Source: Bacteroidaceae bacterium
Lineage (GTDB): Bacteria > Bacteroidota > Bacteroidia > Bacteroidales > Bacteroidaceae
Length of the DNA: 64,000 nucleotides
Assembly (NCBI GenBank): GCA_017522915.1
Contig: JAFWXX010000029.1
Coordinates: forward strand, 1-64,000
Reading direction: 5' to 3'
Part shown: piece by piece, positions 1 to 64,000 of the stretch
Layout of the letters: the number at the start of each line of letters is the position of its first letter
Position numbering within the stretch: the stretch's first letter is position 1
The notes under the pieces: model-generated
Databases searched by the model: none
What the model was told of the DNA's origin: nothing
What the model saw: only the letters and a program-made list of their open reading frames with translations
Translations under genes and position numbers: made by a program

Positions 1-196
1 TAACCACGTTCCATAAGTGAGATTAATAGTAAAAATGGTTAATAAGTATGTCAACAAAAAGTTTTTTACTTATATTTGCGGTAAAATCGGGAATGCAGTT
101 TGCACTTGCATTGAAAAAATATTGAATGTTTTTTGATATTTCTCAGTTGTTCGTGTATATATATGCTTCAATCATTATAATTCTACGTGTTAAAAT

Positions 197-988
197 ATGC
201 TCGATAGTATCAAGGATATTCAAAAACAATATGAAACAGGAGAAAATCCTGTTCTTGTAATGTGCAGCGACAGGAATGAGTATGTGTGTAAGTATATGCG
301 TTCTTTAAATCCTGCGTATAAGCTTGTGTGTGAATTTATTGGTTCTCATCTTGTTGAAAAATGGAATATCCGTTCTCCGAAAATGAACCTAGTGAAAATC
401 AAGGCTGAGCATTGGAGTTATTTTTTATCGACAAATTGTATCCGTACTGCACCTGCGTTGGGGTATATGATGCTGAATAGTGTTGTTGATATTACACAGA
501 CAACGTATAGTCATATACAACTGTCAAAAAAAGTTCTTGCACAATTGCTAAAGATTGCTCTTTTTGACTTTTGGGTAGCAAATGAAGACCGTACATATAA
601 CAATGCAAATTTGCTGTACGATGTAAAATGCGATGAACTTGTTTCTATTGATTATGGTGGAATATTCAATACCTCGACATTTGAATATCCAATGTGTCAA
701 CTGACAATGACAGATACGATATTGTATGCAGAAATATTTAAACAATTTAAAAATAGATTTTCAAATAATGAAATTAGGACTGTTGCTGTAGGGTTGGAAG
801 ACTATTATAGAAAGTCGGTCGATAATTGCAGAGGTGTGCTTGAAAGTATAGTTTTGAGAATACCATTAGAATGGAAAGTTGATAATGATATTATATTTAA
901 TAAACTGATGCAACTGTTTGATGAATCGTGGGTGGATGATGTGTGGACGAATTTTGTTGAATGTTTAAATGATAATATAAATGAATAA
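197..988 (+). CDS. HipA-like serine/threonine kinase domain protein
   Basis: This 263-residue protein resembles the stand-alone HipA-like kinase family that is usually paired with a DUF3037 protein. Visible kinase features are a candidate ATP-binding lysine near residue 32 with a glutamate near 47, the catalytic-loop-like stretch VANEDRTYNNANLL (128-141) and a metal-binding-like IDYGG at 151-155. The stop overlaps the start of the next gene by 8 bases, so the two are probably co-translated. There is no HipB-like DNA-binding partner in view, so a classical HipBA toxin-antitoxin role is not supported. The first 196 bases of the window show no gene and no convincing promoter. Family assignment is fairly sure; the substrate is unknown. 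Confidence 0.72.
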   Translation: MLDSIKDIQKQYETGENPVLVMCSDRNEYVCKYMRSLNPAYKLVCEFIGSHLVEKWNIRSPKMNLVKIKAEHWSYFLSTNCIRTAPALGYMMLNSVVDITQTTYSHIQLSKKVLAQLLKIALFDFWVANEDRTYNNANLLYDVKCDELVSIDYGGIFNTSTFEYPMCQLTMTDTILYAEIFKQFKNRFSNNEIRTVAVGLEDYYRKSVDNCRGVLESIVLRIPLEWKVDNDIIFNKLMQLFDESWVDDVWTNFVECLNDNINE

Positions 989-1328
989 GTTACAGTATAG
1001 CATAATTTTTGGTGAGATTAGACCCGAGATTTCTGAACGTTTGAGCCTTGGTGTCATTGTTGTTGATGGTGAAAATATTTCTGTTAAATACTCAAACAAG
1101 AAGCTACAAGTCTTGAAAAGTTTGTATTCTCAGAAGGAATACGACTTTGTTGGAAGGGTTGTTAGAGGATTGTCTAGAAATAATAAGATACCTTCAGAAG
1201 GTATAGTCAATTATTTGTCACGATACTCTAATAATTTACTATCTATTTCTAAATTGCAATGGATAGATTTGGAAGCGACTGAAAAGAGTAAGCAATGGTT
1301 GTATGATACATATGTAAAGGTGGGTTAA
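981..1328 (+). CDS. DUF3037 family protein
   Basis: This 115-residue protein matches the DUF3037 pattern: an N-terminal strand with FGEIRPEISERLSLGVIVVDG and a helical C-terminal half ending near WLYDTYVKVG. DUF3037 proteins are repeatedly found directly behind HipA-like kinases, and here the reading frame overlaps the kinase gene by 8 bases, which supports a two-gene operon. Its biochemical role is not known; it may be a partner or target of the kinase. A strong intrinsic terminator follows 21 bases after the stop, so the operon is just these two genes. Confidence 0.7.
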   Translation: MNKLQYSIIFGEIRPEISERLSLGVIVVDGENISVKYSNKKLQVLKSLYSQKEYDFVGRVVRGLSRNNKIPSEGIVNYLSRYSNNLLSISKLQWIDLEATEKSKQWLYDTYVKVG

Positions 1329-1349
1329 AACAACCCTTTGGAAATAAAA

Positions 1350-1388
1350 CAGCAAAAAAAGAGCCTTTCGGCTCTTTTTTTTGCTGTT
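1350..1388 (+). terminator. Intrinsic terminator after the HipA-like/DUF3037 pair
   Basis: A hairpin with stem AAAAGAGCC/GGCTCTTTT and a TTTC loop is flanked by A and T runs, giving a symmetrical terminator that could work on both strands. The same hairpin core recurs at 1792-1835. Confidence 0.85.
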
Positions 1389-1500
1389 GTCCCCTTCGGG
1401 GTCATCCCATTGAGTCCATTGTTTTTGTCTTTGACAATCGCAACCCACGCGGTGCTACTTTGCAACACTTCGCGTGACCATTGCTAAACAATGGCCTCTA
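1389..1500. repeat. Nested palindromic repeat block, copy 1
   Basis: The block begins with the hairpin CCCCTTCGGGG followed by TCATCCCATTGA, a unit that recurs at 1679-1699. It then holds a REP-like core (about 1439-1484) reading on the minus strand GGTCACGCG, a variable arm, then CCGCGTGGGTTGC. Outer arms CCATTGTT and AACAATGG enclose it. The core matches the three repeats at 63.6-63.9 kb. No gene is credible here. Confidence 0.75.
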
Positions 1501-1676
1501 TCATCGCTTCGCGATAATTGAACCAACCTTTTGTTGCCTGCGGCAATCGTATCCCGCACGGCACAACAACTCTCCCTCTGTTTATAGAGGGAGTACCCGA
1601 AGGGGGAGGGAGTTTGGTGCTACGTGCGACTAACTGCTACAATTTCTATATAGGCCATTTTTATGATAAAATGTTT
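1501..1676. repeat. Short hairpins between the two palindromic blocks
   Basis: This stretch holds several small inverted repeats: ATCGC/GCGAT around 1503-1515, TTGCC/GGCAA around 1534-1547, and CTCCCTCT/AGAGGGAG around 1571-1592, followed by a purine-rich run. I see no gene. The open frames here on both strands consist of repeat sequence and are not credible. Confidence 0.5.
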
Positions 1677-1790
1677 GTCCCCTTTGGGGCCATCCCATTG
1701 AAGCAATTACAATCGCTTCGCGACCGCAACCCACGCGGAATAACCTTCGGCTATTCTTCGCGTGACCATTGCTTTGTAATTGCTTCGGAA
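1677..1790. repeat. Nested palindromic repeat block, copy 2
   Basis: The unit CCCCTTTGGGG plus CCATCCCATTGA repeats the start of block 1. A perfect 12-base inverted pair, GAAGCAATTACA (1700-1711) and TGTAATTGCTTC (1775-1786), encloses the same REP-like core (CGCAACCCACGCGG ... CTTCGCGTGACCATTGC) with a different inner hairpin AATA/TATT. The changed arms with paired substitutions suggest that structure, not sequence, is kept. Confidence 0.75.
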
Positions 1791-1791
1791 G

Positions 1792-1835
1792 GAGTGACAA
1801 AAAAAAGAGCCTTTCGGCTCTTTTTTTTGTCACTC
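1792..1835 (-). terminator. Intrinsic terminator of the GMP synthetase gene
   Basis: A long symmetrical hairpin has arms GAGTGACAAAA/TTTTGTCACTC around the inner AAAAGAGCC/GGCTCTTTT. It overlaps the stop codon at 1830-1832 of the minus-strand gene. The inner stem is the same as that at 1350-1388. Confidence 0.85.
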
Positions 1836-3137
1836 CCACTCAATTGTGGAACTTGGTTTTGGTGACATGTCGTAGCAGACGCGGTTGACATTCGGAACTT
1901 CCGCAAGTATGCGGTCAGTTATCTTCATGAGTATCGGCCATTCAATCTGCTCTATGGTTGCTGTCATGGCGTCAACGGTATTGACGGCACGTATGATTAC
2001 CGGCCAGTCGTATGAACGCGCGTTGTTGCGTACGCCTACCGACTTGAAGTCGGGAACAACGGTGAAGTACTGCCATACTTTCTTGTCGAGGCCTGCAATC
2101 TTGAACTCTTCACGAAGGATTGCATCGGCTTCGCGCAATGCTTCGAGGCGGTCGCGTGTGATTGCGCCGAGGCAACGTACTCCCAGTCCCGGTCCTGGGA
2201 ACGGCTGGCGATATACCATGTCGTATGGCAAGCCGAGCTCAAGGCCGCATGCGCGTACCTCGTCCTTGAACAGCTGGCGGATTGGCTCTACAAGCTCGAA
2301 CTGAAGGTCTTCGGGGAGGCCGCCTACGTTGTGGTGGCTCTTGACCATCTTGGCTGTCTTTGTGCCGCTCTCGACGATGTCGGGGTAGATTGTGCCCTGG
2401 CCTAAGAAGTCGATGCCGTCGAGCTTGCGTGCCTCTTCTTCGAATACACGGATGAATTCGCCACCGATAATCTTGCGTTTCTCCTCAGGATCGGCAACAC
2501 CTTCGAGCTTGCCGAGGAAGCGGTCTGTTGCATCTACATATACAAGGTTTGCGCAGAGCTGCTTGCTGAATACGTCAATTACAGCTTCGCTCTCGCCCTT
2601 GCGCATGAGACCGTGATTTACATGAACGCATACAAGGTTGTTTCCGATAGCCTTGAGCAGGAGGGCTGCTACAACAGAACTGTCAACACCGCCTGAAAGG
2701 GCGAGGAGCACCTTCCTGTCGCCTACCTGACGGCGTATGAGCTCTACCTGGTCGTTGACGAAGTTTGTCATGTTCCAGTTCTTCTCGGCTTTGCAGATGT
2801 CGAGCACGAATTCCTTTACAGCTTCCTTTACAGCCTCTACATCGTTGCCAATCTCGGCAATCCTGTTTTCGCAGAGTGCCTTGTCGTGGCCTGCTGCCAT
2901 AACGGGGAAGCCGGCCTCGTATATGTCGTGGTTGACGTCGATGGCAACACCTTCGATGATGTTGTTAGGCCCGCCGTTGATAATTATACCTTTTACGTTG
3001 GGGAGTGCCTTCAGCTCATCGACGGTAATGTCGTGAGGGTAAATCTCGCTATAAACTCCCAGTGCGCGGATAGCTCTTGCAAGCACGGTATTCTCGTGGC
3101 TGCCGAGGTCCAGAATGACAATCATGTCCTGTTTCAT
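1830..3137 (-). CDS. guaA: GMP synthetase with degenerate glutamine amidotransferase domain
   Basis: The ATP-pyrophosphatase and dimerisation parts of GMP synthase (XMP to GMP) are intact: LSGGVDSSVVAALL PP-loop near residue 145, GQGTIYPDIVES, KSHHNVGGLPEDLQF, RQPFPGPGLGVRCLG, and the typical end SSTIEWE. At 435 residues it is about 75-90 shorter than usual. The loss lies in the N-terminal class-I glutamine amidotransferase domain. That domain starts normally (ILDLGSHENTVLARAIRALG) but the cysteine loop (normally GICYG) is replaced by MAAGHD, and the region with the His-Glu pair is missing. It should therefore use free ammonia or a separate amidotransferase subunit. The stop lies in its own terminator. 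Confidence 0.9.
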   Translation of the reverse strand: MKQDMIVILDLGSHENTVLARAIRALGVYSEIYPHDITVDELKALPNVKGIIINGGPNNIIEGVAIDVNHDIYEAGFPVMAAGHDKALCENRIAEIGNDVEAVKEAVKEFVLDICKAEKNWNMTNFVNDQVELIRRQVGDRKVLLALSGGVDSSVVAALLLKAIGNNLVCVHVNHGLMRKGESEAVIDVFSKQLCANLVYVDATDRFLGKLEGVADPEEKRKIIGGEFIRVFEEEARKLDGIDFLGQGTIYPDIVESGTKTAKMVKSHHNVGGLPEDLQFELVEPIRQLFKDEVRACGLELGLPYDMVYRQPFPGPGLGVRCLGAITRDRLEALREADAILREEFKIAGLDKKVWQYFTVVPDFKSVGVRNNARSYDWPVIIRAVNTVDAMTATIEQIEWPILMKITDRILAEVPNVNRVCYDMSPKPSSTIEWE

Positions 3138-3215
3138 ATTCTTGTATTATTAAGTTGATGCGAAGTTACTTATTTTTCTCTTTTTCTACAATAGCAAGGC
3201 ATGCTAATGTTTTGT

Positions 3216-3248
3216 AAAAAAAGGAGTGAAGCCGTATGGCCTCACTCC
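3216..3248 (-). terminator. Intrinsic terminator of mscL
   Basis: The hairpin GGAGTGAAGCC/GGCCTCACTCC with a GTAT loop is followed on the minus strand by a run of seven T (A run at 3216-3222). It lies 16 bases past the mscL stop. Confidence 0.85.
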
Positions 3249-3263
3249 CGTATATGCGCGCTG

Positions 3264-3710
3264 TTATTTCTTCTCTTTCAAGAGGTCGCGAATCTCGGTA
3301 AGGAGCTTCTCTTCTGCGCTTGGCTCCGGAGCAGGTGCAGGAGCGGGTGCCGGAGCTGCCTCTTCCTCTTTCTTTCTTTTCTCTGTAAGGCGTGTGATAA
3401 CCTTGATCATGATGAAGATTGAGAATGCGATGATGAGGAAGTCGAATGTCTGCTGCAGGAAGTTTCCGTAGTTGAGTGTAACAGCAGCTGTTTCAACTGT
3501 GCCGTCCTCGGCAAGAACCTCTGGCTTCATAATCCACTTGAGGTCGGTGAAGTTCACACCGCCGACCAGCAAGCCGATAGGTGGCATGATGATGTCGTTG
3601 ACGATAGATGTCACAATCTTTCCGAATGCACCGCCGATGATTACACCGACAGCCATATCCACTACGTTGCCCTTCATTGCAAAGGCCTTGAAATCACTGA
3701 GAAATCCCAT
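3264..3710 (-). CDS. mscL: Large-conductance mechanosensitive channel MscL
   Basis: This 148-residue inner-membrane channel opens under membrane tension to relieve osmotic downshock. Typical features are the start [33 protein letters not shown] with the gating helix TM1, the motif [12 protein letters not shown] after it, TM2 around residues 88-108 ([15 protein letters not shown]), and a charged C-terminal helix [16 protein letters not shown]. An Ala-Pro linker (about 120-132) joins TM2 and the C-terminal bundle, a common feature in this family. A TATCTTTG -7 box lies upstream at 3753-3760. Confidence 0.97.
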
Positions 3711-3752
3711 AGTTATATTTAATTAGATTAATGATTCTGTAAAATCTGTTTG

Positions 3753-3760
3753 CAAAGATA
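3753..3760 (-). promoter_or_regulatory. Candidate -7 box for mscL
   Basis: On the minus strand this reads TATCTTTG, a perfect TAnnTTTG Bacteroidota -7 element, 43 bases before the mscL start. I do not see a clear TTTG -33 box at the usual distance. Confidence 0.45.
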
Positions 3761-3932
3761 AGAAGAATTACGTAAAAAAATAAGAAGTTGTTAAAATTTC
3801 TTTCAAAATAATAGGCAAATGCAAAATCATGTATTAACGCGAAAAGGTTTTATGATGGTATCCGTGGTTCGTAGCATTTATCAATGTTTAAATATTTTTT
3901 GCCGCCAATATGCTTTTGTCCTTAAAAAATGT

Positions 3933-3940
3933 TATGTTTG
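3933..3940 (+). promoter_or_regulatory. Candidate -7 box for the M60 protease gene
   Basis: TATGTTTG fits the TAnnTTTG consensus and lies 75 bases before the start codon at 4015. The nearest TTTG boxes give spacers of 14 and 31, neither ideal. The rest of the 3711-4014 gap is AT-rich and holds no gene that I can support. Confidence 0.4.
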
Positions 3941-4014
3941 CATAATGTGCGCAACTATGGGGCAAGTGTTCGTCCGTTGTGCGCTATCATTGATAACCAA
4001 AAACAAATGACAAT

Positions 4015-7000
4015 ATGAATGTAAAGAGTTATCTTGTTGCCGTAGTGACGTTTTTTTCTCTCCTGTGTGTGCCGCAGTACTCAGCTGCACAGTTCAGCAA
4101 GGGAACGGTAATACAGCTTGTGAACAAGAGTACCGGCAAGGCTGCCGCCGCAAATGTTTCAAAAGTCAGTTGTGTCGAACGTAACAGTGCCGACTATTCA
4201 CAGCTATGGTATGTAGAGTCACGTTCATACAATGCAATCCCCATTGGCTACAAGGTCAGGTTGCGCAATCTCAGTAACGGCCGCTATCTGCAGGGCAACA
4301 ATAACCCCTCGTCTCTTTGGAGTACCGTGAAAAACACAGGTACATATACAGAGCAGTATAACGGCGAGGATACCAAGTTCACCACAGAATTATGGGAGGC
4401 TGAAAGAGATGGTTATTATACATTGGGCGTGGATAACAAGAAAACCGGCAACACCGATTATTACTACGATAAACTGCATTGTGATGCTTCGGGAACTTGT
4501 GTCAGTTGGATGGGCTCCGCCGATGCATCATTATGGAGTATCGAGATAGTGTCGGGTGTCGATGTGCAGGCCCAATGGAACAAATTGGCCGAGTTTGAGA
4601 ATATGGCAAACCGCAAGGATGAGTTCCAAGGCTACCTTAACACTCTCTTTACCGATAACCTTTGTACCGAGTTGCGCAGTGCTTACAAGTCGCAGAGCGC
4701 ACTGGTTGCCTCGTCGGCATATCAGGCATTACCCCAGGAACTGAAGGATATGGCTCTCAAGGTGTGCAATGGCAATTGGGCAGAAACAAACAGGGACAAC
4801 AGTAATGTTTCGTGGACAAGCACTGCTGCAAAGCGCTTCAGGGTGCAGACTATTGAGCCGTATTCGGTAGCCGAGGAGATAAGCAATGTTGTGAAGGTTG
4901 GTGCATACTCCAATATGAACAACCCGACAGGCATCTATGCCGGTGATATGAATATGATATATGTAATGGTTAAGGGAAATATTAACCAGGGTTCAGCGCT
5001 TTATATCGCAGGACTTGGTCACAACAGCAAGGATTATCTCACATCAATTAAAGGCAGCAACCCGGTGCAGCTGAGCACAGGTCTCAATATCATTCCTTTC
5101 TACGGCGACAAGAATATGCTCTATCTGATATATGGCGTAAACAGCCAGAGCAGCAGCTATCCCTTGGCAAACTATCCCGATATCGAGGTGCATATTGAGG
5201 GCGGTTGCATAAACGGTTTGTACGACCGCTCGATGAACGATGCTGCTATATATGGTGAACTCAGCAGTAATGCCTCGAAGGTGGGTCTTGAGTATTATGA
5301 TGTGCTCGGTGACAAGTTTGTCTTCCACACGAGCTGGGAGACCGTGTTCAGGAACAATAGTGCCTCTTCTATAAATCGAGCATTAGATATATGGGATATG
5401 ATAGGAAGTACACAGCATATGGTTATGGGTGTGTCATCGGCAGCCGAGACGGCAAACGACCCGCTTGGATTGCATACATATACATCTGATTTTTCATCAG
5501 TGTTCAATAACAGGCAATTGGTTCATACAATTCCCACCCTAAGTGCATATACACAGGCTCCTCACAGGATTCAGTTTGCGCACGGAGAGGGGTTGCTGCA
5601 AGGTGAAGTGATGGAGAAACAGGGGTACATTTGGGGACCTGCCCACGAACAAGGACACGCAAACCAGAATGTCATAAATATGGTTGGAACTACGGAGATA
5701 AGCAATAATCTGTTTTCAAATGTTGCTGTTTTCTATCAGGATTATCTTCTTTCCCGTGGTGGCTCCGTTGCCGATAATTGCGAGGGGTATAAATCGGGCA
5801 CTGCTTGGCATTTCCGCGATTCCAATTCCCGAATGAGGATGTTTTATCAATTATGGCTATATTATCATGCGGCCGGTAAGAATAAAAATTTCTATCCTAA
5901 ACTTTTCGAATACCTTCGCAAAGATCCTATGTCAATATATCCCTCGTCGAATGGGGATGTATATACCTCGAACGAGTCGCTCAAGTTTTATAAGTATGCC
6001 TGTTTGGCGGCTGGCGAGGATTTGACACCATTCTTCGAGGCGTGGGGCTTTTTTGTCCCGTTCGATAAAAGTACGATTACCGACTATAGTACCTACTCGA
6101 TAATAAATAATGAGAATGATATAAATAATGCGAGGAGTACAGTCGCTGCTTACGGATATAATAAGAATTACGCGGTTCTATTCATAGAAGACAGGATTGG
6201 GGATGTATTCAGTAGAAAATATACCGGTCATAAAAAACAATGGATTGACAAGGCTCCCGAGAAGCTGGGAACTATCGGTATGTATTCCGATTTTGCCGGT
6301 GACAAATCCATAAACGGTGATTATGTGTGGATAGAGACTGAACATAATACTGTTGAGATTTCAGGTGGAACTGGTGCTGCCGGAGTGATAATAGAGCAGT
6401 CGGGTTCTTTGCACTCGTTCTTCAACACACTTGAGCTTGACCTGGATGATACAGTGTTGGGTGGAATCAAGTCGGGTGCATACAAAATAAAAGTTGTAGG
6501 TGTCGATGGGCTGTTATATGATGTGAAGAGTGTCGATGAGTCTGATAGTGATGCCGCAAAGAGGGCTGCGCTGAAATTGATGATAGACAATGCTGATGAA
6601 ATTGTGAGATTTATCGATTACGATGGCTGCAGAGTCGGGTATTATAACCCTATATATACAGCTGGTATTGAGTTGTTGCTTGTCAAGGCGAGAGATGTTT
6701 ACAATAAGAGTCTCAGTGAAGAATATGATATTTTTATTGACAAGCTAGTCGCCGAGATGAACGTGCTCAAAGAATTAGGTGATGCCGCTGTTATCAATGT
6801 CATCGACGGCGATGCATATCAGTTCGAAAACAAGCTCCACAGTGGTAACAGGATGTATCTGGCCGCAAACAACGAGGTGGACGGAGCTGCAAATCCTCCC
6901 ACCGGAACCGATAGGTGGATACTTGAATATTCCGGAAATGGTGCCGGCTATTACATTAAGAACAAGAAGAATGGTCTGTATATTGATGAAATGACATCAT

Positions 7001-9495
7001 ATAGCCAGCAAGTCTATGCCGATGAAAAGTCGAGAAGTACGGCCGATGTCTATACTTTGAATCTTACTGCCGACAGAACGGTTTCTTTAGCCGGAAAATC
7101 TTATCTGCTACACCTTGATGCCTGGATGAATGTGGTGGGTTGGTTCAGCGATGCTGATGCTTCATATTGGTATGCACGCAGGGTCGATGTCTCAGAACTT
7201 AAGACTGCTATGTTTAGATTGGATAAAATGATTGCATGTGTTAAATGGCTTGTGGATGAGATGGGTGTGAATGTGTCATTTAGCGGAAATGTAACTGTTG
7301 GTGGAGTGGAAGAGCGGTACACGGATATTATAACAGTGCCACAGCTTGTGTCTGCAGCAATGGCTGTTCAAACAGCTGTCGCGTCCAAAAATGCATCGGA
7401 TGTGTCTGTTTCGCAGATTAATTCCGTATATGGCACATTGGAGCAACACTATGATATCTTAAAAAAGGCTTATGATGCTGCAAATAATGTAGAACTGCGC
7501 GAGGCATACCGCCATCTTCAAGGCTGTGTCAACGAACTCAAATCATATATTTCCGGTGGTACATTGGCCGGTCGACTGCCTTTGCAGTGTGATGATGCGG
7601 GCGGAAATTACTATATATCATCCAATGCGGAGCAGAATGCCGGCGGTGGTATTGTCGATGGCGGTGGCGTAGCTGCTCTGATCGATGGATTGCCATCGAC
7701 CTATTTCCATAGCCGTTGGTCGGGGGCACCAGTGGACAGCCCGCATTATTTGCAAATTGATATGGGAGCCGGCAATGCTGTTTCGGATTTTTATTTTAAC
7801 TACTCGTTGCGCGAGAACAACTACCACACTGTCCCTACTGAAATAATGGTTTCGGGAAGTAATGATGGAGTGAATTTCGATGAGATTACAGTTATCGGCC
7901 GTGATGAACTTTTGGGAATGGAAATTGCCGATAATGTAGTATATGAATTGAACTCAAACTTTGCAACAGCAACAAAGAACGCCCGTCAACTGTCTGCTAT
8001 CAAGCTGCTGAGTCCCGGTTGTGGAGAACAAACGGTGCAGATAACTGATAAGAACCGAATTTATAATGATATGACGTCCTCTACTTTAGATGTCATTGCA
8101 GGCGAGACGCTTACGCTGTCATTTGTGAAAGACGGTGACTGGAGCTGGTTGCACGGCTATGTTTATATAGATTATGAAAATGATGGTTTCACAGCCTCAG
8201 TTACCGGTTCCCGACCCAATGAGGATCTCGTGAGCTATTCGTTCTATGGCGGTGAGAATAACGAAAATGTCGGGTTCAACAGTCAAGGTGCTTCGTTGTC
8301 AGGGGATGGCCGTAATGTACTCGATGTACCATCTTTCACTGCACCGGAAAAACCGGGATATTACCGTATGCGTGTCAAAGCCGATTGGAATAGTATAGAC
8401 CCTAAAGGTGACAACAACAGCAATTTCGGTGGTACGATAAAAGATGTAAATGGCAGTATCATAGATGTAATGTTGCATGTCAGTGACGGTGCCGATACAT
8501 CATTGAACCCGTCTTTCATCTCTGATACAATTGTTTGTGGCAGAAACTACCGTTATTTGCGTTTCACGGTTACAGAATCGGCTTGTTTTGTGAATTCACA
8601 TACTTGTACCGCAGAACAGATGAAATATAATGGGGAATATTTCTTCAGTATGTCGGAATTCGGAATTACAAAAATCGATTGTATAGAACCTGAAGGAACC
8701 TGGTTCCCGTTGTATGTGAATGATGCAATGGCGCTTGTGAATAATGCGGAGAGGATGTTGGAACAGTCGGTTTCCGTTGCACAGTTTAATACCTGTATCA
8801 AGGAAGTGCAGCAGATGATAGAACTGCTTAGACGAGCATTGAATACACCTCTTCCGGTGGAACTTACTCCCGATGTCAACAGTCCGGTATTCTATCGCAT
8901 TGTTTCGGCGCTTGGCAATTCTCCTCTCGAGTATGAGATAGACGCAACTACTAATATGTACGACACTGCGGCGCCCCCATTGAATCTTGTGTCGTTTGCC
9001 GATAATGATGACAACGAGCTTGGGCAGGCCTGGTACTTTATGCGTGGCACTGATGTGGGTCACTACTATATATGCCCCAAACAGGGCGATGAAAAGGTTC
9101 TTGGCACTAACCCTGCGTGGCCGCAGGTGATGAAGACCGGCGAGAGCAGGGTGTGGTGTGTCGACAGGAGCGCACAAGGCTATGTAACCGAGTGGAAGAT
9201 TGAGCTACTCGATGGAGGGGAGTTTGTCTTTGTGCCGGTATATGCCACCTCGCTTGTGTTGGGTCGTCCCGACGAGGCTGCCCGCAGGCTCGGTTTCGTC
9301 GATGATGCTTCGGCCGATGGTGCAAGGTTTGCGGTTGAGAGGTGCGAGCTTGGCGCCACAGCGATAGATGATGTTGCAGTCGATGTGGACTATGGGAAGA
9401 GGGGCATATATGACCTCTTCGGTCGTCGCGTAGACCGTGTGGCTGCTCCGGGTCTATACATCGTTGACGGTAAAAAAATGTACATCAAGCCTTGA
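4015..9495 (+). CDS. Giant secreted M60-like (enhancin/mucinase-type) metalloprotease
   Basis: This 1826-residue protein has a signal peptide (about 1-26, ending SAAQF). Residues 27-180 look like a beta-trefoil/ricin-like binding region. The M60-like peptidase centre carries HEQGHANQ at 544-551, the HExxHxxQ zinc motif of proteases that cut mucin-type glycoproteins. Later segments include an F5/8 type C (discoidin-like) domain around 1190-1330 (ALIDGLPSTYFHSRW ... YLQIDMG), a GEVED-like beta domain around 1350-1500 (HGYVYIDYENDGF), and a C-terminal type 9-secretion-like tail (GIYDLFGRRVDRVAAPGLYIVDGKK). It is probably surface-anchored or secreted and acts on host glycoproteins. The nearby GH35 enzyme fits a glycan-foraging role. 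It stands alone in transcription. Confidence 0.9.
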   Translation: MNVKSYLVAVVTFFSLLCVPQYSAAQFSKGTVIQLVNKSTGKAAAANVSKVSCVERNSADYSQLWYVESRSYNAIPIGYKVRLRNLSNGRYLQGNNNPSSLWSTVKNTGTYTEQYNGEDTKFTTELWEAERDGYYTLGVDNKKTGNTDYYYDKLHCDASGTCVSWMGSADASLWSIEIVSGVDVQAQWNKLAEFENMANRKDEFQGYLNTLFTDNLCTELRSAYKSQSALVASSAYQALPQELKDMALKVCNGNWAETNRDNSNVSWTSTAAKRFRVQTIEPYSVAEEISNVVKVGAYSNMNNPTGIYAGDMNMIYVMVKGNINQGSALYIAGLGHNSKDYLTSIKGSNPVQLSTGLNIIPFYGDKNMLYLIYGVNSQSSSYPLANYPDIEVHIEGGCINGLYDRSMNDAAIYGELSSNASKVGLEYYDVLGDKFVFHTSWETVFRNNSASSINRALDIWDMIGSTQHMVMGVSSAAETANDPLGLHTYTSDFSSVFNNRQLVHTIPTLSAYTQAPHRIQFAHGEGLLQGEVMEKQGYIWGPAHEQGHANQNVINMVGTTEISNNLFSNVAVFYQDYLLSRGGSVADNCEGYKSGTAWHFRDSNSRMRMFYQLWLYYHAAGKNKNFYPKLFEYLRKDPMSIYPSSNGDVYTSNESLKFYKYACLAAGEDLTPFFEAWGFFVPFDKSTITDYSTYSIINNENDINNARSTVAAYGYNKNYAVLFIEDRIGDVFSRKYTGHKKQWIDKAPEKLGTIGMYSDFAGDKSINGDYVWIETEHNTVEISGGTGAAGVIIEQSGSLHSFFNTLELDLDDTVLGGIKSGAYKIKVVGVDGLLYDVKSVDESDSDAAKRAALKLMIDNADEIVRFIDYDGCRVGYYNPIYTAGIELLLVKARDVYNKSLSEEYDIFIDKLVAEMNVLKELGDAAVINVIDGDAYQFENKLHSGNRMYLAANNEVDGAANPPTGTDRWILEYSGNGAGYYIKNKKNGLYIDEMTSYSQQVYADEKSRSTADVYTLNLTADRTVSLAGKSYLLHLDAWMNVVGWFSDADASYWYARRVDVSELKTAMFRLDKMIACVKWLVDEMGVNVSFSGNVTVGGVEERYTDIITVPQLVSAAMAVQTAVASKNASDVSVSQINSVYGTLEQHYDILKKAYDAANNVELREAYRHLQGCVNELKSYISGGTLAGRLPLQCDDAGGNYYISSNAEQNAGGGIVDGGGVAALIDGLPSTYFHSRWSGAPVDSPHYLQIDMGAGNAVSDFYFNYSLRENNYHTVPTEIMVSGSNDGVNFDEITVIGRDELLGMEIADNVVYELNSNFATATKNARQLSAIKLLSPGCGEQTVQITDKNRIYNDMTSSTLDVIAGETLTLSFVKDGDWSWLHGYVYIDYENDGFTASVTGSRPNEDLVSYSFYGGENNENVGFNSQGASLSGDGRNVLDVPSFTAPEKPGYYRMRVKADWNSIDPKGDNNSNFGGTIKDVNGSIIDVMLHVSDGADTSLNPSFISDTIVCGRNYRYLRFTVTESACFVNSHTCTAEQMKYNGEYFFSMSEFGITKIDCIEPEGTWFPLYVNDAMALVNNAERMLEQSVSVAQFNTCIKEVQQMIELLRRALNTPLPVELTPDVNSPVFYRIVSALGNSPLEYEIDATTNMYDTAAPPLNLVSFADNDDNELGQAWYFMRGTDVGHYYICPKQGDEKVLGTNPAWPQVMKTGESRVWCVDRSAQGYVTEWKIELLDGGEFVFVPVYATSLVLGRPDEAARRLGFVDDASADGARFAVERCELGATAIDDVAVDVDYGKRGIYDLFGRRVDRVAAPGLYIVDGKKMYIKP

Positions 9496-9586
9496 TTTTA
9501 CACATCAATAGGCGAGGTTTTGGTATCGGACAATGTGAAAAGAGATTTTTATTGCAACTTTTTTATTATTTAACAGCGTCGGATGC

Positions 9587-9616
9587 TTTGTATGTTAAAA
9601 CATTTTGTTAAATTTG
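9587..9616 (+). promoter_or_regulatory. Candidate promoter for the gapA leader
   Basis: TTTG (9587-9590), an 18-base spacer and TAAATTTG (9609-9616) fit the Bacteroidota promoter. Transcription would begin near 9623 and give a leader of about 230 bases before gapA. The leader holds the hairpin CCGAG/CTCGG (9617-9631) and GGAATG/CATTCC. Confidence 0.5.
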
Positions 9617-9718
9617 CCGAGGTAAACTCGGCGAAGAGGGCTGTGCTTGCTGTGGAATGCCGACAGGCTTTTCATTCCGCTTGTGTGCGCTGTCTTTGCT
9701 ATGGTGTTCGGCAGAATT

Positions 9719-9808
9719 ATGAAAACAGCTAAGGTATTGTTTGCGGTAATGATTATGGCACTTGCGGTTGCAGCGTGCAGGTCTGCTGAATATTGCAATT
9801 GTGGATAA
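9719..9808 (+). CDS. Possible 29-residue lipoprotein-like peptide in the gapA leader
   Basis: The frame begins MKTAKVLFAVMIMALAVAAC and continues RSAEYCNCG before its stop. The basic start, hydrophobic core and Ala-Val-Ala-Ala-Cys lipobox are those of a tiny lipoprotein, similar in style to entericidin-like peptides. It lies between the candidate promoter and gapA, 44 bases before the gapA start. It could be a real small gene, a leader peptide, or chance. There is no clear ribosome site, so confidence is low. Confidence 0.35.
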   Translation: MKTAKVLFAVMIMALAVAACRSAEYCNCG

Positions 9809-9846
9809 CTAAACAAAGGATTTTTTTTAACCTTTTAAATTTATAA

Positions 9847-10863
<1,017 letters not shown>

Positions 10864-10883
10864 TCCGTTAAACGTTATTATAA

Positions 10884-10914
10884 GGCGGGTTCCGTAAGGA
10901 GCCCGCTTTTTTTT
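10884..10914 (+). terminator. Intrinsic terminator of gapA
   Basis: The GC-rich hairpin GCGGGTTCC/GGAGCCCGC with a GTAA loop is followed by eight T, 20 bases after the gapA stop. Confidence 0.9.
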
Positions 10915-11061
10915 GTCCCCATACCCGTTGTTTTCTATGGATAAATCATTACCTTTATAAAAATTATATGAATGTTGCACATTCCGGTGTCTTTTGTCTT
11001 GCGGCATGGCTCCCGTATGCAGTACACAACTTATACCTAATTATAATAATATAACACGACT

Positions 11062-13374
11062 ATGAGAAAAAGTATCTTTTTCCTTCTGCTCGCAGTGGCA
11101 TTTCTCCTGACCGGTTGCGGCAAGAAGCCCCATACCTTTGAGATAAAGGATGGCAAGTTCCTCTACGACGGCAAGAAGGTGCAGCTGATATGCGGTGAGA
11201 TGCATTATCCGCGTATTCCGGTTGAGTATTGGCGCGACCGTATGCAGCGTGCCAAAGCGATGGGTCTTAACACCATTTCGGCCTATGTCTTCTGGGCTGT
11301 ACATGAACCTCAGCCGGGTGAGTTCAACTTTGAGGGGCAGGCCGACATTGCACGTTTTGTTGAAATTGCCGAAGAGGAGGGGCTCTATGTGCTTCTGCGT
11401 CCAGGTCCATATGTATGTGCCGAGTTTGACTTCGGCGGCTATCCCTATTGGCTGCAGAAGGACAGTACAATGAGATGGCGAAGCGACAATCCTGCTTTCC
11501 TTGCGGCATGCGAGCGTTACCTCAATGCGTTAGGCAAGGAGCTTGCTCCGCACACTGTAACAAATGGCGGCAACATCATCATGGTTCAGGTAGAGAATGA
11601 GTACGGTTCGTACAGCGACGACAAGGTATATCTTGGCAAGCTTGCCGAAATGATAAAGAATGCAGGATTCAATGTTCCTCTTATGACATGCGACGGTTCG
11701 GGTCAGATGCCTAACGGATATATCCCCGGCATCCTACCAACAGTGAACGGTGCTGTAGGCGAGGATATAATGACCTCTATAGACCGTTTCTATCCGGGCG
11801 GCCCTTACTTTGTGGCTGAGTTCTATCCTGCATGGTTCGATGTGTGGGGTTTGCCTCACTCGGCTGTCGATTACCAGAGACCGGCAGAACAGCTCGACTG
11901 GATGCTGAAGAACGACGTTTCGGTGAGCATTTACATGTTCCATGGCGGAACGAACTTCCACTATACCAACGGTGCCAACACCAATAACGGTTCGTATGAG
12001 CCGCAGCCTACAAGCTACGACTATGACGCTCCGCTCGGGGAGTTCGGAAATGCTTATCCTAAGTACCATGCGTTCCGCGAGGTGATACAGCGTAACCTTC
12101 CCGAAGGTGTAGTGTTGCCTCCTGTTCCGGCCGACAATCCTACAACAACATTTGCCGAGATTGAGCTGACAGAGTGGGCACCTCTATCTGTTGCGTTCGG
12201 CGAAAGGGTGAAGTCGGAAAAGACAAAGACTATGGAGGATATGAACCAGGATTACGGCTATATCCATTATGAGACCGTTATCGCTGAGCCTGTAACCGGC
12301 AAGCTTGTCATTGACGAACTCCGCGACTATGCTGTAGTGCTCCTCAACGGTGAGGTTGTAGGCAGTCTTGACAGACGTTTCCGCCAGAATGCGTTGCAGC
12401 TCGATGTGAAGGAACCGAATTCAGTGCTTGAGATACTTGTTGAGAACGGAGGCCGCGTAAACTACGGAAAAGACCTTGTGAACAACCTCAAGGGTATAAC
12501 AAAGGGCGTTACTCTGGCCGGCGAAGAGCTTACCGGCTGGGTAATAACATCGTTGCCTCTGCATCGTGCCGATGTTACAGAGTTTGTGTTCCCTCGCTTG
12601 CGTCACGAAGGCAATCAGCCGGGCTTCTACCGCGGAACTTTCACTATAGAGAAGATTGGCGATACATTCATCGACATGACAGGCTGGGGCAAGGGCGCTG
12701 TATGGGTAAACGGCAAGTCTCTCGGCAAGTTCTGGGGCATCGGTCCTCAGCAGACAATGTATCTCCCTGCTCCGTGGATGAAGGAGGGCGAGAACGAAAT
12801 CGTGGTATTCGAGATGGAGGCTACAGGCAAGCGTACCTTGCATGGCGTTGACAAGCCTATACTTAACACTCTCGGTCCCGACAAGAACTCATTCAAGACA
12901 TCACGTGTATATGACCGTGTTCCGGTACTCGACGAGTATGACGGAATATTCAAGGGCAAGGTAGAGAAGAAGAGCGGCTGGCAGGAGTTTACATTCGACG
13001 GAATGAAGACCTTGCGCCACCTCTGCATTGATATCCGCAGCACTTATGACGGACAGAACTCTTGTATTTGCGAGATTGAGCTGCTCGACGAGAACGGCAA
13101 TGCCATAAACAAGAAGAAATGGAATATCGTGCATACCAATACCGAGGCTCTCGGTGAAGGCATTGCCGAGGATATGATTGACGGTGACGAGGCTACATAC
13201 TGGCACTCGGCATGGAAGAAGGATGTGAAATCTTTGCCTCACCAGATAATTGTTGACCTTGGCAACATACGTACTGTAAAGGGATTCCGCATCTGCATGC
13301 GCGATGTAAATCTCCCCGGCTGCATAAAGGATTTCCGTCTCTACGGCCGTCCGCAGTTCTTCCTATACGAATGA
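11062..13374 (+). CDS. GH35 beta-galactosidase lipoprotein
   Basis: This 770-residue enzyme removes beta-linked galactose from glycans. The N-terminus is a lipoprotein signal (FLLLAVAFLLTGC, cysteine at about residue 19), so it should be anchored to a membrane. The GH35 barrel follows (ICGEMHYPRIPVEYWRDRM; ISAYVFWAVHEP). VQVENEYGSY carries the acid/base glutamate at 180, and AEFYPAWFDVWG carries the nucleophile near 253. Beta-sandwich jelly-roll regions follow, and a discoidin-like F5/8 C domain occupies about 640-770 (MIDGDEATYWHSAW ... HQIIVDLG). With the M60 protease upstream it suggests attack on host or plant galactans. It ends at a bidirectional terminator. Confidence 0.93.
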   Translation: MRKSIFFLLLAVAFLLTGCGKKPHTFEIKDGKFLYDGKKVQLICGEMHYPRIPVEYWRDRMQRAKAMGLNTISAYVFWAVHEPQPGEFNFEGQADIARFVEIAEEEGLYVLLRPGPYVCAEFDFGGYPYWLQKDSTMRWRSDNPAFLAACERYLNALGKELAPHTVTNGGNIIMVQVENEYGSYSDDKVYLGKLAEMIKNAGFNVPLMTCDGSGQMPNGYIPGILPTVNGAVGEDIMTSIDRFYPGGPYFVAEFYPAWFDVWGLPHSAVDYQRPAEQLDWMLKNDVSVSIYMFHGGTNFHYTNGANTNNGSYEPQPTSYDYDAPLGEFGNAYPKYHAFREVIQRNLPEGVVLPPVPADNPTTTFAEIELTEWAPLSVAFGERVKSEKTKTMEDMNQDYGYIHYETVIAEPVTGKLVIDELRDYAVVLLNGEVVGSLDRRFRQNALQLDVKEPNSVLEILVENGGRVNYGKDLVNNLKGITKGVTLAGEELTGWVITSLPLHRADVTEFVFPRLRHEGNQPGFYRGTFTIEKIGDTFIDMTGWGKGAVWVNGKSLGKFWGIGPQQTMYLPAPWMKEGENEIVVFEMEATGKRTLHGVDKPILNTLGPDKNSFKTSRVYDRVPVLDEYDGIFKGKVEKKSGWQEFTFDGMKTLRHLCIDIRSTYDGQNSCICEIELLDENGNAINKKKWNIVHTNTEALGEGIAEDMIDGDEATYWHSAWKKDVKSLPHQIIVDLGNIRTVKGFRICMRDVNLPGCIKDFRLYGRPQFFLYE

Positions 13375-13391
13375 AAAATAGAGGATAACAT

Positions 13392-13429
13392 ACAATCAGG
13401 GGCTGACCATGCGGTCAGCCCCTGATTGT
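13392..13429. terminator. Bidirectional terminator between the GH35 and Hsp20 genes
   Basis: The perfect hairpin ACAATCAGGGGCTGACC/GGTCAGCCCCTGATTGT lies between two converging genes, 17 bases after one stop and 8 bases from the other. Confidence 0.85.
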
Positions 13430-13437
13430 GTCTTCGG

Positions 13438-13935
13438 TTACTTTATCTCTACGATTCTGTTCACCTTGGTCTCTTTCGAGGTGGCTTTCTTAGGGATGTT
13501 GATGCATAGCACTCCGTCACATACCTTTGCATCGATATTAGTGGTGTCGGCATCGTCGGGCATGATGAGTGTCTGCTGAAACTTCGTATAGGAGAACTCA
13601 CGGCGCAGATAGCGTCCTCTCTCCTCGCATCTCTCGTCCTTGCACTCTGTTTCCTTTGCCTCTTCCTTGCCGTCGCAGCATTTGCCGTCTTTCTTCTCAC
13701 AGTTGCAGTTCTTCTCCATTGTTATGGTAAGGTCGTTTTCGCTGTCGATGTGTATCTTGAAGTCCTCTTTTCTCATTCCCGCGGCAGCAACCTCCACTTT
13801 ATACTCCTTTTCTGTCTCGAATACGTTTATCGCAGGTGCAGTGCTACTGTTGCGTACAAGAATGTCGCTGTTGAAGAAATCGTTGAAAATACTTGGGATC
13901 CAATGCTGGCCTCCGCGTTTCATAAGCATGCTCAT
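13438..13935 (-). CDS. Small heat-shock protein (Hsp20/alpha-crystallin) with cysteine-rich insert
   Basis: This 165-residue chaperone holds unfolded proteins in the cytosol. The alpha-crystallin domain is clear: EYKVEVAAAGMRKEDFKIHID at 44-64, then RYLRREFSYTKFQQTLIMPDDAD (108-130) and GVLCINIPK. Between the two halves, residues about 76-106 form an acidic insert with six cysteines (77, 79, 86, 87, 98, 103), where relatives have only a short loop. Two further cysteines lie at 139 and 144. The insert could bind metal or make the chaperone redox-sensitive; that is inference. A strongly structured region lies just upstream of the gene. Confidence 0.92.
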   Translation of the reverse strand: MSMLMKRGGQHWIPSIFNDFFNSDILVRNSSTAPAINVFETEKEYKVEVAAAGMRKEDFKIHIDSENDLTITMEKNCNCEKKDGKCCDGKEEAKETECKDERCEERGRYLRREFSYTKFQQTLIMPDDADTTNIDAKVCDGVLCINIPKKATSKETKVNRIVEIK

Positions 13936-13964
13936 AATGGTAAATTTAATTTGTTATACATAAA

Positions 13965-14075
13965 ACGGACTGCTGCCGTGCCGGGTAATAACGGCCCCGA
14001 TTTGATGCAGGTGTTGGCCGGGCCGCAGTCTCTCGCTTGAGTGACTTATTGAATACCCGCCGGCAGCAGTGCCGT
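13965..14075. repeat. GC-rich multi-stem inverted-repeat element upstream of hsp20
   Basis: Long arms at 13965-13987 (ACGGACTGCTGCCG...) and 14054-14075 (...CGGCAGCAGTGCCGT) pair almost perfectly. Inside are CGGCCC/GGGCCG and a short CTC/GAG hairpin. The element is much more GC-rich than its surroundings and ends 30 bases before the hsp20 start on the minus strand. It could be a structured mRNA leader or a mobile palindrome. The remaining gap up to 14151 shows no gene. Confidence 0.5.
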
Positions 14076-14151
14076 TCTCAATGGTATAATGGCTCGCTGC
14101 ATGCTTTGGTTCGTTCTGGGGAGTGGATTTTATGATAAATTATTATATAGC

Positions 14152-14186
14152 AAGAAAGGTTGCCGCAAAAAACGGCAACCTTTCTT
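14152..14186 (-). terminator. Intrinsic terminator of the M3 peptidase gene
   Basis: The hairpin AAGAAAGGTTGCCG/CGGCAACCTTTCTT lies 20 bases after the peptidase stop on the minus strand. Confidence 0.8.
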
Positions 14187-14205
14187 AGTGTATTGTATCT
14201 CTGGT

Positions 14206-16308
14206 TTAGAGTCCTCTGTTGCGTAACAGCGCGTCGATCTTGGGCTCACGTCCACGGAAATTTATGTACATTGTCATTCCGTCGTCGATGCCGCCCGGTG
14301 TAAGTATGTACTTGCGGAACTTGGCTGCAACCTCCTGGTTGAATATGTCGCCTGTCTCCTTGAATGCATCGAAAGCGTCGGCATCGAGCACCTCGGCCCA
14401 CATGTAGCTGTAGTAGCCGGCTGTGTAGCCGCCGCCCATGGTGTGGCTGAAGTTGGTCATGCGGTAGCGTGGCAGAATCTGTGACGGTATGCCTCTCTCG
14501 GCAAGTTTCTCAGCCTCGAAGTCCATTACGTTAAGGCCTTCGGGTATCTCCTTCAGAACATGAAGGTCCATATCGCTGTACGATGCAGCAAGGTACTCTA
14601 CGGTAGCAAAGCCCTGGCCGTACTTGTCGCTCTCCTGTATCTTCTCTACAAGCTCCATTGGAATGACCTCGCCTGTCTGGTAGTGCTTTGCATAGACTGC
14701 AAGCACCTCCGGCTCAAGTGCCCAATGCTCGTTTATCTGCGATGGAAGCTCCACGAAGTCGCGCTCGACACCGCTTGCTCCGCTGTACTGTACATCGCGC
14801 ATGAAGTTATGCAATGCGTGTCCGAACTCGTGGAACATTGTCTTAACATTGTCTATGCTCTGCAGTGCAGGGGTGTTGTCGGTGGCTGCTGTCATGTTGC
14901 AACTGTTCACAACAACCGGTATAATACGCTTGCCGTTCTCGTAGCTCTGCGGACGGAACGATGTGCACCATGCTCCGGCACGCTTGCTCTCACGCGGGAA
15001 GTTATCGCTGTAGAATATCGCAAGGGTAGTGCCGTCGCGGTCAACTACTTCGTATGCCTTAGCTGTTGGCTCGTATGCCGGAACATCGGCTGTAATCTCC
15101 TTGAAGGTGATTCCGTAGAGCTTGTTTGCCACGTGGAATATGCCCTTCATCACGTTGCTCTCTTCCATGTATTTGCGTATCTCCTGCTCGTCAACAGAGT
15201 ACTTTGCCTTCTTTGCCTTGTCGAGGTAGAACATGTAGTCCCAGCCTGCCGGCTCGAAGTTCTTGCCCTCCTTGCGAATCTCGGCGCGTATGTCGTCAAG
15301 CTCTTCCTTTGCCTTTGCTACGGCTGGTGCCCACACCTGGTCGAGCAACTCGAATACAGCCTCAGGAGTCTTGGCCATGCGCTCCTCAAGAACCATCTGG
15401 GCATAGTTCTCATAGCCCATAAGCCTTGCCTTTTCAAGGCGTAGGCTTACAATTCTGGCACATACCTCCTTGCTGTCGTAATCGTTATCCTGGTTTCCTC
15501 TGTTGTAGTATGCCTTATATACCTTCTCGCGCAGTTCTCGGTTCTCGCAATACTGCAGTACGGGGTTGCAGCTCGGACGCTGCATGTTGAACATCCATTT
15601 GCCCGGCTGACCGTTGTCGGCTGCCATCTTTGCTGCCGCGTCGATGTTTGCCTGCGGCAATCCCTTCAACTCTTCTATGCTGTTTGCCGTAACGAATGTG
15701 TTGTTGGTCTCGTGCAGAAGGTTCTGCGAGAATGTGAGCTGGAGCATGGAGAGCTCCTTGTTTATCTCGCGCAACTTAGCCTTCTCTTCTTCGCCGAGGT
15801 TCGCTCCGCTGTTAACGAAACGCTTGTATATGTTCTCAAGTATCTTGCCCTGTTCAGGAGTGAGTGTCAGCGACTCCCGGCTGTCATATACAGCCTTTAC
15901 ACGCGCAAACAGCTTGTCATTGAGGTATATGTCGTCGTTGTGCGAAGAGAAGAGGGGCGACATCTCCTTCTGAAGTTTGCGCATCTCTTCTGTTGAGTTG
16001 CTGCTCGACAGCGGGCTGAATGTTCCGCGCACCTTGCGTAGCAGCTTGCCGCACTGGTCAAGGGCTACTATGGTGTTCTCGAAGGTGGGAGCCTCGCTGT
16101 TGTCTGTTATTGCTTCTACTTCGGCCTTCTGCTCTTCCATGCCGAGCATCATGCCCTCGCGGTAGTTGCCGATGGTGATGCTTGGGAACGGTGCAATGCC
16201 GTGAGGCGTGTCGAAGTTGCCCAACAGTGGGTTTTCGGGCTTGTCGGGCCCGCATCCGCATGCGGCCAAAGCTACTGCCGCTGCCAATACTTGTTTCATG
16301 ATTTTCAT
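14206..16308 (-). CDS. M3 family oligopeptidase/peptidyl-dipeptidase, lipoprotein
   Basis: This roughly 700-residue zinc peptidase of the thimet/Dcp family cleaves short peptides. The zinc motif HEFGH sits in MFHEFGHALHNFM, and the C-terminal signature AGYYSYMWAEVLDADAFDAF is present. I start it at 16308 because the frame then opens MKIMKQVLAAAVALAACGCG, a lipoprotein signal with LAAC lipobox. The longer frame to 16371 adds a tail with no signal and overlaps the upstream gene. It is probably membrane-anchored in the periplasm. It lies 49 bases behind the chorismatase-like gene and may be co-transcribed with it. Confidence 0.93.
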   Translation of the reverse strand: MKIMKQVLAAAVALAACGCGPDKPENPLLGNFDTPHGIAPFPSITIGNYREGMMLGMEEQKAEVEAITDNSEAPTFENTIVALDQCGKLLRKVRGTFSPLSSSNSTEEMRKLQKEMSPLFSSHNDDIYLNDKLFARVKAVYDSRESLTLTPEQGKILENIYKRFVNSGANLGEEEKAKLREINKELSMLQLTFSQNLLHETNNTFVTANSIEELKGLPQANIDAAAKMAADNGQPGKWMFNMQRPSCNPVLQYCENRELREKVYKAYYNRGNQDNDYDSKEVCARIVSLRLEKARLMGYENYAQMVLEERMAKTPEAVFELLDQVWAPAVAKAKEELDDIRAEIRKEGKNFEPAGWDYMFYLDKAKKAKYSVDEQEIRKYMEESNVMKGIFHVANKLYGITFKEITADVPAYEPTAKAYEVVDRDGTTLAIFYSDNFPRESKRAGAWCTSFRPQSYENGKRIIPVVVNSCNMTAATDNTPALQSIDNVKTMFHEFGHALHNFMRDVQYSGASGVERDFVELPSQINEHWALEPEVLAVYAKHYQTGEVIPMELVEKIQESDKYGQGFATVEYLAASYSDMDLHVLKEIPEGLNVMDFEAEKLAERGIPSQILPRYRMTNFSHTMGGGYTAGYYSYMWAEVLDADAFDAFKETGDIFNQEVAAKFRKYILTPGGIDDGMTMYINFRGREPKIDALLRNRGL

Positions 16309-16357
16309 ATCGGTTATTATGGTTTGATTTTGTTTGTGTGCGATTTCTCCGGCAGCA

Positions 16358-17452
16358 TCAGATATGTGCAATGCCCTCTATCTCTACAAGCAGTTCGGGG
16401 CGGCAGATGTCGGCAACAAGGAAGAGTTTGTCAATTGAAGGGTAGTGTGCTTCCATATATGCCTTTACCTCTTCAAGGCTGTCGGCATTCTTTACATATA
16501 CACGCAGCAGGGTGTAGCGCGAACCGTTGTTCTCTGCAGGAATGTTGTCCTTTGCCACAAGCCTGTCCATTATCTCCATTGTCTCTGCGGTCTGTACTGT
16601 TGCATCGTCACTGGAGTTGCTCTGTTCGCCTTTTATTGCAGCTGTTCCCGAAATATATATGGTATCTCCGAGGATACGCGCACGCTCGAACTTTGGAGTT
16701 GTCTTTTCGGTGAGCACATCTATGACTTTGCCGTCAAGCACCTTCTGGGAGTAGTTGTGTGCTGCTATCTGAAGCGGGTTGTCAATTGCCTTGTTTGTCG
16801 CTTCACTGCCTTTTATTGCATACAGCTCGACCATTACGCCTCCGGCACTGGTGCCTATGCCTGTCGCTGCCGGGTAACCGTTGCTCCAATTGCAGTTGCT
16901 GTAGAAGATTGAACGCGCGTCATTTAACTCCTGATAGTTCTGACCGCCGTCTTTGCCCGATGTTATGTGCTGGATGTAATTCCACTGACGGTATATATTG
17001 CTCGCGTCGAAACCGTTGCTCTGCAGTATGTCGTTCAAAACAGAAAATATCTCGGTAGATTGTTCAAAAGCGGAAACAGATACATCGTGAGGAACAATGC
17101 CGCATGTAATTATCTCCTTGGAATCTCCCCTTGAGAGTAAAACGTAATTGTCGTGCCTTTCGATGCCGATGCCGCAGTCGTTAAGGTATGTTATCTCTGC
17201 AGCCAGCTTGTTGCATTCTGTGCCCTGTGCAATATAGCTCATCAGCGGAGTGTTGAATGGAATTGTCTCCTTTACAGTTGCACGCAGTGTATCGAGTGTG
17301 TCAATATATTCCTTGTCGCATGAGGCATGGTAGAAGAATGAGACCTTGAGCACTCTTTCTTTCTCTTTAATGTGTAACAGAATATCACGACACATCTCTT
17401 TTAATGTGTCTTTCTCTCTTGCCGTGATTATTGACCGTGACTTATTGAACAT
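16358..17452 (-). CDS. Chorismatase (FkbO/Hyg5)-like protein with YjgF-like fold
   Basis: This 364-residue protein resembles chorismatases, which remove pyruvate from chorismate to give dihydroxycyclohexadiene or hydroxybenzoate acids. Visible matches are IYRQWNYIQHI, the segment YSNCNWSNGYPAATGIGTSAGG (about 188-209), NPLQIAAHNYSQK, and TPKFERARIL before a YjgF/RidA-like C-terminal half (IYISGTAAIKG ... LLRVYVKNADSLEEV). Family annotations often call such proteins endoribonuclease L-PSP-like. A biosynthetic partner is not visible nearby, so the product is unknown. A perfect palindrome with -7-like sequence lies upstream. Confidence 0.65.
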   Translation of the reverse strand: MFNKSRSIITAREKDTLKEMCRDILLHIKEKERVLKVSFFYHASCDKEYIDTLDTLRATVKETIPFNTPLMSYIAQGTECNKLAAEITYLNDCGIGIERHDNYVLLSRGDSKEIITCGIVPHDVSVSAFEQSTEIFSVLNDILQSNGFDASNIYRQWNYIQHITSGKDGGQNYQELNDARSIFYSNCNWSNGYPAATGIGTSAGGVMVELYAIKGSEATNKAIDNPLQIAAHNYSQKVLDGKVIDVLTEKTTPKFERARILGDTIYISGTAAIKGEQSNSSDDATVQTAETMEIMDRLVAKDNIPAENNGSRYTLLRVYVKNADSLEEVKAYMEAHYPSIDKLFLVADICRPELLVEIEGIAHI

Positions 17453-17522
17453 TAATGCAGTATTCCTTTTTGGGATGCAAAAATATCAGGCTTGCATGAG
17501 TGTTTTAAAGCAAGCGCACTCA

Positions 17523-17546
17523 ATCTTTGCGCTTTGGCGCAAAGAT
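17523..17546. promoter_or_regulatory. 24-base palindrome containing a -7 box
   Basis: ATCTTTGCGC, a TTTG loop and GCGCAAAGAT form a perfect palindrome 70 bases upstream of the chorismatase-like gene. On the minus strand it contains TATCTTTG (17540-17547), a consensus -7 box. It may be a promoter with an overlapping operator. The rest of 17453-17674 shows no gene. Confidence 0.4.
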
Positions 17547-17674
17547 ACAAACAAACGAGTAAGAAATATGAAGTTTACTTCAATATTTTTCAAAGCGAGT
17601 GCAGTGTATTTTCGGGGTTTTCCTCAAAGATACACAAAAAACATCAAAAAGGTGCTGTTTCCTATAATTTGTTG

Positions 17675-18136
17675 TCAAGCCAGTTTAAAGCGCAAACGTA
17701 ATGTGCTGTTCTCAAAAGAGTGGCTTATTATGCGGAATGTGCCTATCTCGCTTGTGTTGCCTACGTGTGCGCCAATGCATGCGCATGTGTCGTAATCGCC
17801 TACACGTACTATGCGCAGCGTGTCGCTTGCGTCGGCAGGAAGCTTCCCTAAGTCAACACCTTGAGGTACGTTGTCGCGTGTGACGAACTCTACCGTCACC
17901 GGCAACTGCTGGGAAATAACCTCGTTGACACGTCTTTCAATCTCCGCAATCTGCTCTTCTGTAGGCTGGCAGGGCAGGTTGTAGTCGCACTTGCTCTTCT
18001 TGCGCTCGATGTGCGCATTGCGGCTGCGCTCACATCCGAACATACGCACCATAGTCTGGTTCAGTATATGCTCGCAAGTGTGCATAGGCGCAATTGACAT
18101 ATCTTGAAATTTTGCTGCAGGTTGGTTTATTTCCAT
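17675..18136 (-). CDS. AlaX-type alanyl-tRNA editing domain protein
   Basis: This 153-residue stand-alone editing domain should hydrolyse mischarged alanyl-tRNA (serine or glycine) in trans. The zinc-binding motifs are present: HTCEH at 19-23 (HxxxH) and CIGAH at 120-124 (CxxxH), the latter in the TCACIGAHVGNTSEIG core. Length fits short AlaX proteins. Its start lies 8 bases after the stop of the nuclease-like gene upstream, so the two form an operon driven by the promoter at 19175-19206. Confidence 0.85.
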   Translation of the reverse strand: MEINQPAAKFQDMSIAPMHTCEHILNQTMVRMFGCERSRNAHIERKKSKCDYNLPCQPTEEQIAEIERRVNEVISQQLPVTVEFVTRDNVPQGVDLGKLPADASDTLRIVRVGDYDTCACIGAHVGNTSEIGTFRIISHSFENSTLRLRFKLA

Positions 18137-18144
18137 AATGTTCG

Positions 18145-19125
18145 TTATAGTTCTACAATGTATCTCTTTTTAAGGTATTCCAGCCATTTTCTCTGCTCAT
18201 CCTGTTTAAAACAAGAATCTATAAGCCTAAACAATGATTCGTATGTTATGTCTATAAAACTATTACAGCCTTTCTCGGTAAGCAATTGTTTATATTCGGG
18301 TATGGCATATTGATGGAAGTGCTTGTTGCCTTCGGGGTAAAGGTGTATGTAATGAAATCTTTTGATCTCGCCTTTTCGCAACATTGAATATCCTAATATA
18401 TGGTTACGCCATATTTGTCTTAGGTGGTTAGCTTTAATGAATGAAGTTATATTTAAACTTGGAATAAAATAATTTGATTCTTCGCTCACTTGTCGATATT
18501 TTCCGTTGGGATCCTCAATATCCTTTTTCTCCTTAACTCCAATGCGATAGCCATTTTCTGTGTATTTCACTTCAATGCCAATGCCACCTTTGGCATTTTC
18601 TGTCGTTGTGTATTCAATGAAAGTGTCGAAAGATGTACCATCTTTCAAATATTCGCTTCTGTCTGGTGATTTGCCTGCAAATTCAATATGTATTTTATCT
18701 ATGCGTGAAATACCTCCTCCGATAACCTCGTTGAACAGTGCTGTTGCAGCACTTAAGTCTTTCTCCATAGGGGTAAATATGTTGTATGGAATATGTTCGC
18801 TCCTTAGCATATTTGAAAAAAGAGCCGACGTTCCAAATGATTTAAACTTATTTTGAATAAAGCCCCTGTATGTGTCGCAAAATATCAATCCTTTTTTTGC
18901 CGCATCGGGAGTAAGCATCACTTGCGGGTTCTTCTCGTCGTAGTAATTGTTCAACTCTCTTTCCCTAAATGCGAACTGATGAGCACGTGCTTTTGCTTTG
19001 AATTCATCATCGTAGCGATATGTTTTACCTTTTGTCATTTTTAATTCGTGATTTTGCTCTTCGTTATGCATAGGAGGGTACTCCTGTTTATTATGGTCGT
19101 TAAGCATCGGTGTTTCGGTGGTCAT
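18145..19125 (-). CDS. PD-(D/E)xK nuclease-like protein, resembling the PGN_0703 family
   Basis: This 326-residue protein has a plausible nuclease core: an aspartate in SFDTFIEY followed by GIGIEVKYTE, which matches the D...ExK pattern, within an alpha/beta region around residues 150-200. I think it belongs to the PGN_0703 group annotated as putative restriction endonucleases, but I recognise it only loosely. No methyltransferase lies next to it, so a restriction-modification role is not supported by context. Codons are AT-rich compared with neighbours. It is co-transcribed with the AlaX-type gene. Confidence 0.55.
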   Translation of the reverse strand: MTTETPMLNDHNKQEYPPMHNEEQNHELKMTKGKTYRYDDEFKAKARAHQFAFRERELNNYYDEKNPQVMLTPDAAKKGLIFCDTYRGFIQNKFKSFGTSALFSNMLRSEHIPYNIFTPMEKDLSAATALFNEVIGGGISRIDKIHIEFAGKSPDRSEYLKDGTSFDTFIEYTTTENAKGGIGIEVKYTENGYRIGVKEKKDIEDPNGKYRQVSEESNYFIPSLNITSFIKANHLRQIWRNHILGYSMLRKGEIKRFHYIHLYPEGNKHFHQYAIPEYKQLLTEKGCNSFIDITYESLFRLIDSCFKQDEQRKWLEYLKKRYIVEL

Positions 19126-19174
19126 AAGTCAATATGAGTAATATGCAAAATGTGCATAAATGTTATTTTAGTAG

Positions 19175-19206
19175 CAAAAGTAATCTTGATTATCGGTATG
19201 TGCAAA
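19175..19206 (-). promoter_or_regulatory. Bacteroidota-type promoter for the nuclease-like/AlaX operon
   Basis: On the minus strand TTTG (19203-19206), a 20-base spacer and TACTTTTG (19175-19182) match the consensus exactly. The start codon lies 50 bases downstream. Confidence 0.7.
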
Positions 19207-19381
19207 CTTTGCCATTCGCTTGCACAATTTTTGCCCGTTTTTTTGTATCTTCACTTAAGTGGAGTTACTTTTTGCAGTCGCTGTGAAAATATTGAAGCAA
19301 GTTTCATATTTTCGCTTGTTTATTCGTATCTTCGAAGTAAATAACAAACATATTTGTAATACATAAATAATAAGCACTAAT

Positions 19382-19828
19382 ATGAGCAGAAAAAGACTGT
19401 TTTTTGATATGGATGGGGTTATCGTTGATTTCCAGTCCGGTGTTGCAAAGCTAAGTGAGGAGACTAAGAAACTTTATGAGGGTCGTATAGATGAGACTCC
19501 TGGGCTGTTTGCACTCATGGAGCCGGTGCCGGGTGCAATAGAGACTGTACAGCTTCTGGCAAAGCATTACGATGTGTATATTCTCTCTACTTCTCCCTGG
19601 AACAATCCTACGGCTGCAAGCGACAAGATAGAATGGGTGAAGAAGTATCTGAACGGGGTGTTCCACAAAAGAGTGATTCTGACTCACCATAAGGAGCTGC
19701 TGCAGGGTGATTACCTTATCGACGACAGAGGCAAGAACGGTGCCAGTGAGTTCCAGGGCGAGTGGATTCATTTCGGCTCGGAGAGATTCCCCGATTGGGA
19801 TGCGGTACTGGAGCACCTGCTGATGTAA
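19382..19828 (+). CDS. HAD-family 5'(3')-deoxyribonucleotidase (NT5C type)
   Basis: This 148-residue HAD phosphatase has the nucleophile motif FFDMDGVIVDF (aspartates 9 and 11), motif II in ILSTSPWNNP, a lysine in HHKELLQGD, and the acidic motif LIDDRGKNG. The pattern fits the compact NT5C group that removes phosphate from deoxynucleoside monophosphates, a nucleotide salvage or balance role in the cytosol. It is a single gene. A truncated paralogue lies at 34878-35138. Confidence 0.8.
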   Translation: MSRKRLFFDMDGVIVDFQSGVAKLSEETKKLYEGRIDETPGLFALMEPVPGAIETVQLLAKHYDVYILSTSPWNNPTAASDKIEWVKKYLNGVFHKRVILTHHKELLQGDYLIDDRGKNGASEFQGEWIHFGSERFPDWDAVLEHLLM

Positions 19829-19866
19829 TGAAATCGGATAACAGCTGACAATTATTCAAAAATGCG

Positions 19867-19899
19867 CACGGGCAACTGGAATAAATCCGGTCGCCCGTG
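19867..19899. terminator. Bidirectional terminator between the nucleotidase and mtgA
   Basis: The hairpin CACGGGC...GGA/TCC...GCCCGTG lies between two converging genes. It is followed by T-rich sequence on the plus strand. Confidence 0.6.
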
Positions 19900-19906
19900 T
19901 ATTGTT

Positions 19907-20590
19907 CTATTCTTTGATTTTCTTGTGGAGATTCGTCTTCTCGATATATTTCATGTTCTTTATTATGGCAGCCTGTCTCTTGCGTATGTATTTCGAAGGC
20001 TTCTTTGAACTGAATTTCCTGGGGTTTGGCAGTGTTGCTGCTATGAGGGCGCACTCCTTGCGGGTGAGCTTGTCCGGTCTCTTATTGAAGTTGGCTTCGG
20101 CTACAGCCGCTACGCCATAGAGTCCTTCCCCCATCTCTATGCTGTTGAGATAGACTTCCATTATCCTCTCCTTGTTCCACAAGAGTTCAATGAGCATTGT
20201 GAAATATGCTTCAAGCCCTTTTCGCAGCCATGAACGTCCGTTCCATAGAAAGACATTCTTTGCGGTCTGCTGGCTTATGGTGCTTGCTCCGCGCAGTTTC
20301 TTTCCTTTCTTGGCATCGGCCTGGGCTTTTTCTATCTGTTCCCAATCGAAGCCGCTATGCTGCATGAAGTAGCTGTCCTCGGCTGCAATTACTGCCAGCT
20401 GCATGTCGGGTGCAATCTTCTCCAACGGAGTCCATTCATGCTTTACCGGGATATCTTCAGTTATGTTGCGTATGAGCATGAGCGGTGTGCCCGGTACGGG
20501 TATAAAGCGGTAGGCTATCACCCATAGTACCGAAAGTACCATAAAAGTGATGACTGTAATGAGCAACCACTTGAAAATTCTTCGCAACAT
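19907..20590 (-). CDS. mtgA: Monofunctional peptidoglycan glycosyltransferase
   Basis: This 227-residue GT51 enzyme polymerises lipid II into glycan strands at the cytoplasmic membrane. One membrane anchor lies at about 7-27. The catalytic glutamate sits in VIAAEDSYFMQHSGFDW (residue 71), followed by GASTISQQTAKNVFLW, RKGLEAYFTMLIELLWNKERIMEVYLN and EANFNKRPDKLTRKECALIAATLPNP, all GT51 motifs. No transpeptidase domain follows. It is the last gene of the fabD-amylase-DUF4919 direction but is separated from the previous gene by a hairpin. Confidence 0.96.
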   Translation of the reverse strand: MLRRIFKWLLITVITFMVLSVLWVIAYRFIPVPGTPLMLIRNITEDIPVKHEWTPLEKIAPDMQLAVIAAEDSYFMQHSGFDWEQIEKAQADAKKGKKLRGASTISQQTAKNVFLWNGRSWLRKGLEAYFTMLIELLWNKERIMEVYLNSIEMGEGLYGVAAVAEANFNKRPDKLTRKECALIAATLPNPRKFSSKKPSKYIRKRQAAIIKNMKYIEKTNLHKKIKE

Positions 20591-20620
20591 ACAGAACCGA
20601 TTGTTGTGTGTTATATAATA

Positions 20621-20645
20621 AAGGTGTGCAAATCCTGCACACCTT
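20621..20645 (-). terminator. Hairpin after the DUF4919 gene
   Basis: AAGGTGTGCA/TGCACACCTT is a perfect stem in the short gap between DUF4919 and mtgA, followed on the minus strand by AT-rich sequence without a strong T run. It may only partly terminate. Confidence 0.5.
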
Positions 20646-20653
20646 CGTTGTTC

Positions 20654-21313
20654 TTACTTTTTCTTTGAAGCATGTTTCAGGAAAAGTTCAAAATCGAAGT
20701 ATATTCGTCTTGAGGGGAACTCTTCGGATGGCTCAACAAGAATGATGTTGCATAGGGATTCCTTGTCGAACTCGCGTGTGATTTCTCTCTTGATGTTGAG
20801 CATGCCGTACATTACGTAGTCCTGGTCCTCAGGTGTGATGATTGTGAACGGCGATTGGCTGCTCTTGCCGTCACCGTACTGCGTTATCATGCCCATGATG
20901 CCATAGAATTTCTTTACGTATGTCTCGAACTCCTCTTTTGTGCGGGCGAGTGCCTGAGAGGTCTTTATCATCTTGAAGAGCGCGTTGAGGCTGACCGGGT
21001 TGTACTCCAGAATCTTCTGTGCGAGCTCATAAGCCTCGATATGCTTTCCTTCGTCATAAAGCCTGTTCAGTTCTTTCTCGTTGCTGTCGGTGCCAGGCTT
21101 GTAGTTGGGGCTGAACGTCTGCCCGTAGTAGAGCAGGGCAATGTCATCGACACGCAGGTAGGGGTCGTCATTCTTGTAAAGGGCAAGAATGTCGTTGTAG
21201 TATTGCTGTTCGTTCTTTACAATCTCTTCGATTGTTGTAATGTCAAGCTTGACTTGTGCATTTGTCGCTGCCATTGAAACAAACAATAGCATTGCTGTCA
21301 GAAACTTCTTCAT
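20654..21313 (-). CDS. DUF4919 family exported protein
   Basis: This 219-residue protein has a signal peptide (MKKFLTAMLLFVSMAATNAQ) and then a helical, TPR-like body with a middle pair LYDEGKHIEAYELAQKILEYNPVSLNALF. The length and pattern, including DQDYVMYGMLNI and YFDFELFLKHA near the end, fit DUF4919, a Bacteroidota family of unknown function. It is probably periplasmic. It lies only 7 bases after the amylase stop and is probably in that operon. Confidence 0.7.
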   Translation of the reverse strand: MKKFLTAMLLFVSMAATNAQVKLDITTIEEIVKNEQQYYNDILALYKNDDPYLRVDDIALLYYGQTFSPNYKPGTDSNEKELNRLYDEGKHIEAYELAQKILEYNPVSLNALFKMIKTSQALARTKEEFETYVKKFYGIMGMITQYGDGKSSQSPFTIITPEDQDYVMYGMLNIKREITREFDKESLCNIILVEPSEEFPSRRIYFDFELFLKHASKKK

Positions 21314-21320
21314 CTTTATA

Positions 21321-23003
21321 TTATTTTATTCTTATTATCACTCCGTTGTTAGCCGGTACGGTTATTGCAACCTTGTCGTGCGGATTGGCGAAGATCTCAA
21401 TGCTCTTGCCGCTTATGAGCTCCTTGACCTTGTGGGTCTCGTTGTCGTAGGCTGCTCCAAAGAAGGCAAATGCCTCTTCGGGTATCGTTACCTCGCACTC
21501 CTTGTCGTTGCCGCTGAAGTTGGCTACGACAAGCAACAGCTCATTCTCAGTTCCGCGAAGGTAGGAGAAGATATGGTTGCTGTCGTATTTGTCACAGTGG
21601 GGGTTGGCATACTGGAGTCCGTAGTACTGTCCTTCTGAAAGAGCCTTTTCGCTGTTGCAGAGGTTAAGAAGATGCGAGTAGTACGACTGCAGGCTCTTCT
21701 CCTGTTCTGTCAACATCTCTCCGCTATAGCTGCCGTCACCCTTCCAGCGTCTTAGGGTATCCACACTCCAGTAGTCGAATATGGTAGTGCGCCCATCTAC
21801 GCCGCTGTATCCTTCCTTGTCCATACCGCGCTCTCCCAGTTCCTGTCCTGCATAAAGCATAAACGGCTGGGTGTCTATAGTTGCCGACACGATAAGTGCT
21901 GCGAGTGCACGCTCTGCGTTGGCAGCGAAGAAGTCCGAAGCGATACGCTGTTCATCGTGGTTTTCGAGGAATGTGAGCATGTGGCTGCGTATGTCGGCTG
22001 TGCTCTGCAGCGTGCAGCTGATGTTGTTTGCCGATGCCTGTCCGCTCATTACACCTTTGAGCGTGTCGTAAAGCCCGACTTTGTCATATAGATAGTCGAA
22101 GCCTCCATCCTTGATGAAAGAACGGTATATATGAGGCTGGTATATCTCTCCTATGAATACAATTCCAGGGAACTCCTCCTTTATCTTTGTAACAGCCCAG
22201 TTCCAGAACTCGACAGGAGTCATCTCTACCATGTCGCAACGAAATCCGTCAATGCCTTGTGATGCCCAGTAACGGAGTATCTTCAGCATCTTGACCCATG
22301 TGTTGGGTACGGGCGAGAACTGGCGGTTGCCGGTGCGGTAGTCTATTCCGTAGTTAAGCTTTACGGTGTCGTACCAGTCGTTGCGCGATGGAGAACCGAA
22401 GCAGTCGTTTCCTGTAGCACGCAGCGGTGTCTCGCTGTACTCCTCGTCGGCGCAGTCCTTTGCGTCGATATTGCAGCCGTATGACTGGTTGCCGAGGTAG
22501 TAGAAGTTGTTGTGCCCGGCAAAGAACAGGTTGTTCTCGTCGTGCTCGCCGAAGCTGTATGTGCCTTCGGGCATGTTGTCGCTATGGTAGTGACGTGCCA
22601 CATGGTTGGGGATGAAGTCCATGATGACTTTGAGCCCGGCCTTGTGGGTACGGTCAACAAGTGCCTTGAACTCTTCGCGGCGTTTGCCTACATTGACTGC
22701 CAGGTCGGGGTCGTTGTCGTAATAGTCCTTTATGGCGTAAGGCGAGCCGGCTTCGCCCTTTACTGTTGCAGGGTGGTCGGCCGGAATGCCGTATGCCTCG
22801 TAGCTTGTGCGTGTGGTGTGTTCAATCACTCCTGTGTACCACACGTGAGTGGCACCGAGGTTACGTATCGCACGCAGTGCCTTTGGAATGATGTCATTGA
22901 ATTTTCCGCAACCGTTCTGCTCGATTGTACCGCCTGCGACACATCTTTCGGTACTGTTTCCGAACAGTCGTGGCAGAAGCTGATAGATGATTATCTTTGA
23001 CAT
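21321..23003 (-). CDS. GH13 alpha-amylase family enzyme
   Basis: This enzyme of about 560 residues has the GH13 barrel: FIPNHVARHY (motif I), GFRCDMVEM with the nucleophile aspartate (motif II), VFIGEIYQPHIY with the acid/base glutamate (motif III) and LENHDEQRIA (motif IV). The start MSKIIIYQLLPRLFG at 23003 is preferred: the longer frame adds a basic tail that runs into fabD. There is no signal peptide, so it should act on cytosolic alpha-glucans such as glycogen or imported maltodextrins. It lies 20 bases after fabD. Confidence 0.92.
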   Translation of the reverse strand: MSKIIIYQLLPRLFGNSTERCVAGGTIEQNGCGKFNDIIPKALRAIRNLGATHVWYTGVIEHTTRTSYEAYGIPADHPATVKGEAGSPYAIKDYYDNDPDLAVNVGKRREEFKALVDRTHKAGLKVIMDFIPNHVARHYHSDNMPEGTYSFGEHDENNLFFAGHNNFYYLGNQSYGCNIDAKDCADEEYSETPLRATGNDCFGSPSRNDWYDTVKLNYGIDYRTGNRQFSPVPNTWVKMLKILRYWASQGIDGFRCDMVEMTPVEFWNWAVTKIKEEFPGIVFIGEIYQPHIYRSFIKDGGFDYLYDKVGLYDTLKGVMSGQASANNISCTLQSTADIRSHMLTFLENHDEQRIASDFFAANAERALAALIVSATIDTQPFMLYAGQELGERGMDKEGYSGVDGRTTIFDYWSVDTLRRWKGDGSYSGEMLTEQEKSLQSYYSHLLNLCNSEKALSEGQYYGLQYANPHCDKYDSNHIFSYLRGTENELLLVVANFSGNDKECEVTIPEEAFAFFGAAYDNETHKVKELISGKSIEIFANPHDKVAITVPANNGVIIRIK

Positions 23004-23023
23004 GATACTTGCAGTTTCTTTGT

Positions 23024-23899
23024 TTATTCGCCTATAGCGGCCTTTATCTTCTTTATTAATCCTTGCTGTACATTGCCCGGCCCGCACTCTACGAATTCCT
23101 GAGCACCGGCATTTATCATGTTTGTTATCGTGGCTGTCCAGCGGACCGGTGCAGTCAACTGTGCAATGAGGTTTGCCTTAATCTCTTCGGGATTGGTGTG
23201 AGGCTTCGCATCGACGTTCTGGAATACAGGACAGCACGGTGTGCTGAATTCTGTCTCCATTATAGCCGCTTCAAGCTCCTCCTTTGCCGGCTGCATGATA
23301 GGGGAGTGGAATGCTCCGCTGACGCTCAACGGCAACGCTCTCTTGGCACCGGCCGCCTTGAGTGCTTCGCATGCCTCGCTGACTCCTTCTATACTTCCCG
23401 AAATGACAATCTGTCCGGGGCAGTTGTAGTTTGCCGCAACCACAATGTTGCCTTTTGCATTGATGCCTTCACATATCTCTTCAACACTCTTGTCGTCGAG
23501 TCCAAGTATTGCCGCCATTGTCGATTCCTGCATTTCACATGCCTTCTGCATGGCAAGGGCGCGTTTGTAAACAAGCTTGAGCCCGTCCTCGAATGTAAGT
23601 GCGCCGGCTGCTGTCAGTGCCGAGAACTCGCCCAGCGAATGCCCGGCAACCATGTCGGGCCTGAAGCTTTCGCCCATTGTCAATGCCGATACGACTGAGT
23701 GTATGAACACAGCCGGCTGGGTTACTCTTGTCTGCTTCAGTTCTTCGTCGCTGCCGTTGAACATAATGTCGGTTATGCGGAAACCGAGAATCGCGTTTGC
23801 TCTTTCAAAATATTCTTTTGCAACAGGGTTGTTCTCGTACAGTTCCTTGCCCATTCCGCTGAACTGCGCTCCCTGTCCTGTAAATACAAATGCTTTCAT
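23024..23899 (-). CDS. fabD: Malonyl-CoA:ACP transacylase
   Basis: This 291-residue cytosolic enzyme loads malonyl units onto acyl carrier protein for fatty-acid synthesis. FVFTGQGAQFSGMGKEL at the start, the nucleophile GHSLGEFSAL (serine 88) and the histidine in SGAFHSP (198) are all present. It appears to be the first gene of a minus-strand operon with the amylase and DUF4919. Upstream on the minus strand is a TATCTTTG -7 box at 24027-24034. Confidence 0.97.
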   Translation of the reverse strand: MKAFVFTGQGAQFSGMGKELYENNPVAKEYFERANAILGFRITDIMFNGSDEELKQTRVTQPAVFIHSVVSALTMGESFRPDMVAGHSLGEFSALTAAGALTFEDGLKLVYKRALAMQKACEMQESTMAAILGLDDKSVEEICEGINAKGNIVVAANYNCPGQIVISGSIEGVSEACEALKAAGAKRALPLSVSGAFHSPIMQPAKEELEAAIMETEFSTPCCPVFQNVDAKPHTNPEEIKANLIAQLTAPVRWTATITNMINAGAQEFVECGPGNVQQGLIKKIKAAIGE

Positions 23900-24026
23900 T
23901 TAGAATATCACTTCTCTAAGTTGTTTGTACATAGTGTGTTGATTGCAAAAGGTCCAATCGCCGAATGTGACGGGTGTACTCTCTTCCGCGTCACATACGA
24001 TTGTTGCCTACTATTGCAATAAAATG

Positions 24027-24034
24027 CAAAGATA
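24027..24034 (-). promoter_or_regulatory. Candidate -7 box for fabD
   Basis: The minus strand reads TATCTTTG, 128 bases before fabD. A second consensus-like box (TACTTTTG) lies at 24067-24074. The direct repeat CTATCGT occurs twice nearby (about 24116-24146), a possible regulator site. The gap 23900-24257 otherwise shows no gene. Confidence 0.4.
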
Positions 24035-24186
24035 GTGCTTTTTTCATTATTATCCTTTCTTTTCTGCAAAAGTATATTCAATAACGTATTGCCGAAGGTT
24101 CTTGTTTTTTGCAATCTATCGTTAAATACGATACCAACTATCGTAAAAACAAATGGATTCGTAATGTGAAAGAAAATTATAGATAG

Positions 24187-24194
24187 TAAATTTG
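24187..24194 (+). promoter_or_regulatory. Candidate -7 box for the SLC13 transporter
   Basis: TAAATTTG matches TAnnTTTG and lies 64 bases before the start codon. The -33 region is not a clear TTTG. Confidence 0.4.
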
Positions 24195-24257
24195 TGCAAA
24201 ATTTCATAATTAGGCATTTTAGGGAAATAATATATATCATCAATAAATTAACCAATT

Positions 24258-25751
24258 ATGTTTAAGAATTTTACGGGATACAAGATCCTGGAGAAAATCC
24301 AGAAGAAAAAATCCCACAAGAGAGAGAGAAAACTTCCTCTTAATGCAATCAAGCTGCTTTTCATAGTAGCTCTTTCTTTGGTAGTGGCACTTGTTCCTGC
24401 CGAGTCGTTCGGAATCGAAGGATTGACCGACATTCACCAGCGCATCATTGCATTGTTCGTCTTTGCAGCCCTCATGTGGCTTACCGAAACAATGCCTTCG
24501 TGGGTGACATCAATGATTGTCGTAACAGTGATGCTGTTCACCGTATCGACAAGTGCATTCAGTTTCCTGCGTCCAGAGGACGGAGTAGGCCTTGTTCCTT
24601 TCAAGAGCATCTTTGCATGTTTCTCTAACCCGACAATCATGCTCTTTATCGGTGGTTTCGTGCTTGCAATCGGCTTGACAAAGGTTAAACTTGACGTTGC
24701 TCTCGCCCGTGTCCTTCTCAAGCCTTTCGGCACACGTTCTGAGATTGTGCTTCTTGGTTTCATCCTTGTTACAGCCATATTCTCGGCTTTCGTGAGCAAC
24801 ACAGCTACGGCTGCCATGATGCTTGCATTCCTTACACCGGTACTGCGTTCTCTTCCTGCTGACGGAAAGGGCCGTATAGCTCTTGCGCTTGCAATTCCTG
24901 TAGGTGCTAACCTCGGAGGTATGATTACTCCTATCGGTACGCCTCCTAACATGATTGCACTCGACTACCTTGCTTCACAGGGCATGGGAATCAGCTTCGT
25001 TGACTGGACAATAAAGATGGCTCCGTTCGTTATCCTGCTTCTTGTGCTCGCATGGATTCTTCTGCGTATTCTCTTCCCGTTCAAGCAGAAGAACATAAAG
25101 ATTGAGATTGAGGGTACTATCCGTTGGGACTACAAGACATGGTCGGTAGTCGTTGCCTTTGTGCTGACAATCTTCATGTGGATGTTCGGTACAGATATGT
25201 GGGGAATCGATACAAACGTTGTTGCAATGATTCCTATCGCAATATTCTGTGCTACAGGTATCCTTACACGCCGTGACCTTGAGGAAATCAACTGGAGCGT
25301 TCTATGGATGGTTGCCGGCGGTTTCGCACTCGGTGTTGCGCTCAACTATAAGGGTGAGGGCTCAGCAAGCCTTAGCAGCCTTATCGTCCAGTCAGTGCCA
25401 TTCGACAACTTCTCTCCGATTGCAGTGATGATTCTTGCAGGTCTCATCTGCTTCGGTTTCTCTAACTTCATCTCTCACTCGGCTGCAACATCGTTGCTTG
25501 TTCCGGTGCTTGGTGTGGTTGCAAGCGGTCTTGGTACTGCGCTTGACGGTGTAGGCGGTCCTCAGGCAATGTTGGTAGGTATTGCAATAGCATCATCAGT
25601 TTCAATGATTCTGCCTATCAGTACACCTCCTAATGCCATCGCTCACTCAACCGGTTTCATCGAGCAGAAGGATATGATGAAGGTTGGTATCATTGTTGGT
25701 ATCTTGGGTATCGTACTCGGTTACGCAATGCTTATTTTCATAGGTTTCTGA
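24258..25751 (+). CDS. SLC13/DASS family anion:sodium symporter
   Basis: This 497-residue inner-membrane transporter belongs to the divalent anion:sodium symporter family (dicarboxylates, citrate or sulfate). Both repeat signatures are present: SNTATAAMMLAFLTPVL near 174 with ITPIGTPPNMIALDYL near 222, and SHSAATSLLVPVLG near 410 with LPISTPPNAIAHSTG near 455. About eleven to twelve membrane segments are visible after a basic cytosolic N-terminus. The Ser-Asn-Thr and threonine-proline motifs favour carboxylate substrates, but that is inference. A LysR regulator follows directly and may control it. Confidence 0.92.
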   Translation: MFKNFTGYKILEKIQKKKSHKRERKLPLNAIKLLFIVALSLVVALVPAESFGIEGLTDIHQRIIALFVFAALMWLTETMPSWVTSMIVVTVMLFTVSTSAFSFLRPEDGVGLVPFKSIFACFSNPTIMLFIGGFVLAIGLTKVKLDVALARVLLKPFGTRSEIVLLGFILVTAIFSAFVSNTATAAMMLAFLTPVLRSLPADGKGRIALALAIPVGANLGGMITPIGTPPNMIALDYLASQGMGISFVDWTIKMAPFVILLLVLAWILLRILFPFKQKNIKIEIEGTIRWDYKTWSVVVAFVLTIFMWMFGTDMWGIDTNVVAMIPIAIFCATGILTRRDLEEINWSVLWMVAGGFALGVALNYKGEGSASLSSLIVQSVPFDNFSPIAVMILAGLICFGFSNFISHSAATSLLVPVLGVVASGLGTALDGVGGPQAMLVGIAIASSVSMILPISTPPNAIAHSTGFIEQKDMMKVGIIVGILGIVLGYAMLIFIGF

Positions 25752-25772
25752 TAACCTGATATATCATATTTT

Positions 25773-25821
25773 CCGCCACGCAGCCCTCTTTTTTAAGAAG
25801 AATAGAGGTTTTGTGTGGCGG
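25773..25821 (+). terminator. Terminator-like hairpin between the SLC13 and LysR genes
   Basis: Arms CCGCCAC and GTGGCGG enclose an inner pair CCTCT/AGAGG with a T run. This can separate the transporter from the regulator gene. Confidence 0.55.
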
Positions 25822-25859
25822 ATTTCTTATATTCGCACTCGCGAACATTGTATTATAAT

Positions 25860-26765
25860 ATGGAACTTCGACAATTAAAATATTTTGTAAAGAGTGCCGA
25901 ATATCTCAACTTCTCTGTAGCTGCAAAGCACCTGTATATTACACAGAGTACACTTTCGCAGCAGATAAAGCAACTGGAGTATGAATTGGGCTTCGAACTC
26001 TTCCTGCGCAATAGCCGGCATATATCGCTTACCGAAGCCGGAGAAGAATTCCTTCCGTTTGCGCGCAAGACTATACTTGATGCCGAGGACGGCGTGCAGC
26101 GTCTGCACGACCTGCAGCACGTTAAGACAGGCACATTGCGTGTAGGTGTCACGTACAGCCTGAGCACTGTTCTTACAGAGGGTCTGATAAGTTTTATGAA
26201 GACATTTCCCGGCATAAAGCTGGAGATATTCTATAAGACCGTTGACGAACTCCTGGTGCTGTTGCGTGAGCATAAGGTCGATTTTATCCTATCGTACAAG
26301 CCGCTTTCCGATGCTCCCGACGTGGATTCCATGCCGCTTTTCGAGAATACATTAGCCCTTGTCGTTTCAAAGGAGCATCCTTTGGCTTCGTGCAAGAAGA
26401 TAAAACTCAGCGAACTGTCGGGCAAGCCGCTTATTCTCCCGTCAAAAGGGCTTCAAGCACGTACCATGCTCGACAAGCTTGTTGACGGAAAGAATATAGA
26501 ACTTGTGTATAAGCTCGAACTCAACGAAACGAATATCCTTTTGCAGATGGTCGCTACAGGAAACTATGCTACGATACTCTCAACTTCGGCTGTTTTCGGC
26601 AAGACGCGTTTTAAGGCCATTCCTCTGGATGAGCCTGGCAATGTAATGGAAGCATCGCTCTTGCGTCTCGAAGGTGCATACCAGAAGAGTGCGGCAAAGG
26701 AGTTTATCGATATATTGCTGAATACCGAGGCTGTAAAGCGAAGGCTTATGAATCTGTTTGAATAA
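25860..26765 (+). CDS. LysR-type transcriptional regulator
   Basis: This roughly 301-residue regulator begins MELRQLKYFVKSAEYLNFSVAA, the usual LysR helix-turn-helix start, with QSTLSQQIKQLEYELGFELF as recognition region. The frame extends further upstream (25815) but the standard start at 25860 fits the family. The rest is a periplasmic-binding-protein-like effector domain (GTLRVGVTYSLSTVL onward). The gene resembles CynR/OxyR-type regulators only in general terms. It may control the SLC13 gene in front or the esterase behind it, which begins 20 bases after its stop. Confidence 0.92.
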   Translation: MELRQLKYFVKSAEYLNFSVAAKHLYITQSTLSQQIKQLEYELGFELFLRNSRHISLTEAGEEFLPFARKTILDAEDGVQRLHDLQHVKTGTLRVGVTYSLSTVLTEGLISFMKTFPGIKLEIFYKTVDELLVLLREHKVDFILSYKPLSDAPDVDSMPLFENTLALVVSKEHPLASCKKIKLSELSGKPLILPSKGLQARTMLDKLVDGKNIELVYKLELNETNILLQMVATGNYATILSTSAVFGKTRFKAIPLDEPGNVMEASLLRLEGAYQKSAAKEFIDILLNTEAVKRRLMNLFE

Positions 26766-26785
26766 CATATAAATACTTCTTAATA

Positions 26786-28303
26786 ATGAAAAAAATCTTA
26801 ACTATTCTGTTTTTCGGCTCATTGGCGGCTGTTCCGTCGGGTGCCCAGGAGATTATTGACTCGCAACGCGAGAAGGAAATCTATGATCGTTTTGTTTCGG
26901 TTCTGGATGGCGGAGAGGCCGGCGATGTTGCCGATGCTATGCTTTCCCACAACGACATATCATCAGTGAGAGAGAAGGTGTGGGGTATATGGAAAAGTGC
27001 TGTAGAGAATTATGAAGAGGAGAAGTTGATAGAACTGGATATCCTTGAAAACCGCAAAAGCGGTTCATGGGTTCTCCCCTCTTCACTTGAACCGAACGCA
27101 ACTATGCCATATTACTATGGATGTAACGAGTATCCATCATTCGATGCAGAAAAAAGATATCCACTTTTCCTCTATATGCATGGTTCCGGTGACAAAGCAC
27201 AGGAGTGGGAAACCGGTATTGGACTCTCTCTCCGCCGTTTCTATTCTCCTGGCATATACTTTGTGCCGCAGATACCCAATGCGTACGGCGAGTACTACCG
27301 TTGGGCTATCCAGAGCAAGCAGTGGGCATGGGAGAAATTGTTGCGTCTGGCCTTCCTGAGCAAGAATATCGACCCTAACAAGATATATTTCTTTGGAATC
27401 TCTGAGGGTGCATACGGCAGTCAGCGCCTGGCATCATTCTATGCCGACTATCTTGCTGGTGCTGGCCCTATGGCTGGTGGCGAGCCGCTCAAGAATGCTC
27501 CTATGGAGAATGTTGCTAACATTGCATTCTCATTGCGTACAGGTGCTTTGGATGACGGCTTCGGAAGAAACATTCTCACTCAGAAGGCTCTTGAGGTTGC
27601 CGATGAACTCGAAGCTGCGCATCCTGGTTACTATAACCATAATATAGAGGTTATTGAAGGTGAAGGCCATACCATTGACTATAAACCTACTACGCCATGG
27701 CTTGCACAGTTCACCCGTGATGCACATCCCGACTATGTATATTGGGAGAATTATGCCATGTACGGACGTTACCGCGAGGCCTTCTATAATATTAAGGTCA
27801 TTGCTAATTCTACAACAAGCTCTAATGCACGTGCATGTTATGAACTGAAGAGAGATGGCAATACGATTGAACTGAATGCAAATATTGTCAACTATTCAAC
27901 GACATATACTCAGGGGGGTATAGAAATGTTCTTCAGCAAGAAGTATTCCAAAGCAAGGAAGGGAAAAATAAGAATCTACTTGAACGAGAACGAGTATGAC
28001 CTGTCGCAACCCGTAAGGATTATCCTCAACGGCAATGAGATTTTCAATGGCATGGTAGAGCCTACACTTGAGACTATGGTCGAGAGCTGCGCGTTGTTCT
28101 ATGATCCGGAGCGTTTGTTCCCTGCAGCAGTGGATGTTGATATTGCGGCCATGAGTGCAGTTCCTACATCTATTGATACTGTATATGACACTGCTGATGA
28201 CAATGCTGTTCAAAAAGGTATCTATGACTTGCAGGGACGCAAGATTGAGAATCCTACGAAAGGCATTTATATTATTGACGGTGAAAAGGTAATTCTCAAG
28301 TAG
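26786..28303 (+). CDS. Secreted alpha/beta-hydrolase esterase with type 9-like tail
   Basis: This 505-residue protein starts with a signal peptide (KKILTILFFGSLAAVPSGAQ). The hydrolase region has an oxyanion-like YPLFLYMHGSGD at 125-136, the nucleophile elbow GISEG with serine 206, and a histidine in EGEGHTIDY near 290. It resembles exported carbohydrate-esterase or peptidase-like domains of the PHB-depolymerase style. A C-terminal beta region and the tail GIYDLQGRKIENPTKGIYIIDGEK point to cell-surface export by a type 9-like route. Substrate unknown. It may be co-transcribed with the LysR gene. Confidence 0.75.
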   Translation: MKKILTILFFGSLAAVPSGAQEIIDSQREKEIYDRFVSVLDGGEAGDVADAMLSHNDISSVREKVWGIWKSAVENYEEEKLIELDILENRKSGSWVLPSSLEPNATMPYYYGCNEYPSFDAEKRYPLFLYMHGSGDKAQEWETGIGLSLRRFYSPGIYFVPQIPNAYGEYYRWAIQSKQWAWEKLLRLAFLSKNIDPNKIYFFGISEGAYGSQRLASFYADYLAGAGPMAGGEPLKNAPMENVANIAFSLRTGALDDGFGRNILTQKALEVADELEAAHPGYYNHNIEVIEGEGHTIDYKPTTPWLAQFTRDAHPDYVYWENYAMYGRYREAFYNIKVIANSTTSSNARACYELKRDGNTIELNANIVNYSTTYTQGGIEMFFSKKYSKARKGKIRIYLNENEYDLSQPVRIILNGNEIFNGMVEPTLETMVESCALFYDPERLFPAAVDVDIAAMSAVPTSIDTVYDTADDNAVQKGIYDLQGRKIENPTKGIYIIDGEKVILK

Positions 28304-28320
28304 GGTAGAACCTATATACA

Positions 28321-28352
28321 AAACAGGCCACGGCATTTCCGTGGCCTGTTTT
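28321..28352. terminator. Bidirectional terminator between the esterase and DUF1573 genes
   Basis: AAACAGGCCACGG and CCGTGGCCTGTTT form a perfect hairpin between two converging stops, with T-rich sequence on both outer sides. Confidence 0.85.
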
Positions 28353-28375
28353 GTATATAATAATAGGATGTTTTC

Positions 28376-28801
28376 TTACTCTTCAATCTCGATGGCTTCG
28401 TTCTCCTTTACCTCCTTTGGCATAATCTCGCCCTTAAGGTAGAGTTTTGTCATCTCATTTACAGCGTTGCTGTGTATCGTGATGCTTGTCCTGAATCTGC
28501 GTGGAGACTTGTTCTCGGCATTGTATGTTACAAAGATAGTGTCTGTTGCCCCAGGCTTGATAGCATGGGTAGGGTACTTGCGGCCTGTACAGCTGCACGA
28601 TGTAATTATCTGGTGGATGTACAGATCGGCATTGCCGGTATTGGTGAATGTGAAGTAACACTCCTTTATCGGTGAATCGTTTGTTATCTGTCCGAGATCG
28701 ATAGTTGTCTTGTCGAATCTCATATCGGCTTTTTTCTTGCCGTCCGCCTGAATGCCAATGGCGAACGTAACCGCCAAAAGCAATAATAATGTCTTTTTCA
28801 T
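28376..28801 (-). CDS. DUF1573 exported protein
   Basis: This 141-residue protein has a signal peptide (about 1-19) and one DUF1573 domain, an immunoglobulin-like fold frequent in Bacteroidota. The core FTFTNTGNADLYIHQIITSCSCTGRKYPTHAIKPG includes the conserved SCSCT. The acidic end (EVKENEAIEIEE) is unstructured. It is probably periplasmic. It follows the RelA-type gene by 73 bases, with a TAACTTTG box in between that could give it its own promoter. Confidence 0.85.
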   Translation of the reverse strand: MKKTLLLLLAVTFAIGIQADGKKKADMRFDKTTIDLGQITNDSPIKECYFTFTNTGNADLYIHQIITSCSCTGRKYPTHAIKPGATDTIFVTYNAENKSPRRFRTSITIHSNAVNEMTKLYLKGEIMPKEVKENEAIEIEE

Positions 28802-28874
28802 AACTGTATGTTTTTCCTTAATACATCTGCAAAGTTACTCTTTTTTGCAGTATATAGTCTAAAATATACCTTTT

Positions 28875-31091
28875 TTAACCTCTCTTTACCTGTTTTACAC
28901 CTTTTACTCCTTCTATTTTGGCAATGAGCTTGTTGAGTTTCATGTTGCCGTTTATCAGCAGAGAAAGCGTGCCGGAGAATAGCGTGTCGTGCGATTCTAT
29001 GTTTATGCCTCGCATTGTAACATCCTTCTCCTGAGAGATTAGCGATGTGAGGTTGTTCACAACGCCAATGTCGTCGTGTCCTACAATACGCAACGTCACC
29101 GGGAAAAGGGTGCTGTTGTTGTCCATGTCGCTCCAGCGTGCCTCAATTACACGGTAGGGATAGCGTTCAATGAGCTGTCTTGCGTTGGTGCAGTCCTTGC
29201 GGTGTATCGATATGCCTCCGTTTATGGTTACGAAACCGAATATCTCGTCACCGAAGATAGGGGAGCAACAACGCGCCAGCTTGTAATCGACACCTTTGAG
29301 GTTGCGTTCAATGACGAGCACGTCGGACGAGCCTTTTGAATCCTTGTCGCTGATGAATGTGAAGCCGTCGGCACTGCGCGGCTGTTCTCCGTTTTCGCTT
29401 TCTGGGTTGAGCAGGGCCTGGTATCTCTTTAGTATATCGGCCATGTCAATGGTGCCGTCCGCAACATTCTGGTAGAAGTCGGTAAGCCTCTTGAAGCCCA
29501 TCTTGCGTATAAGGTGGTCCATGATGGACTCGTCAAAATCTATCTTGTGGTTCTTCAGCTTGCGTACTACAGCCTCACGTCCCATGTCGGCCTGGCGGGC
29601 AATGATTTCTTTCATTGCCTGGCGAATCTTGCTCCTTGCTCTTCCGGTCTGTGCGATGTTGAGCCATGCCTGTTTTGGAGTCTGGCTGTTCGATGTAATG
29701 ATCTCTACCTGGTCACCATTGTTCAAGGCATGCCTTATAGGCACATTGCGCCCGTTTACAAGCGCGCCGGTACACTTGCATCCAAGCCCGGTGTGTATGC
29801 TGAAGGCGAAGTCGAGCACCGTAGCTCCTTTCGGGAGCCTGTAGAGGTCGCCACGAGGAGTGAAAATGAAAATCTCATCCTTGTACAGCTCCATCTTGAA
29901 CTTGCTGTCGGTAAGGTTCTCCTCGCTCATGTTCTCCAGTGTATCGCGTATCGAAGCCAACAGATTGTCAAGCCCCTTTTCGCTCTGTATGCCTTTGTAT
30001 CGCCAGTGCGCCGCCAGTCCATGCTCGGCAACGGCATCCATGCGCTCTGTACGTATCTGTACCTCGACCCAGCGTCCTTCGGGGCCCATTACTGTTGTGT
30101 GCAGCGATTCATAACCGTTGCTCTTTGGTACCGAAAGCCAGTCGCGCAGACGGTGCGGGTTGGGGGTGTACATGTCGGCAACAATGGAATATACCTGCCA
30201 GCATTCGCTCTTCTCGTTCTTTGGCTCGCTGTCGATGATTATTCTAATGGCAAATAGGTCGTATATCTGCTCGAACGGCCTATGCTGTTTCTTCATCTTC
30301 TGCCATATGGAGTTGATTGACTTTGTGCGTCCTTTTATGCGATACTTTATGTGAGGCATCATCTTAAGCTGCCTCTCTATCGGCTTTATGAATGATGCCA
30401 TGTAGTCCTCGCGCGATGCGGCTGTCTCCTCAAGCTTGCGGCTCAATTCGGCATATACCTCGCTTTCGGTATATCGCATGGCAAGGTCCTCCATCTCCGA
30501 CTTCAGCTTGTAGAAACCAAGCTTGTGTGCGAGCGGAATGTACAGCTTCGAAGCTTCGCGGGCAACCATGATGCGTGCATCTGTGTCTTCGTGGCTGAAC
30601 AGCGCGCGGAGCAGTACCAGACGGCTTGCAATCATAATGAGTATGACTCGCATGTCGTTGGTGAAGGAGAGCAGCAGATTCCTGAAATTCTCGGTCTCTA
30701 TTGTAGGGCTCTTTGCATAAAGGGAATTTATCTGCGCAAGGTTAGTGAGTATCTTTGCTGCATTCTCCCCGAACTGCCCCCTTACCTCATCAATGCTTAC
30801 ACAGCCTGCCTGAACGCAACGGTTGAGCAGAATGCTTGTGACGATTTCGTGCTGGAATCCTATTTCCTGCCCAACAAGGGATGCGGTCTGCATGTCTGTC
30901 ACAACGGGATTGAATCCAAGCGTATCACGTACAATCCTGCCTTCGGATATGGCTGTTCCTATCTTGCCTCTGATGAACTCGTAGTCAGCATCAGGAATAC
31001 CGCCGTCTGTGTTCTCTATTAACTTCTTTTCAAGCTCCTGGACCTCTCTCCTCTCTTCGTCAGTAAAAATCAGAATCTCCTCCATTGTCAT
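28875..31091 (-). CDS. relA: RelA-type (p)ppGpp synthetase with degenerate hydrolase domain
   Basis: This 738-residue protein has the RelA/SpoT order: HD-like domain, synthetase, TGS (IFIFTPRGDLYRLPKGATVLDFAF near 400), helical region and ACT. The synthetase is intact (YRIKGRTKSINSIWQKM; DWLSVPKSNGYESLHT; VEVQIRTERMDAVAEHGLAAHW). The HD domain has lost its signature: the usual LLHD is LLNR, the first metal histidine is absent, and the later ADRLHN is ASRLVL. It should make but not break down ppGpp, so a SpoT/Rel hydrolase must lie elsewhere. The assignment as relA follows that loss. Confidence 0.93.
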   Translation of the reverse strand: MTMEEILIFTDEERREVQELEKKLIENTDGGIPDADYEFIRGKIGTAISEGRIVRDTLGFNPVVTDMQTASLVGQEIGFQHEIVTSILLNRCVQAGCVSIDEVRGQFGENAAKILTNLAQINSLYAKSPTIETENFRNLLLSFTNDMRVILIMIASRLVLLRALFSHEDTDARIMVAREASKLYIPLAHKLGFYKLKSEMEDLAMRYTESEVYAELSRKLEETAASREDYMASFIKPIERQLKMMPHIKYRIKGRTKSINSIWQKMKKQHRPFEQIYDLFAIRIIIDSEPKNEKSECWQVYSIVADMYTPNPHRLRDWLSVPKSNGYESLHTTVMGPEGRWVEVQIRTERMDAVAEHGLAAHWRYKGIQSEKGLDNLLASIRDTLENMSEENLTDSKFKMELYKDEIFIFTPRGDLYRLPKGATVLDFAFSIHTGLGCKCTGALVNGRNVPIRHALNNGDQVEIITSNSQTPKQAWLNIAQTGRARSKIRQAMKEIIARQADMGREAVVRKLKNHKIDFDESIMDHLIRKMGFKRLTDFYQNVADGTIDMADILKRYQALLNPESENGEQPRSADGFTFISDKDSKGSSDVLVIERNLKGVDYKLARCCSPIFGDEIFGFVTINGGISIHRKDCTNARQLIERYPYRVIEARWSDMDNNSTLFPVTLRIVGHDDIGVVNNLTSLISQEKDVTMRGINIESHDTLFSGTLSLLINGNMKLNKLIAKIEGVKGVKQVKRG

Positions 31092-31200
31092 CTATCTTGC
31101 TGTTATTCCGCGAAGTTAGCTTTTCTATTTTATTTCGGGAATAAATTCCATTATAAATTTACAAAAGAGTAGGGGATGATGCACCAATATTTTCTTCTGG

Positions 31201-31752
31201 CTATTTTCCCTTTCTTGCTGCTATGCTCTTATATAGGCATAACACTCCTTTTATAGATACGTACAGTATCCATGATATTGAAAAAAGGAAACAGACCATT
31301 ATTCCATAAATTCCGGCATTCTTGAAAAACACCCACCAGCCCGGGCCATCATTCCCTTCAAGGATATTTATGTCATACCATCCATAGTGTGTCGATTTCC
31401 AAATCTCCATATACAATACAAGGGATACGGCAGATACAGTGGATAACAGCAATAGCCAACGCCACCACGTCATTGTAAAACCTTGCTTACGCAATGCCCA
31501 CACTATCCAGGGAAAAAGCATGATACCCCAAATTGCAAGCGACTCTATCCGTTGTACTTTATTTACATTCTCCATTGAAAACGTAAAACTGTAATACTCC
31601 TTGAAATATCCGTCTGCACCTGCCAGTTCATGACAGTTATCCCTGCCTTCATATTCTCTGCCATCATTATATGCCGACAATGCAAAATGGGATGCAAGGA
31701 TAACAAAATACAGGGTAACGATTAAAATTCTTGAGAACTTATTGTTTATCAT
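31201..31752 (-). CDS. Small membrane protein of unknown function
   Basis: I do not recognise this protein of about 183 residues. Starting at 31752 it opens with a membrane segment (ILIVTLYFVILASHFALSAY), then a soluble stretch with EYEGRDNCHELAG, and three further membrane segments (LAIWGIMLFPWIVWAL; WWRWLLLLSTVSAVSLVLYM; AGIYGIMVCFLFSISWILYV). The frame can be extended to 31797, but that part overlaps the end of the broken small gene upstream. It is the first gene of the AT-rich minus-strand region. Confidence 0.6.
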   Translation of the reverse strand: MINNKFSRILIVTLYFVILASHFALSAYNDGREYEGRDNCHELAGADGYFKEYYSFTFSMENVNKVQRIESLAIWGIMLFPWIVWALRKQGFTMTWWRWLLLLSTVSAVSLVLYMEIWKSTHYGWYDINILEGNDGPGWWVFFKNAGIYGIMVCFLFSISWILYVSIKGVLCLYKSIAARKGK

Positions 31753-31774
31753 AATAACAGTAATGGTTCTATGG

Positions 31775-31938
31775 TTATAACCCATTTCTCTTTTCAACTC
31801 TTTTCTTCTCTCTCAGTTCGTCAAGGTATGCCTTTACATCTTCTATCGGACGGAACGGCTCTACTATCTCAAGATCGGTGTTGATGACTGCATATACCTC
31901 TTCTTCATCATATGTTTATGGTCAAAAGGTATTGTCAT
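31775..31938 (-). pseudogene. Frameshifted small gene
   Basis: A start at 31938 opens MTIPFDHKHM. After about ten residues the better reading continues in another frame as DEEEVYAVINTDLEIVEPFR, then a lysine- and glutamate-rich helix ending EKRNGL. The total of 164 bases is not a multiple of three, so the gene needs one frameshift near 31908. Its strong amphipathic coding look suggests a recently broken gene of about 54 residues or a sequencing error. No family is recognised. Confidence 0.4.
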
Positions 31939-31961
31939 TTTATTTGTATGGATTCTATCGC

Positions 31962-33368
31962 TCACTTCTCTTTTGCAGGCAGTTCATTTGAGATTGTTGC
32001 CGGTTGCTCTTCGCTATAATGGCTGTAGTACATAGGAAGAACCAGATATTTTTCTCCCTTGTCCGATTTCAGGCAATAGATATTATTACCGCAAGGAACT
32101 ATGTCGTTGAACCACTCCTCGCTGACAAGTTCGTGGCGTTCTATGTCATATATGCGATGTTTTCCCTCTTTGGTAACCATGCAATATGGCTTTGAAGGCA
32201 GCATAATCTCGATATACTGATACTCTGCCGGGAGAATCATCTGATATCTGTCTCTCAAACCGTATCCGTTCTCGCCTTTTACAGCCAACAATCCGTTCTT
32301 TGCCCATGAGTAACTGTCGAAATGCCCGACACGCCTTGCTTCCAGTACCGAGAACGGATTATATCCGATAGCCATTACGGGGATGAGCAATGCAATCATT
32401 GCATAAAGCCCGGCACCAGCCATCCTTTTGCCGGTAGTGTCGGCGAAACGGACCGTGGGAATCATTATCAATGCAAATGAGAATATCAGCAATGCAATGC
32501 GTATCATTCCTGTTGTATATTGTGCAAACCAGAATATTACAGACGCAACAATAATCATTACATACTCATTGGCAACAGCCTTTCTATGCATATACCAGTT
32601 CACAAGGAAATAGAAAGCTGCAGGAAACATGCATGTACAAATTACCGTTTTCTCTTCCAGGCCCAATGAACACACATAGCATACTGCGAACATCGCAAAA
32701 ACCAGCAATACGGCAATCTCGTGACGTCTTAATAAAGAGTTGTATCTCCCACGGTAGAATATTGCCGGAGCAAGCAGTGTCATTACTGCAAACGAAAGCA
32801 CTCCCGTACCAATGCTGCTTATTTTCATTACTATTGCAGCACATAGTATTGCTGCAAGAATATATGCGTGCAACCCGATGCTTTTCCATATTCCAATGCG
32901 GCTGGGGCGGAGCTGTTTCTTGTATATCCTGTACACATATACGGCCAATGGAATACCTATAAGCCAGATACAACCTATTATAATGAATATGAGTGAGTTG
33001 TTGTATAATTCCCATAAGAGGTTCTGGAAGTCGCATGCCTCAATAAACCGTACATCGAACAGTGCAGATGTTTTCATGAGTAGAGTGACCCATGGCATTG
33101 TAAACAAAGAGAATGCAATCTCCCTGTAACTGTGTGTGGCAGAAACAGCGAATATTGTCATCAGGCCCAACAAGACAATCGGTACCGATGCCAGATTGCT
33201 CTTGCGGTACAAAATAAAGCCAAGCCATATCCTGAGCAACGGAAATGACAGTATGAAAAGGCTCGGTACTCCGCTCTGTACATTGTCGTGTAGAATGAGG
33301 AAGAACATGATAGTACAGATAATGATATCTGCAACAAGCATGTATTTGGAAAGGTGAGGCTTATTCAT
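31962..33368 (-). CDS. Polytopic membrane protein with WG-repeat-like C-terminal domain
   Basis: This 468-residue protein has about ten to eleven hydrophobic segments over residues 8-350, then a soluble end (about 355-468). The soluble part reads like degenerate WG/KWG beta-repeats: GENGYGLRDRYQMILPAEYQ and HRIYDIERHELVSEEWFND, each a strand pair of about 30-40 residues. Such repeats usually bind proteins or sense surfaces. It may be a membrane sensor. It lies in the accessory region and has no recognisable operon partner beyond its minus-strand neighbours. Confidence 0.6.
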   Translation of the reverse strand: MNKPHLSKYMLVADIIICTIMFFLILHDNVQSGVPSLFILSFPLLRIWLGFILYRKSNLASVPIVLLGLMTIFAVSATHSYREIAFSLFTMPWVTLLMKTSALFDVRFIEACDFQNLLWELYNNSLIFIIIGCIWLIGIPLAVYVYRIYKKQLRPSRIGIWKSIGLHAYILAAILCAAIVMKISSIGTGVLSFAVMTLLAPAIFYRGRYNSLLRRHEIAVLLVFAMFAVCYVCSLGLEEKTVICTCMFPAAFYFLVNWYMHRKAVANEYVMIIVASVIFWFAQYTTGMIRIALLIFSFALIMIPTVRFADTTGKRMAGAGLYAMIALLIPVMAIGYNPFSVLEARRVGHFDSYSWAKNGLLAVKGENGYGLRDRYQMILPAEYQYIEIMLPSKPYCMVTKEGKHRIYDIERHELVSEEWFNDIVPCGNNIYCLKSDKGEKYLVLPMYYSHYSEEQPATISNELPAKEK

Positions 33369-33391
33369 AGTTTCAATCTTCTATCAGTTTC

Positions 33392-33697
33392 TTATTCGTA
33401 GTACCATTCATAGCAAAGAATATCAACAACTTCAAATTCTTTTTCTCCATCTAACCATGATTTTAATTCAGGTTTTAACTTGGAGATATACCCGTCTTTT
33501 ATCCAGGTTCTCAAATCTTCCTTGCTTATCTCTCGCAAGAAGTCCATATATCCCACAGTTAATTCGACCTGCGGAATATTATATCGCTTTGCAAAAGCCT
33601 CTACTGCAGGTAGTGAGACTATCGGTAGTTCCATACGATAACGAGGAGTGCTGTCGCCTCGTCTTTCAAACATTCTGATTTGCGTTCCCATTGCCAT
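33392..33697 (-). CDS. Hypothetical protein, 101 residues
   Basis: I do not recognise this soluble protein. It starts MAMGTQIRMFERRGDSTPRY, has a central helix (PAVEAFAKRYNIPQVELTVGY) and an acidic end with DILCYEWYYE. It lies 23 bases upstream of the WG-repeat-like membrane protein and could be co-transcribed with it. It has normal coding character, and no signal peptide. Confidence 0.55.
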   Translation of the reverse strand: MAMGTQIRMFERRGDSTPRYRMELPIVSLPAVEAFAKRYNIPQVELTVGYMDFLREISKEDLRTWIKDGYISKLKPELKSWLDGEKEFEVVDILCYEWYYE

Positions 33698-33759
33698 AAC
33701 TATACAAATTTATATAATTGTTTATAATGTCTGAATTAACTCTTGATGAAATGATATAA

Positions 33760-34194
33760 TTACTCTTCTATCATTTCATATTCGACCCCGAACCATTCAT
33801 CGAGAGTCTCCTTGACTTTTGCATTGATTTCGGGTGTAATCTTCTCTTTTATTTTCTTGTAAACATAGAGCATCGCTACACCGTCATCCAGAACTCCAAG
33901 AAACTTATATACAGAACTCGGAACAAAGTCAATAGGTATAATAACATACACGATAGCCGCATATACAAGAACGCGATCGAGTGTAGATGTCTTCTCATCC
34001 TCCATTACATAATAGAATTGCAGCATCGGGCGTGTTGCAGTACGCCCGGCCTTCAATGCCCACGGACGCAACTTGTCCATCAAAGCGTTTATCTTGCTAT
34101 TCCAATCAATATTCTTTACGCGCTCCAAAAGTGGCTTAATATCCTTACCCATTATCAGGTAAGCAAGAATCAAAAGTGAAATTGTAATCAACAT
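33760..34194 (-). CDS. YkvA/DUF1232 family membrane protein
   Basis: This 144-residue protein has an N-terminal membrane segment (MLITISLLILAYLIMG) and a DUF1232 core: YAAIVYVIIPIDFVPSSVYKFLGVLDDGVAMLYVYKKI (about 80-117), matching the family's PIDLIPDFIPVLGYLDD pattern. The family is small and membrane-bound with no assigned biochemistry. A helical charged tail ends WFGVEYEMIEE. Confidence 0.8.
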   Translation of the reverse strand: MLITISLLILAYLIMGKDIKPLLERVKNIDWNSKINALMDKLRPWALKAGRTATRPMLQFYYVMEDEKTSTLDRVLVYAAIVYVIIPIDFVPSSVYKFLGVLDDGVAMLYVYKKIKEKITPEINAKVKETLDEWFGVEYEMIEE

Positions 34195-34298
34195 ATCGCT
34201 TGAATTTTATTGTTCGTCTTATAGAATAGAGCATAGTTTTATGAATTTCTATCTCTATGACACTGTTTTTTCTTCATCTTCTTTCGGAAGTGTTGTAC

Positions 34299-34832
34299 TC
34301 ATTGTCGGTTTTGCTCCTGAGCTCTCGCAACAACCCAATTTATAAAACTTCTCAAACCGGGATTTTCGAGATTTCCATAATTGCTATGCGTAGTTTGGTC
34401 CATACTGCCCAGCACCAACGCACCATCAAAGGAGTATTCCAACGTATAATATTTCGCATTGTTATTGGTAGTGTTAATCAGCACTGCACCAAAAGCAGCC
34501 TCCGGAACCTGTCGAGGCTCTGGGAAGATGTAGAGAACCATCATGTATGTATCGTTTATCTTTATTCCATCGCAATGCAACTCATCCCATTCCAGGAAGA
34601 AATTCTCATCTACATGTTTCTTCATAAAGTCTTCCCACCCCTCTGTTGCCATAATGGCATTTGGAGATATTTTCCCTTCTGATACACCGGCAACGAGGTC
34701 GGGGATAAACCTATATTGCAAGAAATAACGGTACGAGTGTTTCTCATCGTCAGTTAACTCTCGCTGTGGTTTTACCTCTGCGACCGTCTCTTTTTGTCGC
34801 TTCCCGAATATTTTATTCCAAAATTTGCTCAT
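34299..34832 (-). CDS. Hypothetical soluble protein, 177 residues
   Basis: I do not recognise this protein. It begins with a basic amphipathic stretch (MSKFWNKIFGKRQKETV) that might touch the membrane, then an alpha/beta body with YFLQYRFIPDLVAGVSEG, GIKINDTYMMVLYIFPEP and AKYYTLEYSFDGALVLGSMD. The proline-containing strand pair near IFPEPRQVPEAAFGAVLI is conserved-looking. No signal peptide or membrane segments. Confidence 0.5.
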   Translation of the reverse strand: MSKFWNKIFGKRQKETVAEVKPQRELTDDEKHSYRYFLQYRFIPDLVAGVSEGKISPNAIMATEGWEDFMKKHVDENFFLEWDELHCDGIKINDTYMMVLYIFPEPRQVPEAAFGAVLINTTNNNAKYYTLEYSFDGALVLGSMDQTTHSNYGNLENPGLRSFINWVVARAQEQNRQ

Positions 34833-34877
34833 AGTTCGTTTGTTTGATAATATAGAGTAAAATGCTTCTTAAATCTA

Positions 34878-35138
34878 TCAATCGACATTAGGAAGGAGAT
34901 AGTCAAGAACTGATTTCCAATCAGGGAATCTCTCTGATCCAAATTGTATCCACTCGCCCTCGAACTCACTTGTTCCGTTCTTGCCTCGATCATCAATCAA
35001 TATATCACCTTTGCACAGATTCTTGCAATGAATGATCACCATTCGTTTGTGGAATACATCGTCTAAATAACGGGTTACCCACAACACCTTACCTCGCCAC
35101 ACTTTCCATCTTATGTATAGGTTTCTGAGTTTCATCAT
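34878..35138 (-). pseudogene. Truncated NT5C-like nucleotidase remnant
   Basis: The 86-residue frame matches only the second half of the nucleotidase at 19382-19828: VFHKRMVIIHCKN against VFHKRVILTHHKE, then GDILIDDRGKNGTSEFEGEW against GDYLIDDRGKNGASEFQGEW, then FGSERFPDW in both. The first part, with the DxDGV nucleophile motif, is missing and the N-terminus is unrelated basic sequence. It cannot be an active phosphatase. It is probably the remains of a duplicated or acquired copy. Confidence 0.75.
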
Positions 35139-35260
35139 AGTTTCATTAAGTTCAATTTCAGATAGTAAAGTTACTACAATTCTATCATTTATTCTTCATC
35201 TTTCACTGGCATCTCGTCAACAATCTTTGCCTATACGATTATCTGTTACCATAAATAGTC

Positions 35261-35614
35261 CTATTGTTTTCTTAATGCATCCGCAGCCCAACGAAGATAC
35301 ATTGCAGCTTTATCATCTGCCTGGGCTGCATATCGCAATTGTGTTTCATACTTATCCATCTCGTTCTCGGCATAACGAGAGTAGGTCTTCGCACGATGCA
35401 AGTCGCCACGCTTTGTATAATACGCTACCTCGCGTTGGTATCCTTCTGCCTTTTTGAGATAGTATGCAGCTTCGCGACGATAGCCATCAGCTTTCTTCTG
35501 ATAATATTCTGCTTCTCGCTGATAACTCTGAGCTTTCTTTATATAATAATCGCTTTGTGCGAGTACTATGTATACCGAAGTCATTAGTAGCATTAATAGT
35601 AGTATTCTTTTCAT
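35261..35614 (-). CDS. Exported helical protein with 14-residue repeats
   Basis: This 117-residue protein has a signal peptide (about 1-20, ending VLAQ). Four tandem 14-residue units follow at 23-36, 37-50, 51-64 and 65-78, with the consensus YYxKKAxxYQREAx. Each unit is two heptads, so the protein should form a long amphipathic helix or coiled coil with a tyrosine stripe and strong positive charge. The end is another helix (AAMYLRWAADALRKQ). It is probably periplasmic. Function is unknown. Confidence 0.65.
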   Translation of the reverse strand: MKRILLLMLLMTSVYIVLAQSDYYIKKAQSYQREAEYYQKKADGYRREAAYYLKKAEGYQREVAYYTKRGDLHRAKTYSRYAENEMDKYETQLRYAAQADDKAAMYLRWAADALRKQ

Positions 35615-35699
35615 AGACTTTCATTTTACATTATGAGTAAAAAAAAGCAGAATCTATCATTAAGATTCTACTTTTAATTATCAATCTGTCTATTTAATA

Positions 35700-36377
35700 C
35701 TATTCACTGCCAGATAATTTGGGATCAAAAATCAATTCACAGGAGAGACAGTATGTCCCACTTTCAATTTTCATTTGCGAACAAGGAATTTTTAAGTTCT
35801 TTGTAATTTGAATCAATCTTTTTTTGTCTTCTGGAGTAATATTACATCCCAAATAAATATGCGTAATAGCATTGGTTGTCTTTACACATCCTTTGACTAT
35901 ATCAGAAGAGTGTAGTAGAAGCCGAACTTCGTTTTCGTGTTCGTACTGCTTATTCTTAGTCCTTAACACTTCTGCGAGCAGCCCTTCAACATTATCTTCA
36001 ATTCGGATTGTTTCAGGTGCTGATTCTGTATACTTGACCCTCATCCAAACATTCTCTTGAATATTATTTACAATATCATATGGCTTATATCCATCTAAGA
36101 TCTGTGAGCTATATTCAATACAGAATCCTTTATGCCCATCTGCATAATAATCCCACATAAGACGATTATCTCTTACTGATAGTTCATCTCCCTCAAATAA
36201 GCAATATACATAACGTCTTTTTATTTTTTGTTGTAGGTCATCGAACAATCGCTCATCTTGAGTAAATTTGCCGTCGAATGCATCGCTCAACTGTGCCATA
36301 GAGGGAAAGAAAATCTCTTGTTTCTCTAGTGTGGAGATATTTAAATCATCACATTCCCGAAATTTGTAGTAACTCAT
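35700..36377 (-). CDS. DUF2971 family protein
   Basis: This 225-residue protein fits DUF2971: an N-terminal YYKF start, then LFEGDELSVRDNRLMWDYYADGHKGFCIEY (the WxxYAxxHKGxCIEF signature) and YEHENEVRLLL (the ExExR signature). DUF2971 proteins occur often in defence and mobile regions but have no proven activity. Its start overlaps the stop of the M48-type gene by 4 bases (ATGA), so it is the last gene of the long island operon. Confidence 0.8.
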   Translation of the reverse strand: MSYYKFRECDDLNISTLEKQEIFFPSMAQLSDAFDGKFTQDERLFDDLQQKIKRRYVYCLFEGDELSVRDNRLMWDYYADGHKGFCIEYSSQILDGYKPYDIVNNIQENVWMRVKYTESAPETIRIEDNVEGLLAEVLRTKNKQYEHENEVRLLLHSSDIVKGCVKTTNAITHIYLGCNITPEDKKRLIQITKNLKIPCSQMKIESGTYCLSCELIFDPKLSGSE

Positions 36378-37777
36378 AGTTTCTTAATATTATTAGCAAA
36401 TACATCATATATTCCATCTTTTGCATGGAGTTTATAATCCATCTCTATATGGTATGATTTATCTTGCTCTACTTCAAACTCAAAAGGAGTTGATATGATT
36501 CCTGATGGAGCATAGGCTGTAAGTTTATGCTTGCCAGGTGATGTTTTACGCCTCAATGTATATCCTTTGATGAAATTACCCGTACCAATCTCCTTATCAT
36601 CAAGAAGAATCTTGTATGAACCATCAAAATATGGAAGTTTATGTTTTTTCTTATCGAGATGAATTTCCAATTCAACAGATGTCTCTAAAAGTTTTTGTTG
36701 AGTATATATTGCAAATCCCCGTCTCAACCATTGGGCGAATTGAAGTGCGGGGCATAGTTGCTGTACTTCTCCTCTATATTCATTTAATGATAATGCGGAT
36801 TGCTGAACATTTTTAGAGGCAATCGTATTGCTTGGTTCCAACTTTCCTAATCGTTCCACTCGCTTTACTACCTCTTCTGAGAGTAAACGGCGTGCTGGTC
36901 GGGAGTAATTTCCGACAAAAGACAATGCTAAATATTGATTGTCAACCCGAATATTTTGCGATTGTAGTTGTTGTATACCCCATTGAACAACATCATAATT
37001 ATATCGAATACACGCAGCATGGAGTAATGCTCTTTGTAATGTAGATGCTCCTACATATTTAACAGCCACATCATCGGCATCGTATTCCATCTGTTTGGCA
37101 AGTCGAGAATATGCCTTGTTAATGCGGTTACAAATCCATATAGCAAAATAGGTAAACAGCAATAATTGCAACTTCATCTGTGTCTCCCAAGTTCCTTGTT
37201 TCTTTAATTCTTTAATTGAAACAAAGGATTGAGAGAACTGTCCGATTGTATAGACTGATATTGAGTTTCTCATCTCTTCTTGAACATAGTGCCCAAACTC
37301 ATGGTAGAGCATCGCTTGTATTTCGTCATCATCCATCTGTGTCAAGAACCCTAAACCGACCACAAGATTCCTATTCGGCTCAAAGAGTATATTTCGCAAT
37401 TGTGGCTGAATGAATACCGCAGCAGTTGCGTCGGGGCAAATATAAACCTTACGAATAGGCGATAAATTCAGAGAAGTCGTAACCTCGTTTATAATAGCGA
37501 ACAGTGTAGGATATTCCTGTTCTGTTATTGGTCGGAATGTCTTAGGCAATGAGGTCTTGAAACGAAATGATTTTACCATTTCCCATAGCAATAAACCTCC
37601 GGCCAAAGATATAATCGTAAGTTGAAGTGGTAATTCGTGATCATTATGATAACGGATTACATAGTATCCAAACCATAAAGAAGCCAAAGCGACTAGTACA
37701 AAACAACAACAGCCGATTATGTAAATCATAACCGACTTATTGATACTTTGCTTTAATTCTTCGACTTTACGATTCAT
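36374..37777 (-). CDS. M48-type membrane metalloprotease with C-terminal PEGA-like domain
   Basis: This 467-residue membrane protein has two N-terminal segments (about 17-40 and 52-68), a zinc-protease core with MLYHEFGHYVQ (HEFGH at 159-163) and the third ligand in QMEYDADDVA (231-235), and another hydrophobic stretch near 204-218. After residue about 345 comes a beta domain with IHLDKKKHKLPYFDGSYKI and TSPGKHKLTAYAPSG, which looks like a PEGA-type surface domain. M48 proteases cut damaged or signalling membrane proteins. In this operon it could act on the anti-sigma-like partner or on system components; that is inference. Its start is one base inside the stop of the anti-sigma-like gene. 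Confidence 0.85.
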   Translation of the reverse strand: MNRKVEELKQSINKSVMIYIIGCCCFVLVALASLWFGYYVIRYHNDHELPLQLTIISLAGGLLLWEMVKSFRFKTSLPKTFRPITEQEYPTLFAIINEVTTSLNLSPIRKVYICPDATAAVFIQPQLRNILFEPNRNLVVGLGFLTQMDDDEIQAMLYHEFGHYVQEEMRNSISVYTIGQFSQSFVSIKELKKQGTWETQMKLQLLLFTYFAIWICNRINKAYSRLAKQMEYDADDVAVKYVGASTLQRALLHAACIRYNYDVVQWGIQQLQSQNIRVDNQYLALSFVGNYSRPARRLLSEEVVKRVERLGKLEPSNTIASKNVQQSALSLNEYRGEVQQLCPALQFAQWLRRGFAIYTQQKLLETSVELEIHLDKKKHKLPYFDGSYKILLDDKEIGTGNFIKGYTLRRKTSPGKHKLTAYAPSGIISTPFEFEVEQDKSYHIEMDYKLHAKDGIYDVFANNIKKL

Positions 37778-38079
37778 TATTCATCATCTTCTTCTATTCC
37801 CTCGTCTGCTGTTTCATCAGCATTACTATCACCTAAGAATCCAGCCATAGCTAATGGCTCATACATTGGTCGTATTGAAGCTGCTGCAACATTTTCCCAG
37901 GAAGGGAGTGAAATAACATTCTCCGATGGGAACTCATCAATAGCTCTACGAGATACATTCAGTATCTCAAACGTATCAATATCCATAGCCGCATCAACCA
38001 TTGCTGATTCTTTATCTGAAAGCATACCTTCAAGATATGCAGCTAATTCCTCATCTGATATTTTATTGAACTGTTTCAT
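37777..38079 (-). CDS. Anti-sigma-like small protein
   Basis: This protein of about 100 residues starts at 38079 with MKQFNKISDEELAAYLEGML. That pattern (DEELAAYLEGxLSxxExAxVxxxxxxD) is the N-terminal helix layout of anti-sigma and zinc-finger-like regulators, but the zinc ligands are missing. There is no membrane segment. The end is very acidic (DETADEGIEEDDE). It overlaps the 64-residue gene upstream by 17 bases. Its place right behind the sigma factor supports a regulatory role. The longer frame to 38151 is less likely. Confidence 0.55.
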   Translation of the reverse strand: MKQFNKISDEELAAYLEGMLSDKESAMVDAAMDIDTFEILNVSRRAIDEFPSENVISLPSWENVAAASIRPMYEPLAMAGFLGDSNADETADEGIEEDDE

Positions 38080-38257
38080 AAGCCTCAACTTTTTCATTAA
38101 ACAATGTCGTTGCTCGCAAAGCAACCATAAAACACTCTTCAAAGACTGCATCTGACATGTTGAACAATACAGCCTTACGTTCCTTCAAGTTTGCTTTACC
38201 ATCAAGCACTCGACCAAGCAGTTCGAAGTTACTTATTTGAATTGTATTATTTTCCAT
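38063..38257 (-). CDS. Small protein, 64 residues, in the sigma cassette
   Basis: I do not recognise this protein. It starts MENNTIQISNFELLGRVLDG and has helical sequence with LFNMSDAVFEECFMVALRAT. It overlaps the sigma-factor gene by 11 bases and the anti-sigma-like gene by 17, so translation of the three is probably coupled. It could be a second regulator of the sigma factor. Confidence 0.55.
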   Translation of the reverse strand: MENNTIQISNFELLGRVLDGKANLKERKAVLFNMSDAVFEECFMVALRATTLFNEKVEAYETVQ

Positions 38258-38840
38258 ATCCTATTGCAACCATCTGTTTCTGTAAACCTTTTCTCACCCG
38301 ATTATAACGAGTGTAAACATATCCGGCAAATTGCGTATCAGTCTTAGCATCTGTGCTTAAATTCTCATCTTTTGCCATTAAAACTTTTGCCTCATCAAGA
38401 ATGTCGCCAGGCTTCTCGCCATCTATTAGGATGCGCTGGACTAAGAATCTATCAAAAGGCTGTAATCTCCTAATAATCTTATTGAGATCTTCCATGAAGA
38501 AAGCTTCCCCATTACTATCATTTTGCAGGTTCTTGACAAGTGCAATGTTTTCATCCAATGGCAATAGTTCCTTGTCTCGCTTATGCAGGAAATATCGAGA
38601 CGCTATAATTGTTACATATGAATTTAGCGAACAAGTATATTTGAATATCCTTAACTTGTGCCAATTATCATCCGAGAGGAACTCATAGAATTCCCCTATA
38701 AGTTCCTCTGGCGTATGTTTCTGCTGACAAAAGTACTGCCCAATGTATATCAACATCGGCTTGCACCGCACAAAGAAGAAGTCCTTAATTGTGCGGTGGT
38801 CACCAATGATTAGGTTACTTACGATTTGTTGGTCTGTCAT
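38247..38840 (-). CDS. Sigma-70 family (ECF-like) RNA polymerase sigma factor
   Basis: This 197-residue protein has a region-2-like stretch (TPEELIGEFYEFLSDDNWHKLRIFKYTCSLNSYVTIIASRYFLHKR, about 43-88) and a region-4-like helical end (LQPFDRFLVQRILIDGEKPGDIL; YTRYNRVRKGLQKQM). Region 4 diverges from the usual ECF helix-turn-helix and carries an insert around 155-175. It lies one base after the BACON/zinc-finger gene and inside the island operon, an unusual place for a sigma factor. It may switch the system on in response to a signal. Confidence 0.75.
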   Translation of the reverse strand: MTDQQIVSNLIIGDHRTIKDFFFVRCKPMLIYIGQYFCQQKHTPEELIGEFYEFLSDDNWHKLRIFKYTCSLNSYVTIIASRYFLHKRDKELLPLDENIALVKNLQNDSNGEAFFMEDLNKIIRRLQPFDRFLVQRILIDGEKPGDILDEAKVLMAKDENLSTDAKTDTQFAGYVYTRYNRVRKGLQKQMVAIGYGK

Positions 38841-38841
38841 T

Positions 38842-40668
38842 TTAATATGATTTCTTTATCTTACCAGTTCCATCACATTTTGAACATTCTACATGACCAT
38901 CACCGCCACAAACAGAACAAATGCGATCTTCGACCTGTGGAACAGGTGCTCCCATCCAACCTGTCCAAGATGTATACATACGCCTTAATACATGCTGTCC
39001 ATTTACCCAGCCGTATGCATATGAGCCAAATTCAGTTGTCCATGGATTGGTATATAAGTTGGGGCAATCCTTTTCGCCATCGCCACCACAACTACTACAT
39101 CTTGACCATCCATCTTGTTTTACTGTAATTGACTCTTGTTCGTCTCCGCAACTCACGTACACAGTTCCACTTCTTGGAGGATCATCATAATTACGATTAC
39201 AAGAAATTTTAATTCTATTTTTGTCGATAACAGATGTTGATATCCAAGATTCATACTCCGAAATAGATGGTTGTTTGTGGCTATCATTATAAATTGTTAC
39301 ATATTCAGAATCGCCCGAAGTACCAAATTTGATTGAACTTTTTGCTGCACCAAAATTAGTAGGATCTCCATCTTGAGATACGCTTATATCTCTAAGGTCT
39401 CCATTATTTGATTTTATGGTGATAGTTCCGGATTTGATTTTTCCAGTATTTGCTGGTACCTGTATTTCAAGACGTTTGTCCTCTAAATCTGCATATGCAG
39501 TAAGCCAACTTGGAGAACTATAAACAGACCACGAAGTGCCGTCTGTATACACATCAATTGGATAACACATGCCTTCACCACTGCCTTCTTCTGCCATAGT
39601 TAGACTTGTCTTTTCAACTCTAAAGTATGTAGCTAGGCCTGATGCCTGCGATACTTTAACTTTTTCGACATAATCATTGCATCTAATAACAACATCACCG
39701 GTTTTGCTGCCCTCATTATTAGTGCCCGTGGTTAGTACGATAGAAGCGACCATATTGTCCCCATCTTCTGTTATATTCTTTGATACTGAGAACCAAGATG
39801 CAGAAGTTGACACTTGTAAATCACAACCATCTGTTGTAGCAGTGATTTGATTTGACGAGCAATTTCCATACTTGTCAAAACTAATTTCAGAAGTATTAGT
39901 TTTCAAATAAGTGGGCAAACCAGAACTTTGACTTACCTTAATTGTCTTTGAAATACAATTAAATTTTTTACCAAAGAATGATGAATAGGTATTAACAGTA
40001 ATATATGCACTCCTTTCGTCATCTGTATTAGGTACAACATTTATTGATAGTGTACCCCCATCTCTATTAACATCTATCCAGTTCGATGACTCTTGTACAT
40101 CTATATTTATGTCGTTAGCGTCTGTTGAAATGGTTATAGTTTTGTTTCCACCTCTCTTACCCAAAGAGACATCGCCAGAAACATCAAGGTGTGACACAGG
40201 GAAGTAGTTAATTAAGCATACAACAATGGCTATTACAATAGCAATAATCAGTAGTATAATATTACGTATTTTCCTTGCTTTCTTTTTATTAGCAAGGCTA
40301 TCTTTAGCCTCTTGTATAAATCTACCGTTCGGATATTTTTTGATGTAACTTTCAAGACCAGAGATAGAATTCTGGTTTGTTTTATAAAAAGCAAGCTCCT
40401 TCGCTTGTGCTTTTAACTGCGCAACTCTTTGTGCGGCTTCACTTCTATGTAAGCCATCTATCCACAATTCAAGGTATTTCTCGAATTGCTCTATCGTAGA
40501 ACACGACTTAAAAGCAGACATGTCGGCATCGACCAATGACTTCAATCTGTCGACAATTTCCTGTGGACCGCTAATGTTTTCTAGAATTGTAGGCAACTGC
40601 AGGCTTTCGATATTCAATTCAGCACAGCATTCGCTAATACTTAGCTCATCAATTTTTTTGTATTCCAT
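38842..40668 (-). CDS. Membrane-anchored multi-BACON protein with DnaJ-like zinc finger
   Basis: This 608-residue protein has a cytosolic-looking N-terminus with the motif KIDELSISECC (5-15) also seen in the next two upstream genes. A second unit, LESYIKKYPNGRFIQEAKDSL, lies at about 105-125. One membrane segment lies at 136-156. Four BACON-like beta domains follow, each ending in a VSQ/VKQ strand (SKTIKVSQSSG, VEKVKVSQASG, RDISVSQDG, ESITVKQDG). The C-terminus has DnaJ-type cysteine motifs: C524/C527 in CSSCGGDG and C584/C587 plus C595/C598 in CSVCGGDG...CSKCDGTG. I know of no named family with this order. It may bind glycans or unfolded proteins across the membrane. Confidence 0.75.
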   Translation of the reverse strand: MEYKKIDELSISECCAELNIESLQLPTILENISGPQEIVDRLKSLVDADMSAFKSCSTIEQFEKYLELWIDGLHRSEAAQRVAQLKAQAKELAFYKTNQNSISGLESYIKKYPNGRFIQEAKDSLANKKKARKIRNIILLIIAIVIAIVVCLINYFPVSHLDVSGDVSLGKRGGNKTITISTDANDINIDVQESSNWIDVNRDGGTLSINVVPNTDDERSAYITVNTYSSFFGKKFNCISKTIKVSQSSGLPTYLKTNTSEISFDKYGNCSSNQITATTDGCDLQVSTSASWFSVSKNITEDGDNMVASIVLTTGTNNEGSKTGDVVIRCNDYVEKVKVSQASGLATYFRVEKTSLTMAEEGSGEGMCYPIDVYTDGTSWSVYSSPSWLTAYADLEDKRLEIQVPANTGKIKSGTITIKSNNGDLRDISVSQDGDPTNFGAAKSSIKFGTSGDSEYVTIYNDSHKQPSISEYESWISTSVIDKNRIKISCNRNYDDPPRSGTVYVSCGDEQESITVKQDGWSRCSSCGGDGEKDCPNLYTNPWTTEFGSYAYGWVNGQHVLRRMYTSWTGWMGAPVPQVEDRICSVCGGDGHVECSKCDGTGKIKKSY

Positions 40669-40687
40669 ATATATGTTATTTTAATTA

Positions 40688-41299
40688 TTATCGGTTAAGT
40701 TGCAACAAAGAACTACATATTATTCTAATAATTCTACGACGTTTTTTTAGAGAACAGATTAATAATGGTAATGTTATTGGCAGTAACAAACATAAGGGAT
40801 ATATCCATACAACAAGTACTATTAGAAGAATTGGAAGTTTTACAGTGATGATGTTATCCTGCAGTCCAATTCTCACATTAGGGAATATGGACAACAAACC
40901 ATTCTTTTTAAGATTGAGTTTCCCATATCCGTTGTTTATTAATATGTCAATTATGAAGTCCATACTTATATTGTCAGGCACATTAATTACACCTTTTTTC
41001 TGTAAAAATGGCATAACAAACTCTCCTTTATCTCGTGCACAAGATGATAATAATGGATTTGCGGTGGAATTTACACATAATAAGAAAGCCTCTGAATATC
41101 GTTTTTTAGCAAATAAACGATTGAACTGTTTAATAAACTCTTTTTGCACATCTAAACATCCCTCTTTGTCTGCCTCATTAATTTGAGATAATTCTAACAT
41201 CCGTTCATAAACATTTTTAGCAAACTCACCATTGGGATTTGTATCCAAATACTCTTGACATTCGGCCAATGTAAGGTCATTTATAGATTTTATCTTCAT
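40688..41299 (-). CDS. Small membrane protein with the shared N-terminal motif
   Basis: This 203-residue protein begins with SINDLTLAECQEYLDTNPNGEFAKNVYERM, which matches the N-termini of the neighbours at 38842 and 41344. A helical middle follows, then a hydrophobic region at about 150-185 (LPILLIVLVVWIYPLCLLLP plus a second stretch) and a basic tail (KKRRRIIR). It looks like a membrane component of the same system. No known family is recognised. Confidence 0.55.
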   Translation of the reverse strand: MKIKSINDLTLAECQEYLDTNPNGEFAKNVYERMLELSQINEADKEGCLDVQKEFIKQFNRLFAKKRYSEAFLLCVNSTANPLLSSCARDKGEFVMPFLQKKGVINVPDNISMDFIIDILINNGYGKLNLKKNGLLSIFPNVRIGLQDNIITVKLPILLIVLVVWIYPLCLLLPITLPLLICSLKKRRRIIRIICSSLLQLNR

Positions 41300-41343
41300 A
41301 TTACAAACTGCGTAATTTTCTAATTCTATGAATAATAAATTAT

Positions 41344-41781
41344 TTACCAGTTAAATTCCTTTTGCAACCAGCGCCCCAATGCTAATCCCGCAGGGTAAAT
41401 GATATATCTATACTTATTCCACCAATTATAAGGCAGGATTTCATTAAGAATAGTTATTATAATTGTTCCGACGACCAAAACAACGACTATAATACCAATC
41501 CACGCAAAAATTGTTTTTACAATATCATTTGAAGTGTTTGTTTGAGCAGCGGAAGACACCACATTCCCAGAATCCCTTTTACCCTCACTTTGGGGTTTGC
41601 GAATTTTCTTAGTTTCTGATTTATTTGTACATTCCTTTAGTTTGTCTTGTTGTGCTTTCGCAAGTTCTTTAAGATGTCTTTTTACCTCTATAAGATGTTC
41701 CCCATACGGATATTTGCTGATATACAATTCGCAATCAGCAACAGTAAATTCTTCTATTTGTTTGTGTTTAAATGGGTTCAT
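41344..41781 (-). CDS. Small membrane protein with the shared N-terminal motif
   Basis: This 145-residue protein starts QIEEFTVADCELYISKYPYGEHLIEVKRHLKEL, the same layout as its neighbours: a D/E-[LF]-[ST]-x-[SA]-[DE]-C helix, then a YPxGE turn, then a helix. A low-complexity linker and a membrane segment at about 87-112 (TIFAWIGIIVVVLVVGTIIITIL) follow. The end is short and aromatic. It starts exactly where the zinc-ribbon gene stops. Confidence 0.55.
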   Translation of the reverse strand: MNPFKHKQIEEFTVADCELYISKYPYGEHLIEVKRHLKELAKAQQDKLKECTNKSETKKIRKPQSEGKRDSGNVVSSAAQTNTSNDIVKTIFAWIGIIVVVLVVGTIIITILNEILPYNWWNKYRYIIYPAGLALGRWLQKEFNW

Positions 41782-43062
41782 TTACTTCTTTTGTGTTATT
41801 GTTAGGGTATCGTTATATTGACCATACTTCGCTGTAATTATGGCCTCTCTTCTTCCGTCAGACTCGTATGGTTGTACTTGAAGTATTAAGTTCGGAGTTT
41901 TACTTATGACCTTTACCCAATCAACATTTGGAATAAAATCTACATTGGTGTATGACTTATTATATTCAACAACCAACGATTGACGCCCCTCAACTCCTAC
42001 GACAATTTCAGAGTTAAGAAACAGACGATTTTCATAAGATGGTTTTGATTCGGATGAAATATTATTGATTACCTCATGCTGATTGGTTTGCTCCTTATCA
42101 TACCCCATCGTCCCGAAAGATGGACTAGCACAATAGGTATACAATAATCCAAGTAAAAGCAATACGATAACTCCTAATAACACTTTTATCAATAAGTTCT
42201 TCTTTTTGATACTTTTTTTGGCTTCTTCAATGTCATATTGTAAATATAGGATTTTTGAATTAGCGTCGTCTAACTCTCTTCTCAATTGTTTGTCCATATC
42301 TTCCTCCTCTTTCTTTATAGTGACAATTCTTGCTTGATCTTTTTCTTTACAAGTTGAACATATCCCGGCTGATGTAAATGCTGAAACATACTCTTTACAT
42401 TGAGGGCAAAGTTGTTTTACTGTATATGAGCCAGGTGCTACAGCTGAACTTAAACAGTTCATGAATGCCCCTTTCTTATTGGTTGCTTGCTGTATATTGT
42501 CATTGTCAATAAGTAAAGAAACATTGTCTAGTGTCAATGCTGCAGAAACAACCATATCCTTATCAAGATTGCCTAATGACAGGCATTGGAATAAGTCAGT
42601 ATTTAATGTTAGATTTACTTCGCGACCAGCTCGTATATATTTATATCTATCTGAAATACTGGCATCAGTAGCGCTATATCGTCGTTCGGATGAATTCCAA
42701 TATGGTTCAATCTCTTTTGAATATAGTTCTTTAAAATAATCTATATCCGACGGAAGTTTGACCTCATCTGGGATGAAGTTGGTTATAACAATTGAGAAAA
42801 ATCCATACACAGGTCGCCCAAGGGAGTCCTTAAAATGATTTTCAGCCAATAAAGAATTCCAACAGCAACAACCCCAAACAATGACATCGTCAAACTTGAT
42901 CAAAATCCATTTAGGAATAGTAAATTTAGGATTTGAGTCTCCTGTTATTGACAATATGTGTTTTCTGATAAAATCAACTTGATTTTTAGGCAAATCGGGC
43001 AGTACGAAATCGCCATAATCAATATGACTGTTTCTAGTATAACAATAATGCTGAATCTTCAT
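41782..43062 (-). CDS. Zinc-ribbon, coiled-coil, membrane and BACON protein (GTPase partner?)
   Basis: This 426-residue protein has four parts. Residues 1-200 are an alpha/beta domain (IPKWILIKFDDVIVWGCCCW; LGRPVYGFFSIVITN) that faintly recalls GTPase-associated protein N-terminal domains. C219/C222 and C235/C238 form a zinc ribbon (CPQC ... CSTC). A charged coiled coil at 250-288 leads into a membrane segment at 290-310. The outer end (355-426) is one BACON-like domain (VDWVKVISKTPNLILQVQP ... DTLTITQKK). It lies 5 bases after the small GTPase gene, so a partnership is likely. The N-terminal assignment is weak. Confidence 0.6.
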   Translation of the reverse strand: MKIQHYCYTRNSHIDYGDFVLPDLPKNQVDFIRKHILSITGDSNPKFTIPKWILIKFDDVIVWGCCCWNSLLAENHFKDSLGRPVYGFFSIVITNFIPDEVKLPSDIDYFKELYSKEIEPYWNSSERRYSATDASISDRYKYIRAGREVNLTLNTDLFQCLSLGNLDKDMVVSAALTLDNVSLLIDNDNIQQATNKKGAFMNCLSSAVAPGSYTVKQLCPQCKEYVSAFTSAGICSTCKEKDQARIVTIKKEEEDMDKQLRRELDDANSKILYLQYDIEEAKKSIKKKNLLIKVLLGVIVLLLLGLLYTYCASPSFGTMGYDKEQTNQHEVINNISSESKPSYENRLFLNSEIVVGVEGRQSLVVEYNKSYTNVDFIPNVDWVKVISKTPNLILQVQPYESDGRREAIITAKYGQYNDTLTITQKK

Positions 43063-43067
43063 ATTAC

Positions 43068-43973
43068 TTAAAATGTTATAACTGCTGGTTTACCTCCAAT
43101 ATACATTTTTAGGATATTGTTGTTAAATATCTTTCTAGCTATCTGTGCCTCATTTGCAGACAATTCAAGTCCGTTAAATAATGGGAACAATATTGGAATA
43201 TGGATATTTTGAGAAACATCTAGGTGCAAACATCCTGTCAATTTCTTTTTCATATCCTCATTAAACTCGCCTGCTCCTAAATTTGTACCCAGTGAGACGG
43301 CTGTAATTCCTACAGGATTTGGATTTGCTTTAGAAAACAATGTTGTCATATTGGTCTTTAACTTCTCCATTGCAAGATTTAGTTCTTCATCAGACAATAT
43401 ATCTTTTTTAGTTATTGTCAACAGAATTGGAACTTCTTGCTGCAGGTATTGACTAGCTTCGCTCATAATTAGTTTTAAATGATTCAACCTATTATTAGCT
43501 CTTATAACGGATTCAGCCTTAAGATCTCCTTTCCTATAAGCATCGGATTCATCTTCTTGGTTTTTAAGACTAAATGCTTTCATTAAAGTATATGCATCAA
43601 TAAAAACTACTATACAGCTTGACTCTTTAAAGGTCTCATATAGTTTTTCACGCTCATCTTGTGCTATATCCGAGTCATCATACAATGCTCCCCCTCGATA
43701 ATCATAGATTTCAAATTGAGTCCTTTTAATTCCGTTAATGTACAATTCATATGGAAATTCTCTTGTTTGGTCACTACCTCTAGGCCAAACAGCCTGGTCT
43801 CCATTGTCCATATCCTCAATTCCTTCATTCAAAAGAATATTTCTATTTACACTTGTGCATAAAATTGAAACACTTCCTTCTAAAGTTCGGATACCTTCTG
43901 TTAAAACATGAGATGCTGCATATAAATAACAGGTTTTACCTGATCCACTTAATCCTAGAAAACAAATTTTCAT
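43068..43973 (-). CDS. Small P-loop GTPase of conflict-system type
   Basis: This 301-residue protein has a Walker A GLSGSGKT at 7-14, a G3-like YDYRGG near 96-101 and a G4-like TKKD near 185-188, so it is a GTPase rather than an ATPase. It resembles the GTPases described in predicted prokaryotic conflict systems (the double-GTPase group) with one G domain. No membrane segment or signal is seen. It lies 22 bases after the Hsp70-like gene and 5 bases before the zinc-ribbon partner. Confidence 0.65.
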   Translation of the reverse strand: MKICFLGLSGSGKTCYLYAASHVLTEGIRTLEGSVSILCTSVNRNILLNEGIEDMDNGDQAVWPRGSDQTREFPYELYINGIKRTQFEIYDYRGGALYDDSDIAQDEREKLYETFKESSCIVVFIDAYTLMKAFSLKNQEDESDAYRKGDLKAESVIRANNRLNHLKLIMSEASQYLQQEVPILLTITKKDILSDEELNLAMEKLKTNMTTLFSKANPNPVGITAVSLGTNLGAGEFNEDMKKKLTGCLHLDVSQNIHIPILFPLFNGLELSANEAQIARKIFNNNILKMYIGGKPAVITF

Positions 43974-43995
43974 AATGTATACATTGTATAATTAA

Positions 43996-45009
43996 TTATC
44001 CGATAAAATTTCCTCCGCGAACAGACCTTTGTGTTCCAATATCTTTCAATTCTGGCATTAATATTGCACATTTGGTTCTTGCGTATTGTGCATCAAATCC
44101 ACTATTCTTACTGTTATAGGACACTAATGTGCAATGACTTTGCATATATTTCTCAAAAATAGTGTCTATGATGTTGCTATGTGCTCCACCTCCAACAAAG
44201 ACAACCTCTTCTATATCATTCCAAGATTTAGATGATGACTTTAATGCATTGGTACACTCTTCAAAACATTGGTATAGGAATGTTGTCATCTTTTGCTCAA
44301 AACTACTGCTTAGAGAGTTCCCTTTTGCAGATATATTATTGGGCAGTACGACCTCATCTCCATTATTTGCCATTATCTTTATTCTCTGCATCATTTGCCC
44401 TAGTAATGCTATTTCTATACTACTATGAGATGATGCATCATCGCAATCTATCAAAGAGAGCATATCAAAAGATGAAAATCCCAAAGTGCTATTAGCATTT
44501 TGATACAAACACTTTGTCTTTTCTTGTAGAGTAACTCGGAATGCACTTTCTCCAAAATCAGCAACAAGCACTAAGTTTGAATCTGGGCTAATTATGCGTT
44601 TTAATACCTCCCCAGCCTGTATAGTTTTCACTTCGCTAAAAACTATTTCAGCAATACTCTTTAACTCAGAATCTACAGTGTTGTTATATAGCAATACAAT
44701 TCCGATATTTGAATCGTTATAATGCCTAACAGATGCTTGTTTTATGGTTTCGAAGATTGCTTTTGCAATTAAAGATTTGTGTACAGAATGTAACCAATCA
44801 CGCACCCTCATATTAGGATTGCTCACACCAAGCTGTGAGGCATAATCTCCCATTATTATTTTTTTATCTTCAGTAACAACAACCACTGATGATAGTAATG
44901 TGGTTGTATAGTCACCCATAGGATAAGATAGTCGAACGGGGTTATTACCCTTGTCCAGCACAGAAGCTTTGATAGTAGATGCTCCCAAATCTACAGCTAC
45001 CCAATTCAT
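43996..45009 (-). CDS. Hsp70/actin-fold ATPase without substrate-binding domain
   Basis: This 337-residue protein has the actin/Hsp70 ATPase motifs: phosphate-1 VAVDLGASTIKASV (aspartate 7), phosphate-2 VADFGESAFRVTL (aspartate 151) and the adenosine motif VVFVGGGAHSNI (269-280). It ends soon after, so the Hsp70 beta-sandwich domain is absent. It is a divergent nucleotide-binding module, perhaps a sensor or assembly factor for the GTPases next to it. Its start overlaps the stop of the dynamin gene upstream by 4 bases. Confidence 0.75.
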   Translation of the reverse strand: MNWVAVDLGASTIKASVLDKGNNPVRLSYPMGDYTTTLLSSVVVVTEDKKIIMGDYASQLGVSNPNMRVRDWLHSVHKSLIAKAIFETIKQASVRHYNDSNIGIVLLYNNTVDSELKSIAEIVFSEVKTIQAGEVLKRIISPDSNLVLVADFGESAFRVTLQEKTKCLYQNANSTLGFSSFDMLSLIDCDDASSHSSIEIALLGQMMQRIKIMANNGDEVVLPNNISAKGNSLSSSFEQKMTTFLYQCFEECTNALKSSSKSWNDIEEVVFVGGGAHSNIIDTIFEKYMQSHCTLVSYNSKNSGFDAQYARTKCAILMPELKDIGTQRSVRGGNFIG

Positions 45010-46610
45010 AATGAATCCTTTCCGTATATATAATGGTTATAAATTCTTATTTCACGAAGAGCCTTTTCATATTTCTCTTTTTGTTCTTGCAATCTTATCG
45101 ATAGCAATTCATAAGACTTCGCAATAATGGCATATGGCTCGGACCTAGTTGGCGACAAATCATACCATGCATTATATTTTGTTTTCCAATAATTCTTGCG
45201 TTCTGTGGCAAGTACAATCATCTTAGATATGTCTGTATCTTCTGCAACATTTAATTTATTTACTGCCGAATGTCCAGATTCTCCACTAATAACAAGAAAC
45301 TCCTTCATGAAATCATCATCTACTGCAACTGAATTCTCGTATATTCTTAGCAGAAGACTCCATTCTTTTAACTCATGTAAGTCATTCTCAATAGAAGCAA
45401 TCTTTGAATATAGGGCATTCAAAACATTCATCCTTTCTTGAGAGTCTGCGTTCACTCGATCTTTATTGATAGCTTCAAGCAGTTGTATAACACCTCGCTG
45501 AGCTTTAATCAACTGTGCACGGTCTCCAAAATGAGATACTACAAGTTTTATAAATGTGTCAAATCCAGATTTGATTCTTAGAATTTGAGACAACTCAGGC
45601 AGTGTGATTTCGGCATTATTTTGTAATGCTCGCACGCACACATAAATACCATATAGTCCATATTTTAGCACTAACTTTTCTCGGTGATTCTTTGATAATG
45701 CTAAGAAGTCATATTCCTTGACAAACAGATCTGGGCTAAAAAATAAACGAGTAATACATTTATCATCGAGCCTTGCAAGTTGCTTAAAGGCGACTATATC
45801 TTCATTTGTAATTGAAGATGCAGAAAGTCCCATCAAAGCAGAAACAGGTAATATCCTAAATAAGACTTTATTTACTTCAGAACGGCTAGACAAGGTTCGT
45901 TTAATTGCAGAATCTGATGTTTCAATAGGATCGTTGTTTTTCATTATATCCCAATTCATGTCAACCTTGGACAATACACCCAAGGCATTCATAGGGTTTA
46001 TTGAAAATGACATATTCGTTTCTGAATTTTGAAACTCATTTATCAGCTTAAGGGTATCCTCAGACAAACTCTTAGAAAACAACAAAATTACAGCATCGGG
46101 ATTGACTGTTTTAAGGAACTCAATGGTATTCTCTGAATCAACTCTGCTTGTTGCATCCAATCCCGGTGTATCAATAATATTGATATATTTCAGCATTTCA
46201 TAGCTAGAGGTTACTTCTATATATTTCACCTCAGCTTTCAGCGATTGTTGTCCTTGATGAGAAGCCCAATCTGCCCAATCAGTCCTTGCTATCGTCTGCA
46301 TTTTGCCACTTTTGAAATGGACGATAATAGGAGCATTATCATCTCCATATTTCAACCAACTGACATTAAATGTTTCTGCCTCGTGTCCAGTTCTTACAAC
46401 TTCAGCTTTGCCCAATATAGCATTTACGAGCGTCGATTTTGAACTACTGATTCTTCCTACTATTGCCAATTGCATTGGCTCACGCATACGAGAATCTACA
46501 TCGCATATGGATTTTTGTGTATTACTCATCCATCGCGATGTAGACATAATCTGTTTGCACTCAGACAAACAATCTGCAATTTTACTATATACTAAACCGT
46601 CATTGTGCAT
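45006..46610 (-). CDS. Dynamin-like GTPase, second of a pair
   Basis: This 534-residue protein has G1 VGRISSSKST (51-60), G3 IIDTPGLD (145-152) and G4 LSKVD, followed by a long helical region, as in bacterial dynamin-like proteins. The P-loop glycine before the lysine is serine (SSSKST in place of SSGKST), which may weaken or alter nucleotide binding. No clear membrane hairpin is seen, unlike its partner. Pairs of dynamin-like proteins often work as heteromers on membranes. It overlaps the partner by 11 bases. Confidence 0.82.
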   Translation of the reverse strand: MHNDGLVYSKIADCLSECKQIMSTSRWMSNTQKSICDVDSRMREPMQLAIVGRISSSKSTLVNAILGKAEVVRTGHEAETFNVSWLKYGDDNAPIIVHFKSGKMQTIARTDWADWASHQGQQSLKAEVKYIEVTSSYEMLKYINIIDTPGLDATSRVDSENTIEFLKTVNPDAVILLFSKSLSEDTLKLINEFQNSETNMSFSINPMNALGVLSKVDMNWDIMKNNDPIETSDSAIKRTLSSRSEVNKVLFRILPVSALMGLSASSITNEDIVAFKQLARLDDKCITRLFFSPDLFVKEYDFLALSKNHREKLVLKYGLYGIYVCVRALQNNAEITLPELSQILRIKSGFDTFIKLVVSHFGDRAQLIKAQRGVIQLLEAINKDRVNADSQERMNVLNALYSKIASIENDLHELKEWSLLLRIYENSVAVDDDFMKEFLVISGESGHSAVNKLNVAEDTDISKMIVLATERKNYWKTKYNAWYDLSPTRSEPYAIIAKSYELLSIRLQEQKEKYEKALREIRIYNHYIYGKDSL

Positions 46611-48438
46611 TTGTGAATGGATTAGAATAAAGCAACTTCATCTGAGCAGTTATTGTCTCACAAAATTTAGATTTTTGTTCAAGTTCTGCAATTAGCTCCT
46701 TATTTTTATGTTCATTTGTTCTACTTTCCTGAATAGATACTTGTAGTACTTTCATCCTATCTTCGATATCCTTAATAATAGTTTGTAGAACAGATAATAG
46801 ATTTTGATGAAATTTAGCAAACCTATTATTGGTTTGATTTCTCAAATCTGTTAGTGCCAGATTGATTTTTGGCAATATTTGTTGCTGTATTTCTGCTTTC
46901 TTTCTCGTTTCATTTTCGTTGGAAACACTTCTCCAGACAAGTCCAACAGCGGCTGCCAATCCAACAGCCCAACCAATTGGACCACTAGCAAGAACGGATA
47001 CAACTGTAAGAGATAATCCGGCTTTACCTGCAGTAGAGAAAAGCAACTGGCTTGTAAAAGAGTTGAGTTCTTTAAAATCTCCTGTCATTAATGACATATT
47101 GCTACCAACAGTATCCGCGATATCTGATTGGATTTTCTCTGAAATACCTTTAAATGCGGATTCTATTCGTTCGTCTACATCATACGACAACCGTCGTAAA
47201 CGGTCGTTAATTTGAGCAACGAGCCATTTACCATCGTTATTAAGTCCCTTCTCACTAGTCAACAATTTATTAAACTCAATAGAAGTCAATTCTCCTCCAC
47301 GAGTAGATATTAAGTTTGCCACATCATTCCTAGCATCTTCAAATATAGAATTAATTTGCAATCGAGTTTGAGATGTTGGAGTTTCTAATTCCTTACGGTA
47401 AGATGCTAACGCAATCTGCTGACTCATCAATGATTCTAATTCTTTTTGTTTTTCATCTGAACTTTGGTTTAGAGCATTGATTTCGTTTGATATAACTATT
47501 GACGCATTGTTTAACTCTGCAATTATAAAGTCTCTAATTTTTTTATACTGAAATTTTCTGCTTGCTGTTACTTGTGAGATGACACTTGTTAGCACAGCGT
47601 CTTTATTTGACTTATGCAAAAATTCTTCATCCTCTAACGTCGTGTATAGCTCCCAATATTTCGCTGATGTAGGAATGATTTGAGGGCATATTGTATCAGC
47701 GAACTCAAGTTTTACCTTATCAAGGTGAATGTTCAATGTTTCGCTCAGCAATTCATCACATTTATTGACCAATAATATACATGGCTTATTAATGAGTTGA
47801 ATATGGTCAATGTAGAATCTCTTTTCCGAGTCTGTAAGAGGTTCGGCTGCATCTGTCACAAAAACAATTACATCAGCTTTGGGCAATGCCATATGAGTCA
47901 AAATTGCATGACGAGGATCAAGTCCACCAATACCTGGAGTGTCAATAATTGTAATTCCGTTTTTCAAGAATGGGCATGGATACGATAACTCGACAAGTAC
48001 AGTATTGTCAATATCGAGTACATCTCCCATTGTGTATTTTTGTATGTCACCCCATTCTATCTCCTCCGACTTTAATGATTCCATCAAGGTCGGCACTGGC
48101 GATTCACCTATTTTGAAACTATCTGGACTTATGGCGTTAGCGGTATCCAATATGTTACCATAATACCTAACTGCTTTTTTTACTGCTCCATATTTGATTG
48201 TGGTGATTACTGATGTAGCAATACCGGTATCAGTTGGGCATAATTCAGCTCCAATTATAGCATTAACAAGGCTAGACTTTCCTCTTTTGAATTCACCACA
48301 GAATAATACTGTAGCAGAATCTTCGGTAGTTGTAATAGCCTTATCGATCTCCGAAACTATGCTTTTCTTTCCATATGTTTCAAGGGTCGGCGCAATCTGT
48401 TTAAGAAAGCTTCTGAGTTTATCTGCATCAGTCTTCAT
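46600..48438 (-). CDS. Dynamin-like GTPase with membrane hairpin, first of a pair
   Basis: This 612-residue protein has an intact P-loop GEFKRGKSS (48-56), a switch threonine in TGIATSV, G3 IIDTPGIGG (164-172) and G4 LVNKCD (223-228). Helical stalk sequence follows. Near 475-505 is a hydrophobic pair (AGLSLTVVSVLASGPIGWAV and GLAAAVGLVW), the paddle or membrane hairpin of bacterial dynamins. It should bind and reshape membranes on GTP hydrolysis. It is the second gene of the operon, one base after the protease gene. Confidence 0.85.
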   Translation of the reverse strand: MKTDADKLRSFLKQIAPTLETYGKKSIVSEIDKAITTTEDSATVLFCGEFKRGKSSLVNAIIGAELCPTDTGIATSVITTIKYGAVKKAVRYYGNILDTANAISPDSFKIGESPVPTLMESLKSEEIEWGDIQKYTMGDVLDIDNTVLVELSYPCPFLKNGITIIDTPGIGGLDPRHAILTHMALPKADVIVFVTDAAEPLTDSEKRFYIDHIQLINKPCILLVNKCDELLSETLNIHLDKVKLEFADTICPQIIPTSAKYWELYTTLEDEEFLHKSNKDAVLTSVISQVTASRKFQYKKIRDFIIAELNNASIVISNEINALNQSSDEKQKELESLMSQQIALASYRKELETPTSQTRLQINSIFEDARNDVANLISTRGGELTSIEFNKLLTSEKGLNNDGKWLVAQINDRLRRLSYDVDERIESAFKGISEKIQSDIADTVGSNMSLMTGDFKELNSFTSQLLFSTAGKAGLSLTVVSVLASGPIGWAVGLAAAVGLVWRSVSNENETRKKAEIQQQILPKINLALTDLRNQTNNRFAKFHQNLLSVLQTIIKDIEDRMKVLQVSIQESRTNEHKNKELIAELEQKSKFCETITAQMKLLYSNPFTNAQ

Positions 48439-48439
48439 T

Positions 48440-49546
48440 TCACATATACATTAAAAAGTCAGTAGAATAATCCATACAATTGCAATCACAATAGCTCATA
48501 ATATCTAACTGCTGTTGACAAAGAGCCATTGAGTTGAAATCACCGATAGCATTAAATTGGCTCATACAATCATTGTAGAACATATTGTAATCTACTCCCA
48601 TACCAGCTAATGCGAATCTATCAAAATCCATCGGCATATTATATCCCATTGGTTGAATGTCACACCAATTAATGTCGTTGAAGCCATCAAAGCAAGTAGG
48701 ACGCATATAGTCATTAACCAATCCACAGTCTAAATAATCATTAAACATGTAGTTATCCGAGAAGATATCATTAAATCCAATGTTATTGTTGGCGAAATCA
48801 AGGTATGCATTGGTTAAAGATGTCATTGGAGACATGGTTGGCATAGGAGGAACGAAGCTACCTACAGGTGGAACAAAATCGCCCATAGGCATAAATGGAG
48901 GAAGTCCCATGCTGATGTCGTTGAATATTTGGAAGTCAGGATAACTTACTCCTGCTACATCAGGTATATGACCCAACTCTTGGTCGAAGTTTTGCATGCC
49001 TTCAGCAAATTCCGGTGCAGACATATCGGTTGATACCATATAGCAATTGGCATCAGACCAAGCGTCCATAAATTGATCCAGTGGATATGGTTTGCCATCA
49101 TCTCCACTTCCCGGATCCTTAACAATGACCTGAATGTTATTAGGGTCAGAAGTGTCTATCCCTGCAACAATTAAAGCATGATTGCCTCCTGGCTCTCCAA
49201 AGAAATCGTTATACCAGTTTTTTAATTTGTCACTAATAGAATCATTATGCCACATCTCATTAGCATCAAGTCCAACAATCACTTTATGACCTTGAGCTAA
49301 TTCATTGACAAGATTGAAAACATTTGCTCCCTCTTGTCTTGTTACGGGAATATTCGCCAACTCAAGAAGATTTCCAACATCCTGAGGGGCTGTTCCTCCA
49401 TTATACCAACCGTTTACAGCTGCGGTTTGTACTAAATCTACTTCTGAAACCTCAATTCCAAAATCATTCAATATGAGTTGCTGGGACTTAATTGCGCATG
49501 AATCTGGAAAGATCTGCTGTACTTCTGGGTTATAAAAATCTGCCAT
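48440..49546 (-). CDS. C39-like papain-fold cysteine protease with Met/Asn/Asp-rich tail
   Basis: The first 175 residues fit a C39-like peptidase: catalytic cysteine 17 in IFPDSCAIKSQQ, histidine 123 in GGNHALIVAGID, and aspartate 144 in VKDPGSG. There is no signal peptide and no ABC transporter, so it does not look like a bacteriocin exporter. Residues 190-368 are low in charge and rich in Met, Asn, Asp, Phe and Pro (PPFMPMGDFVPP), probably disordered. As the first gene of the operon it may be the effector released or activated by the GTPases; that is inference. Confidence 0.75.
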   Translation of the reverse strand: MADFYNPEVQQIFPDSCAIKSQQLILNDFGIEVSEVDLVQTAAVNGWYNGGTAPQDVGNLLELANIPVTRQEGANVFNLVNELAQGHKVIVGLDANEMWHNDSISDKLKNWYNDFFGEPGGNHALIVAGIDTSDPNNIQVIVKDPGSGDDGKPYPLDQFMDAWSDANCYMVSTDMSAPEFAEGMQNFDQELGHIPDVAGVSYPDFQIFNDISMGLPPFMPMGDFVPPVGSFVPPMPTMSPMTSLTNAYLDFANNNIGFNDIFSDNYMFNDYLDCGLVNDYMRPTCFDGFNDINWCDIQPMGYNMPMDFDRFALAGMGVDYNMFYNDCMSQFNAIGDFNSMALCQQQLDIMSYCDCNCMDYSTDFLMYM

Positions 49547-49635
49547 AGTTTTAAAAAGTTTTGTTTCTTTTAAGAGTGCTAGGCTAATGATATTCTATCA
49601 CAAGTAGTTATTTTTCTTAAATTATTATTACACTG

Positions 49636-49648
49636 TTCCACGAAAGAA
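49636..49648 (+). repeat. TTCCACGAAAGAA motif, copy A
   Basis: One of three exact 13-base copies within 325 bases, next to a truncated integrase. It is in direct orientation with copy B and inverted relative to copy C. Confidence 0.7.
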
Positions 49649-49722
49649 CTCCAAATTTTATGTAAAGTTAATAATAATATTCCAATCAGACGCCGTAATA
49701 ACAAATTATTTTTTCAATGTCG

Positions 49723-49735
49723 TTCCACGAAAGAA
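49723..49735 (+). repeat. TTCCACGAAAGAA motif, copy B
   Basis: Exact second copy, 87 bases from copy A and in the same orientation. Flanking bases differ, so only the 13-base core is shared. Confidence 0.7.
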
Positions 49736-49900
49736 TAATTACACATTCAACTGGCAGACAAATACTTATTGGTCAATAGAGATGGTAATATCCTGATTTA
49801 TACGGTGGTTACAATCGCCTTTTCATACTATTGCATTCTTTAAGATTGTTTTACATCAAACACATATATGATAACACAATTATAATATTTGCATTAAATA

Positions 49901-50575
49901 TTATTCATAACTACCTAACAATCTATAATTTACGCATAAATGATTGTTCTTTCGTGGAATGCGGTCAATGCCTGTATATACCTCTGTAAACGGGTACTGT
50001 TGCTCGATGAGTTTTTTTCTTACTGCCTTGTTATAGATGGCTCGAAGTACTCGCATATAGAACGACACCGAGTTGCGCACTAAACCCCTCTGAACAAGAA
50101 ATGCGTTATAATCTGTAATCACTTGCTCTGTCAAGGCGGATAACGGTAGGTACATATTGTCCAGAAACTCGCTAAAACTGCACATTGTCTTCTCGTAATT
50201 TTTGGCAGTTCCGAGGCGGTTTGTCGCCCGTAGTTGCTCAATTTGCGAACGCATATAATCGAGTACAAGAATATGGCTCTGAGGCGATTTGTAGCGATTG
50301 ATTATCTCACTTACAGAGTAATCGACACCACAACTGTCGAGGTCTAAAATAACCCTTCGCAGCAATGCCACATCGCTGTCGATGCGGTTCTGAATCATCA
50401 GGCTATTCGGAACTGATGGGTCTAACTTTTCTTCATTGGTATTCCACTCTGATGGGTGTACACGAAGCTTTGTTGTAATCTGTTGTGTCTTGCGATTGTG
50501 GGTAATCTGGTAGTAGATAACACCTGTTTTGCCTTCTACTGATGACGGGCGTAACTTAACTTTGATGCTTGCCAT
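49901..50575 (-). pseudogene. Truncated tyrosine integrase, catalytic domain missing
   Basis: The 224 residues cover only the N-terminal part of a Bacteroides-type tyrosine recombinase (about 400 residues usually): an arm-binding domain (IKVKLRPSSVEGKTGVIYYQ), a SAM-like core-binding domain (TAKNYEKTMCSFSEFLDN ... VRNSVSFYMRVLRAIYNKA) and the linker VYTGID. The catalytic domain with R-H-R-Y residues is absent. Sequence diverges after VYTGIDR, exactly at copy C of the 13-base motif. It is probably the remains of the element that brought in the island. Confidence 0.8.
49947..49959 (-). repeat. TTCCACGAAAGAA motif, copy C (inverted, inside the integrase)
   Basis: On the minus strand this is an exact copy, located where the integrase frame leaves the family sequence. 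Its inverted position relative to copies A and B suggests a recombination or inversion junction. Confidence 0.65.
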
Positions 50576-50734
50576 GGCTCTTTTGCTTTATTGGTTGTAC
50601 TTCTATGTTCCGGGAGCTGTTTTCATGCTTCCGGAAATGAAGTTAATAAATGCCTTTGACCAATCTTCTGCAATCTCTTGCAACATGGCTTTCTGTATGT
50701 TATTGCCAATGCTTATGCTAAAAAACTGTTTTTT

Positions 50735-50766
50735 TTTGCCATTTATGGAAAATATTTCTATTTTCG
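50735..50766 (+). promoter_or_regulatory. Promoter for the DUF4301 gene
   Basis: TTTG (50735-50738), a 20-base spacer and TATTTTCG (50759-50766, one base off TAnnTTTG) lie 121 bases before the start at 50888. The remaining stretch from 50576 shows no gene. Confidence 0.55.
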
Positions 50767-50887
50767 CAGTAATTAACGTGAGTCCGATATAAAATCAACC
50801 AAATCGTGAATAAGAGATCCCTCACACAAGGTTCGGGATGACAAGCCTTTGGTTAATTGGAGAGAAAACAACTTAATCCATAATATT

Positions 50888-52402
50888 ATGATCAGTAAAG
50901 CAGACCAGGCGCTTTTGAGCAAGAAGGGCATTTCGGCAGAGCAGGTTGCCGAGCAGTTGAAAACATTCAAGACCGGTTTCCCTTTCCTTAAACTGGAGGG
51001 AGCGGCTACTATCGGCAAGGGTGTGCTTAACCCTTCGCAGGAGGAGATTGAAGAGTATCTTAAGGGCTGGGACAACTATTGTGCCGGCGGCAATGCTATT
51101 CTTAAGTTCGTTCCGGCTTCGGGTGCGGCAAGCCGTATGTTCAAGGACCTGTTTGCGTTCTTGAGTGCCGACTACGATGTGCCGACTACCGATTTCGAGA
51201 AGAAGTTCTTCGATAATGTCGAGAAGTTTGCTTTCTACGGTGACCTCAACGAAATGTGCATCAAGAACAACAAGCTTTCTGTAAAGGAACTTGTAGATAA
51301 GGGCCAGTACAAGAGCGTTGTCTTCAACCTTCTCGATTTCACAGGCATGAACTACGGCTCATTGCCTAAGGGATTGCTCAAGTTCCACACATACGACGGC
51401 GATGCACGCACATCGGCCGAAGAGCATTTTGTCGAGGGTGCGCTCTATGCTGCCACAAATGGGGTAGTGAAGCTGCATTTTACCGTGTCTCCTAATCACA
51501 AGGCTCTCTTCGAAGAGCTTGTTGCCGAGCGCAAGGCCTATTACGAGAATCTCTTCAACGTGAAGTACGATATTACATTCTCTGAGCAGAAACAGAGTAC
51601 AGATACCATTGCGGCCGATGCCGACAATGCTCCTTTCCGCGAGAACGGTGCTCTTGTATTCCGCCCGGGCGGTCATGGCGCGCTCATTGAGAACCTTAAC
51701 GACATCGATGCCGATGTAATATTCATAAAGAACATCGACAACGTCGTTCCCGACCGCCTGAAGCCCGATACCGTTACATACAAGAAACTGCTCGCCGGCA
51801 TTCTCGTGAAGGCTCAGCAGAAGGTGTTCGAGTATCTGCAGCTTATCGACAGCGGCAAATACACACATGAGCAGGTGGAGGAGATGATACGCTTCCTGCA
51901 GCAGGATCTGCAGTGCCGCAATGCCGATATAAAGGATATGGAGGATTGCGACCTTGTTCTCTATCTGCGCAAGAAATTCAACCGCCCGATGCGCGTGTGC
52001 GGTATGGTTAAGAATGTAGGCGAGCCCGGCGGCGGTCCGTTCCTTGCATACAACCAGGACGGTACAGTATCGCTGCAGATTCTTGAGAGCTCTCAGATAG
52101 ATATGTCGAATGCCGATGCGAAGTCTATGTTCGAGAACGGCACACACTTCAACCCTGTTGACCTTGTATGTGCTGTAAAGAACTACAAAGGCGAGAAGTT
52201 CGACCTTCCCAAGTATGTTGACAAGAACACCGGCTTCATCTCCCATAAGTCAAAGAATGGCCGTGAGCTGAAGGCTATGGAGCTTCCCGGCTTGTGGAAC
52301 GGTGCCATGAGTGACTGGAATACTCTCTTCGTTGAGGTTCCTCTTGTTACTTTCAACCCTGTAAAGACGGTGAACGACCTTTTGCGTGAGGTTCACCAGT
52401 AA
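50888..52402 (+). CDS. DUF4301 family protein
   Basis: This protein of about 504 residues matches DUF4301, a Bacteroidota family of unknown function. Characteristic stretches are FVPASGAASRMFKDLFAFL, LLKFHTYDGDARTSAEEHF, FRPGGHGALIENLNDIDADVIFIKNIDN and MVKNVGEPGGGPF. The glycine-rich GAASRMFK and the HGALIENL region resemble nucleotidyltransferase-type binding loops, so a sugar-nucleotide role is possible but unproven. Start at 50888 (MISKADQALLSKKG) is preferred to the upstream valine-rich extension. It has its own promoter and terminator. Confidence 0.82.
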   Translation: MISKADQALLSKKGISAEQVAEQLKTFKTGFPFLKLEGAATIGKGVLNPSQEEIEEYLKGWDNYCAGGNAILKFVPASGAASRMFKDLFAFLSADYDVPTTDFEKKFFDNVEKFAFYGDLNEMCIKNNKLSVKELVDKGQYKSVVFNLLDFTGMNYGSLPKGLLKFHTYDGDARTSAEEHFVEGALYAATNGVVKLHFTVSPNHKALFEELVAERKAYYENLFNVKYDITFSEQKQSTDTIAADADNAPFRENGALVFRPGGHGALIENLNDIDADVIFIKNIDNVVPDRLKPDTVTYKKLLAGILVKAQQKVFEYLQLIDSGKYTHEQVEEMIRFLQQDLQCRNADIKDMEDCDLVLYLRKKFNRPMRVCGMVKNVGEPGGGPFLAYNQDGTVSLQILESSQIDMSNADAKSMFENGTHFNPVDLVCAVKNYKGEKFDLPKYVDKNTGFISHKSKNGRELKAMELPGLWNGAMSDWNTLFVEVPLVTFNPVKTVNDLLREVHQ

Positions 52403-52417
52403 TATGATATCCTGGAT

Positions 52418-52459
52418 AATCGGGAGGTGTTGCAACTGCAGCACCTCCCGATTGTTTTT
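52418..52459 (+). terminator. Intrinsic terminator of the DUF4301 gene
   Basis: AATCGGGAGGTG and CACCTCCCGATT form a strong stem, followed by a T run at 52454-52458. Confidence 0.85.
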
Positions 52460-52503
52460 AGTTGTACATATCAGTTCTATTGTTGTCCTATTTCGTGGTT
52501 GTA

Positions 52504-52536
52504 TTTGGGTTATTGAAAACAAAACATCTATATTTG
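52504..52536 (+). promoter_or_regulatory. Bacteroidota-type promoter for the AraC regulator
   Basis: TTTG (52504-52507), a 21-base spacer and TATATTTG (52529-52536) match the consensus. The start codon at 52559 lies 22 bases beyond, giving a very short leader. Confidence 0.7.
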
Positions 52537-52558
52537 TTCCAAAATCAAAATATAATAT

Positions 52559-53401
52559 ATGGATAAAGTTTTGAGCTTCGATACAGACCGCGTGATGCTT
52601 GTTGAGATAAAGGAACGCCCTCATAATATAGTGCCGACGAAGTGCAACTGCCATTTCATCATTCTATGCGAGGAGGGTGAATGCGATTTGGAACTGGATT
52701 ATACCCAATACAAGCTGAGGAAAGACGGCATGCTGACAATCTTTCCGTTCGATATCATAACAATAACCGGCTTTACTGAAACGTTCAACTGTTCGGTACT
52801 GATATTGCCGACAAGCACATTTGCCCCGATAATGCAGGAGATTAATTTCTCGCAGGCCGATTTCATCAGGCGTAATCCGCTGCAATACTATGACGAGAAG
52901 AGCCTGTCGCTGACCAGAAGAATGTTTGCCATGCTTAAGGATGCCGGCAGTATCCTCGATTATGAACAGTTTGAGACGGTTGCCATCAAAATGGTTGCTT
53001 CCCTGTATATAATACAGAAGAACTACAACCAGAAGAATCATGCAGGCAGCAACGAAAAGAGTGTATATATATCACGTAAAAGAGAACTCTTCCGCAATTT
53101 TATAAAGGAGCTGATAACTTCCCACTCTGTTTCGCGTGAGGTGCTTTTCTATGCCAATGAAATGGGTATCAGCAGCGGATATCTCAACGAAATATGCAAT
53201 GAGGTGTCGAACCACTCGGCTAAGGAGATAATCGATTCGGCTGTGGTTGCACGTCTGAAATATGAGCTTTCATATACCTCGAAAAGTATTCAGGAGCTCT
53301 CCGACGAGTATAATTTCCCAAGCCAGTCCTACTTCAGCCGTTACTACAGAAGGCTTGCTGGAATGACACCGAGCGAGTTCAGGAAATCGCGTTCGAAATA
53401 A
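52559..53401 (+). CDS. AraC-family transcriptional regulator
   Basis: This 280-residue protein has an N-terminal cupin-like sensor (CNCHFIILCEEGECDLELDY; LRKDGMLTIFPFDIITITG) and a C-terminal AraC DNA-binding domain with two helix-turn-helix motifs (VLFYANEMGISSGYLNEIC and IQELSDEYNFPSQSYFSRYYRRLAGMTPSEFR). The signal and target genes are unknown. It is transcribed alone, with a short leader, and lies 72 bases before the radical SAM gene, which has its own promoter. Confidence 0.92.
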   Translation: MDKVLSFDTDRVMLVEIKERPHNIVPTKCNCHFIILCEEGECDLELDYTQYKLRKDGMLTIFPFDIITITGFTETFNCSVLILPTSTFAPIMQEINFSQADFIRRNPLQYYDEKSLSLTRRMFAMLKDAGSILDYEQFETVAIKMVASLYIIQKNYNQKNHAGSNEKSVYISRKRELFRNFIKELITSHSVSREVLFYANEMGISSGYLNEICNEVSNHSAKEIIDSAVVARLKYELSYTSKSIQELSDEYNFPSQSYFSRYYRRLAGMTPSEFRKSRSK

Positions 53402-53423
53402 CAGCGTGAATGTTGTGCCGCTC

Positions 53424-53458
53424 TTTGGTGCAACTTTCGTCCGTTTGTTATATCTTTG
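53424..53458 (+). promoter_or_regulatory. Promoter for the radical SAM gene
   Basis: TATCTTTG (53451-53458) is a perfect -7 box; TTTG at 53424-53427 gives a spacer of 23. A start near 53465 makes the ATG at 53474 the real start and rules out the TTG at 53456, which lies inside the -7 box. Confidence 0.55.
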
Positions 53459-53473
53459 CCTATATTCAATCTC

Positions 53474-54403
53474 ATGGGCAAAGATATCTTTTACTATAAC
53501 GAGTTCAGCGCGTATCTGCATTCCGTTTTCGGGCGCAAGGTGCAGAAGATAACCCTTGACGGCGGTTTCACATGTCCAAACCGTGACGGCAAGGTGGGGC
53601 GGGGCGGCTGTACCTATTGCAATAACCAGACGTTCAATCCTGCGTATTGCCATCGTCATCTTCCTGTCAAGGAGCAGATGAAGGAGGGCATATCGTTCTT
53701 CTCGCACAAGTATCCTTCTATGCGTTATCTTGCCTATTTCCAGGCATACACCAATACCTATGCCTCTCTGGATATCCTCAAGCAAAGGTATGAAGAGGCT
53801 CTTGAAGTGGATGGCTGTGTAGGGATAGTAATAGGCACGCGCCCCGACTGCATGCCCGATGAACTGCTCGACTACCTTGTCTCCTTGCAGGAGCGTACGT
53901 TTGTCCTTGTAGAGTACGGCATAGAGAGCACCGATGACAATACGTTGCTGCGTATAAACAGAGGACACGACTACAAGTGTGCTGCCGAAGCCGTGGTGCG
54001 TACCGCATCGCGCGGTATCCCGGTGGGAGCACATATAATACTCGGCTTGCCGGGCGAGAACAGGCAACGGCTCATGTTGCAGGCAACAGAACTTTCGCGC
54101 TTGCCGTTGACGACGCTTAAACTGCATCAGCTGCAGCTTATCCGCGGTACACGAATGGCGCAGGAGTATGCCGAACGTCCTGCCGATTTTACACTGTTTG
54201 CGCTCGACGACTACATAGAGACAGTAATCGACTATGTAGAGAGGCTTCGCCCCGATATCGTGCTTGAGAGGTTTGCTTCGCAGTCGCCGAAGGAACTGCT
54301 TATAGCTCCCGATTGGGGGCTGAAGAACCACGAGCTGGTGGATAAGATAAAACGCCGCATGCGTGAGCGTGGTGCTTGGCAAGGGCGTTTGTACAGTGAA
54401 TAG
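53474..54403 (+). CDS. TIGR01212 (YhcC-like) radical SAM protein
   Basis: This protein of about 309 residues fits the YhcC/TIGR01212 radical SAM family. The start FYYNEFSAYLHSVFGRKVQKI and the cluster motif GGFTCPNRDGKVGRGGCTYC carry the cysteines for the 4Fe-4S cluster. IVIGTRPDCMPDELLDYL, LVEYGIESTDDNTLLRINRGH and GAHIILGLPGE are family signatures. The cellular role is not established; a link to RNA modification has been suggested for relatives. Start chosen from the promoter position. Confidence 0.88.
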   Translation: MGKDIFYYNEFSAYLHSVFGRKVQKITLDGGFTCPNRDGKVGRGGCTYCNNQTFNPAYCHRHLPVKEQMKEGISFFSHKYPSMRYLAYFQAYTNTYASLDILKQRYEEALEVDGCVGIVIGTRPDCMPDELLDYLVSLQERTFVLVEYGIESTDDNTLLRINRGHDYKCAAEAVVRTASRGIPVGAHIILGLPGENRQRLMLQATELSRLPLTTLKLHQLQLIRGTRMAQEYAERPADFTLFALDDYIETVIDYVERLRPDIVLERFASQSPKELLIAPDWGLKNHELVDKIKRRMRERGAWQGRLYSE

Positions 54404-54439
54404 CAAAATGGACTTCTGCATGCAGAAGCCCATTTTGCT
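54402..54439. terminator. Bidirectional terminator between the radical SAM gene and aroE
   Basis: AGCAAAATGG...CTTCTGCA and TGCAGAAG...CCATTTTGCT form a near-perfect hairpin between two converging stops. Confidence 0.85.
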
Positions 54440-54440
54440 A

Positions 54441-55190
54441 TCAGTTCCCGTTCCATATTTCCCATGATGCCAGTGCCTGCAGGTACCACATCTCGTATCC
54501 GCTCTTTGTGGCTGCGCCCTGTTCTGCTCCTTTCCGCAGGAAGAGTGTCTCTTCGGGGTTATATACCACATCATAGAGCAAGTGCCTGCCGCTTAGCATC
54601 GGGTAGGGGATGTCCGGGCACAAGTCAACGCCATGCCCTGTCATGCCCAGAGGAGTGCAGTTTACTATGAGCGTGTGGCTCTCCATAATCTCCTTTGTTA
54701 TGTCGCTGTAGGCTATAGCACCGGTTCCGGCTTTCCTCGACACGTAGAGGAATTCAATGCCCAGTCTCCTTAGCGAGCATGCGACAGCCTTGGATACACC
54801 TCCCGTGCCCAGAATCAGAGCTTTGCTGTGCTTGCACTCTACCAGGGGCTTAAGCGAGCGTGTGAAGCCTATAACATCGCTGTTATGCCCTGTTAGGTGC
54901 GGCTTGCCATCGGCATCGTGGGTAACTTTTACAACATTCACCGCGTCAATCTCCCTTGCTTCGTCACTCATCGATTCAAGATAGCGCATCACGTCTATCT
55001 TGTAGGGTATGGTGACATTGAAACCGCATAGTTCGGGGTTCTCCTCCAGAATGCGGGGGAGCTCCTCTATGCTTTCAATCTCAAAAGGAATGTAGCGGGC
55101 ATCAATGCCTTCGTCGGCGAACTTGCCGTTGAAGAAGGCCGGTGATGCCGACTGTGCTAAGGGGTAGCCGATAATGCCGAATTTTCTCAT
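54441..55190 (-). CDS. aroE: Shikimate dehydrogenase
   Basis: This 249-residue cytosolic enzyme reduces 3-dehydroshikimate to shikimate with NADPH in aromatic amino-acid synthesis. FGIIGYPLAQSASPAFFN carries the shikimate-binding SxS region, FNVTIPYKIDVM the catalytic lysine, LTGHNSDVIGF the aspartate motif, and ILGTGGVSKAV the NADP-binding loop. It lies 12 bases after purC in the phoH-purC-aroE run. Confidence 0.96.
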   Translation of the reverse strand: MRKFGIIGYPLAQSASPAFFNGKFADEGIDARYIPFEIESIEELPRILEENPELCGFNVTIPYKIDVMRYLESMSDEAREIDAVNVVKVTHDADGKPHLTGHNSDVIGFTRSLKPLVECKHSKALILGTGGVSKAVACSLRRLGIEFLYVSRKAGTGAIAYSDITKEIMESHTLIVNCTPLGMTGHGVDLCPDIPYPMLSGRHLLYDVVYNPEETLFLRKGAEQGAATKSGYEMWYLQALASWEIWNGN

Positions 55191-55202
55191 TATGGAGTTC
55201 TA

Positions 55203-56147
55203 TTATCCGAGGTAGCTGCTTATGTTCTTCTCTATGCGTGCATTGATGTCCTCGCACTCCTCTTTCACGAACTTCTCGCCTGTAATGTTCTCGTAAAGCT
55301 CGATGTAGCGGTTGCTTATGCTCTCGACAATTTCGTCGGTCATCTCAGGAACCTGCTGGCCCTCCTTGCCCTGGAAACCGTTCTCCATGAGCCATTCGCG
55401 AACAAACTCCTTGGAGAGCTGTTTCTGTGCCTCGCCCTTCTCGAACTTCTCTTCATATCCTTCGGCATAGAAGTAACGGCTGCTGTCGGGTGTGTGAATC
55501 TCGTCCATCAGGTAGATAGTGCCGTTATGCTTGCCGAACTCATACTTGGTGTCAACAAGAATGAGTCCTCTTTCGGCAGCAATCTCTGTTCCGCGCTCAA
55601 AGAGTGCAAGGGTGTATTTCTCCAGCAATGCATACTCTTCGGGAGTTGCAAGCCCCTGTGCGAGAATCTCCTCCTTTGAAATGTCGGCATCGTGCTCTCC
55701 AATTTCAGCCTTTGTCGTAGGAGTGATTATCGGCTGAGGGAACTTCTGGTTCTCTCTCATGCCTTCGGGAAGCTTTACGCCGCAAATCTCGCGTACACCG
55801 CTCTTGTATGCACGCCATGCCGAGCCGCAGAGGTAGCCACGTACAATCATCTCAACCGGGAAGCCTTCGCACATTACACCAACAGTGACCATAGGGTCGG
55901 GTGTCGCGAGTTTCCAGTTCGGGCAGATGTCGGTTGTGGCATCAAGGAACTTCGCTGCAATCTGGTTCAGCATCTGTCCTTTGAAGGGTATGCCTTTGGG
56001 CAACACTACATCGAATGCCGATATGCGGTCAGTGGCTACCATAACCAGCTTGTCGTCGCCCACTGTATATACATCGCGTACTTTGCCGTGATAAACGCTC
56101 TTCTGTCCCTTGAAATTGAATTCTGTGTTTGTTAATGCTTTTGCCAT
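55203..56147 (-). CDS. purC: SAICAR synthetase
   Basis: This 314-residue enzyme joins aspartate to CAIR in purine synthesis. [30 protein letters not shown] is the family's ATP-binding start, [19 protein letters not shown] and [12 protein letters not shown] are the central signatures, and [17 protein letters not shown] follows. The length is that of the longer eukaryote-like version found in Bacteroidota. It lies 12 bases after phoH. Confidence 0.97.
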
Positions 56148-56159
56148 TGTATTATGTTT

Positions 56160-57122
56160 TTATTGTTCTTTCTTTGTATTCCTGCTCTCCTTTTCATACG
56201 CCTCGTATGCCTCGACGATTCGTGTGACGAGCTTATGGCGTACAATATCTTTCTTGCCGAGCTTTACAAAACCTATTCCCTTCACTCCATCGAGTATGCG
56301 CAACGCGTGCATGAGTCCCGAATTGCTGTTCTGCGGAAGGTCTATCTGGGTAAGGTCGCCGGTTATAATCATCTTGGTGTTTGTTCCCATTCGTGTGAGG
56401 AACATCTTTATCTGCTGCGGGGTAGTGTTCTGCGCCTCGTCAAGGATTACCACCGCATCGTTGAGGGTACGTCCGCGCATGAACGCCAACGGTGCAATCT
56501 GTATCACGTTGTTGTCCATGTACTCCTTTAGCTTTGCAAGCGGAATCATATCCTCCAGCGCATCGTAGAGCGGCTGCAGGTAGGGGTCAATCTTGTCGCG
56601 CATGTCACCGGGCAGGAATCCCAGTTTCTCTCCGGCCTCTACTGCCGGTCGGCTGAGTATGATTTTCCTTATCTCGCGGTTCTTCAACGCCTTCACTGCA
56701 AGCGCAATGGCCGTGTAGGTCTTTCCTGTTCCGGCAGGGCCTACAGCGAACAGCATGTCGTTCTTCCTGTACTCCTCTACAAGACGGCACTGGTTCTCGG
56801 TGCGTGGGTAAATGGGGCGGCCGTTTATGTTATATACGATAACATTGCTGTCGCTTCCCTTGTCACCCTTCTTGCCGTTCACCGCATCTATTATGGCCTC
56901 TTCGTTCAGGCTGTTGTACTTGTTGCAGTAATCCTTGAGCAGTTCTATTACCTTGTTGAACTTTTCGAGCTCGTCATCGTCGCCCATGGCCTTTATTATA
57001 TTGTCGCGTGCAACGATACGCAGCTTAGGATGCAGCTTCTTGAGCATCTGAAGATGTATGTTGCCTGCTCCGTAGAAGCCAACAGGGTCAATGCCGTCGA
57101 GTATAAAATGTCTTTCAATCAT
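56160..57122 (-). CDS. PhoH-family ATPase
   Basis: This 320-residue protein is a PhoH-like P-loop ATPase, probably an RNA-linked helicase or nuclease partner. The Walker A is VGPAGTGKTYTAIALAVKAL (about 130-149), Walker B VVILDEAQNTTPQQIKMFLTRMG, and ITGDLTQIDLP follows. The N-terminal part has a short KH-like or adaptor region. It sits 11 bases after the hydrogenase gene and 12 before purC, so it shares a transcript with housekeeping genes. Confidence 0.92.
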   Translation of the reverse strand: MIERHFILDGIDPVGFYGAGNIHLQMLKKLHPKLRIVARDNIIKAMGDDDELEKFNKVIELLKDYCNKYNSLNEEAIIDAVNGKKGDKGSDSNVIVYNINGRPIYPRTENQCRLVEEYRKNDMLFAVGPAGTGKTYTAIALAVKALKNREIRKIILSRPAVEAGEKLGFLPGDMRDKIDPYLQPLYDALEDMIPLAKLKEYMDNNVIQIAPLAFMRGRTLNDAVVILDEAQNTTPQQIKMFLTRMGTNTKMIITGDLTQIDLPQNSNSGLMHALRILDGVKGIGFVKLGKKDIVRHKLVTRIVEAYEAYEKESRNTKKEQ

Positions 57123-57133
57123 TGTCGTTCAAA

Positions 57134-58576
57134 TCATTTCTTCTTTATCTCGGCTTCGAAGCGGCGCGAAGCCTCGCCGCCTTCGCTGCATGCGCATGGG
57201 CCGGTAATGCATCCGCCGGGGCATGACATTACCTCTACCAGTTTGCCGGGGCATTTGCCTGTCTTGGCGTATGCACGCAGCATGGCAATGTTCTTCTTGT
57301 GCAGGTCGGCTATTACCACACCCTCTATGCTTTCGTCTCCAATATGGTTCTTTACAGCCGTGAACACGCCGGTTGTCTTTGCGAAGTTGTGTGCATCGCG
57401 CGATGCTGCTTCGGTCGGTGTATATGGCATGGTGCTATCAATATCCACTCCCATTCCCTGTATCACAGCGTCGAGCTCGCGGAAGGTCCAAACGAAATCG
57501 ACATTCTTGTCAGCGGCACCCTCGGCTTTCTTTGAGGCACATGGCGCAATGAACACTGTAGTGCATCCGGGGAATTTCTCCTTGGCATATTCGGCAGTGT
57601 AGTGCATGGGCGAGCCTGTCGATGATACGTACTTCACAAGGTCGGGTATATGTTTCTTTGCCAGGTTGACGTATGCCGGGCAACAGCTCGTTGTCATGAA
57701 CGGCTGTCCTTCCTCAATCTTCTCCTTCAGTTCCTCGGCTTCGCGGCGTATGGTCTCTTCCGCACCGTAGGCAACCTCGATTATATCGTTGAAGCCTATC
57801 GCCTTCAATGCACCATATACATGCTCTATCGGCTTGCCGAACTGTGCCAGCACTGCCGGGGCAACCATTGCGATTGTCTTTTCTCCTGTACGCATGCGCT
57901 TGAGTACATCGAACACCTCGCATTTGTCGAATATCGCGCCGAACGGGCATGCATTGAGGCACTTTCCGCAGTAAATGCACTTCTCCGGGTCTATGTGCTC
58001 TATGCCGTATTCGTCCTTTGATATAGCCTTTACGGGGCATGCCTCCTCACATGGGACAGGCATGTATATGATTGCATGGTATGGGCATACCTGGTGGCAC
58101 TTTCCGCAACTGATGCATTTGTCGTGGTCGATGTGCGCCTTGCCATCCTTGTCATAGTATATAGCATCCTTGGGGCAGTTCGTGTAACATGGCCGTGCAA
58201 CGCATCCGCGGCAGAGGTTCGACACCTCGTAGTTTATCTTTACGCAGGATGAGCATGCTTCGTCCATTACGTGGAGAACGGCACCGTTCTGCATGTCAAC
58301 CTCCTTGCGCTCAAGCATGCGCTTTGCGTAGGTGCTGAGGCTGTCCATCTCGTTCACCTCGTCCTTCATGGTGAAGCCGAGCATAGCCATGGTCTTGTAT
58401 TTCACTACTGCGCGTTCCTTGTGGATGCAGCATCTTCCCTTTGGCTTCTGGTTGCGGGGGTACATCTCGTAAGGCATACTGTCGATGGATTCAAGGAGCT
58501 CGCCTTTCTTCCACATTGCAACCAATTTTGATAAAAGTCGATATCGTACAAACATTACATTATTATTATAAGCCAT
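57134..58576 (-). CDS. [FeFe] hydrogenase, group B-like
   Basis: This 480-residue protein has the H-cluster motifs TSCCPAY (C298/C299), APCASKKAE (C346) and CPGGC (C452/C456), the last two ligating the catalytic cluster. In front are ferredoxin-type cysteine sets: 122/125/130/134, 154/157/160/164, 176/180 and 200/203/206/210. The changed motifs (APCASKK in place of MPCxxKK) and the short accessory region fit group B enzymes of fermentative anaerobes, which make or use hydrogen with ferredoxin. The maturases hydE and hydG lie divergently next door. No hydF is present in this window. Confidence 0.9.
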   Translation of the reverse strand: MAYNNNVMFVRYRLLSKLVAMWKKGELLESIDSMPYEMYPRNQKPKGRCCIHKERAVVKYKTMAMLGFTMKDEVNEMDSLSTYAKRMLERKEVDMQNGAVLHVMDEACSSCVKINYEVSNLCRGCVARPCYTNCPKDAIYYDKDGKAHIDHDKCISCGKCHQVCPYHAIIYMPVPCEEACPVKAISKDEYGIEHIDPEKCIYCGKCLNACPFGAIFDKCEVFDVLKRMRTGEKTIAMVAPAVLAQFGKPIEHVYGALKAIGFNDIIEVAYGAEETIRREAEELKEKIEEGQPFMTTSCCPAYVNLAKKHIPDLVKYVSSTGSPMHYTAEYAKEKFPGCTTVFIAPCASKKAEGAADKNVDFVWTFRELDAVIQGMGVDIDSTMPYTPTEAASRDAHNFAKTTGVFTAVKNHIGDESIEGVVIADLHKKNIAMLRAYAKTGKCPGKLVEVMSCPGGCITGPCACSEGGEASRRFEAEIKKK

Positions 58577-58610
58577 AATTAATTGTAACTATACTGGAGT
58601 TCGCATATAT

Positions 58611-58692
58611 TGTCATCTCAAATGCATGTGAGAGATCTCTTATGCCGTGAGGCTTTGGGGATTTCTCGTCGCTCTGCTCTGTCGAAATGACA
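58611..58692. repeat. 82-base dispersed-type inverted repeat
   Basis: The ends TGTCAT and ATGACA are inverted, and the inside holds AGAGATCTCT and ATTTCTCGTCGCTCTGCTCT. This looks like the widespread short palindromic element of Bacteroidales with an inner GCTCTGCTC arm. It lies between the divergent hydrogenase and hydE genes and may affect their promoters. Confidence 0.55.
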
Positions 58693-58756
58693 GGACCGCA
58701 GTTTTGCTTGAATTTAAACAGCTTCTTAAAGAACTTCCAAATTCGCAGTAAAATTA

Positions 58757-58788
58757 TTTAAAAAAAAACTCGATTTCAACTATTTTTG
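58757..58788 (+). promoter_or_regulatory. Promoter for hydE-hydG
   Basis: TTTA (58757-58760), a 20-base spacer and TATTTTTG (58781-58788) fit the Bacteroidota promoter with one base off in the -33 box. The start codon at 58873 lies 85 bases on. Confidence 0.6.
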
Positions 58789-58872
58789 CAGTAATGTTCG
58801 TAAACACCCTGAATTTCTTTGAAATCATAGGGCGTTTTCCCGTGCAGAGGAATCATGTAATTGCATGCAAAT

Positions 58873-59946
58873 ATGGAAAAGAGAGAACTTGATGCTCTTG
58901 TAGAGATACTTTCAAGGAAGGAACCTGTTCCCGAAGAGGTGTGGAACTTGCTCCTTGCAGCCCCGTCTGTGAGCGACAGGGAGTATCTTGCCATGCGTGC
59001 AAGGGAGGTGGCTCAGGCTTGCTTCGGCAAGGGGGTCTATGTACGCGCGCTCATAGAGATAAGTTCCTATTGCCGTAACAATTGCCGTTACTGTGGTCTG
59101 AGGTGCAGCAACGGCGATGCCAGGCGATACCGTTTGAGCAAGGGCGAAATTGTGGATTCATGCCGCAAAGGGGCTGCTCTAGGGTTCAATACCTTTGTGC
59201 TGCAAGGAGGTGAAGACCCTGTACAGAATGATGCGTGGCTTGCCGATGCTGTGGCTGCAATAAAGGCCGAATTCCCCGAAAAGGCTGTTACGCTTTCTGT
59301 GGGCGAGCGTTCGTCCGAAGGATACGCGCTCCTGCGAAGTGCCGGTGCCGACAGGTATCTGTTGCGTCATGAGACTGCCGATGAGGAGCATTATGCGTTC
59401 TTGCATCCGCAGACGATGAGTGTGGTAAACCGCAAGCAATGCCTTTATGAACTGAAAAGGTTGGGTTATCAGGCTGGTGCAGGCATGATGGTCGGTTCTC
59501 CGGGGCAGGAAACACGGCATCTGGTTGCCGACATGATGTTCCTCGATTCGCTTAAGCCGCAGATGATAGGCATAGGGCCGTTCATTCCGGCAAAGGGCAC
59601 TCCGTTTGCCGGCGAGAAGAGCGGCAACGTAGAACAGGTGCTGTATCTCATCTCACTCTTGAGGCTGCGTTTCAGGAGTGCTCTCATACCTGCCACGACA
59701 GCCCTTGCTACATTGTGCAGCGACGGAACGGAACGGGCAGTGCTGGCAGGGGCAAATGTGGTTATGCCGAATCTTACACCGCTTGAAGCAAGAGACAAAT
59801 ATACGATATACGACAACAAGAAGAGCAACGGCAGCGAGTCGGCCGAACAGCTTTCTCTGCTCGAAGAGAAGCTGAGTGGCATTGGCTATCATATTGATTA
59901 TGGCCGCGGCGATTATGAAGGCTTTGAAAAACTAAGATATGTATAA
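58873..59946 (+). CDS. hydE: [FeFe] hydrogenase H-cluster maturase HydE
   Basis: This radical SAM enzyme of about 357 residues helps make the bridging dithiolamine or a precursor of the H-cluster. The SAM cluster motif is in EISSYCRNNCRYCGLR (CxxxCxxC), followed by FNTFVLQGGEDP, GAGMMVGSPGQ and PFIPAKGTPFAGE. The ATG at 58873 is preferred to the TTG at 58861. It overlaps hydG by 8 bases and so forms a two-gene operon with it. Confidence 0.95.
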   Translation: MEKRELDALVEILSRKEPVPEEVWNLLLAAPSVSDREYLAMRAREVAQACFGKGVYVRALIEISSYCRNNCRYCGLRCSNGDARRYRLSKGEIVDSCRKGAALGFNTFVLQGGEDPVQNDAWLADAVAAIKAEFPEKAVTLSVGERSSEGYALLRSAGADRYLLRHETADEEHYAFLHPQTMSVVNRKQCLYELKRLGYQAGAGMMVGSPGQETRHLVADMMFLDSLKPQMIGIGPFIPAKGTPFAGEKSGNVEQVLYLISLLRLRFRSALIPATTALATLCSDGTERAVLAGANVVMPNLTPLEARDKYTIYDNKKSNGSESAEQLSLLEEKLSGIGYHIDYGRGDYEGFEKLRYV

Positions 59947-61357
59947 TCCGAAATCCAAAACAGCAGCTGAGTTTATCAGTGACAGCGAGATTCTATCAAC
60001 GATAGAATACGCGCGTGAGAATGCGGCGAACCGCGCATTGGTGGAATCGGTCCTTGAGAAGGCACGTGCTTGCAAGGGACTTACTCATCGTGAGGCAGCC
60101 TTGTTGCTTGAGTGCAACGACCCCGATTTGACAGAACATGTGTTCAGGCTGGCAAATGAGATAAAGCACCGTTTCTATGGCAATAGGATAGTGATGTTCG
60201 CGCCTCTCTATCTTTCCAACTATTGCGTGAACGGCTGTGTCTATTGCCCCTATCATGCAAAGAACAGGACAATCAGTCGCAAGAAGCTTACTCAGGAAGA
60301 GATTCGTGCAGAGGTCATTGCCTTGCAGGACATGGGACATAAGCGTCTGGCTCTGGAAGCCGGCGAGCATCCTCTCAAGAACCCGATTGAATATATCCTT
60401 GAGAGCATAGAAACTATCTACAGTATAAAGCACAAGAACGGTGCCATACGCCGTGTAAATGTCAATATAGCGGCAACTACGGTCGAGAATTACCGTCGTC
60501 TGCGTGATGCCGGAATAGGAACATATATTCTTTTCCAGGAGACATACAACAAGTCCAATTACGAGGCATTGCACCCGACTGGGCCCAAGAGCGACTATGC
60601 GTGGCACACCGAAGCAATGGACCGTGCCATGCAGGGCGGCATTGACGATGTAGGCATAGGCGTCCTCTTTGGTCTTGAGACCTACCGTTACGATTTTGTC
60701 GGTCTCCTGATGCATGCCGAGCATCTTGAGGCAACATACGGTGTAGGGCCGCATACGATAAGCCTTCCCCGTCTCTGCAAGGCCGACGATGTCGATACAG
60801 ATGATTTTGAGAATGCTGTGCCGGATGATATCTTCTACAAGATTGTGGCAGTGACACGCATAGCAGTCCCTTATACAGGAATGATAATATCCACACGCGA
60901 GAGTGCAAGGAGCAGGGAAAGGCTGCTTGAACTTGGAATTACCCAAATAAGCGGTGGCTCGCGCACCAGCGTAGGCGGATATGTCAGCCCGGAACCCGAA
61001 GAAGAGAACTCGGCGCAGTTCGATATTGCCGACCACCGTTCGCTCGATGAGGTTGTGGAGTGGCTCCTCGACCTTGACCATATACCGAGCTTCTGCACGG
61101 CGTGTTATCGTGAGGGGCGTACAGGCGACCGTTTCATGACGCTTCTCAAGAACGGGCAGATATCCAACTGCTGTTTGCCGAATGCACTCATGACTTTGAA
61201 GGAGTATATAAGGGATTATGCCTCTCCTGCTACCCGTGCAAAAGGCGAAGCTATGATAAAACGCCTGCTTGAGGATGTCCCTAACGAACGCGTACGCAAC
61301 AAGGCAAGTGAATACCTTTCGAGAATCGATAACGGCGATAGGGATTTCAGGTTCTGA
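59939..61357 (+). CDS. hydG: [FeFe] hydrogenase H-cluster maturase HydG
   Basis: This 472-residue radical SAM tyrosine lyase makes CO and cyanide from tyrosine for the H-cluster. The SAM cluster motif is YCVNGCVYCPYHAKN (CxxxCxxC). LALEAGEHPLKNP, YILFQETYN and DDVGIGVLFGLETYRYDF are family signatures, and the second cluster site is in the C-terminal part (FCTACYREGRTGDRF, then SNCCLPNALMT). Length fits full HydG. Confidence 0.97.
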   Translation: MYNPKSKTAAEFISDSEILSTIEYARENAANRALVESVLEKARACKGLTHREAALLLECNDPDLTEHVFRLANEIKHRFYGNRIVMFAPLYLSNYCVNGCVYCPYHAKNRTISRKKLTQEEIRAEVIALQDMGHKRLALEAGEHPLKNPIEYILESIETIYSIKHKNGAIRRVNVNIAATTVENYRRLRDAGIGTYILFQETYNKSNYEALHPTGPKSDYAWHTEAMDRAMQGGIDDVGIGVLFGLETYRYDFVGLLMHAEHLEATYGVGPHTISLPRLCKADDVDTDDFENAVPDDIFYKIVAVTRIAVPYTGMIISTRESARSRERLLELGITQISGGSRTSVGGYVSPEPEEENSAQFDIADHRSLDEVVEWLLDLDHIPSFCTACYREGRTGDRFMTLLKNGQISNCCLPNALMTLKEYIRDYASPATRAKGEAMIKRLLEDVPNERVRNKASEYLSRIDNGDRDFRF

Positions 61358-61372
61358 TATCATTGAAAAATC

Positions 61373-61410
61373 AACAGGCATAAGAGACGGCTTCTTTTGC
61401 CTGTTTTTTT
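61373..61410 (+). terminator. Intrinsic terminator of hydE-hydG
   Basis: AACAGGCA and TGCCTGTT enclose an inner AAGA/TCTT pair and end in a run of T. Confidence 0.8.
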
Positions 61411-61534
61411 ATATAATATTATATATTATACCAATTAATTTATTTATATTTGCCAAAAGTGCGAATATGACACCTGCAATAAAGGTGTATGACATAAATA
61501 TAGTGCATTAGCTTTACTATCTTACTGATGGGGG

Positions 61535-61705
61535 CATTTTGCTCCGACGAGGTCTATCCTTGTTAAACTTGGCGGTTAAATCAAAGAAAGAATAGTAGCA
61601 AAGTTAATGTCCATGCTATAGCAGCGTGGACAACTTGCTTATCTTTCTTTCGGGTAACGCCAAGACCTCATCAGTGGATAATGCAAAGTTGTCCACGTTT
61701 TTTTT
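61535..61705 (+). ncRNA. Candidate rod-shaped structured RNA (6S-like or switch)
   Basis: Four nested helices stack into one long rod: GAGGTCT/AGACCTC, CTTGGCG/CGCCAAG, AAAGAAAGA/TCTTTCTTT and TGTCCA/TGGACA with an inner TGC/GCA. An internal asymmetry lies near TTAAATC. The rod is followed by a hairpin and eight T. Such a long rod with a bulge is the shape of 6S RNA, which sequesters RNA polymerase. However, the terminator arm is also complementary to one rod arm, so it could be a switch. Promoter elements upstream are weak. Class is uncertain. Confidence 0.5.
61674..61704 (+). terminator. Terminator at the end of the rod-shaped RNA
   Basis: GTGGA and TCCAC form a short stem followed by eight T (61697-61704). 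The right arm can instead pair with CGTGGACAACTTGC in the rod. Confidence 0.6.
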
Positions 61706-61809
61706 GCCATATCCCTCTGGTGTAGCCATTAACGGTTGTACAGCACTATTGTTCTTTGATATTCTTTTAAAATAAATCAATTTAAACATTTTAACATAAT
61801 TTAACTTTC

Positions 61810-61819
61810 GGGGGGGGGG
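61810..61819 (+). repeat. Homopolymer tract of ten G
   Basis: Ten consecutive G stand out in AT-rich sequence, 20 bases before a consensus -7 box and 78 before the start of a surface protein. Such tracts are prone to length change. Confidence 0.8.
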
Positions 61820-61838
61820 TAAAAAGTCGGCTTATTAT

Positions 61839-61846
61839 TACTTTTG
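61839..61846 (+). promoter_or_regulatory. -7 box for the surface protein gene
   Basis: TACTTTTG is a perfect TAnnTTTG. The expected -33 position falls in the ten-G tract, and TTTC at 61806-61809 lies just beyond it. Confidence 0.5.
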
Positions 61847-61897
61847 TCACATTGTGGTGATGTAGGCAATAGTATTAATTATATAATTTTATACCTT

Positions 61898-63370
61898 ATG
61901 AGAAAATTTACTCTAATAATCGCATGGTTGTTCATTGCAATAGGTGCAATGGCACAGACATTTGTCCAGCCCGAAGTCGGCAAGTTCTATAAAATCAAAG
62001 GTGATCACGGAACGAACCATTGGGTAGCAGTAACTACAGCTGGCAGCAGTGTTGCCATGTCATCAAATGAGGATGCAGCTGCTGTATTTCTAAAGACTAC
62101 TAATGGTTTCCAGGAAGTTACAACAAAGAATTATCTGGGATACACAGGAGGTAAATTTACATTTAATAGTACTGCTCTTAATGTTGAACTCCGTAATACA
62201 GGACAACAGGCAAACAGTGAAGGCAAATATGCAATTGTATCAGGTGGTAACTATATGTATAATAATAGTGATGATGGTATTGCACATGAATCAAGCTCAT
62301 GGCTTGCTATTCCACGTCTTTGGGGTTTTATAGAGGTTGAATATGATGACGAATACAATGGAAAGGTTTTTAGGCTAACAACATACTCTAGTAATAATTT
62401 CAATAAATACCTTTACCAGAAGACCGATGGTACAACAGATTTGTACTATAATGGTACAGATGATGATACACGGGCTTACTGGAAGTTTGAAATGGTAACG
62501 ATGGGTGCATATAATATTAAGAATATACATACAGGACTTTATATTGATGTTTTAACAGGCAATAATGATTTTGTAAATATGAGTGAGACTGCGCCCGGTC
62601 AATATGAGGTTATAACACAGATTGGAACAGAGACTTCGGCTAATGGTAAGTATTATATAAAGAAAGTTGGTGCAAATTGCAGTTTGCACTCAACTGATGG
62701 TAGCGGTAAAGTGAAAGGCTGGGAAGGTGGTGGCCTAGGTAATCAATATGTGTTTACAGAGATTACGGATTTTTCTCACACTCTTAGCATTGGTGCGACC
62801 GGCTATGCGACTCTATGTCTTGGCTTTGATGCTGAAATTCCGGTAATCGACGGTGAAGGAAATGGTGTGTTTATTGCAACACGCAGCACTGTGGCTGGCA
62901 ATGTTCATTTGACGCAGATTGCTGGTGTGTTGCCAGCGAACACTGCTGTTATTGTAAAGGCACCGGCTAATACTGATTGTGAATTTGCATATTCAACTTC
63001 AACCGAAAATTATGCTGATGTTGATGAAAATCTTTTGACGGGTACGCTTTACGACAAGACTGTTACGGGTGAGGCTTATGTACTTGGTATTATTGATGGT
63101 GTAGTAGGTCTTTATAAGGCTACAACAAGCGGATTGGAAGATGGCCGTTTCAAGAATAATGCTAATAAGGCATATTTGCCTGCCGGTAATGTTGCAAATC
63201 AGACTGCTGCATTCTACGGTTTTGATTGGGACGGCACAACAGGCATTGACCAGATAACAGATAACAGAGAACAGAGTACAGCTATCTATGACCTTACAGG
63301 TCGTCGTATAGAGGCTATTACTGCTCCTGGAATCTATGTCGTTAACGGCAAAAAGGTTTTGGTTAAGTGA
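61898..63370 (+). CDS. Secreted surface protein with type 9-like tail
   Basis: This protein of about 490 residues starts MRKFTLIIAWLFIAIGAMAQ, a signal peptide, at 61898. The body is made of small beta-trefoil-like or lectin-like segments (VGKFYKIKGDHGTNHWVAV; YNIKNIHTGLYIDVL; YYIKKVGANCSLHSTDG). A later beta domain contains GATGYATLCLGFDAEIPV, frequent in Prevotella surface proteins. The tail AIYDLTGRRIEAITAPGIYVVNGKK resembles type 9 sorting tails. No enzyme motif is seen. It may bind glycans. A ten-G tract lies in its promoter region. Confidence 0.7.
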   Translation: MRKFTLIIAWLFIAIGAMAQTFVQPEVGKFYKIKGDHGTNHWVAVTTAGSSVAMSSNEDAAAVFLKTTNGFQEVTTKNYLGYTGGKFTFNSTALNVELRNTGQQANSEGKYAIVSGGNYMYNNSDDGIAHESSSWLAIPRLWGFIEVEYDDEYNGKVFRLTTYSSNNFNKYLYQKTDGTTDLYYNGTDDDTRAYWKFEMVTMGAYNIKNIHTGLYIDVLTGNNDFVNMSETAPGQYEVITQIGTETSANGKYYIKKVGANCSLHSTDGSGKVKGWEGGGLGNQYVFTEITDFSHTLSIGATGYATLCLGFDAEIPVIDGEGNGVFIATRSTVAGNVHLTQIAGVLPANTAVIVKAPANTDCEFAYSTSTENYADVDENLLTGTLYDKTVTGEAYVLGIIDGVVGLYKATTSGLEDGRFKNNANKAYLPAGNVANQTAAFYGFDWDGTTGIDQITDNREQSTAIYDLTGRRIEAITAPGIYVVNGKKVLVK

Positions 63371-63387
63371 TTAGAGGTGATATAAAA

Positions 63388-63421
63388 CTGTAACTGCTAA
63401 GGTATGCCCTTGCAGTTACAG
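63388..63421 (+). terminator. Hairpin between the surface protein and the 55-residue peptide
   Basis: CTGTAACTGC and GCAGTTACAG form a perfect stem, but no T run follows. It may only lower readthrough into the small gene or protect mRNA ends. Confidence 0.5.
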
Positions 63422-63453
63422 TAAACATAATAACGAGAAAAACGAAACTAAAT

Positions 63454-63621
63454 ATGAAGAAGACTTATATTTCACCTCTTATGACAGAGGTAAACTTAGA
63501 AGCAGAGCAGATGCTTGCAGCTTCATTGAAAATGGATAATGAAAAGACAGTAGATACCTCAGCACCCGGCAATCAGCTTGGCGGCGGTCACCGCGGTGAA
63601 TGGGGAAATTTGTGGAAGTAA
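63454..63621 (+). CDS. 55-residue peptide with a Trp-rich end
   Basis: The frame starts MKKTYISPLMTEVNLEAEQM and ends GGGHRGEWGNLWK. I recognise this layout (MKKxYxxPxxxxVxxxxEQ, then a variable middle, then RGxWGNLW) from small unnamed proteins common in Prevotella-type genomes. Its leader-like N-terminus, a Gly-Gly stretch at 43-45 and a distinct aromatic core resemble a secreted or modified peptide precursor, but no maturation enzyme is visible here. It lies between the surface protein and a terminator and is probably expressed with it. Confidence 0.65.
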   Translation: MKKTYISPLMTEVNLEAEQMLAASLKMDNEKTVDTSAPGNQLGGGHRGEWGNLWK

Positions 63622-63641
63622 AGAAAACGGAGTTTTCTTTA
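63620..63641 (+). terminator. Terminator-like hairpin after the peptide gene
   Basis: AAAGAAAAC and GTTTTCTTT enclose GGA, giving a stem that overlaps the stop codon of the peptide gene. Confidence 0.6.
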
Positions 63642-63715
63642 CTCGACAGCACGAGCGGTGATAGGTCACGCGTAGTGCGGACGTAGTTCGCACCGCGTGG
63701 GTCACCAAAATCGAG
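63642..63715 (+). repeat. REP-like palindromic repeat, copy 1 of 3
   Basis: CTCGACAGCACGAGC leads into GGTCACGCG, TAGTGCG, a variable loop, CGCACCGCG and TGGGTCACC, ending AAAATCGAG. The outer CTCG/CGAG and the inner GTGCG/CGCAC pair, so the unit folds on itself. Confidence 0.75.
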
Positions 63716-63738
63716 TGTTGTCAAGTAAGGCATTAAGA

Positions 63739-63817
63739 CTCGACAGCACGAGCAGCAACAGGTCGCGCGTAGTGTGGCTTTAGTCACACCGCGCGGGTTG
63801 CAATAGAGCAAAACGAG
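63739..63817 (+). repeat. REP-like palindromic repeat, copy 2 of 3
   Basis: The same unit with paired changes: GGTCGCGCG, TAGTGTG, loop, CACACCGCG and CGGGTTGC, ending AAAACGAG. Where one arm changes (GTGCG to GTGTG), the other changes too (CGCAC to CACAC). Confidence 0.75.
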
Positions 63818-63852
63818 TCAATGGGGCTGGAATTAATCCACAATTTACCTAT

Positions 63853-63922
63853 CGCGAGTTTTGCAGCAACAGGTCACGCGTAGTGCGCCTTAGTTCGCAC
63901 CGCACGGGTCACCAAAAGCGAG
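63853..63922 (+). repeat. REP-like palindromic repeat, copy 3 of 3
   Basis: GCGAGTTTTGCAGCAACA leads to GGTCACGCG, TAGTGCG, loop, CGCACCGCA and CGGGTCACC, ending AAAAGCGAG. From here to 64000 the sequence is AT-rich without a gene. Confidence 0.75.
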
Positions 63923-64000
63923 AGTTACTGAGTAGAATAATATAATAGAATATAAGTTATATAGTGATTTTTTCATTATAATATTGAGGTTCAGGAGGCT

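Follow-up and report, generated by a model that had tools for sequence, protein, structure and literature searches.

LeoABC, Eleos and 'Dynamins' are small, dynamin-only systems of two or three genes, and pairs of ECF sigma factors and zinc anti-sigma factors (ZAS) are a known regulatory arrangement. Eleos is termed a dynamins-like defence system in PMC11811056. The iniBAC operon responds to cell-wall drugs and to trehalose, and in M. smegmatis a dnaK-like gene adjoins iniR (PMC5760070). IniA carries out membrane fission, and a role in membrane repair has been proposed for it (PMC6715688); membrane tethering has been published for CjDLP1/2 of Campylobacter. The cyanobacterial 'chaperone group' of dynamin-like proteins, as presented in part of PMC5827413, has a DnaK-domain gene downstream of the dynamin gene, as well as tandem dynamins. 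DO-GTPase/GAP1 conflict systems that include HSP70 have also been described (Kaur et al., 2020, PMC7159879); the main text of that paper nowhere contains the terms 'dynamin', 'C39', 'BACON' or 'sigma factor'.

Here we analysed the window, a 64,000-nucleotide stretch of a Bacteroidaceae contig (JAFWXX010000029.1), in which an initial annotation had proposed a tight minus-strand operon of 13–14 genes. All 14 open reading frames are present on the minus strand, running from 49546 to 35700. They are tightly packed, with successive gene-to-gene distances of 1, -11, -4, 22, 5, 0, 44, 19, 1, -11, -89, -1 and -4 bp; the -89 bp overlap becomes smaller if the 124-aa gene begins at a later Met. The features are as follows.

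30957..50719, no strand: whole inserted island, approximate edges (missing at the relA-DUF4301 junction in same-genus genomes; GC)
49901..50575, minus: tyrosine integrase, truncated, bordering the island (Phage_int_SAM_5 7.2e-21, Arm-DNA-bind_5 3.2e-11; no catalytic-domain match)
48440..49546, minus: C39-like papain-fold cysteine peptidase, 368 aa, with an Asn/Met-rich variable C-terminal half (catalytic residues in aligned relatives; Peptidase_C39_2 in relatives)
46600..48438, minus: DynA, IniA-type dynamin-like GTPase, 612 aa (Dynamin_N 3.1e-25; tree)
45006..46610, minus: DynB, IniC-type dynamin-like GTPase, 534 aa (Dynamin_N 6e-11; tree)
43996..45009, minus: Hsp70-like nucleotide-binding domain, 337 aa (HSP70 2.7e-5; alignment)
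43068..43973, minus: DO-GTPase-like GTPase, 301 aa (DO-GTPase1 0.0013, DO-GTPase2 0.0031, both below cut-off)
41782..43062, minus: GNP (GTPase-neighbour protein), 426 aa, with a conserved N-domain, a zinc ribbon, one TM (285-317) and a C-terminal BACON domain (Pfam BACON 8.3e-5, just below cut-off)
41344..41781, minus: small membrane protein, 145 aa, Y-x(4)-P-x-G motif, hydrophobic stretch 84-119 (relatives in L038, L044, L047)
40688..41299, minus: membrane protein, 203 aa, Y-x(4)-P-x-G motif, hydrophobic stretch 144-185
38842..40668, minus: membrane-anchored protein, 608 aa, with 4 BACON domains, a cysteine-rich DnaJ-type C-terminus and hydrophobic stretch 130-163 (BACON 5.3e-23 over 4 stretches; DnaJ_CXXCXGXG only E 0.66)
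38247..38840, minus: sigma-70 family (ECF-like) sigma factor, 197 aa (NCBIfam sigma70-ECF 0.04; relatives)
38063..38257, minus: small protein of 64 aa, probable second copy of the anti-sigma-like module (module model E 6.7e-4, 601 targets)
37777..38151, minus: stand-alone anti-sigma-like module, 124 aa (module model E 2.4e-9; zf-HC2 0.026)
36374..37777, minus: membrane-anchored M48 metallopeptidase, 467 aa, hydrophobic stretch 11-42 (Peptidase_M48 5.3e-11)
35700..36377, minus: DUF2971 protein, 225 aa (PF11185 7.2e-8)
35643..35675, minus: terminator-like hairpin 3' of the last gene (13 pairs and a T run)

Most of the initial domain calls hold: two dynamin-like GTPases, a zinc-ribbon/BACON membrane protein, an M48-type protease, a DUF2971 protein, and the Y-x(4)-P-x-G motif common to all three membrane proteins. 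Two calls were refined. The 'Hsp70-fold ATPase' is a nucleotide-binding domain alone, with no substrate-binding domain and, by alignment, a degenerate phosphate-2 motif. The 'small GTPase' is a GTPase, as proposed, but belongs with the DO-GTPases: 12/12 family members match DO-GTPase2 with E<=0.1, the strongest at 2.9e-15; the match of the window protein lies below cut-off. The hairpin alone says little, as the scan gave 12 terminator-like sites where 6.5 would be expected. A sigma-70 promoter scan was likewise uninformative (63 sites, 62.9 expected), and the regions upstream of C39 in the window and in L044 gave no convincing alignment of a conserved promoter.

The operon lies in a low-GC island (34-41% across 32-50 kb) that is missing from the relA-DUF4301 junction in five of the six same-genus genomes fetched. 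The sixth (L080) was rejected as an empty site, its left neighbour being different. Island occurrence within the genus is patchy, and on this genomic evidence we regard the operon as horizontally acquired.

The co-occurrence of these genes elsewhere, a check set beforehand, proved positive across phyla. A core of C39, DynA, DynB and the Hsp70-like gene, often with the DO-GTPase and GNP genes, is found in Bacteroidota, Cyanobacteriota, Planctomycetota, Verrucomicrobiota and Actinomycetota. The 12 loci of the C39 scan carry DynA in every case, DynB in 10 and Hsp70 in 9; further core-bearing loci turned up after this first cross-phylum scan. Such recurrence across phyla means that these genes are not together by chance. 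That these are accessory genes gathered on an island by accident is therefore highly improbable: although 28 of 37 C39 loci in the family survey have no visible dynamin (at least 5 of these on contigs or stretches of <=6 kb) and L126 has C39 without any other component, distant phyla retain the core, gene gaps are near zero and fusion evidence (below) joins both ends of the operon. M48 genes also recur in C39 loci. No other locus examined showed all 14 genes, the closest being L038, with a caspase replacing M48. The initial annotation could match the full set to no named system, but the set does have relatives: an IniA/IniC-like pair, the DO-GTPase conflict families and the dynamin and DnaK-like neighbourhood already described in cyanobacteria (PMC5827413). 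Homologues do co-occur, and their order did not prove to be that of a known housekeeping or secretion locus.

Hsp70 was rejected as a tracer within the family. At 1e-3, it matched 67 of 201 genomes, strongly only in G071 (6.4e-22) besides the window's own genome, and most other matches sit in DnaK-sized frames. This tracer misses true relatives, since a weak match in G163 (a 475-aa frame) is the Hsp70 of locus L127. DynB matched its own genome alone at 1e-15 among 393 order genomes, and C39 matched 5/395 in the phylum search. Two of these five C39 matches, inside 1086- and 2756-aa ORFs and without a sigma or dynamin match, were not counted as the system (L093, L094). The Hsp70-like protein had no match in plasmid records. 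C39 was rejected as phage cargo: viral contigs gave 41 pattern matches and 0 relatives, and phage records gave no confirmation.

The window C39 protein has no Pfam match of its own, and the initial call of a C39-like protease is borne out by its family. Peptidase_C39_2 is matched by 11 of 14 aligned members (E<=0.1), and C17, H123 and D144 are invariant in two sets of aligned proteins (14/14 and 15/15). Q11 is kept throughout the first set (14/14); in the wider set the oxyanion Gln is lost in L090 and L091. C39 peptidases often process the leader peptides of exported peptides, which would suit a system in which the dynamin pair buds vesicles while C39 and M48 process exported cargo. LeoA has also been linked to toxin release, potentially via vesicles (PMC4159319). 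However, Pfam identifies none of the 14 gene products as an ABC exporter or an outer-membrane channel, and a simple hydropathy scan finds no hydrophobic segment in C39; we consider a vesicle or secretion system very unlikely.

The initial call of a built-in sigma factor likewise draws on relatives, the window gene alone giving a weak match (E 0.04). Two relatives match Sigma70_r2/r4 weakly (L050: Sigma70_r4_2 7e-4, r2 0.02), and the window and L038 sigma queries find the sigma genes preceding C39 in L090-L092 (3e-15 to 6e-18). A sigma gene lies directly upstream of 26 of the 39 C39 genes in the family. An anti-sigma-like module is present in 24/26 of these C39 proteins and in 4/13 of those without a detected sigma gene; 21 of the 28 module-bearing proteins helped to build the model, and among the remaining 18 the counts are 4/6 and 3/12. 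The model was built without the window, using 21 C39 N-termini from elsewhere, and its best match outside the C39 proteins themselves is the 124-aa gene (E 2.4e-9, 601 targets). One relative (L066) keeps H-x3-C-x2-C in the module; the other relatives seen lack zinc ligands. As judged from these sequence matches, the sigma cassette is tied to C39, and the 124-aa gene is a stand-alone copy of a module elsewhere fused to the peptidase. In the window, C39 is the first gene, sigma the tenth, and the module is not fused to C39.

Most sigma/C39 cassettes precede other cargo, such as M48, TIR, SIR2-TIR/nSTAND1 or CHAT. Same-genus sister cassettes carry TIR-FGE-sulfatase and CHAT (L090) or SIR2-TIR and nSTAND1 (L091), the SIR2-TIR protein matching PADLOC PDC-S66 (1.7e-18). 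A caspase lies within the L038 operon (1.8e-20), two caspase genes flank a Nonomuraea dynamin pair, and a single locus (L064) has a CRISPR array, accompanied by Cas1 and Cas4, no more than ~2.5 kb away. These sister cassettes with immune-type cargo favour a conflict function. The caspase, CHAT and TIR/SIR2 cargo would also suit altruistic death, in which an infected cell would have its membrane or physiology ruined by the dynamins together with the proteases (M48 in the window, and caspase, CHAT or TIR in other loci). Against this, Pfam assigns none of the 14 genes a pore-forming or nuclease domain, and we judge this outcome unlikely.

Searches of defence databases gave partial matches. Against PADLOC, DynA matched LeoBC (1e-24) and LeoA (1.5e-19), DynB matched LeoA (1.7e-4) and LeoBC (7e-4) weakly, and the DUF2971 protein matched candidate family PDC-S31 (5.9e-31). 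The LeoA/LeoBC matches may reflect the dynamin fold only, and no complete named system was found with the 10 of 14 window proteins run. A full-text literature search found no description of the gene set; subscription papers lay outside its scope, so absence there is weak.

The dynamins themselves point to iniBAC. DynA matches PDB 2j68 (1.6e-17) and M. smegmatis IniA (6j72, 5e-16), and a 3-row DynB profile matches 5owv (1.7e-15); in a P-loop survey, the DynB P-loop GRISSSKS has Ser where Gly is usual. In a tree of 35 proteins, flagged for long branches and skewed composition and using N. farcinica Ini names assigned in this analysis, the IniC-like protein joins actinobacterial DynB (100/99) within the DynB clade (98/94), and the IniA-like protein joins actinobacterial DynA (98/97). 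Since DynA and DynB group with this Nocardia pair, mycobacterial iniBAC is probably of the same lineage as the window dynamin operon. The N. farcinica IniB-like protein matched none of nine component models at E<=10, and the window ORFs and domain scans revealed no IniB-like gene.

This kinship favours envelope stress, the main rival to a conflict function. Cell-wall or membrane damage would release the sigma factor, DynA and DynB would patch or pinch off damaged membrane, M48 and C39 would clear damaged proteins, and phage defence would be at most a by-product. Beyond the IniA/IniC-like grouping, such repair is supported by the dnaK-like neighbour of iniR (PMC5760070), by the fission and proposed repair activity of IniA (PMC6715688) and by the M48/HtpX-like protease in the operon. 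BACON domains may face outward, with the charge around the membrane stretches weakly in favour. The family survey also bears on this point: a sigma gene lies upstream in 3/9 dynamin loci (L129, L133, L157), with the module fused to the sigma-linked C39 in L129 alone, so the cassette is not constant in the dynamin version and is absent from most of its loci. Against repair, the operon is a patchy acquired island, and the same sigma/C39 cassette precedes TIR, SIR2, nSTAND1 and CHAT, unlike a housekeeping stress response. We consider envelope repair possible but somewhat doubtful.

Read from its genes, the operon appears to encode a membrane system that is undescribed and most likely protective. 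Our tentative preference, just short of an even chance, is a conflict (probably anti-phage) operon, in which a heterotypic dynamin pair at the inner membrane is under the control of its own sigma/anti-sigma/protease circuit. In the resting state, the small anti-sigma-like proteins (38063-38257, 37777-38151) would restrain the sigma factor (38247-38840). On invasion or membrane damage, the membrane-anchored BACON proteins would act as sensors, and the DO-GTPase and the Hsp70-like ATPase would pass the signal on. The C39 peptidase would then cut the anti-sigma module, freeing the sigma factor and raising operon expression. DynA and DynB would co-assemble on the membrane and there carry out tethering, sealing or severing. 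The Hsp70-like protein would control their assembly or disassembly, and M48 and DUF2971 could serve as further, exchangeable effectors. This reading is favoured by the cross-phylum core, the sigma/module/C39 link, the immune-type cargo of sister cassettes, the caspases, the CRISPR neighbour of L064, the PADLOC matches, the patchy acquired island and the published IniA fission and CjDLP1/2 tethering. Counting against it are the response of iniBAC to cell-wall drugs and trehalose, the inconstant cassette of the dynamin loci, the 28 of 37 C39 loci with no visible dynamin, the lack of a complete named system in PADLOC, the viral contigs and phage records without a confirmed C39, the unfused module and the separation of sigma from C39 in the window, and the Gln lost in L090 and L091. 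We infer each arrow of this circuit, its anti-phage purpose and, from published work on IniA and on Campylobacter, the membrane action.

A broader proposal, which we hold more loosely, is a new immune control unit: a sigma factor and a C39 that bears an anti-sigma domain itself (split off in some cases, the window among them) would precede interchangeable effectors (a dynamin pair with Hsp70 and DO-GTPase, TIR/SIR2-nSTAND, CHAT, caspase or M48). It would sense by anti-sigma proteolysis, raising the alarm through transcription and not through a second messenger, and mycobacterial iniBAC would have branched off from the version with dynamins. If our reading of the operon is right, bacterial dynamin pairs, whose in vivo roles are mostly unknown, would gain defined partners (a protease, an Hsp70-like switch, a DO-GTPase and a sigma factor), iniBAC would join a family that spans phyla and whose ancestral function can be tested, and a protease-released sigma factor would be a switch common to several immune-type cargoes.

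Compared with described systems, the operon resembles the DO-GTPase/GAP1 conflict systems, as portrayed in parts of PMC7159879, in its DO-GTPase, its Hsp70 without a peptide-binding domain, its beta-sandwich-domain membrane proteins, its variable effectors and a DnaJ link, although those systems have a DnaJ domain and the operon just a DnaJ-like cysteine-rich tail. It differs in BACON replacing FNIII (Pfam scans of the 14 genes found BACON only, and no FNIII/GASH) and in GAP1-N2, which was not found. GNP relatives adjoin a DO-GTPase gene in L038, L044, L045, L047, L050 and L040/L055, and GNP was rejected as GAP1-N2: PF20013 had 0 matches in its own genome and in 198 phylum genomes, 10 GNP proteins had no GAP1 match at E<=0.1, and hhalign gave a probability of 0.2% against GAP1 (controls 0.04-0.34%; at least 3 of 11 GAP1 rows were wrong ORFs) and of 0.8% against L164 alone. 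GAP1-N1 was searched for by Pfam scan only. Section 7 of PMC5827413, on the cyanobacterial chaperone group, leaves C39, DO-GTPase, GNP and sigma unmentioned. As in ECF sigma/ZAS pairs, a sigma gene is followed by a short HC2-like module in the window and its relatives, but the module mostly lacks zinc ligands and in many cases forms part of a C39 protein. DynA and DynB group with the IniA-like and IniC-like proteins of N. farcinica, and some iniBAC regions, including N. farcinica L041, have a dnaK-like gene; the operon lacks IniB and the STAND-type activator IniR, and has C39, DO-GTPase, GNP, BACON proteins, the sigma/anti-sigma-like module and M48 instead. With LeoABC, Eleos and 'Dynamins' it shares dynamin-like GTPases in pairs, set here among 14 genes with a regulatory circuit rather than in a dynamin-only set.

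All 14 operon genes are present in the window as a minus-strand run spanning 49546 to 35700, with intergenic distances of -89 to 44 bp and a hairpin plus T-run site directly 3' of the last stop. The domain calls of the initial annotation all held, some of them (C39, sigma) only through relatives and not from the window protein alone; a domain scan of the window proteins found the two dynamins (DynA and DynB), HSP70, BACON, M48 and DUF2971 that it had named. Its "small GTPase" is indeed a GTPase and can be refined to the DO-GTPase kind, as all 12 family members match DO-GTPase2 in the domain scan, the window protein itself lying below the cut-off. Of 22 DynB proteins compared, 8 carry S-K-S in place of G-K-S in the P-loop (those of the window, L038, L044, L045, L047, L048, L049 and L127), and DynA of the same loci retains G-K-S. 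The Hsp70-like protein lacks a substrate-binding domain, and alignment shows that its phosphate-2 motif, judged against that of canonical Hsp70, is degenerate in the window, L044 and L047.

The operon lies in an acquired island, approximately 30957-50719, that is patchy in the genus. GC content is 34-41% across 32-50 kb (2-kb steps); of the other 23 steps, 20 have 44-52% and three have 37-41%. Because relA directly adjoins DUF4301 in five of six same-genus genomes compared (187-391 bp between matches), these five lack the island. L080, the remaining genome, has a different left neighbour at DUF4301 and is uninformative on absence. In the genus, where many of the 44 genomes are incomplete, C39 was found in 5. 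The other four C39 genomes hold a divergent, differently arranged dynamin pair (L089), other cargo (L090 and L091), or a contig that stops inside C39 (L092). The remaining island features are as follows.

31201-35614: rest of the island, with two membrane proteins (by eye), DUF1232, a short NT5C-like protein and small proteins
49635-49648; 49722-49735 (minus); 49947-49960 (plus, one mismatch): three 14-base sites that are almost identical, TTCTTTCGTGGAAC, located between C39 and what remains of the integrase
49901-50575: tyrosine integrase without its catalytic part, at one island edge (domain scan)

Matches to TTCTTTCGTGGAAC with at most two mismatches number 5 in the window versus 0.44 expected; the three sites may be arm sites for the integrase or else an operator.

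To survey the window's family, a wider C39 profile was run against 301 genomes, giving 46 matches in 37 genomes and 15 of 30 genera. Five matches were already known, and the other 41 were covered by 39 regions, 37 of which (all except L138 and L155) yielded C39 ORFs, 39 in total. Of these 39, 26 are preceded at no more than 1200 bp by a same-strand sigma gene, and 31 of the 601 ORFs were called as sigma, with a model built from sigma genes of this kind that other sigma factors may escape. We also modelled the short N-terminal module (D-E-L-x-A-A-Y-L-D/E-G onward) from 21 survey C39 proteins, excluding that of the window. Against 601 targets, its top match outside C39 proteins was the window's 124-aa gene (2.4e-9); the 64-aa gene matched at 6.7e-4. 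The module was found in 24 of 26 C39 proteins with a sigma gene versus 4 of 13 without, and, among the 18 C39 proteins outside the model, in 4 of 6 versus 3 of 12. The L066 relative retains H-x3-C-x2-C, the arrangement of zinc anti-sigma factors. In other genomes the module forms part of the C39 protein, and in the window it is a separate gene behind sigma, which ties the two ends of the window operon together.

What the sigma cassette (sigma gene, module and C39) accompanies is variable. Within the genus, the cargo that follows it is a divergent dynamin pair in L089; a RyR-domain protein, TIR-FGE-sulfatase and CHAT in L090; and, in L091, a protein whose N-terminus nearly matches the L090 RyR-domain protein, with SIR2-TIR and nSTAND1. 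Among 37 family loci, nine same-strand downstream genes were considered: dynamins occur in 9 (weakly in L132), M48 in 6, SIR2-TIR with nSTAND1 in 3 and TIR-FGE relatives in 3; the 28 loci with no dynamin include at least five that lie on short contigs or stretches. Only 3 of the 9 dynamin loci (L129, L133 and L157) have a sigma gene upstream, and only in L129 among these is the module fused to C39. The cassette and the dynamin module are thus separate units with C39 common to both, joined in some loci (window, L038, with sigma at the 3' side, L049, L050, L066, L089, L129, L133, L157 and the Rhodococcus plasmids). C39 accompanies both dynamins and Hsp70 in L125, L127, L128, L129 and L133, L129 adding four DO-GTPase ORFs and GNP, the zinc-ribbon/BACON GTPase neighbour. 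The window's sigma-module-M48 order is similar to sigma-C39-M48 in L135, L136, L137, L144 and L151. A caspase (1.8e-20) occupies the place beside sigma in L038, two caspase genes flank a Nonomuraea dynamin pair, and the Anabaena locus has a CHAT protein nearby. Relatives of an RCK-domain (potassium-channel-like) protein also recur beside sigma-C39 cassettes (L092 3582-5693; L135, L140, L154, L156, L158 and L159) and are possibly further cargo.

The core extends to other phyla. A three-row C39 alignment, used to scan genome contigs, picked up 12 loci, including L046, which is L038 (G071) again, and L055, almost identical to L040 on an Anabaena plasmid; components were called with queries taken solely from L038, L040 and the window. 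DynA is present in 12/12, a figure that overstates the C39-dynamin link because this initial scan selected for close relatives of C39. DynB is present in 10 (L052 and L053 stop at or soon after DynA) and Hsp70 in 9 (L049, L052 and L053 all stop at or soon after the dynamins). DO-GTPase occurs in 7, with an eighth, L053, by Pfam DO-GTPase2 match alone, and GNP in 6, besides which a protein in each of L051 and L053 was assigned by alignment only. Record titles name Prevotella, Bacteroides nordii, another Bacteroides, a Sphingobacteriia MAG, Thermoguttaceae, Gemmataceae, Kiritimatiellae, Verrucomicrobiales and Dolichospermum. L044 and L047 come from MAGs with the labels Clostridia and archaeon; their operons share ~70-79% DNA identity with the window over stretches of 1-3 kb, and the two contigs probably reflect misbinning. 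The Rhodococcus plasmids pLRE138 (R. erythropolis R138) and pRZP2, retrieved with DynB and C39 queries, carry genes annotated as sigma-70, C39, Hsp70 and dynamin family/GTPase. Genome G592, left out of all models, has the order C39-DynA-Hsp70-YbjN-DynB-Hsp70, with a CRISPR array, Cas1 and Cas4 within ~2.5 kb at this one locus.

Several of these loci have further features. The second Hsp70 of the G592 locus (L064 7937-9955) is fused to an FGE-sulfatase domain (6.4e-50), a type tied to hypervariable conflict proteins in PMC7159879. In Bacteroides nordii (L048 16264-20182), JAB-Big_2 and ThiF E1-like proteins lie 3' of C39-DynA-DynB-Hsp70, a pair that recalls ubiquitin-like modification modules. 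In Rhodococcus and Anabaena, C39 contains or adjoins acidic D-x-D-G-D-G repeats, calcium-binding-like by eye (L056 16453-17094; L057 11738-12613; L040 C39 N-terminus). In L043 (MT836781.1), an unverified "Bacteriophage sp." record, two dynamin genes stand in tandem next to what by eye is an integrase-like gene; the record may represent an integrative element and not a phage.

We tentatively read the window operon as a conflict operon in which C39 would cleave the anti-sigma module, thereby freeing sigma, and the released sigma would induce the membrane-acting dynamin pair; we infer every step beyond gene content. This reading is favoured by the immune-type cargo found in sister cassettes and by the patchiness of the island, and our confidence in it, evenly balanced before the 3 of 9 recount, now falls slightly short of even. 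An iniBAC-like envelope repair operon, which we consider a less probable explanation, draws on the dynamin loci without a sigma cassette and on the kinship of the dynamin pair with iniBAC, although the same cargo and patchiness argue against it. In a tree of 35 dynamins, for which the program flagged long branches and composition bias, DynA and DynB form separate groups; the IniC-like protein joins actinobacterial DynB (100/99) within the DynB clade (98/94), and the IniA-like protein joins actinobacterial DynA (98/97). In N. farcinica (L041, an unannotated record to which we assigned the Ini names), a long glycine/alanine-rich IniB-like gene precedes the dynamin pair, and an Hsp70-like gene lies upstream on the opposite strand. 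Published work describes cutting of membranes in vitro by IniA (PMC6715688), membrane tethering by a Campylobacter dynamin pair (PMC6104087), and, for iniBAC, triggering by cell-wall drugs via IniR, with a dnaK-like gene adjoining iniR in M. smegmatis (PMC5760070). The conflict and repair readings may coincide in a single function, surveillance of the membrane that encounters phage as well, as reported for B. subtilis DynA (PMC8844932).

Our literature search, whose coverage left out most subscription papers, found no publication on this gene set. Its parts have published precedents: DO-GTPase systems with HSP70 (PMC7159879) and cyanobacterial dynamins beside DnaK genes (PMC5827413). The words dynamin, C39, BACON and sigma factor do not occur in the main text of PMC7159879. 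GAP1-N2, a defining part of DO-GTPase systems, was looked for in the window's own genome and in 198 genomes of the phylum and not found, so we do not class the operon as a DO-GTPase-GAP1 system. Nor do we firmly class it with Eleos: DynA matches the PADLOC LeoBC model at 1e-24, and DynB matches it at 7e-4. Unlike iniBAC, the window operon has its dynamin pair without IniB, and it is therefore set apart from iniBAC as well.
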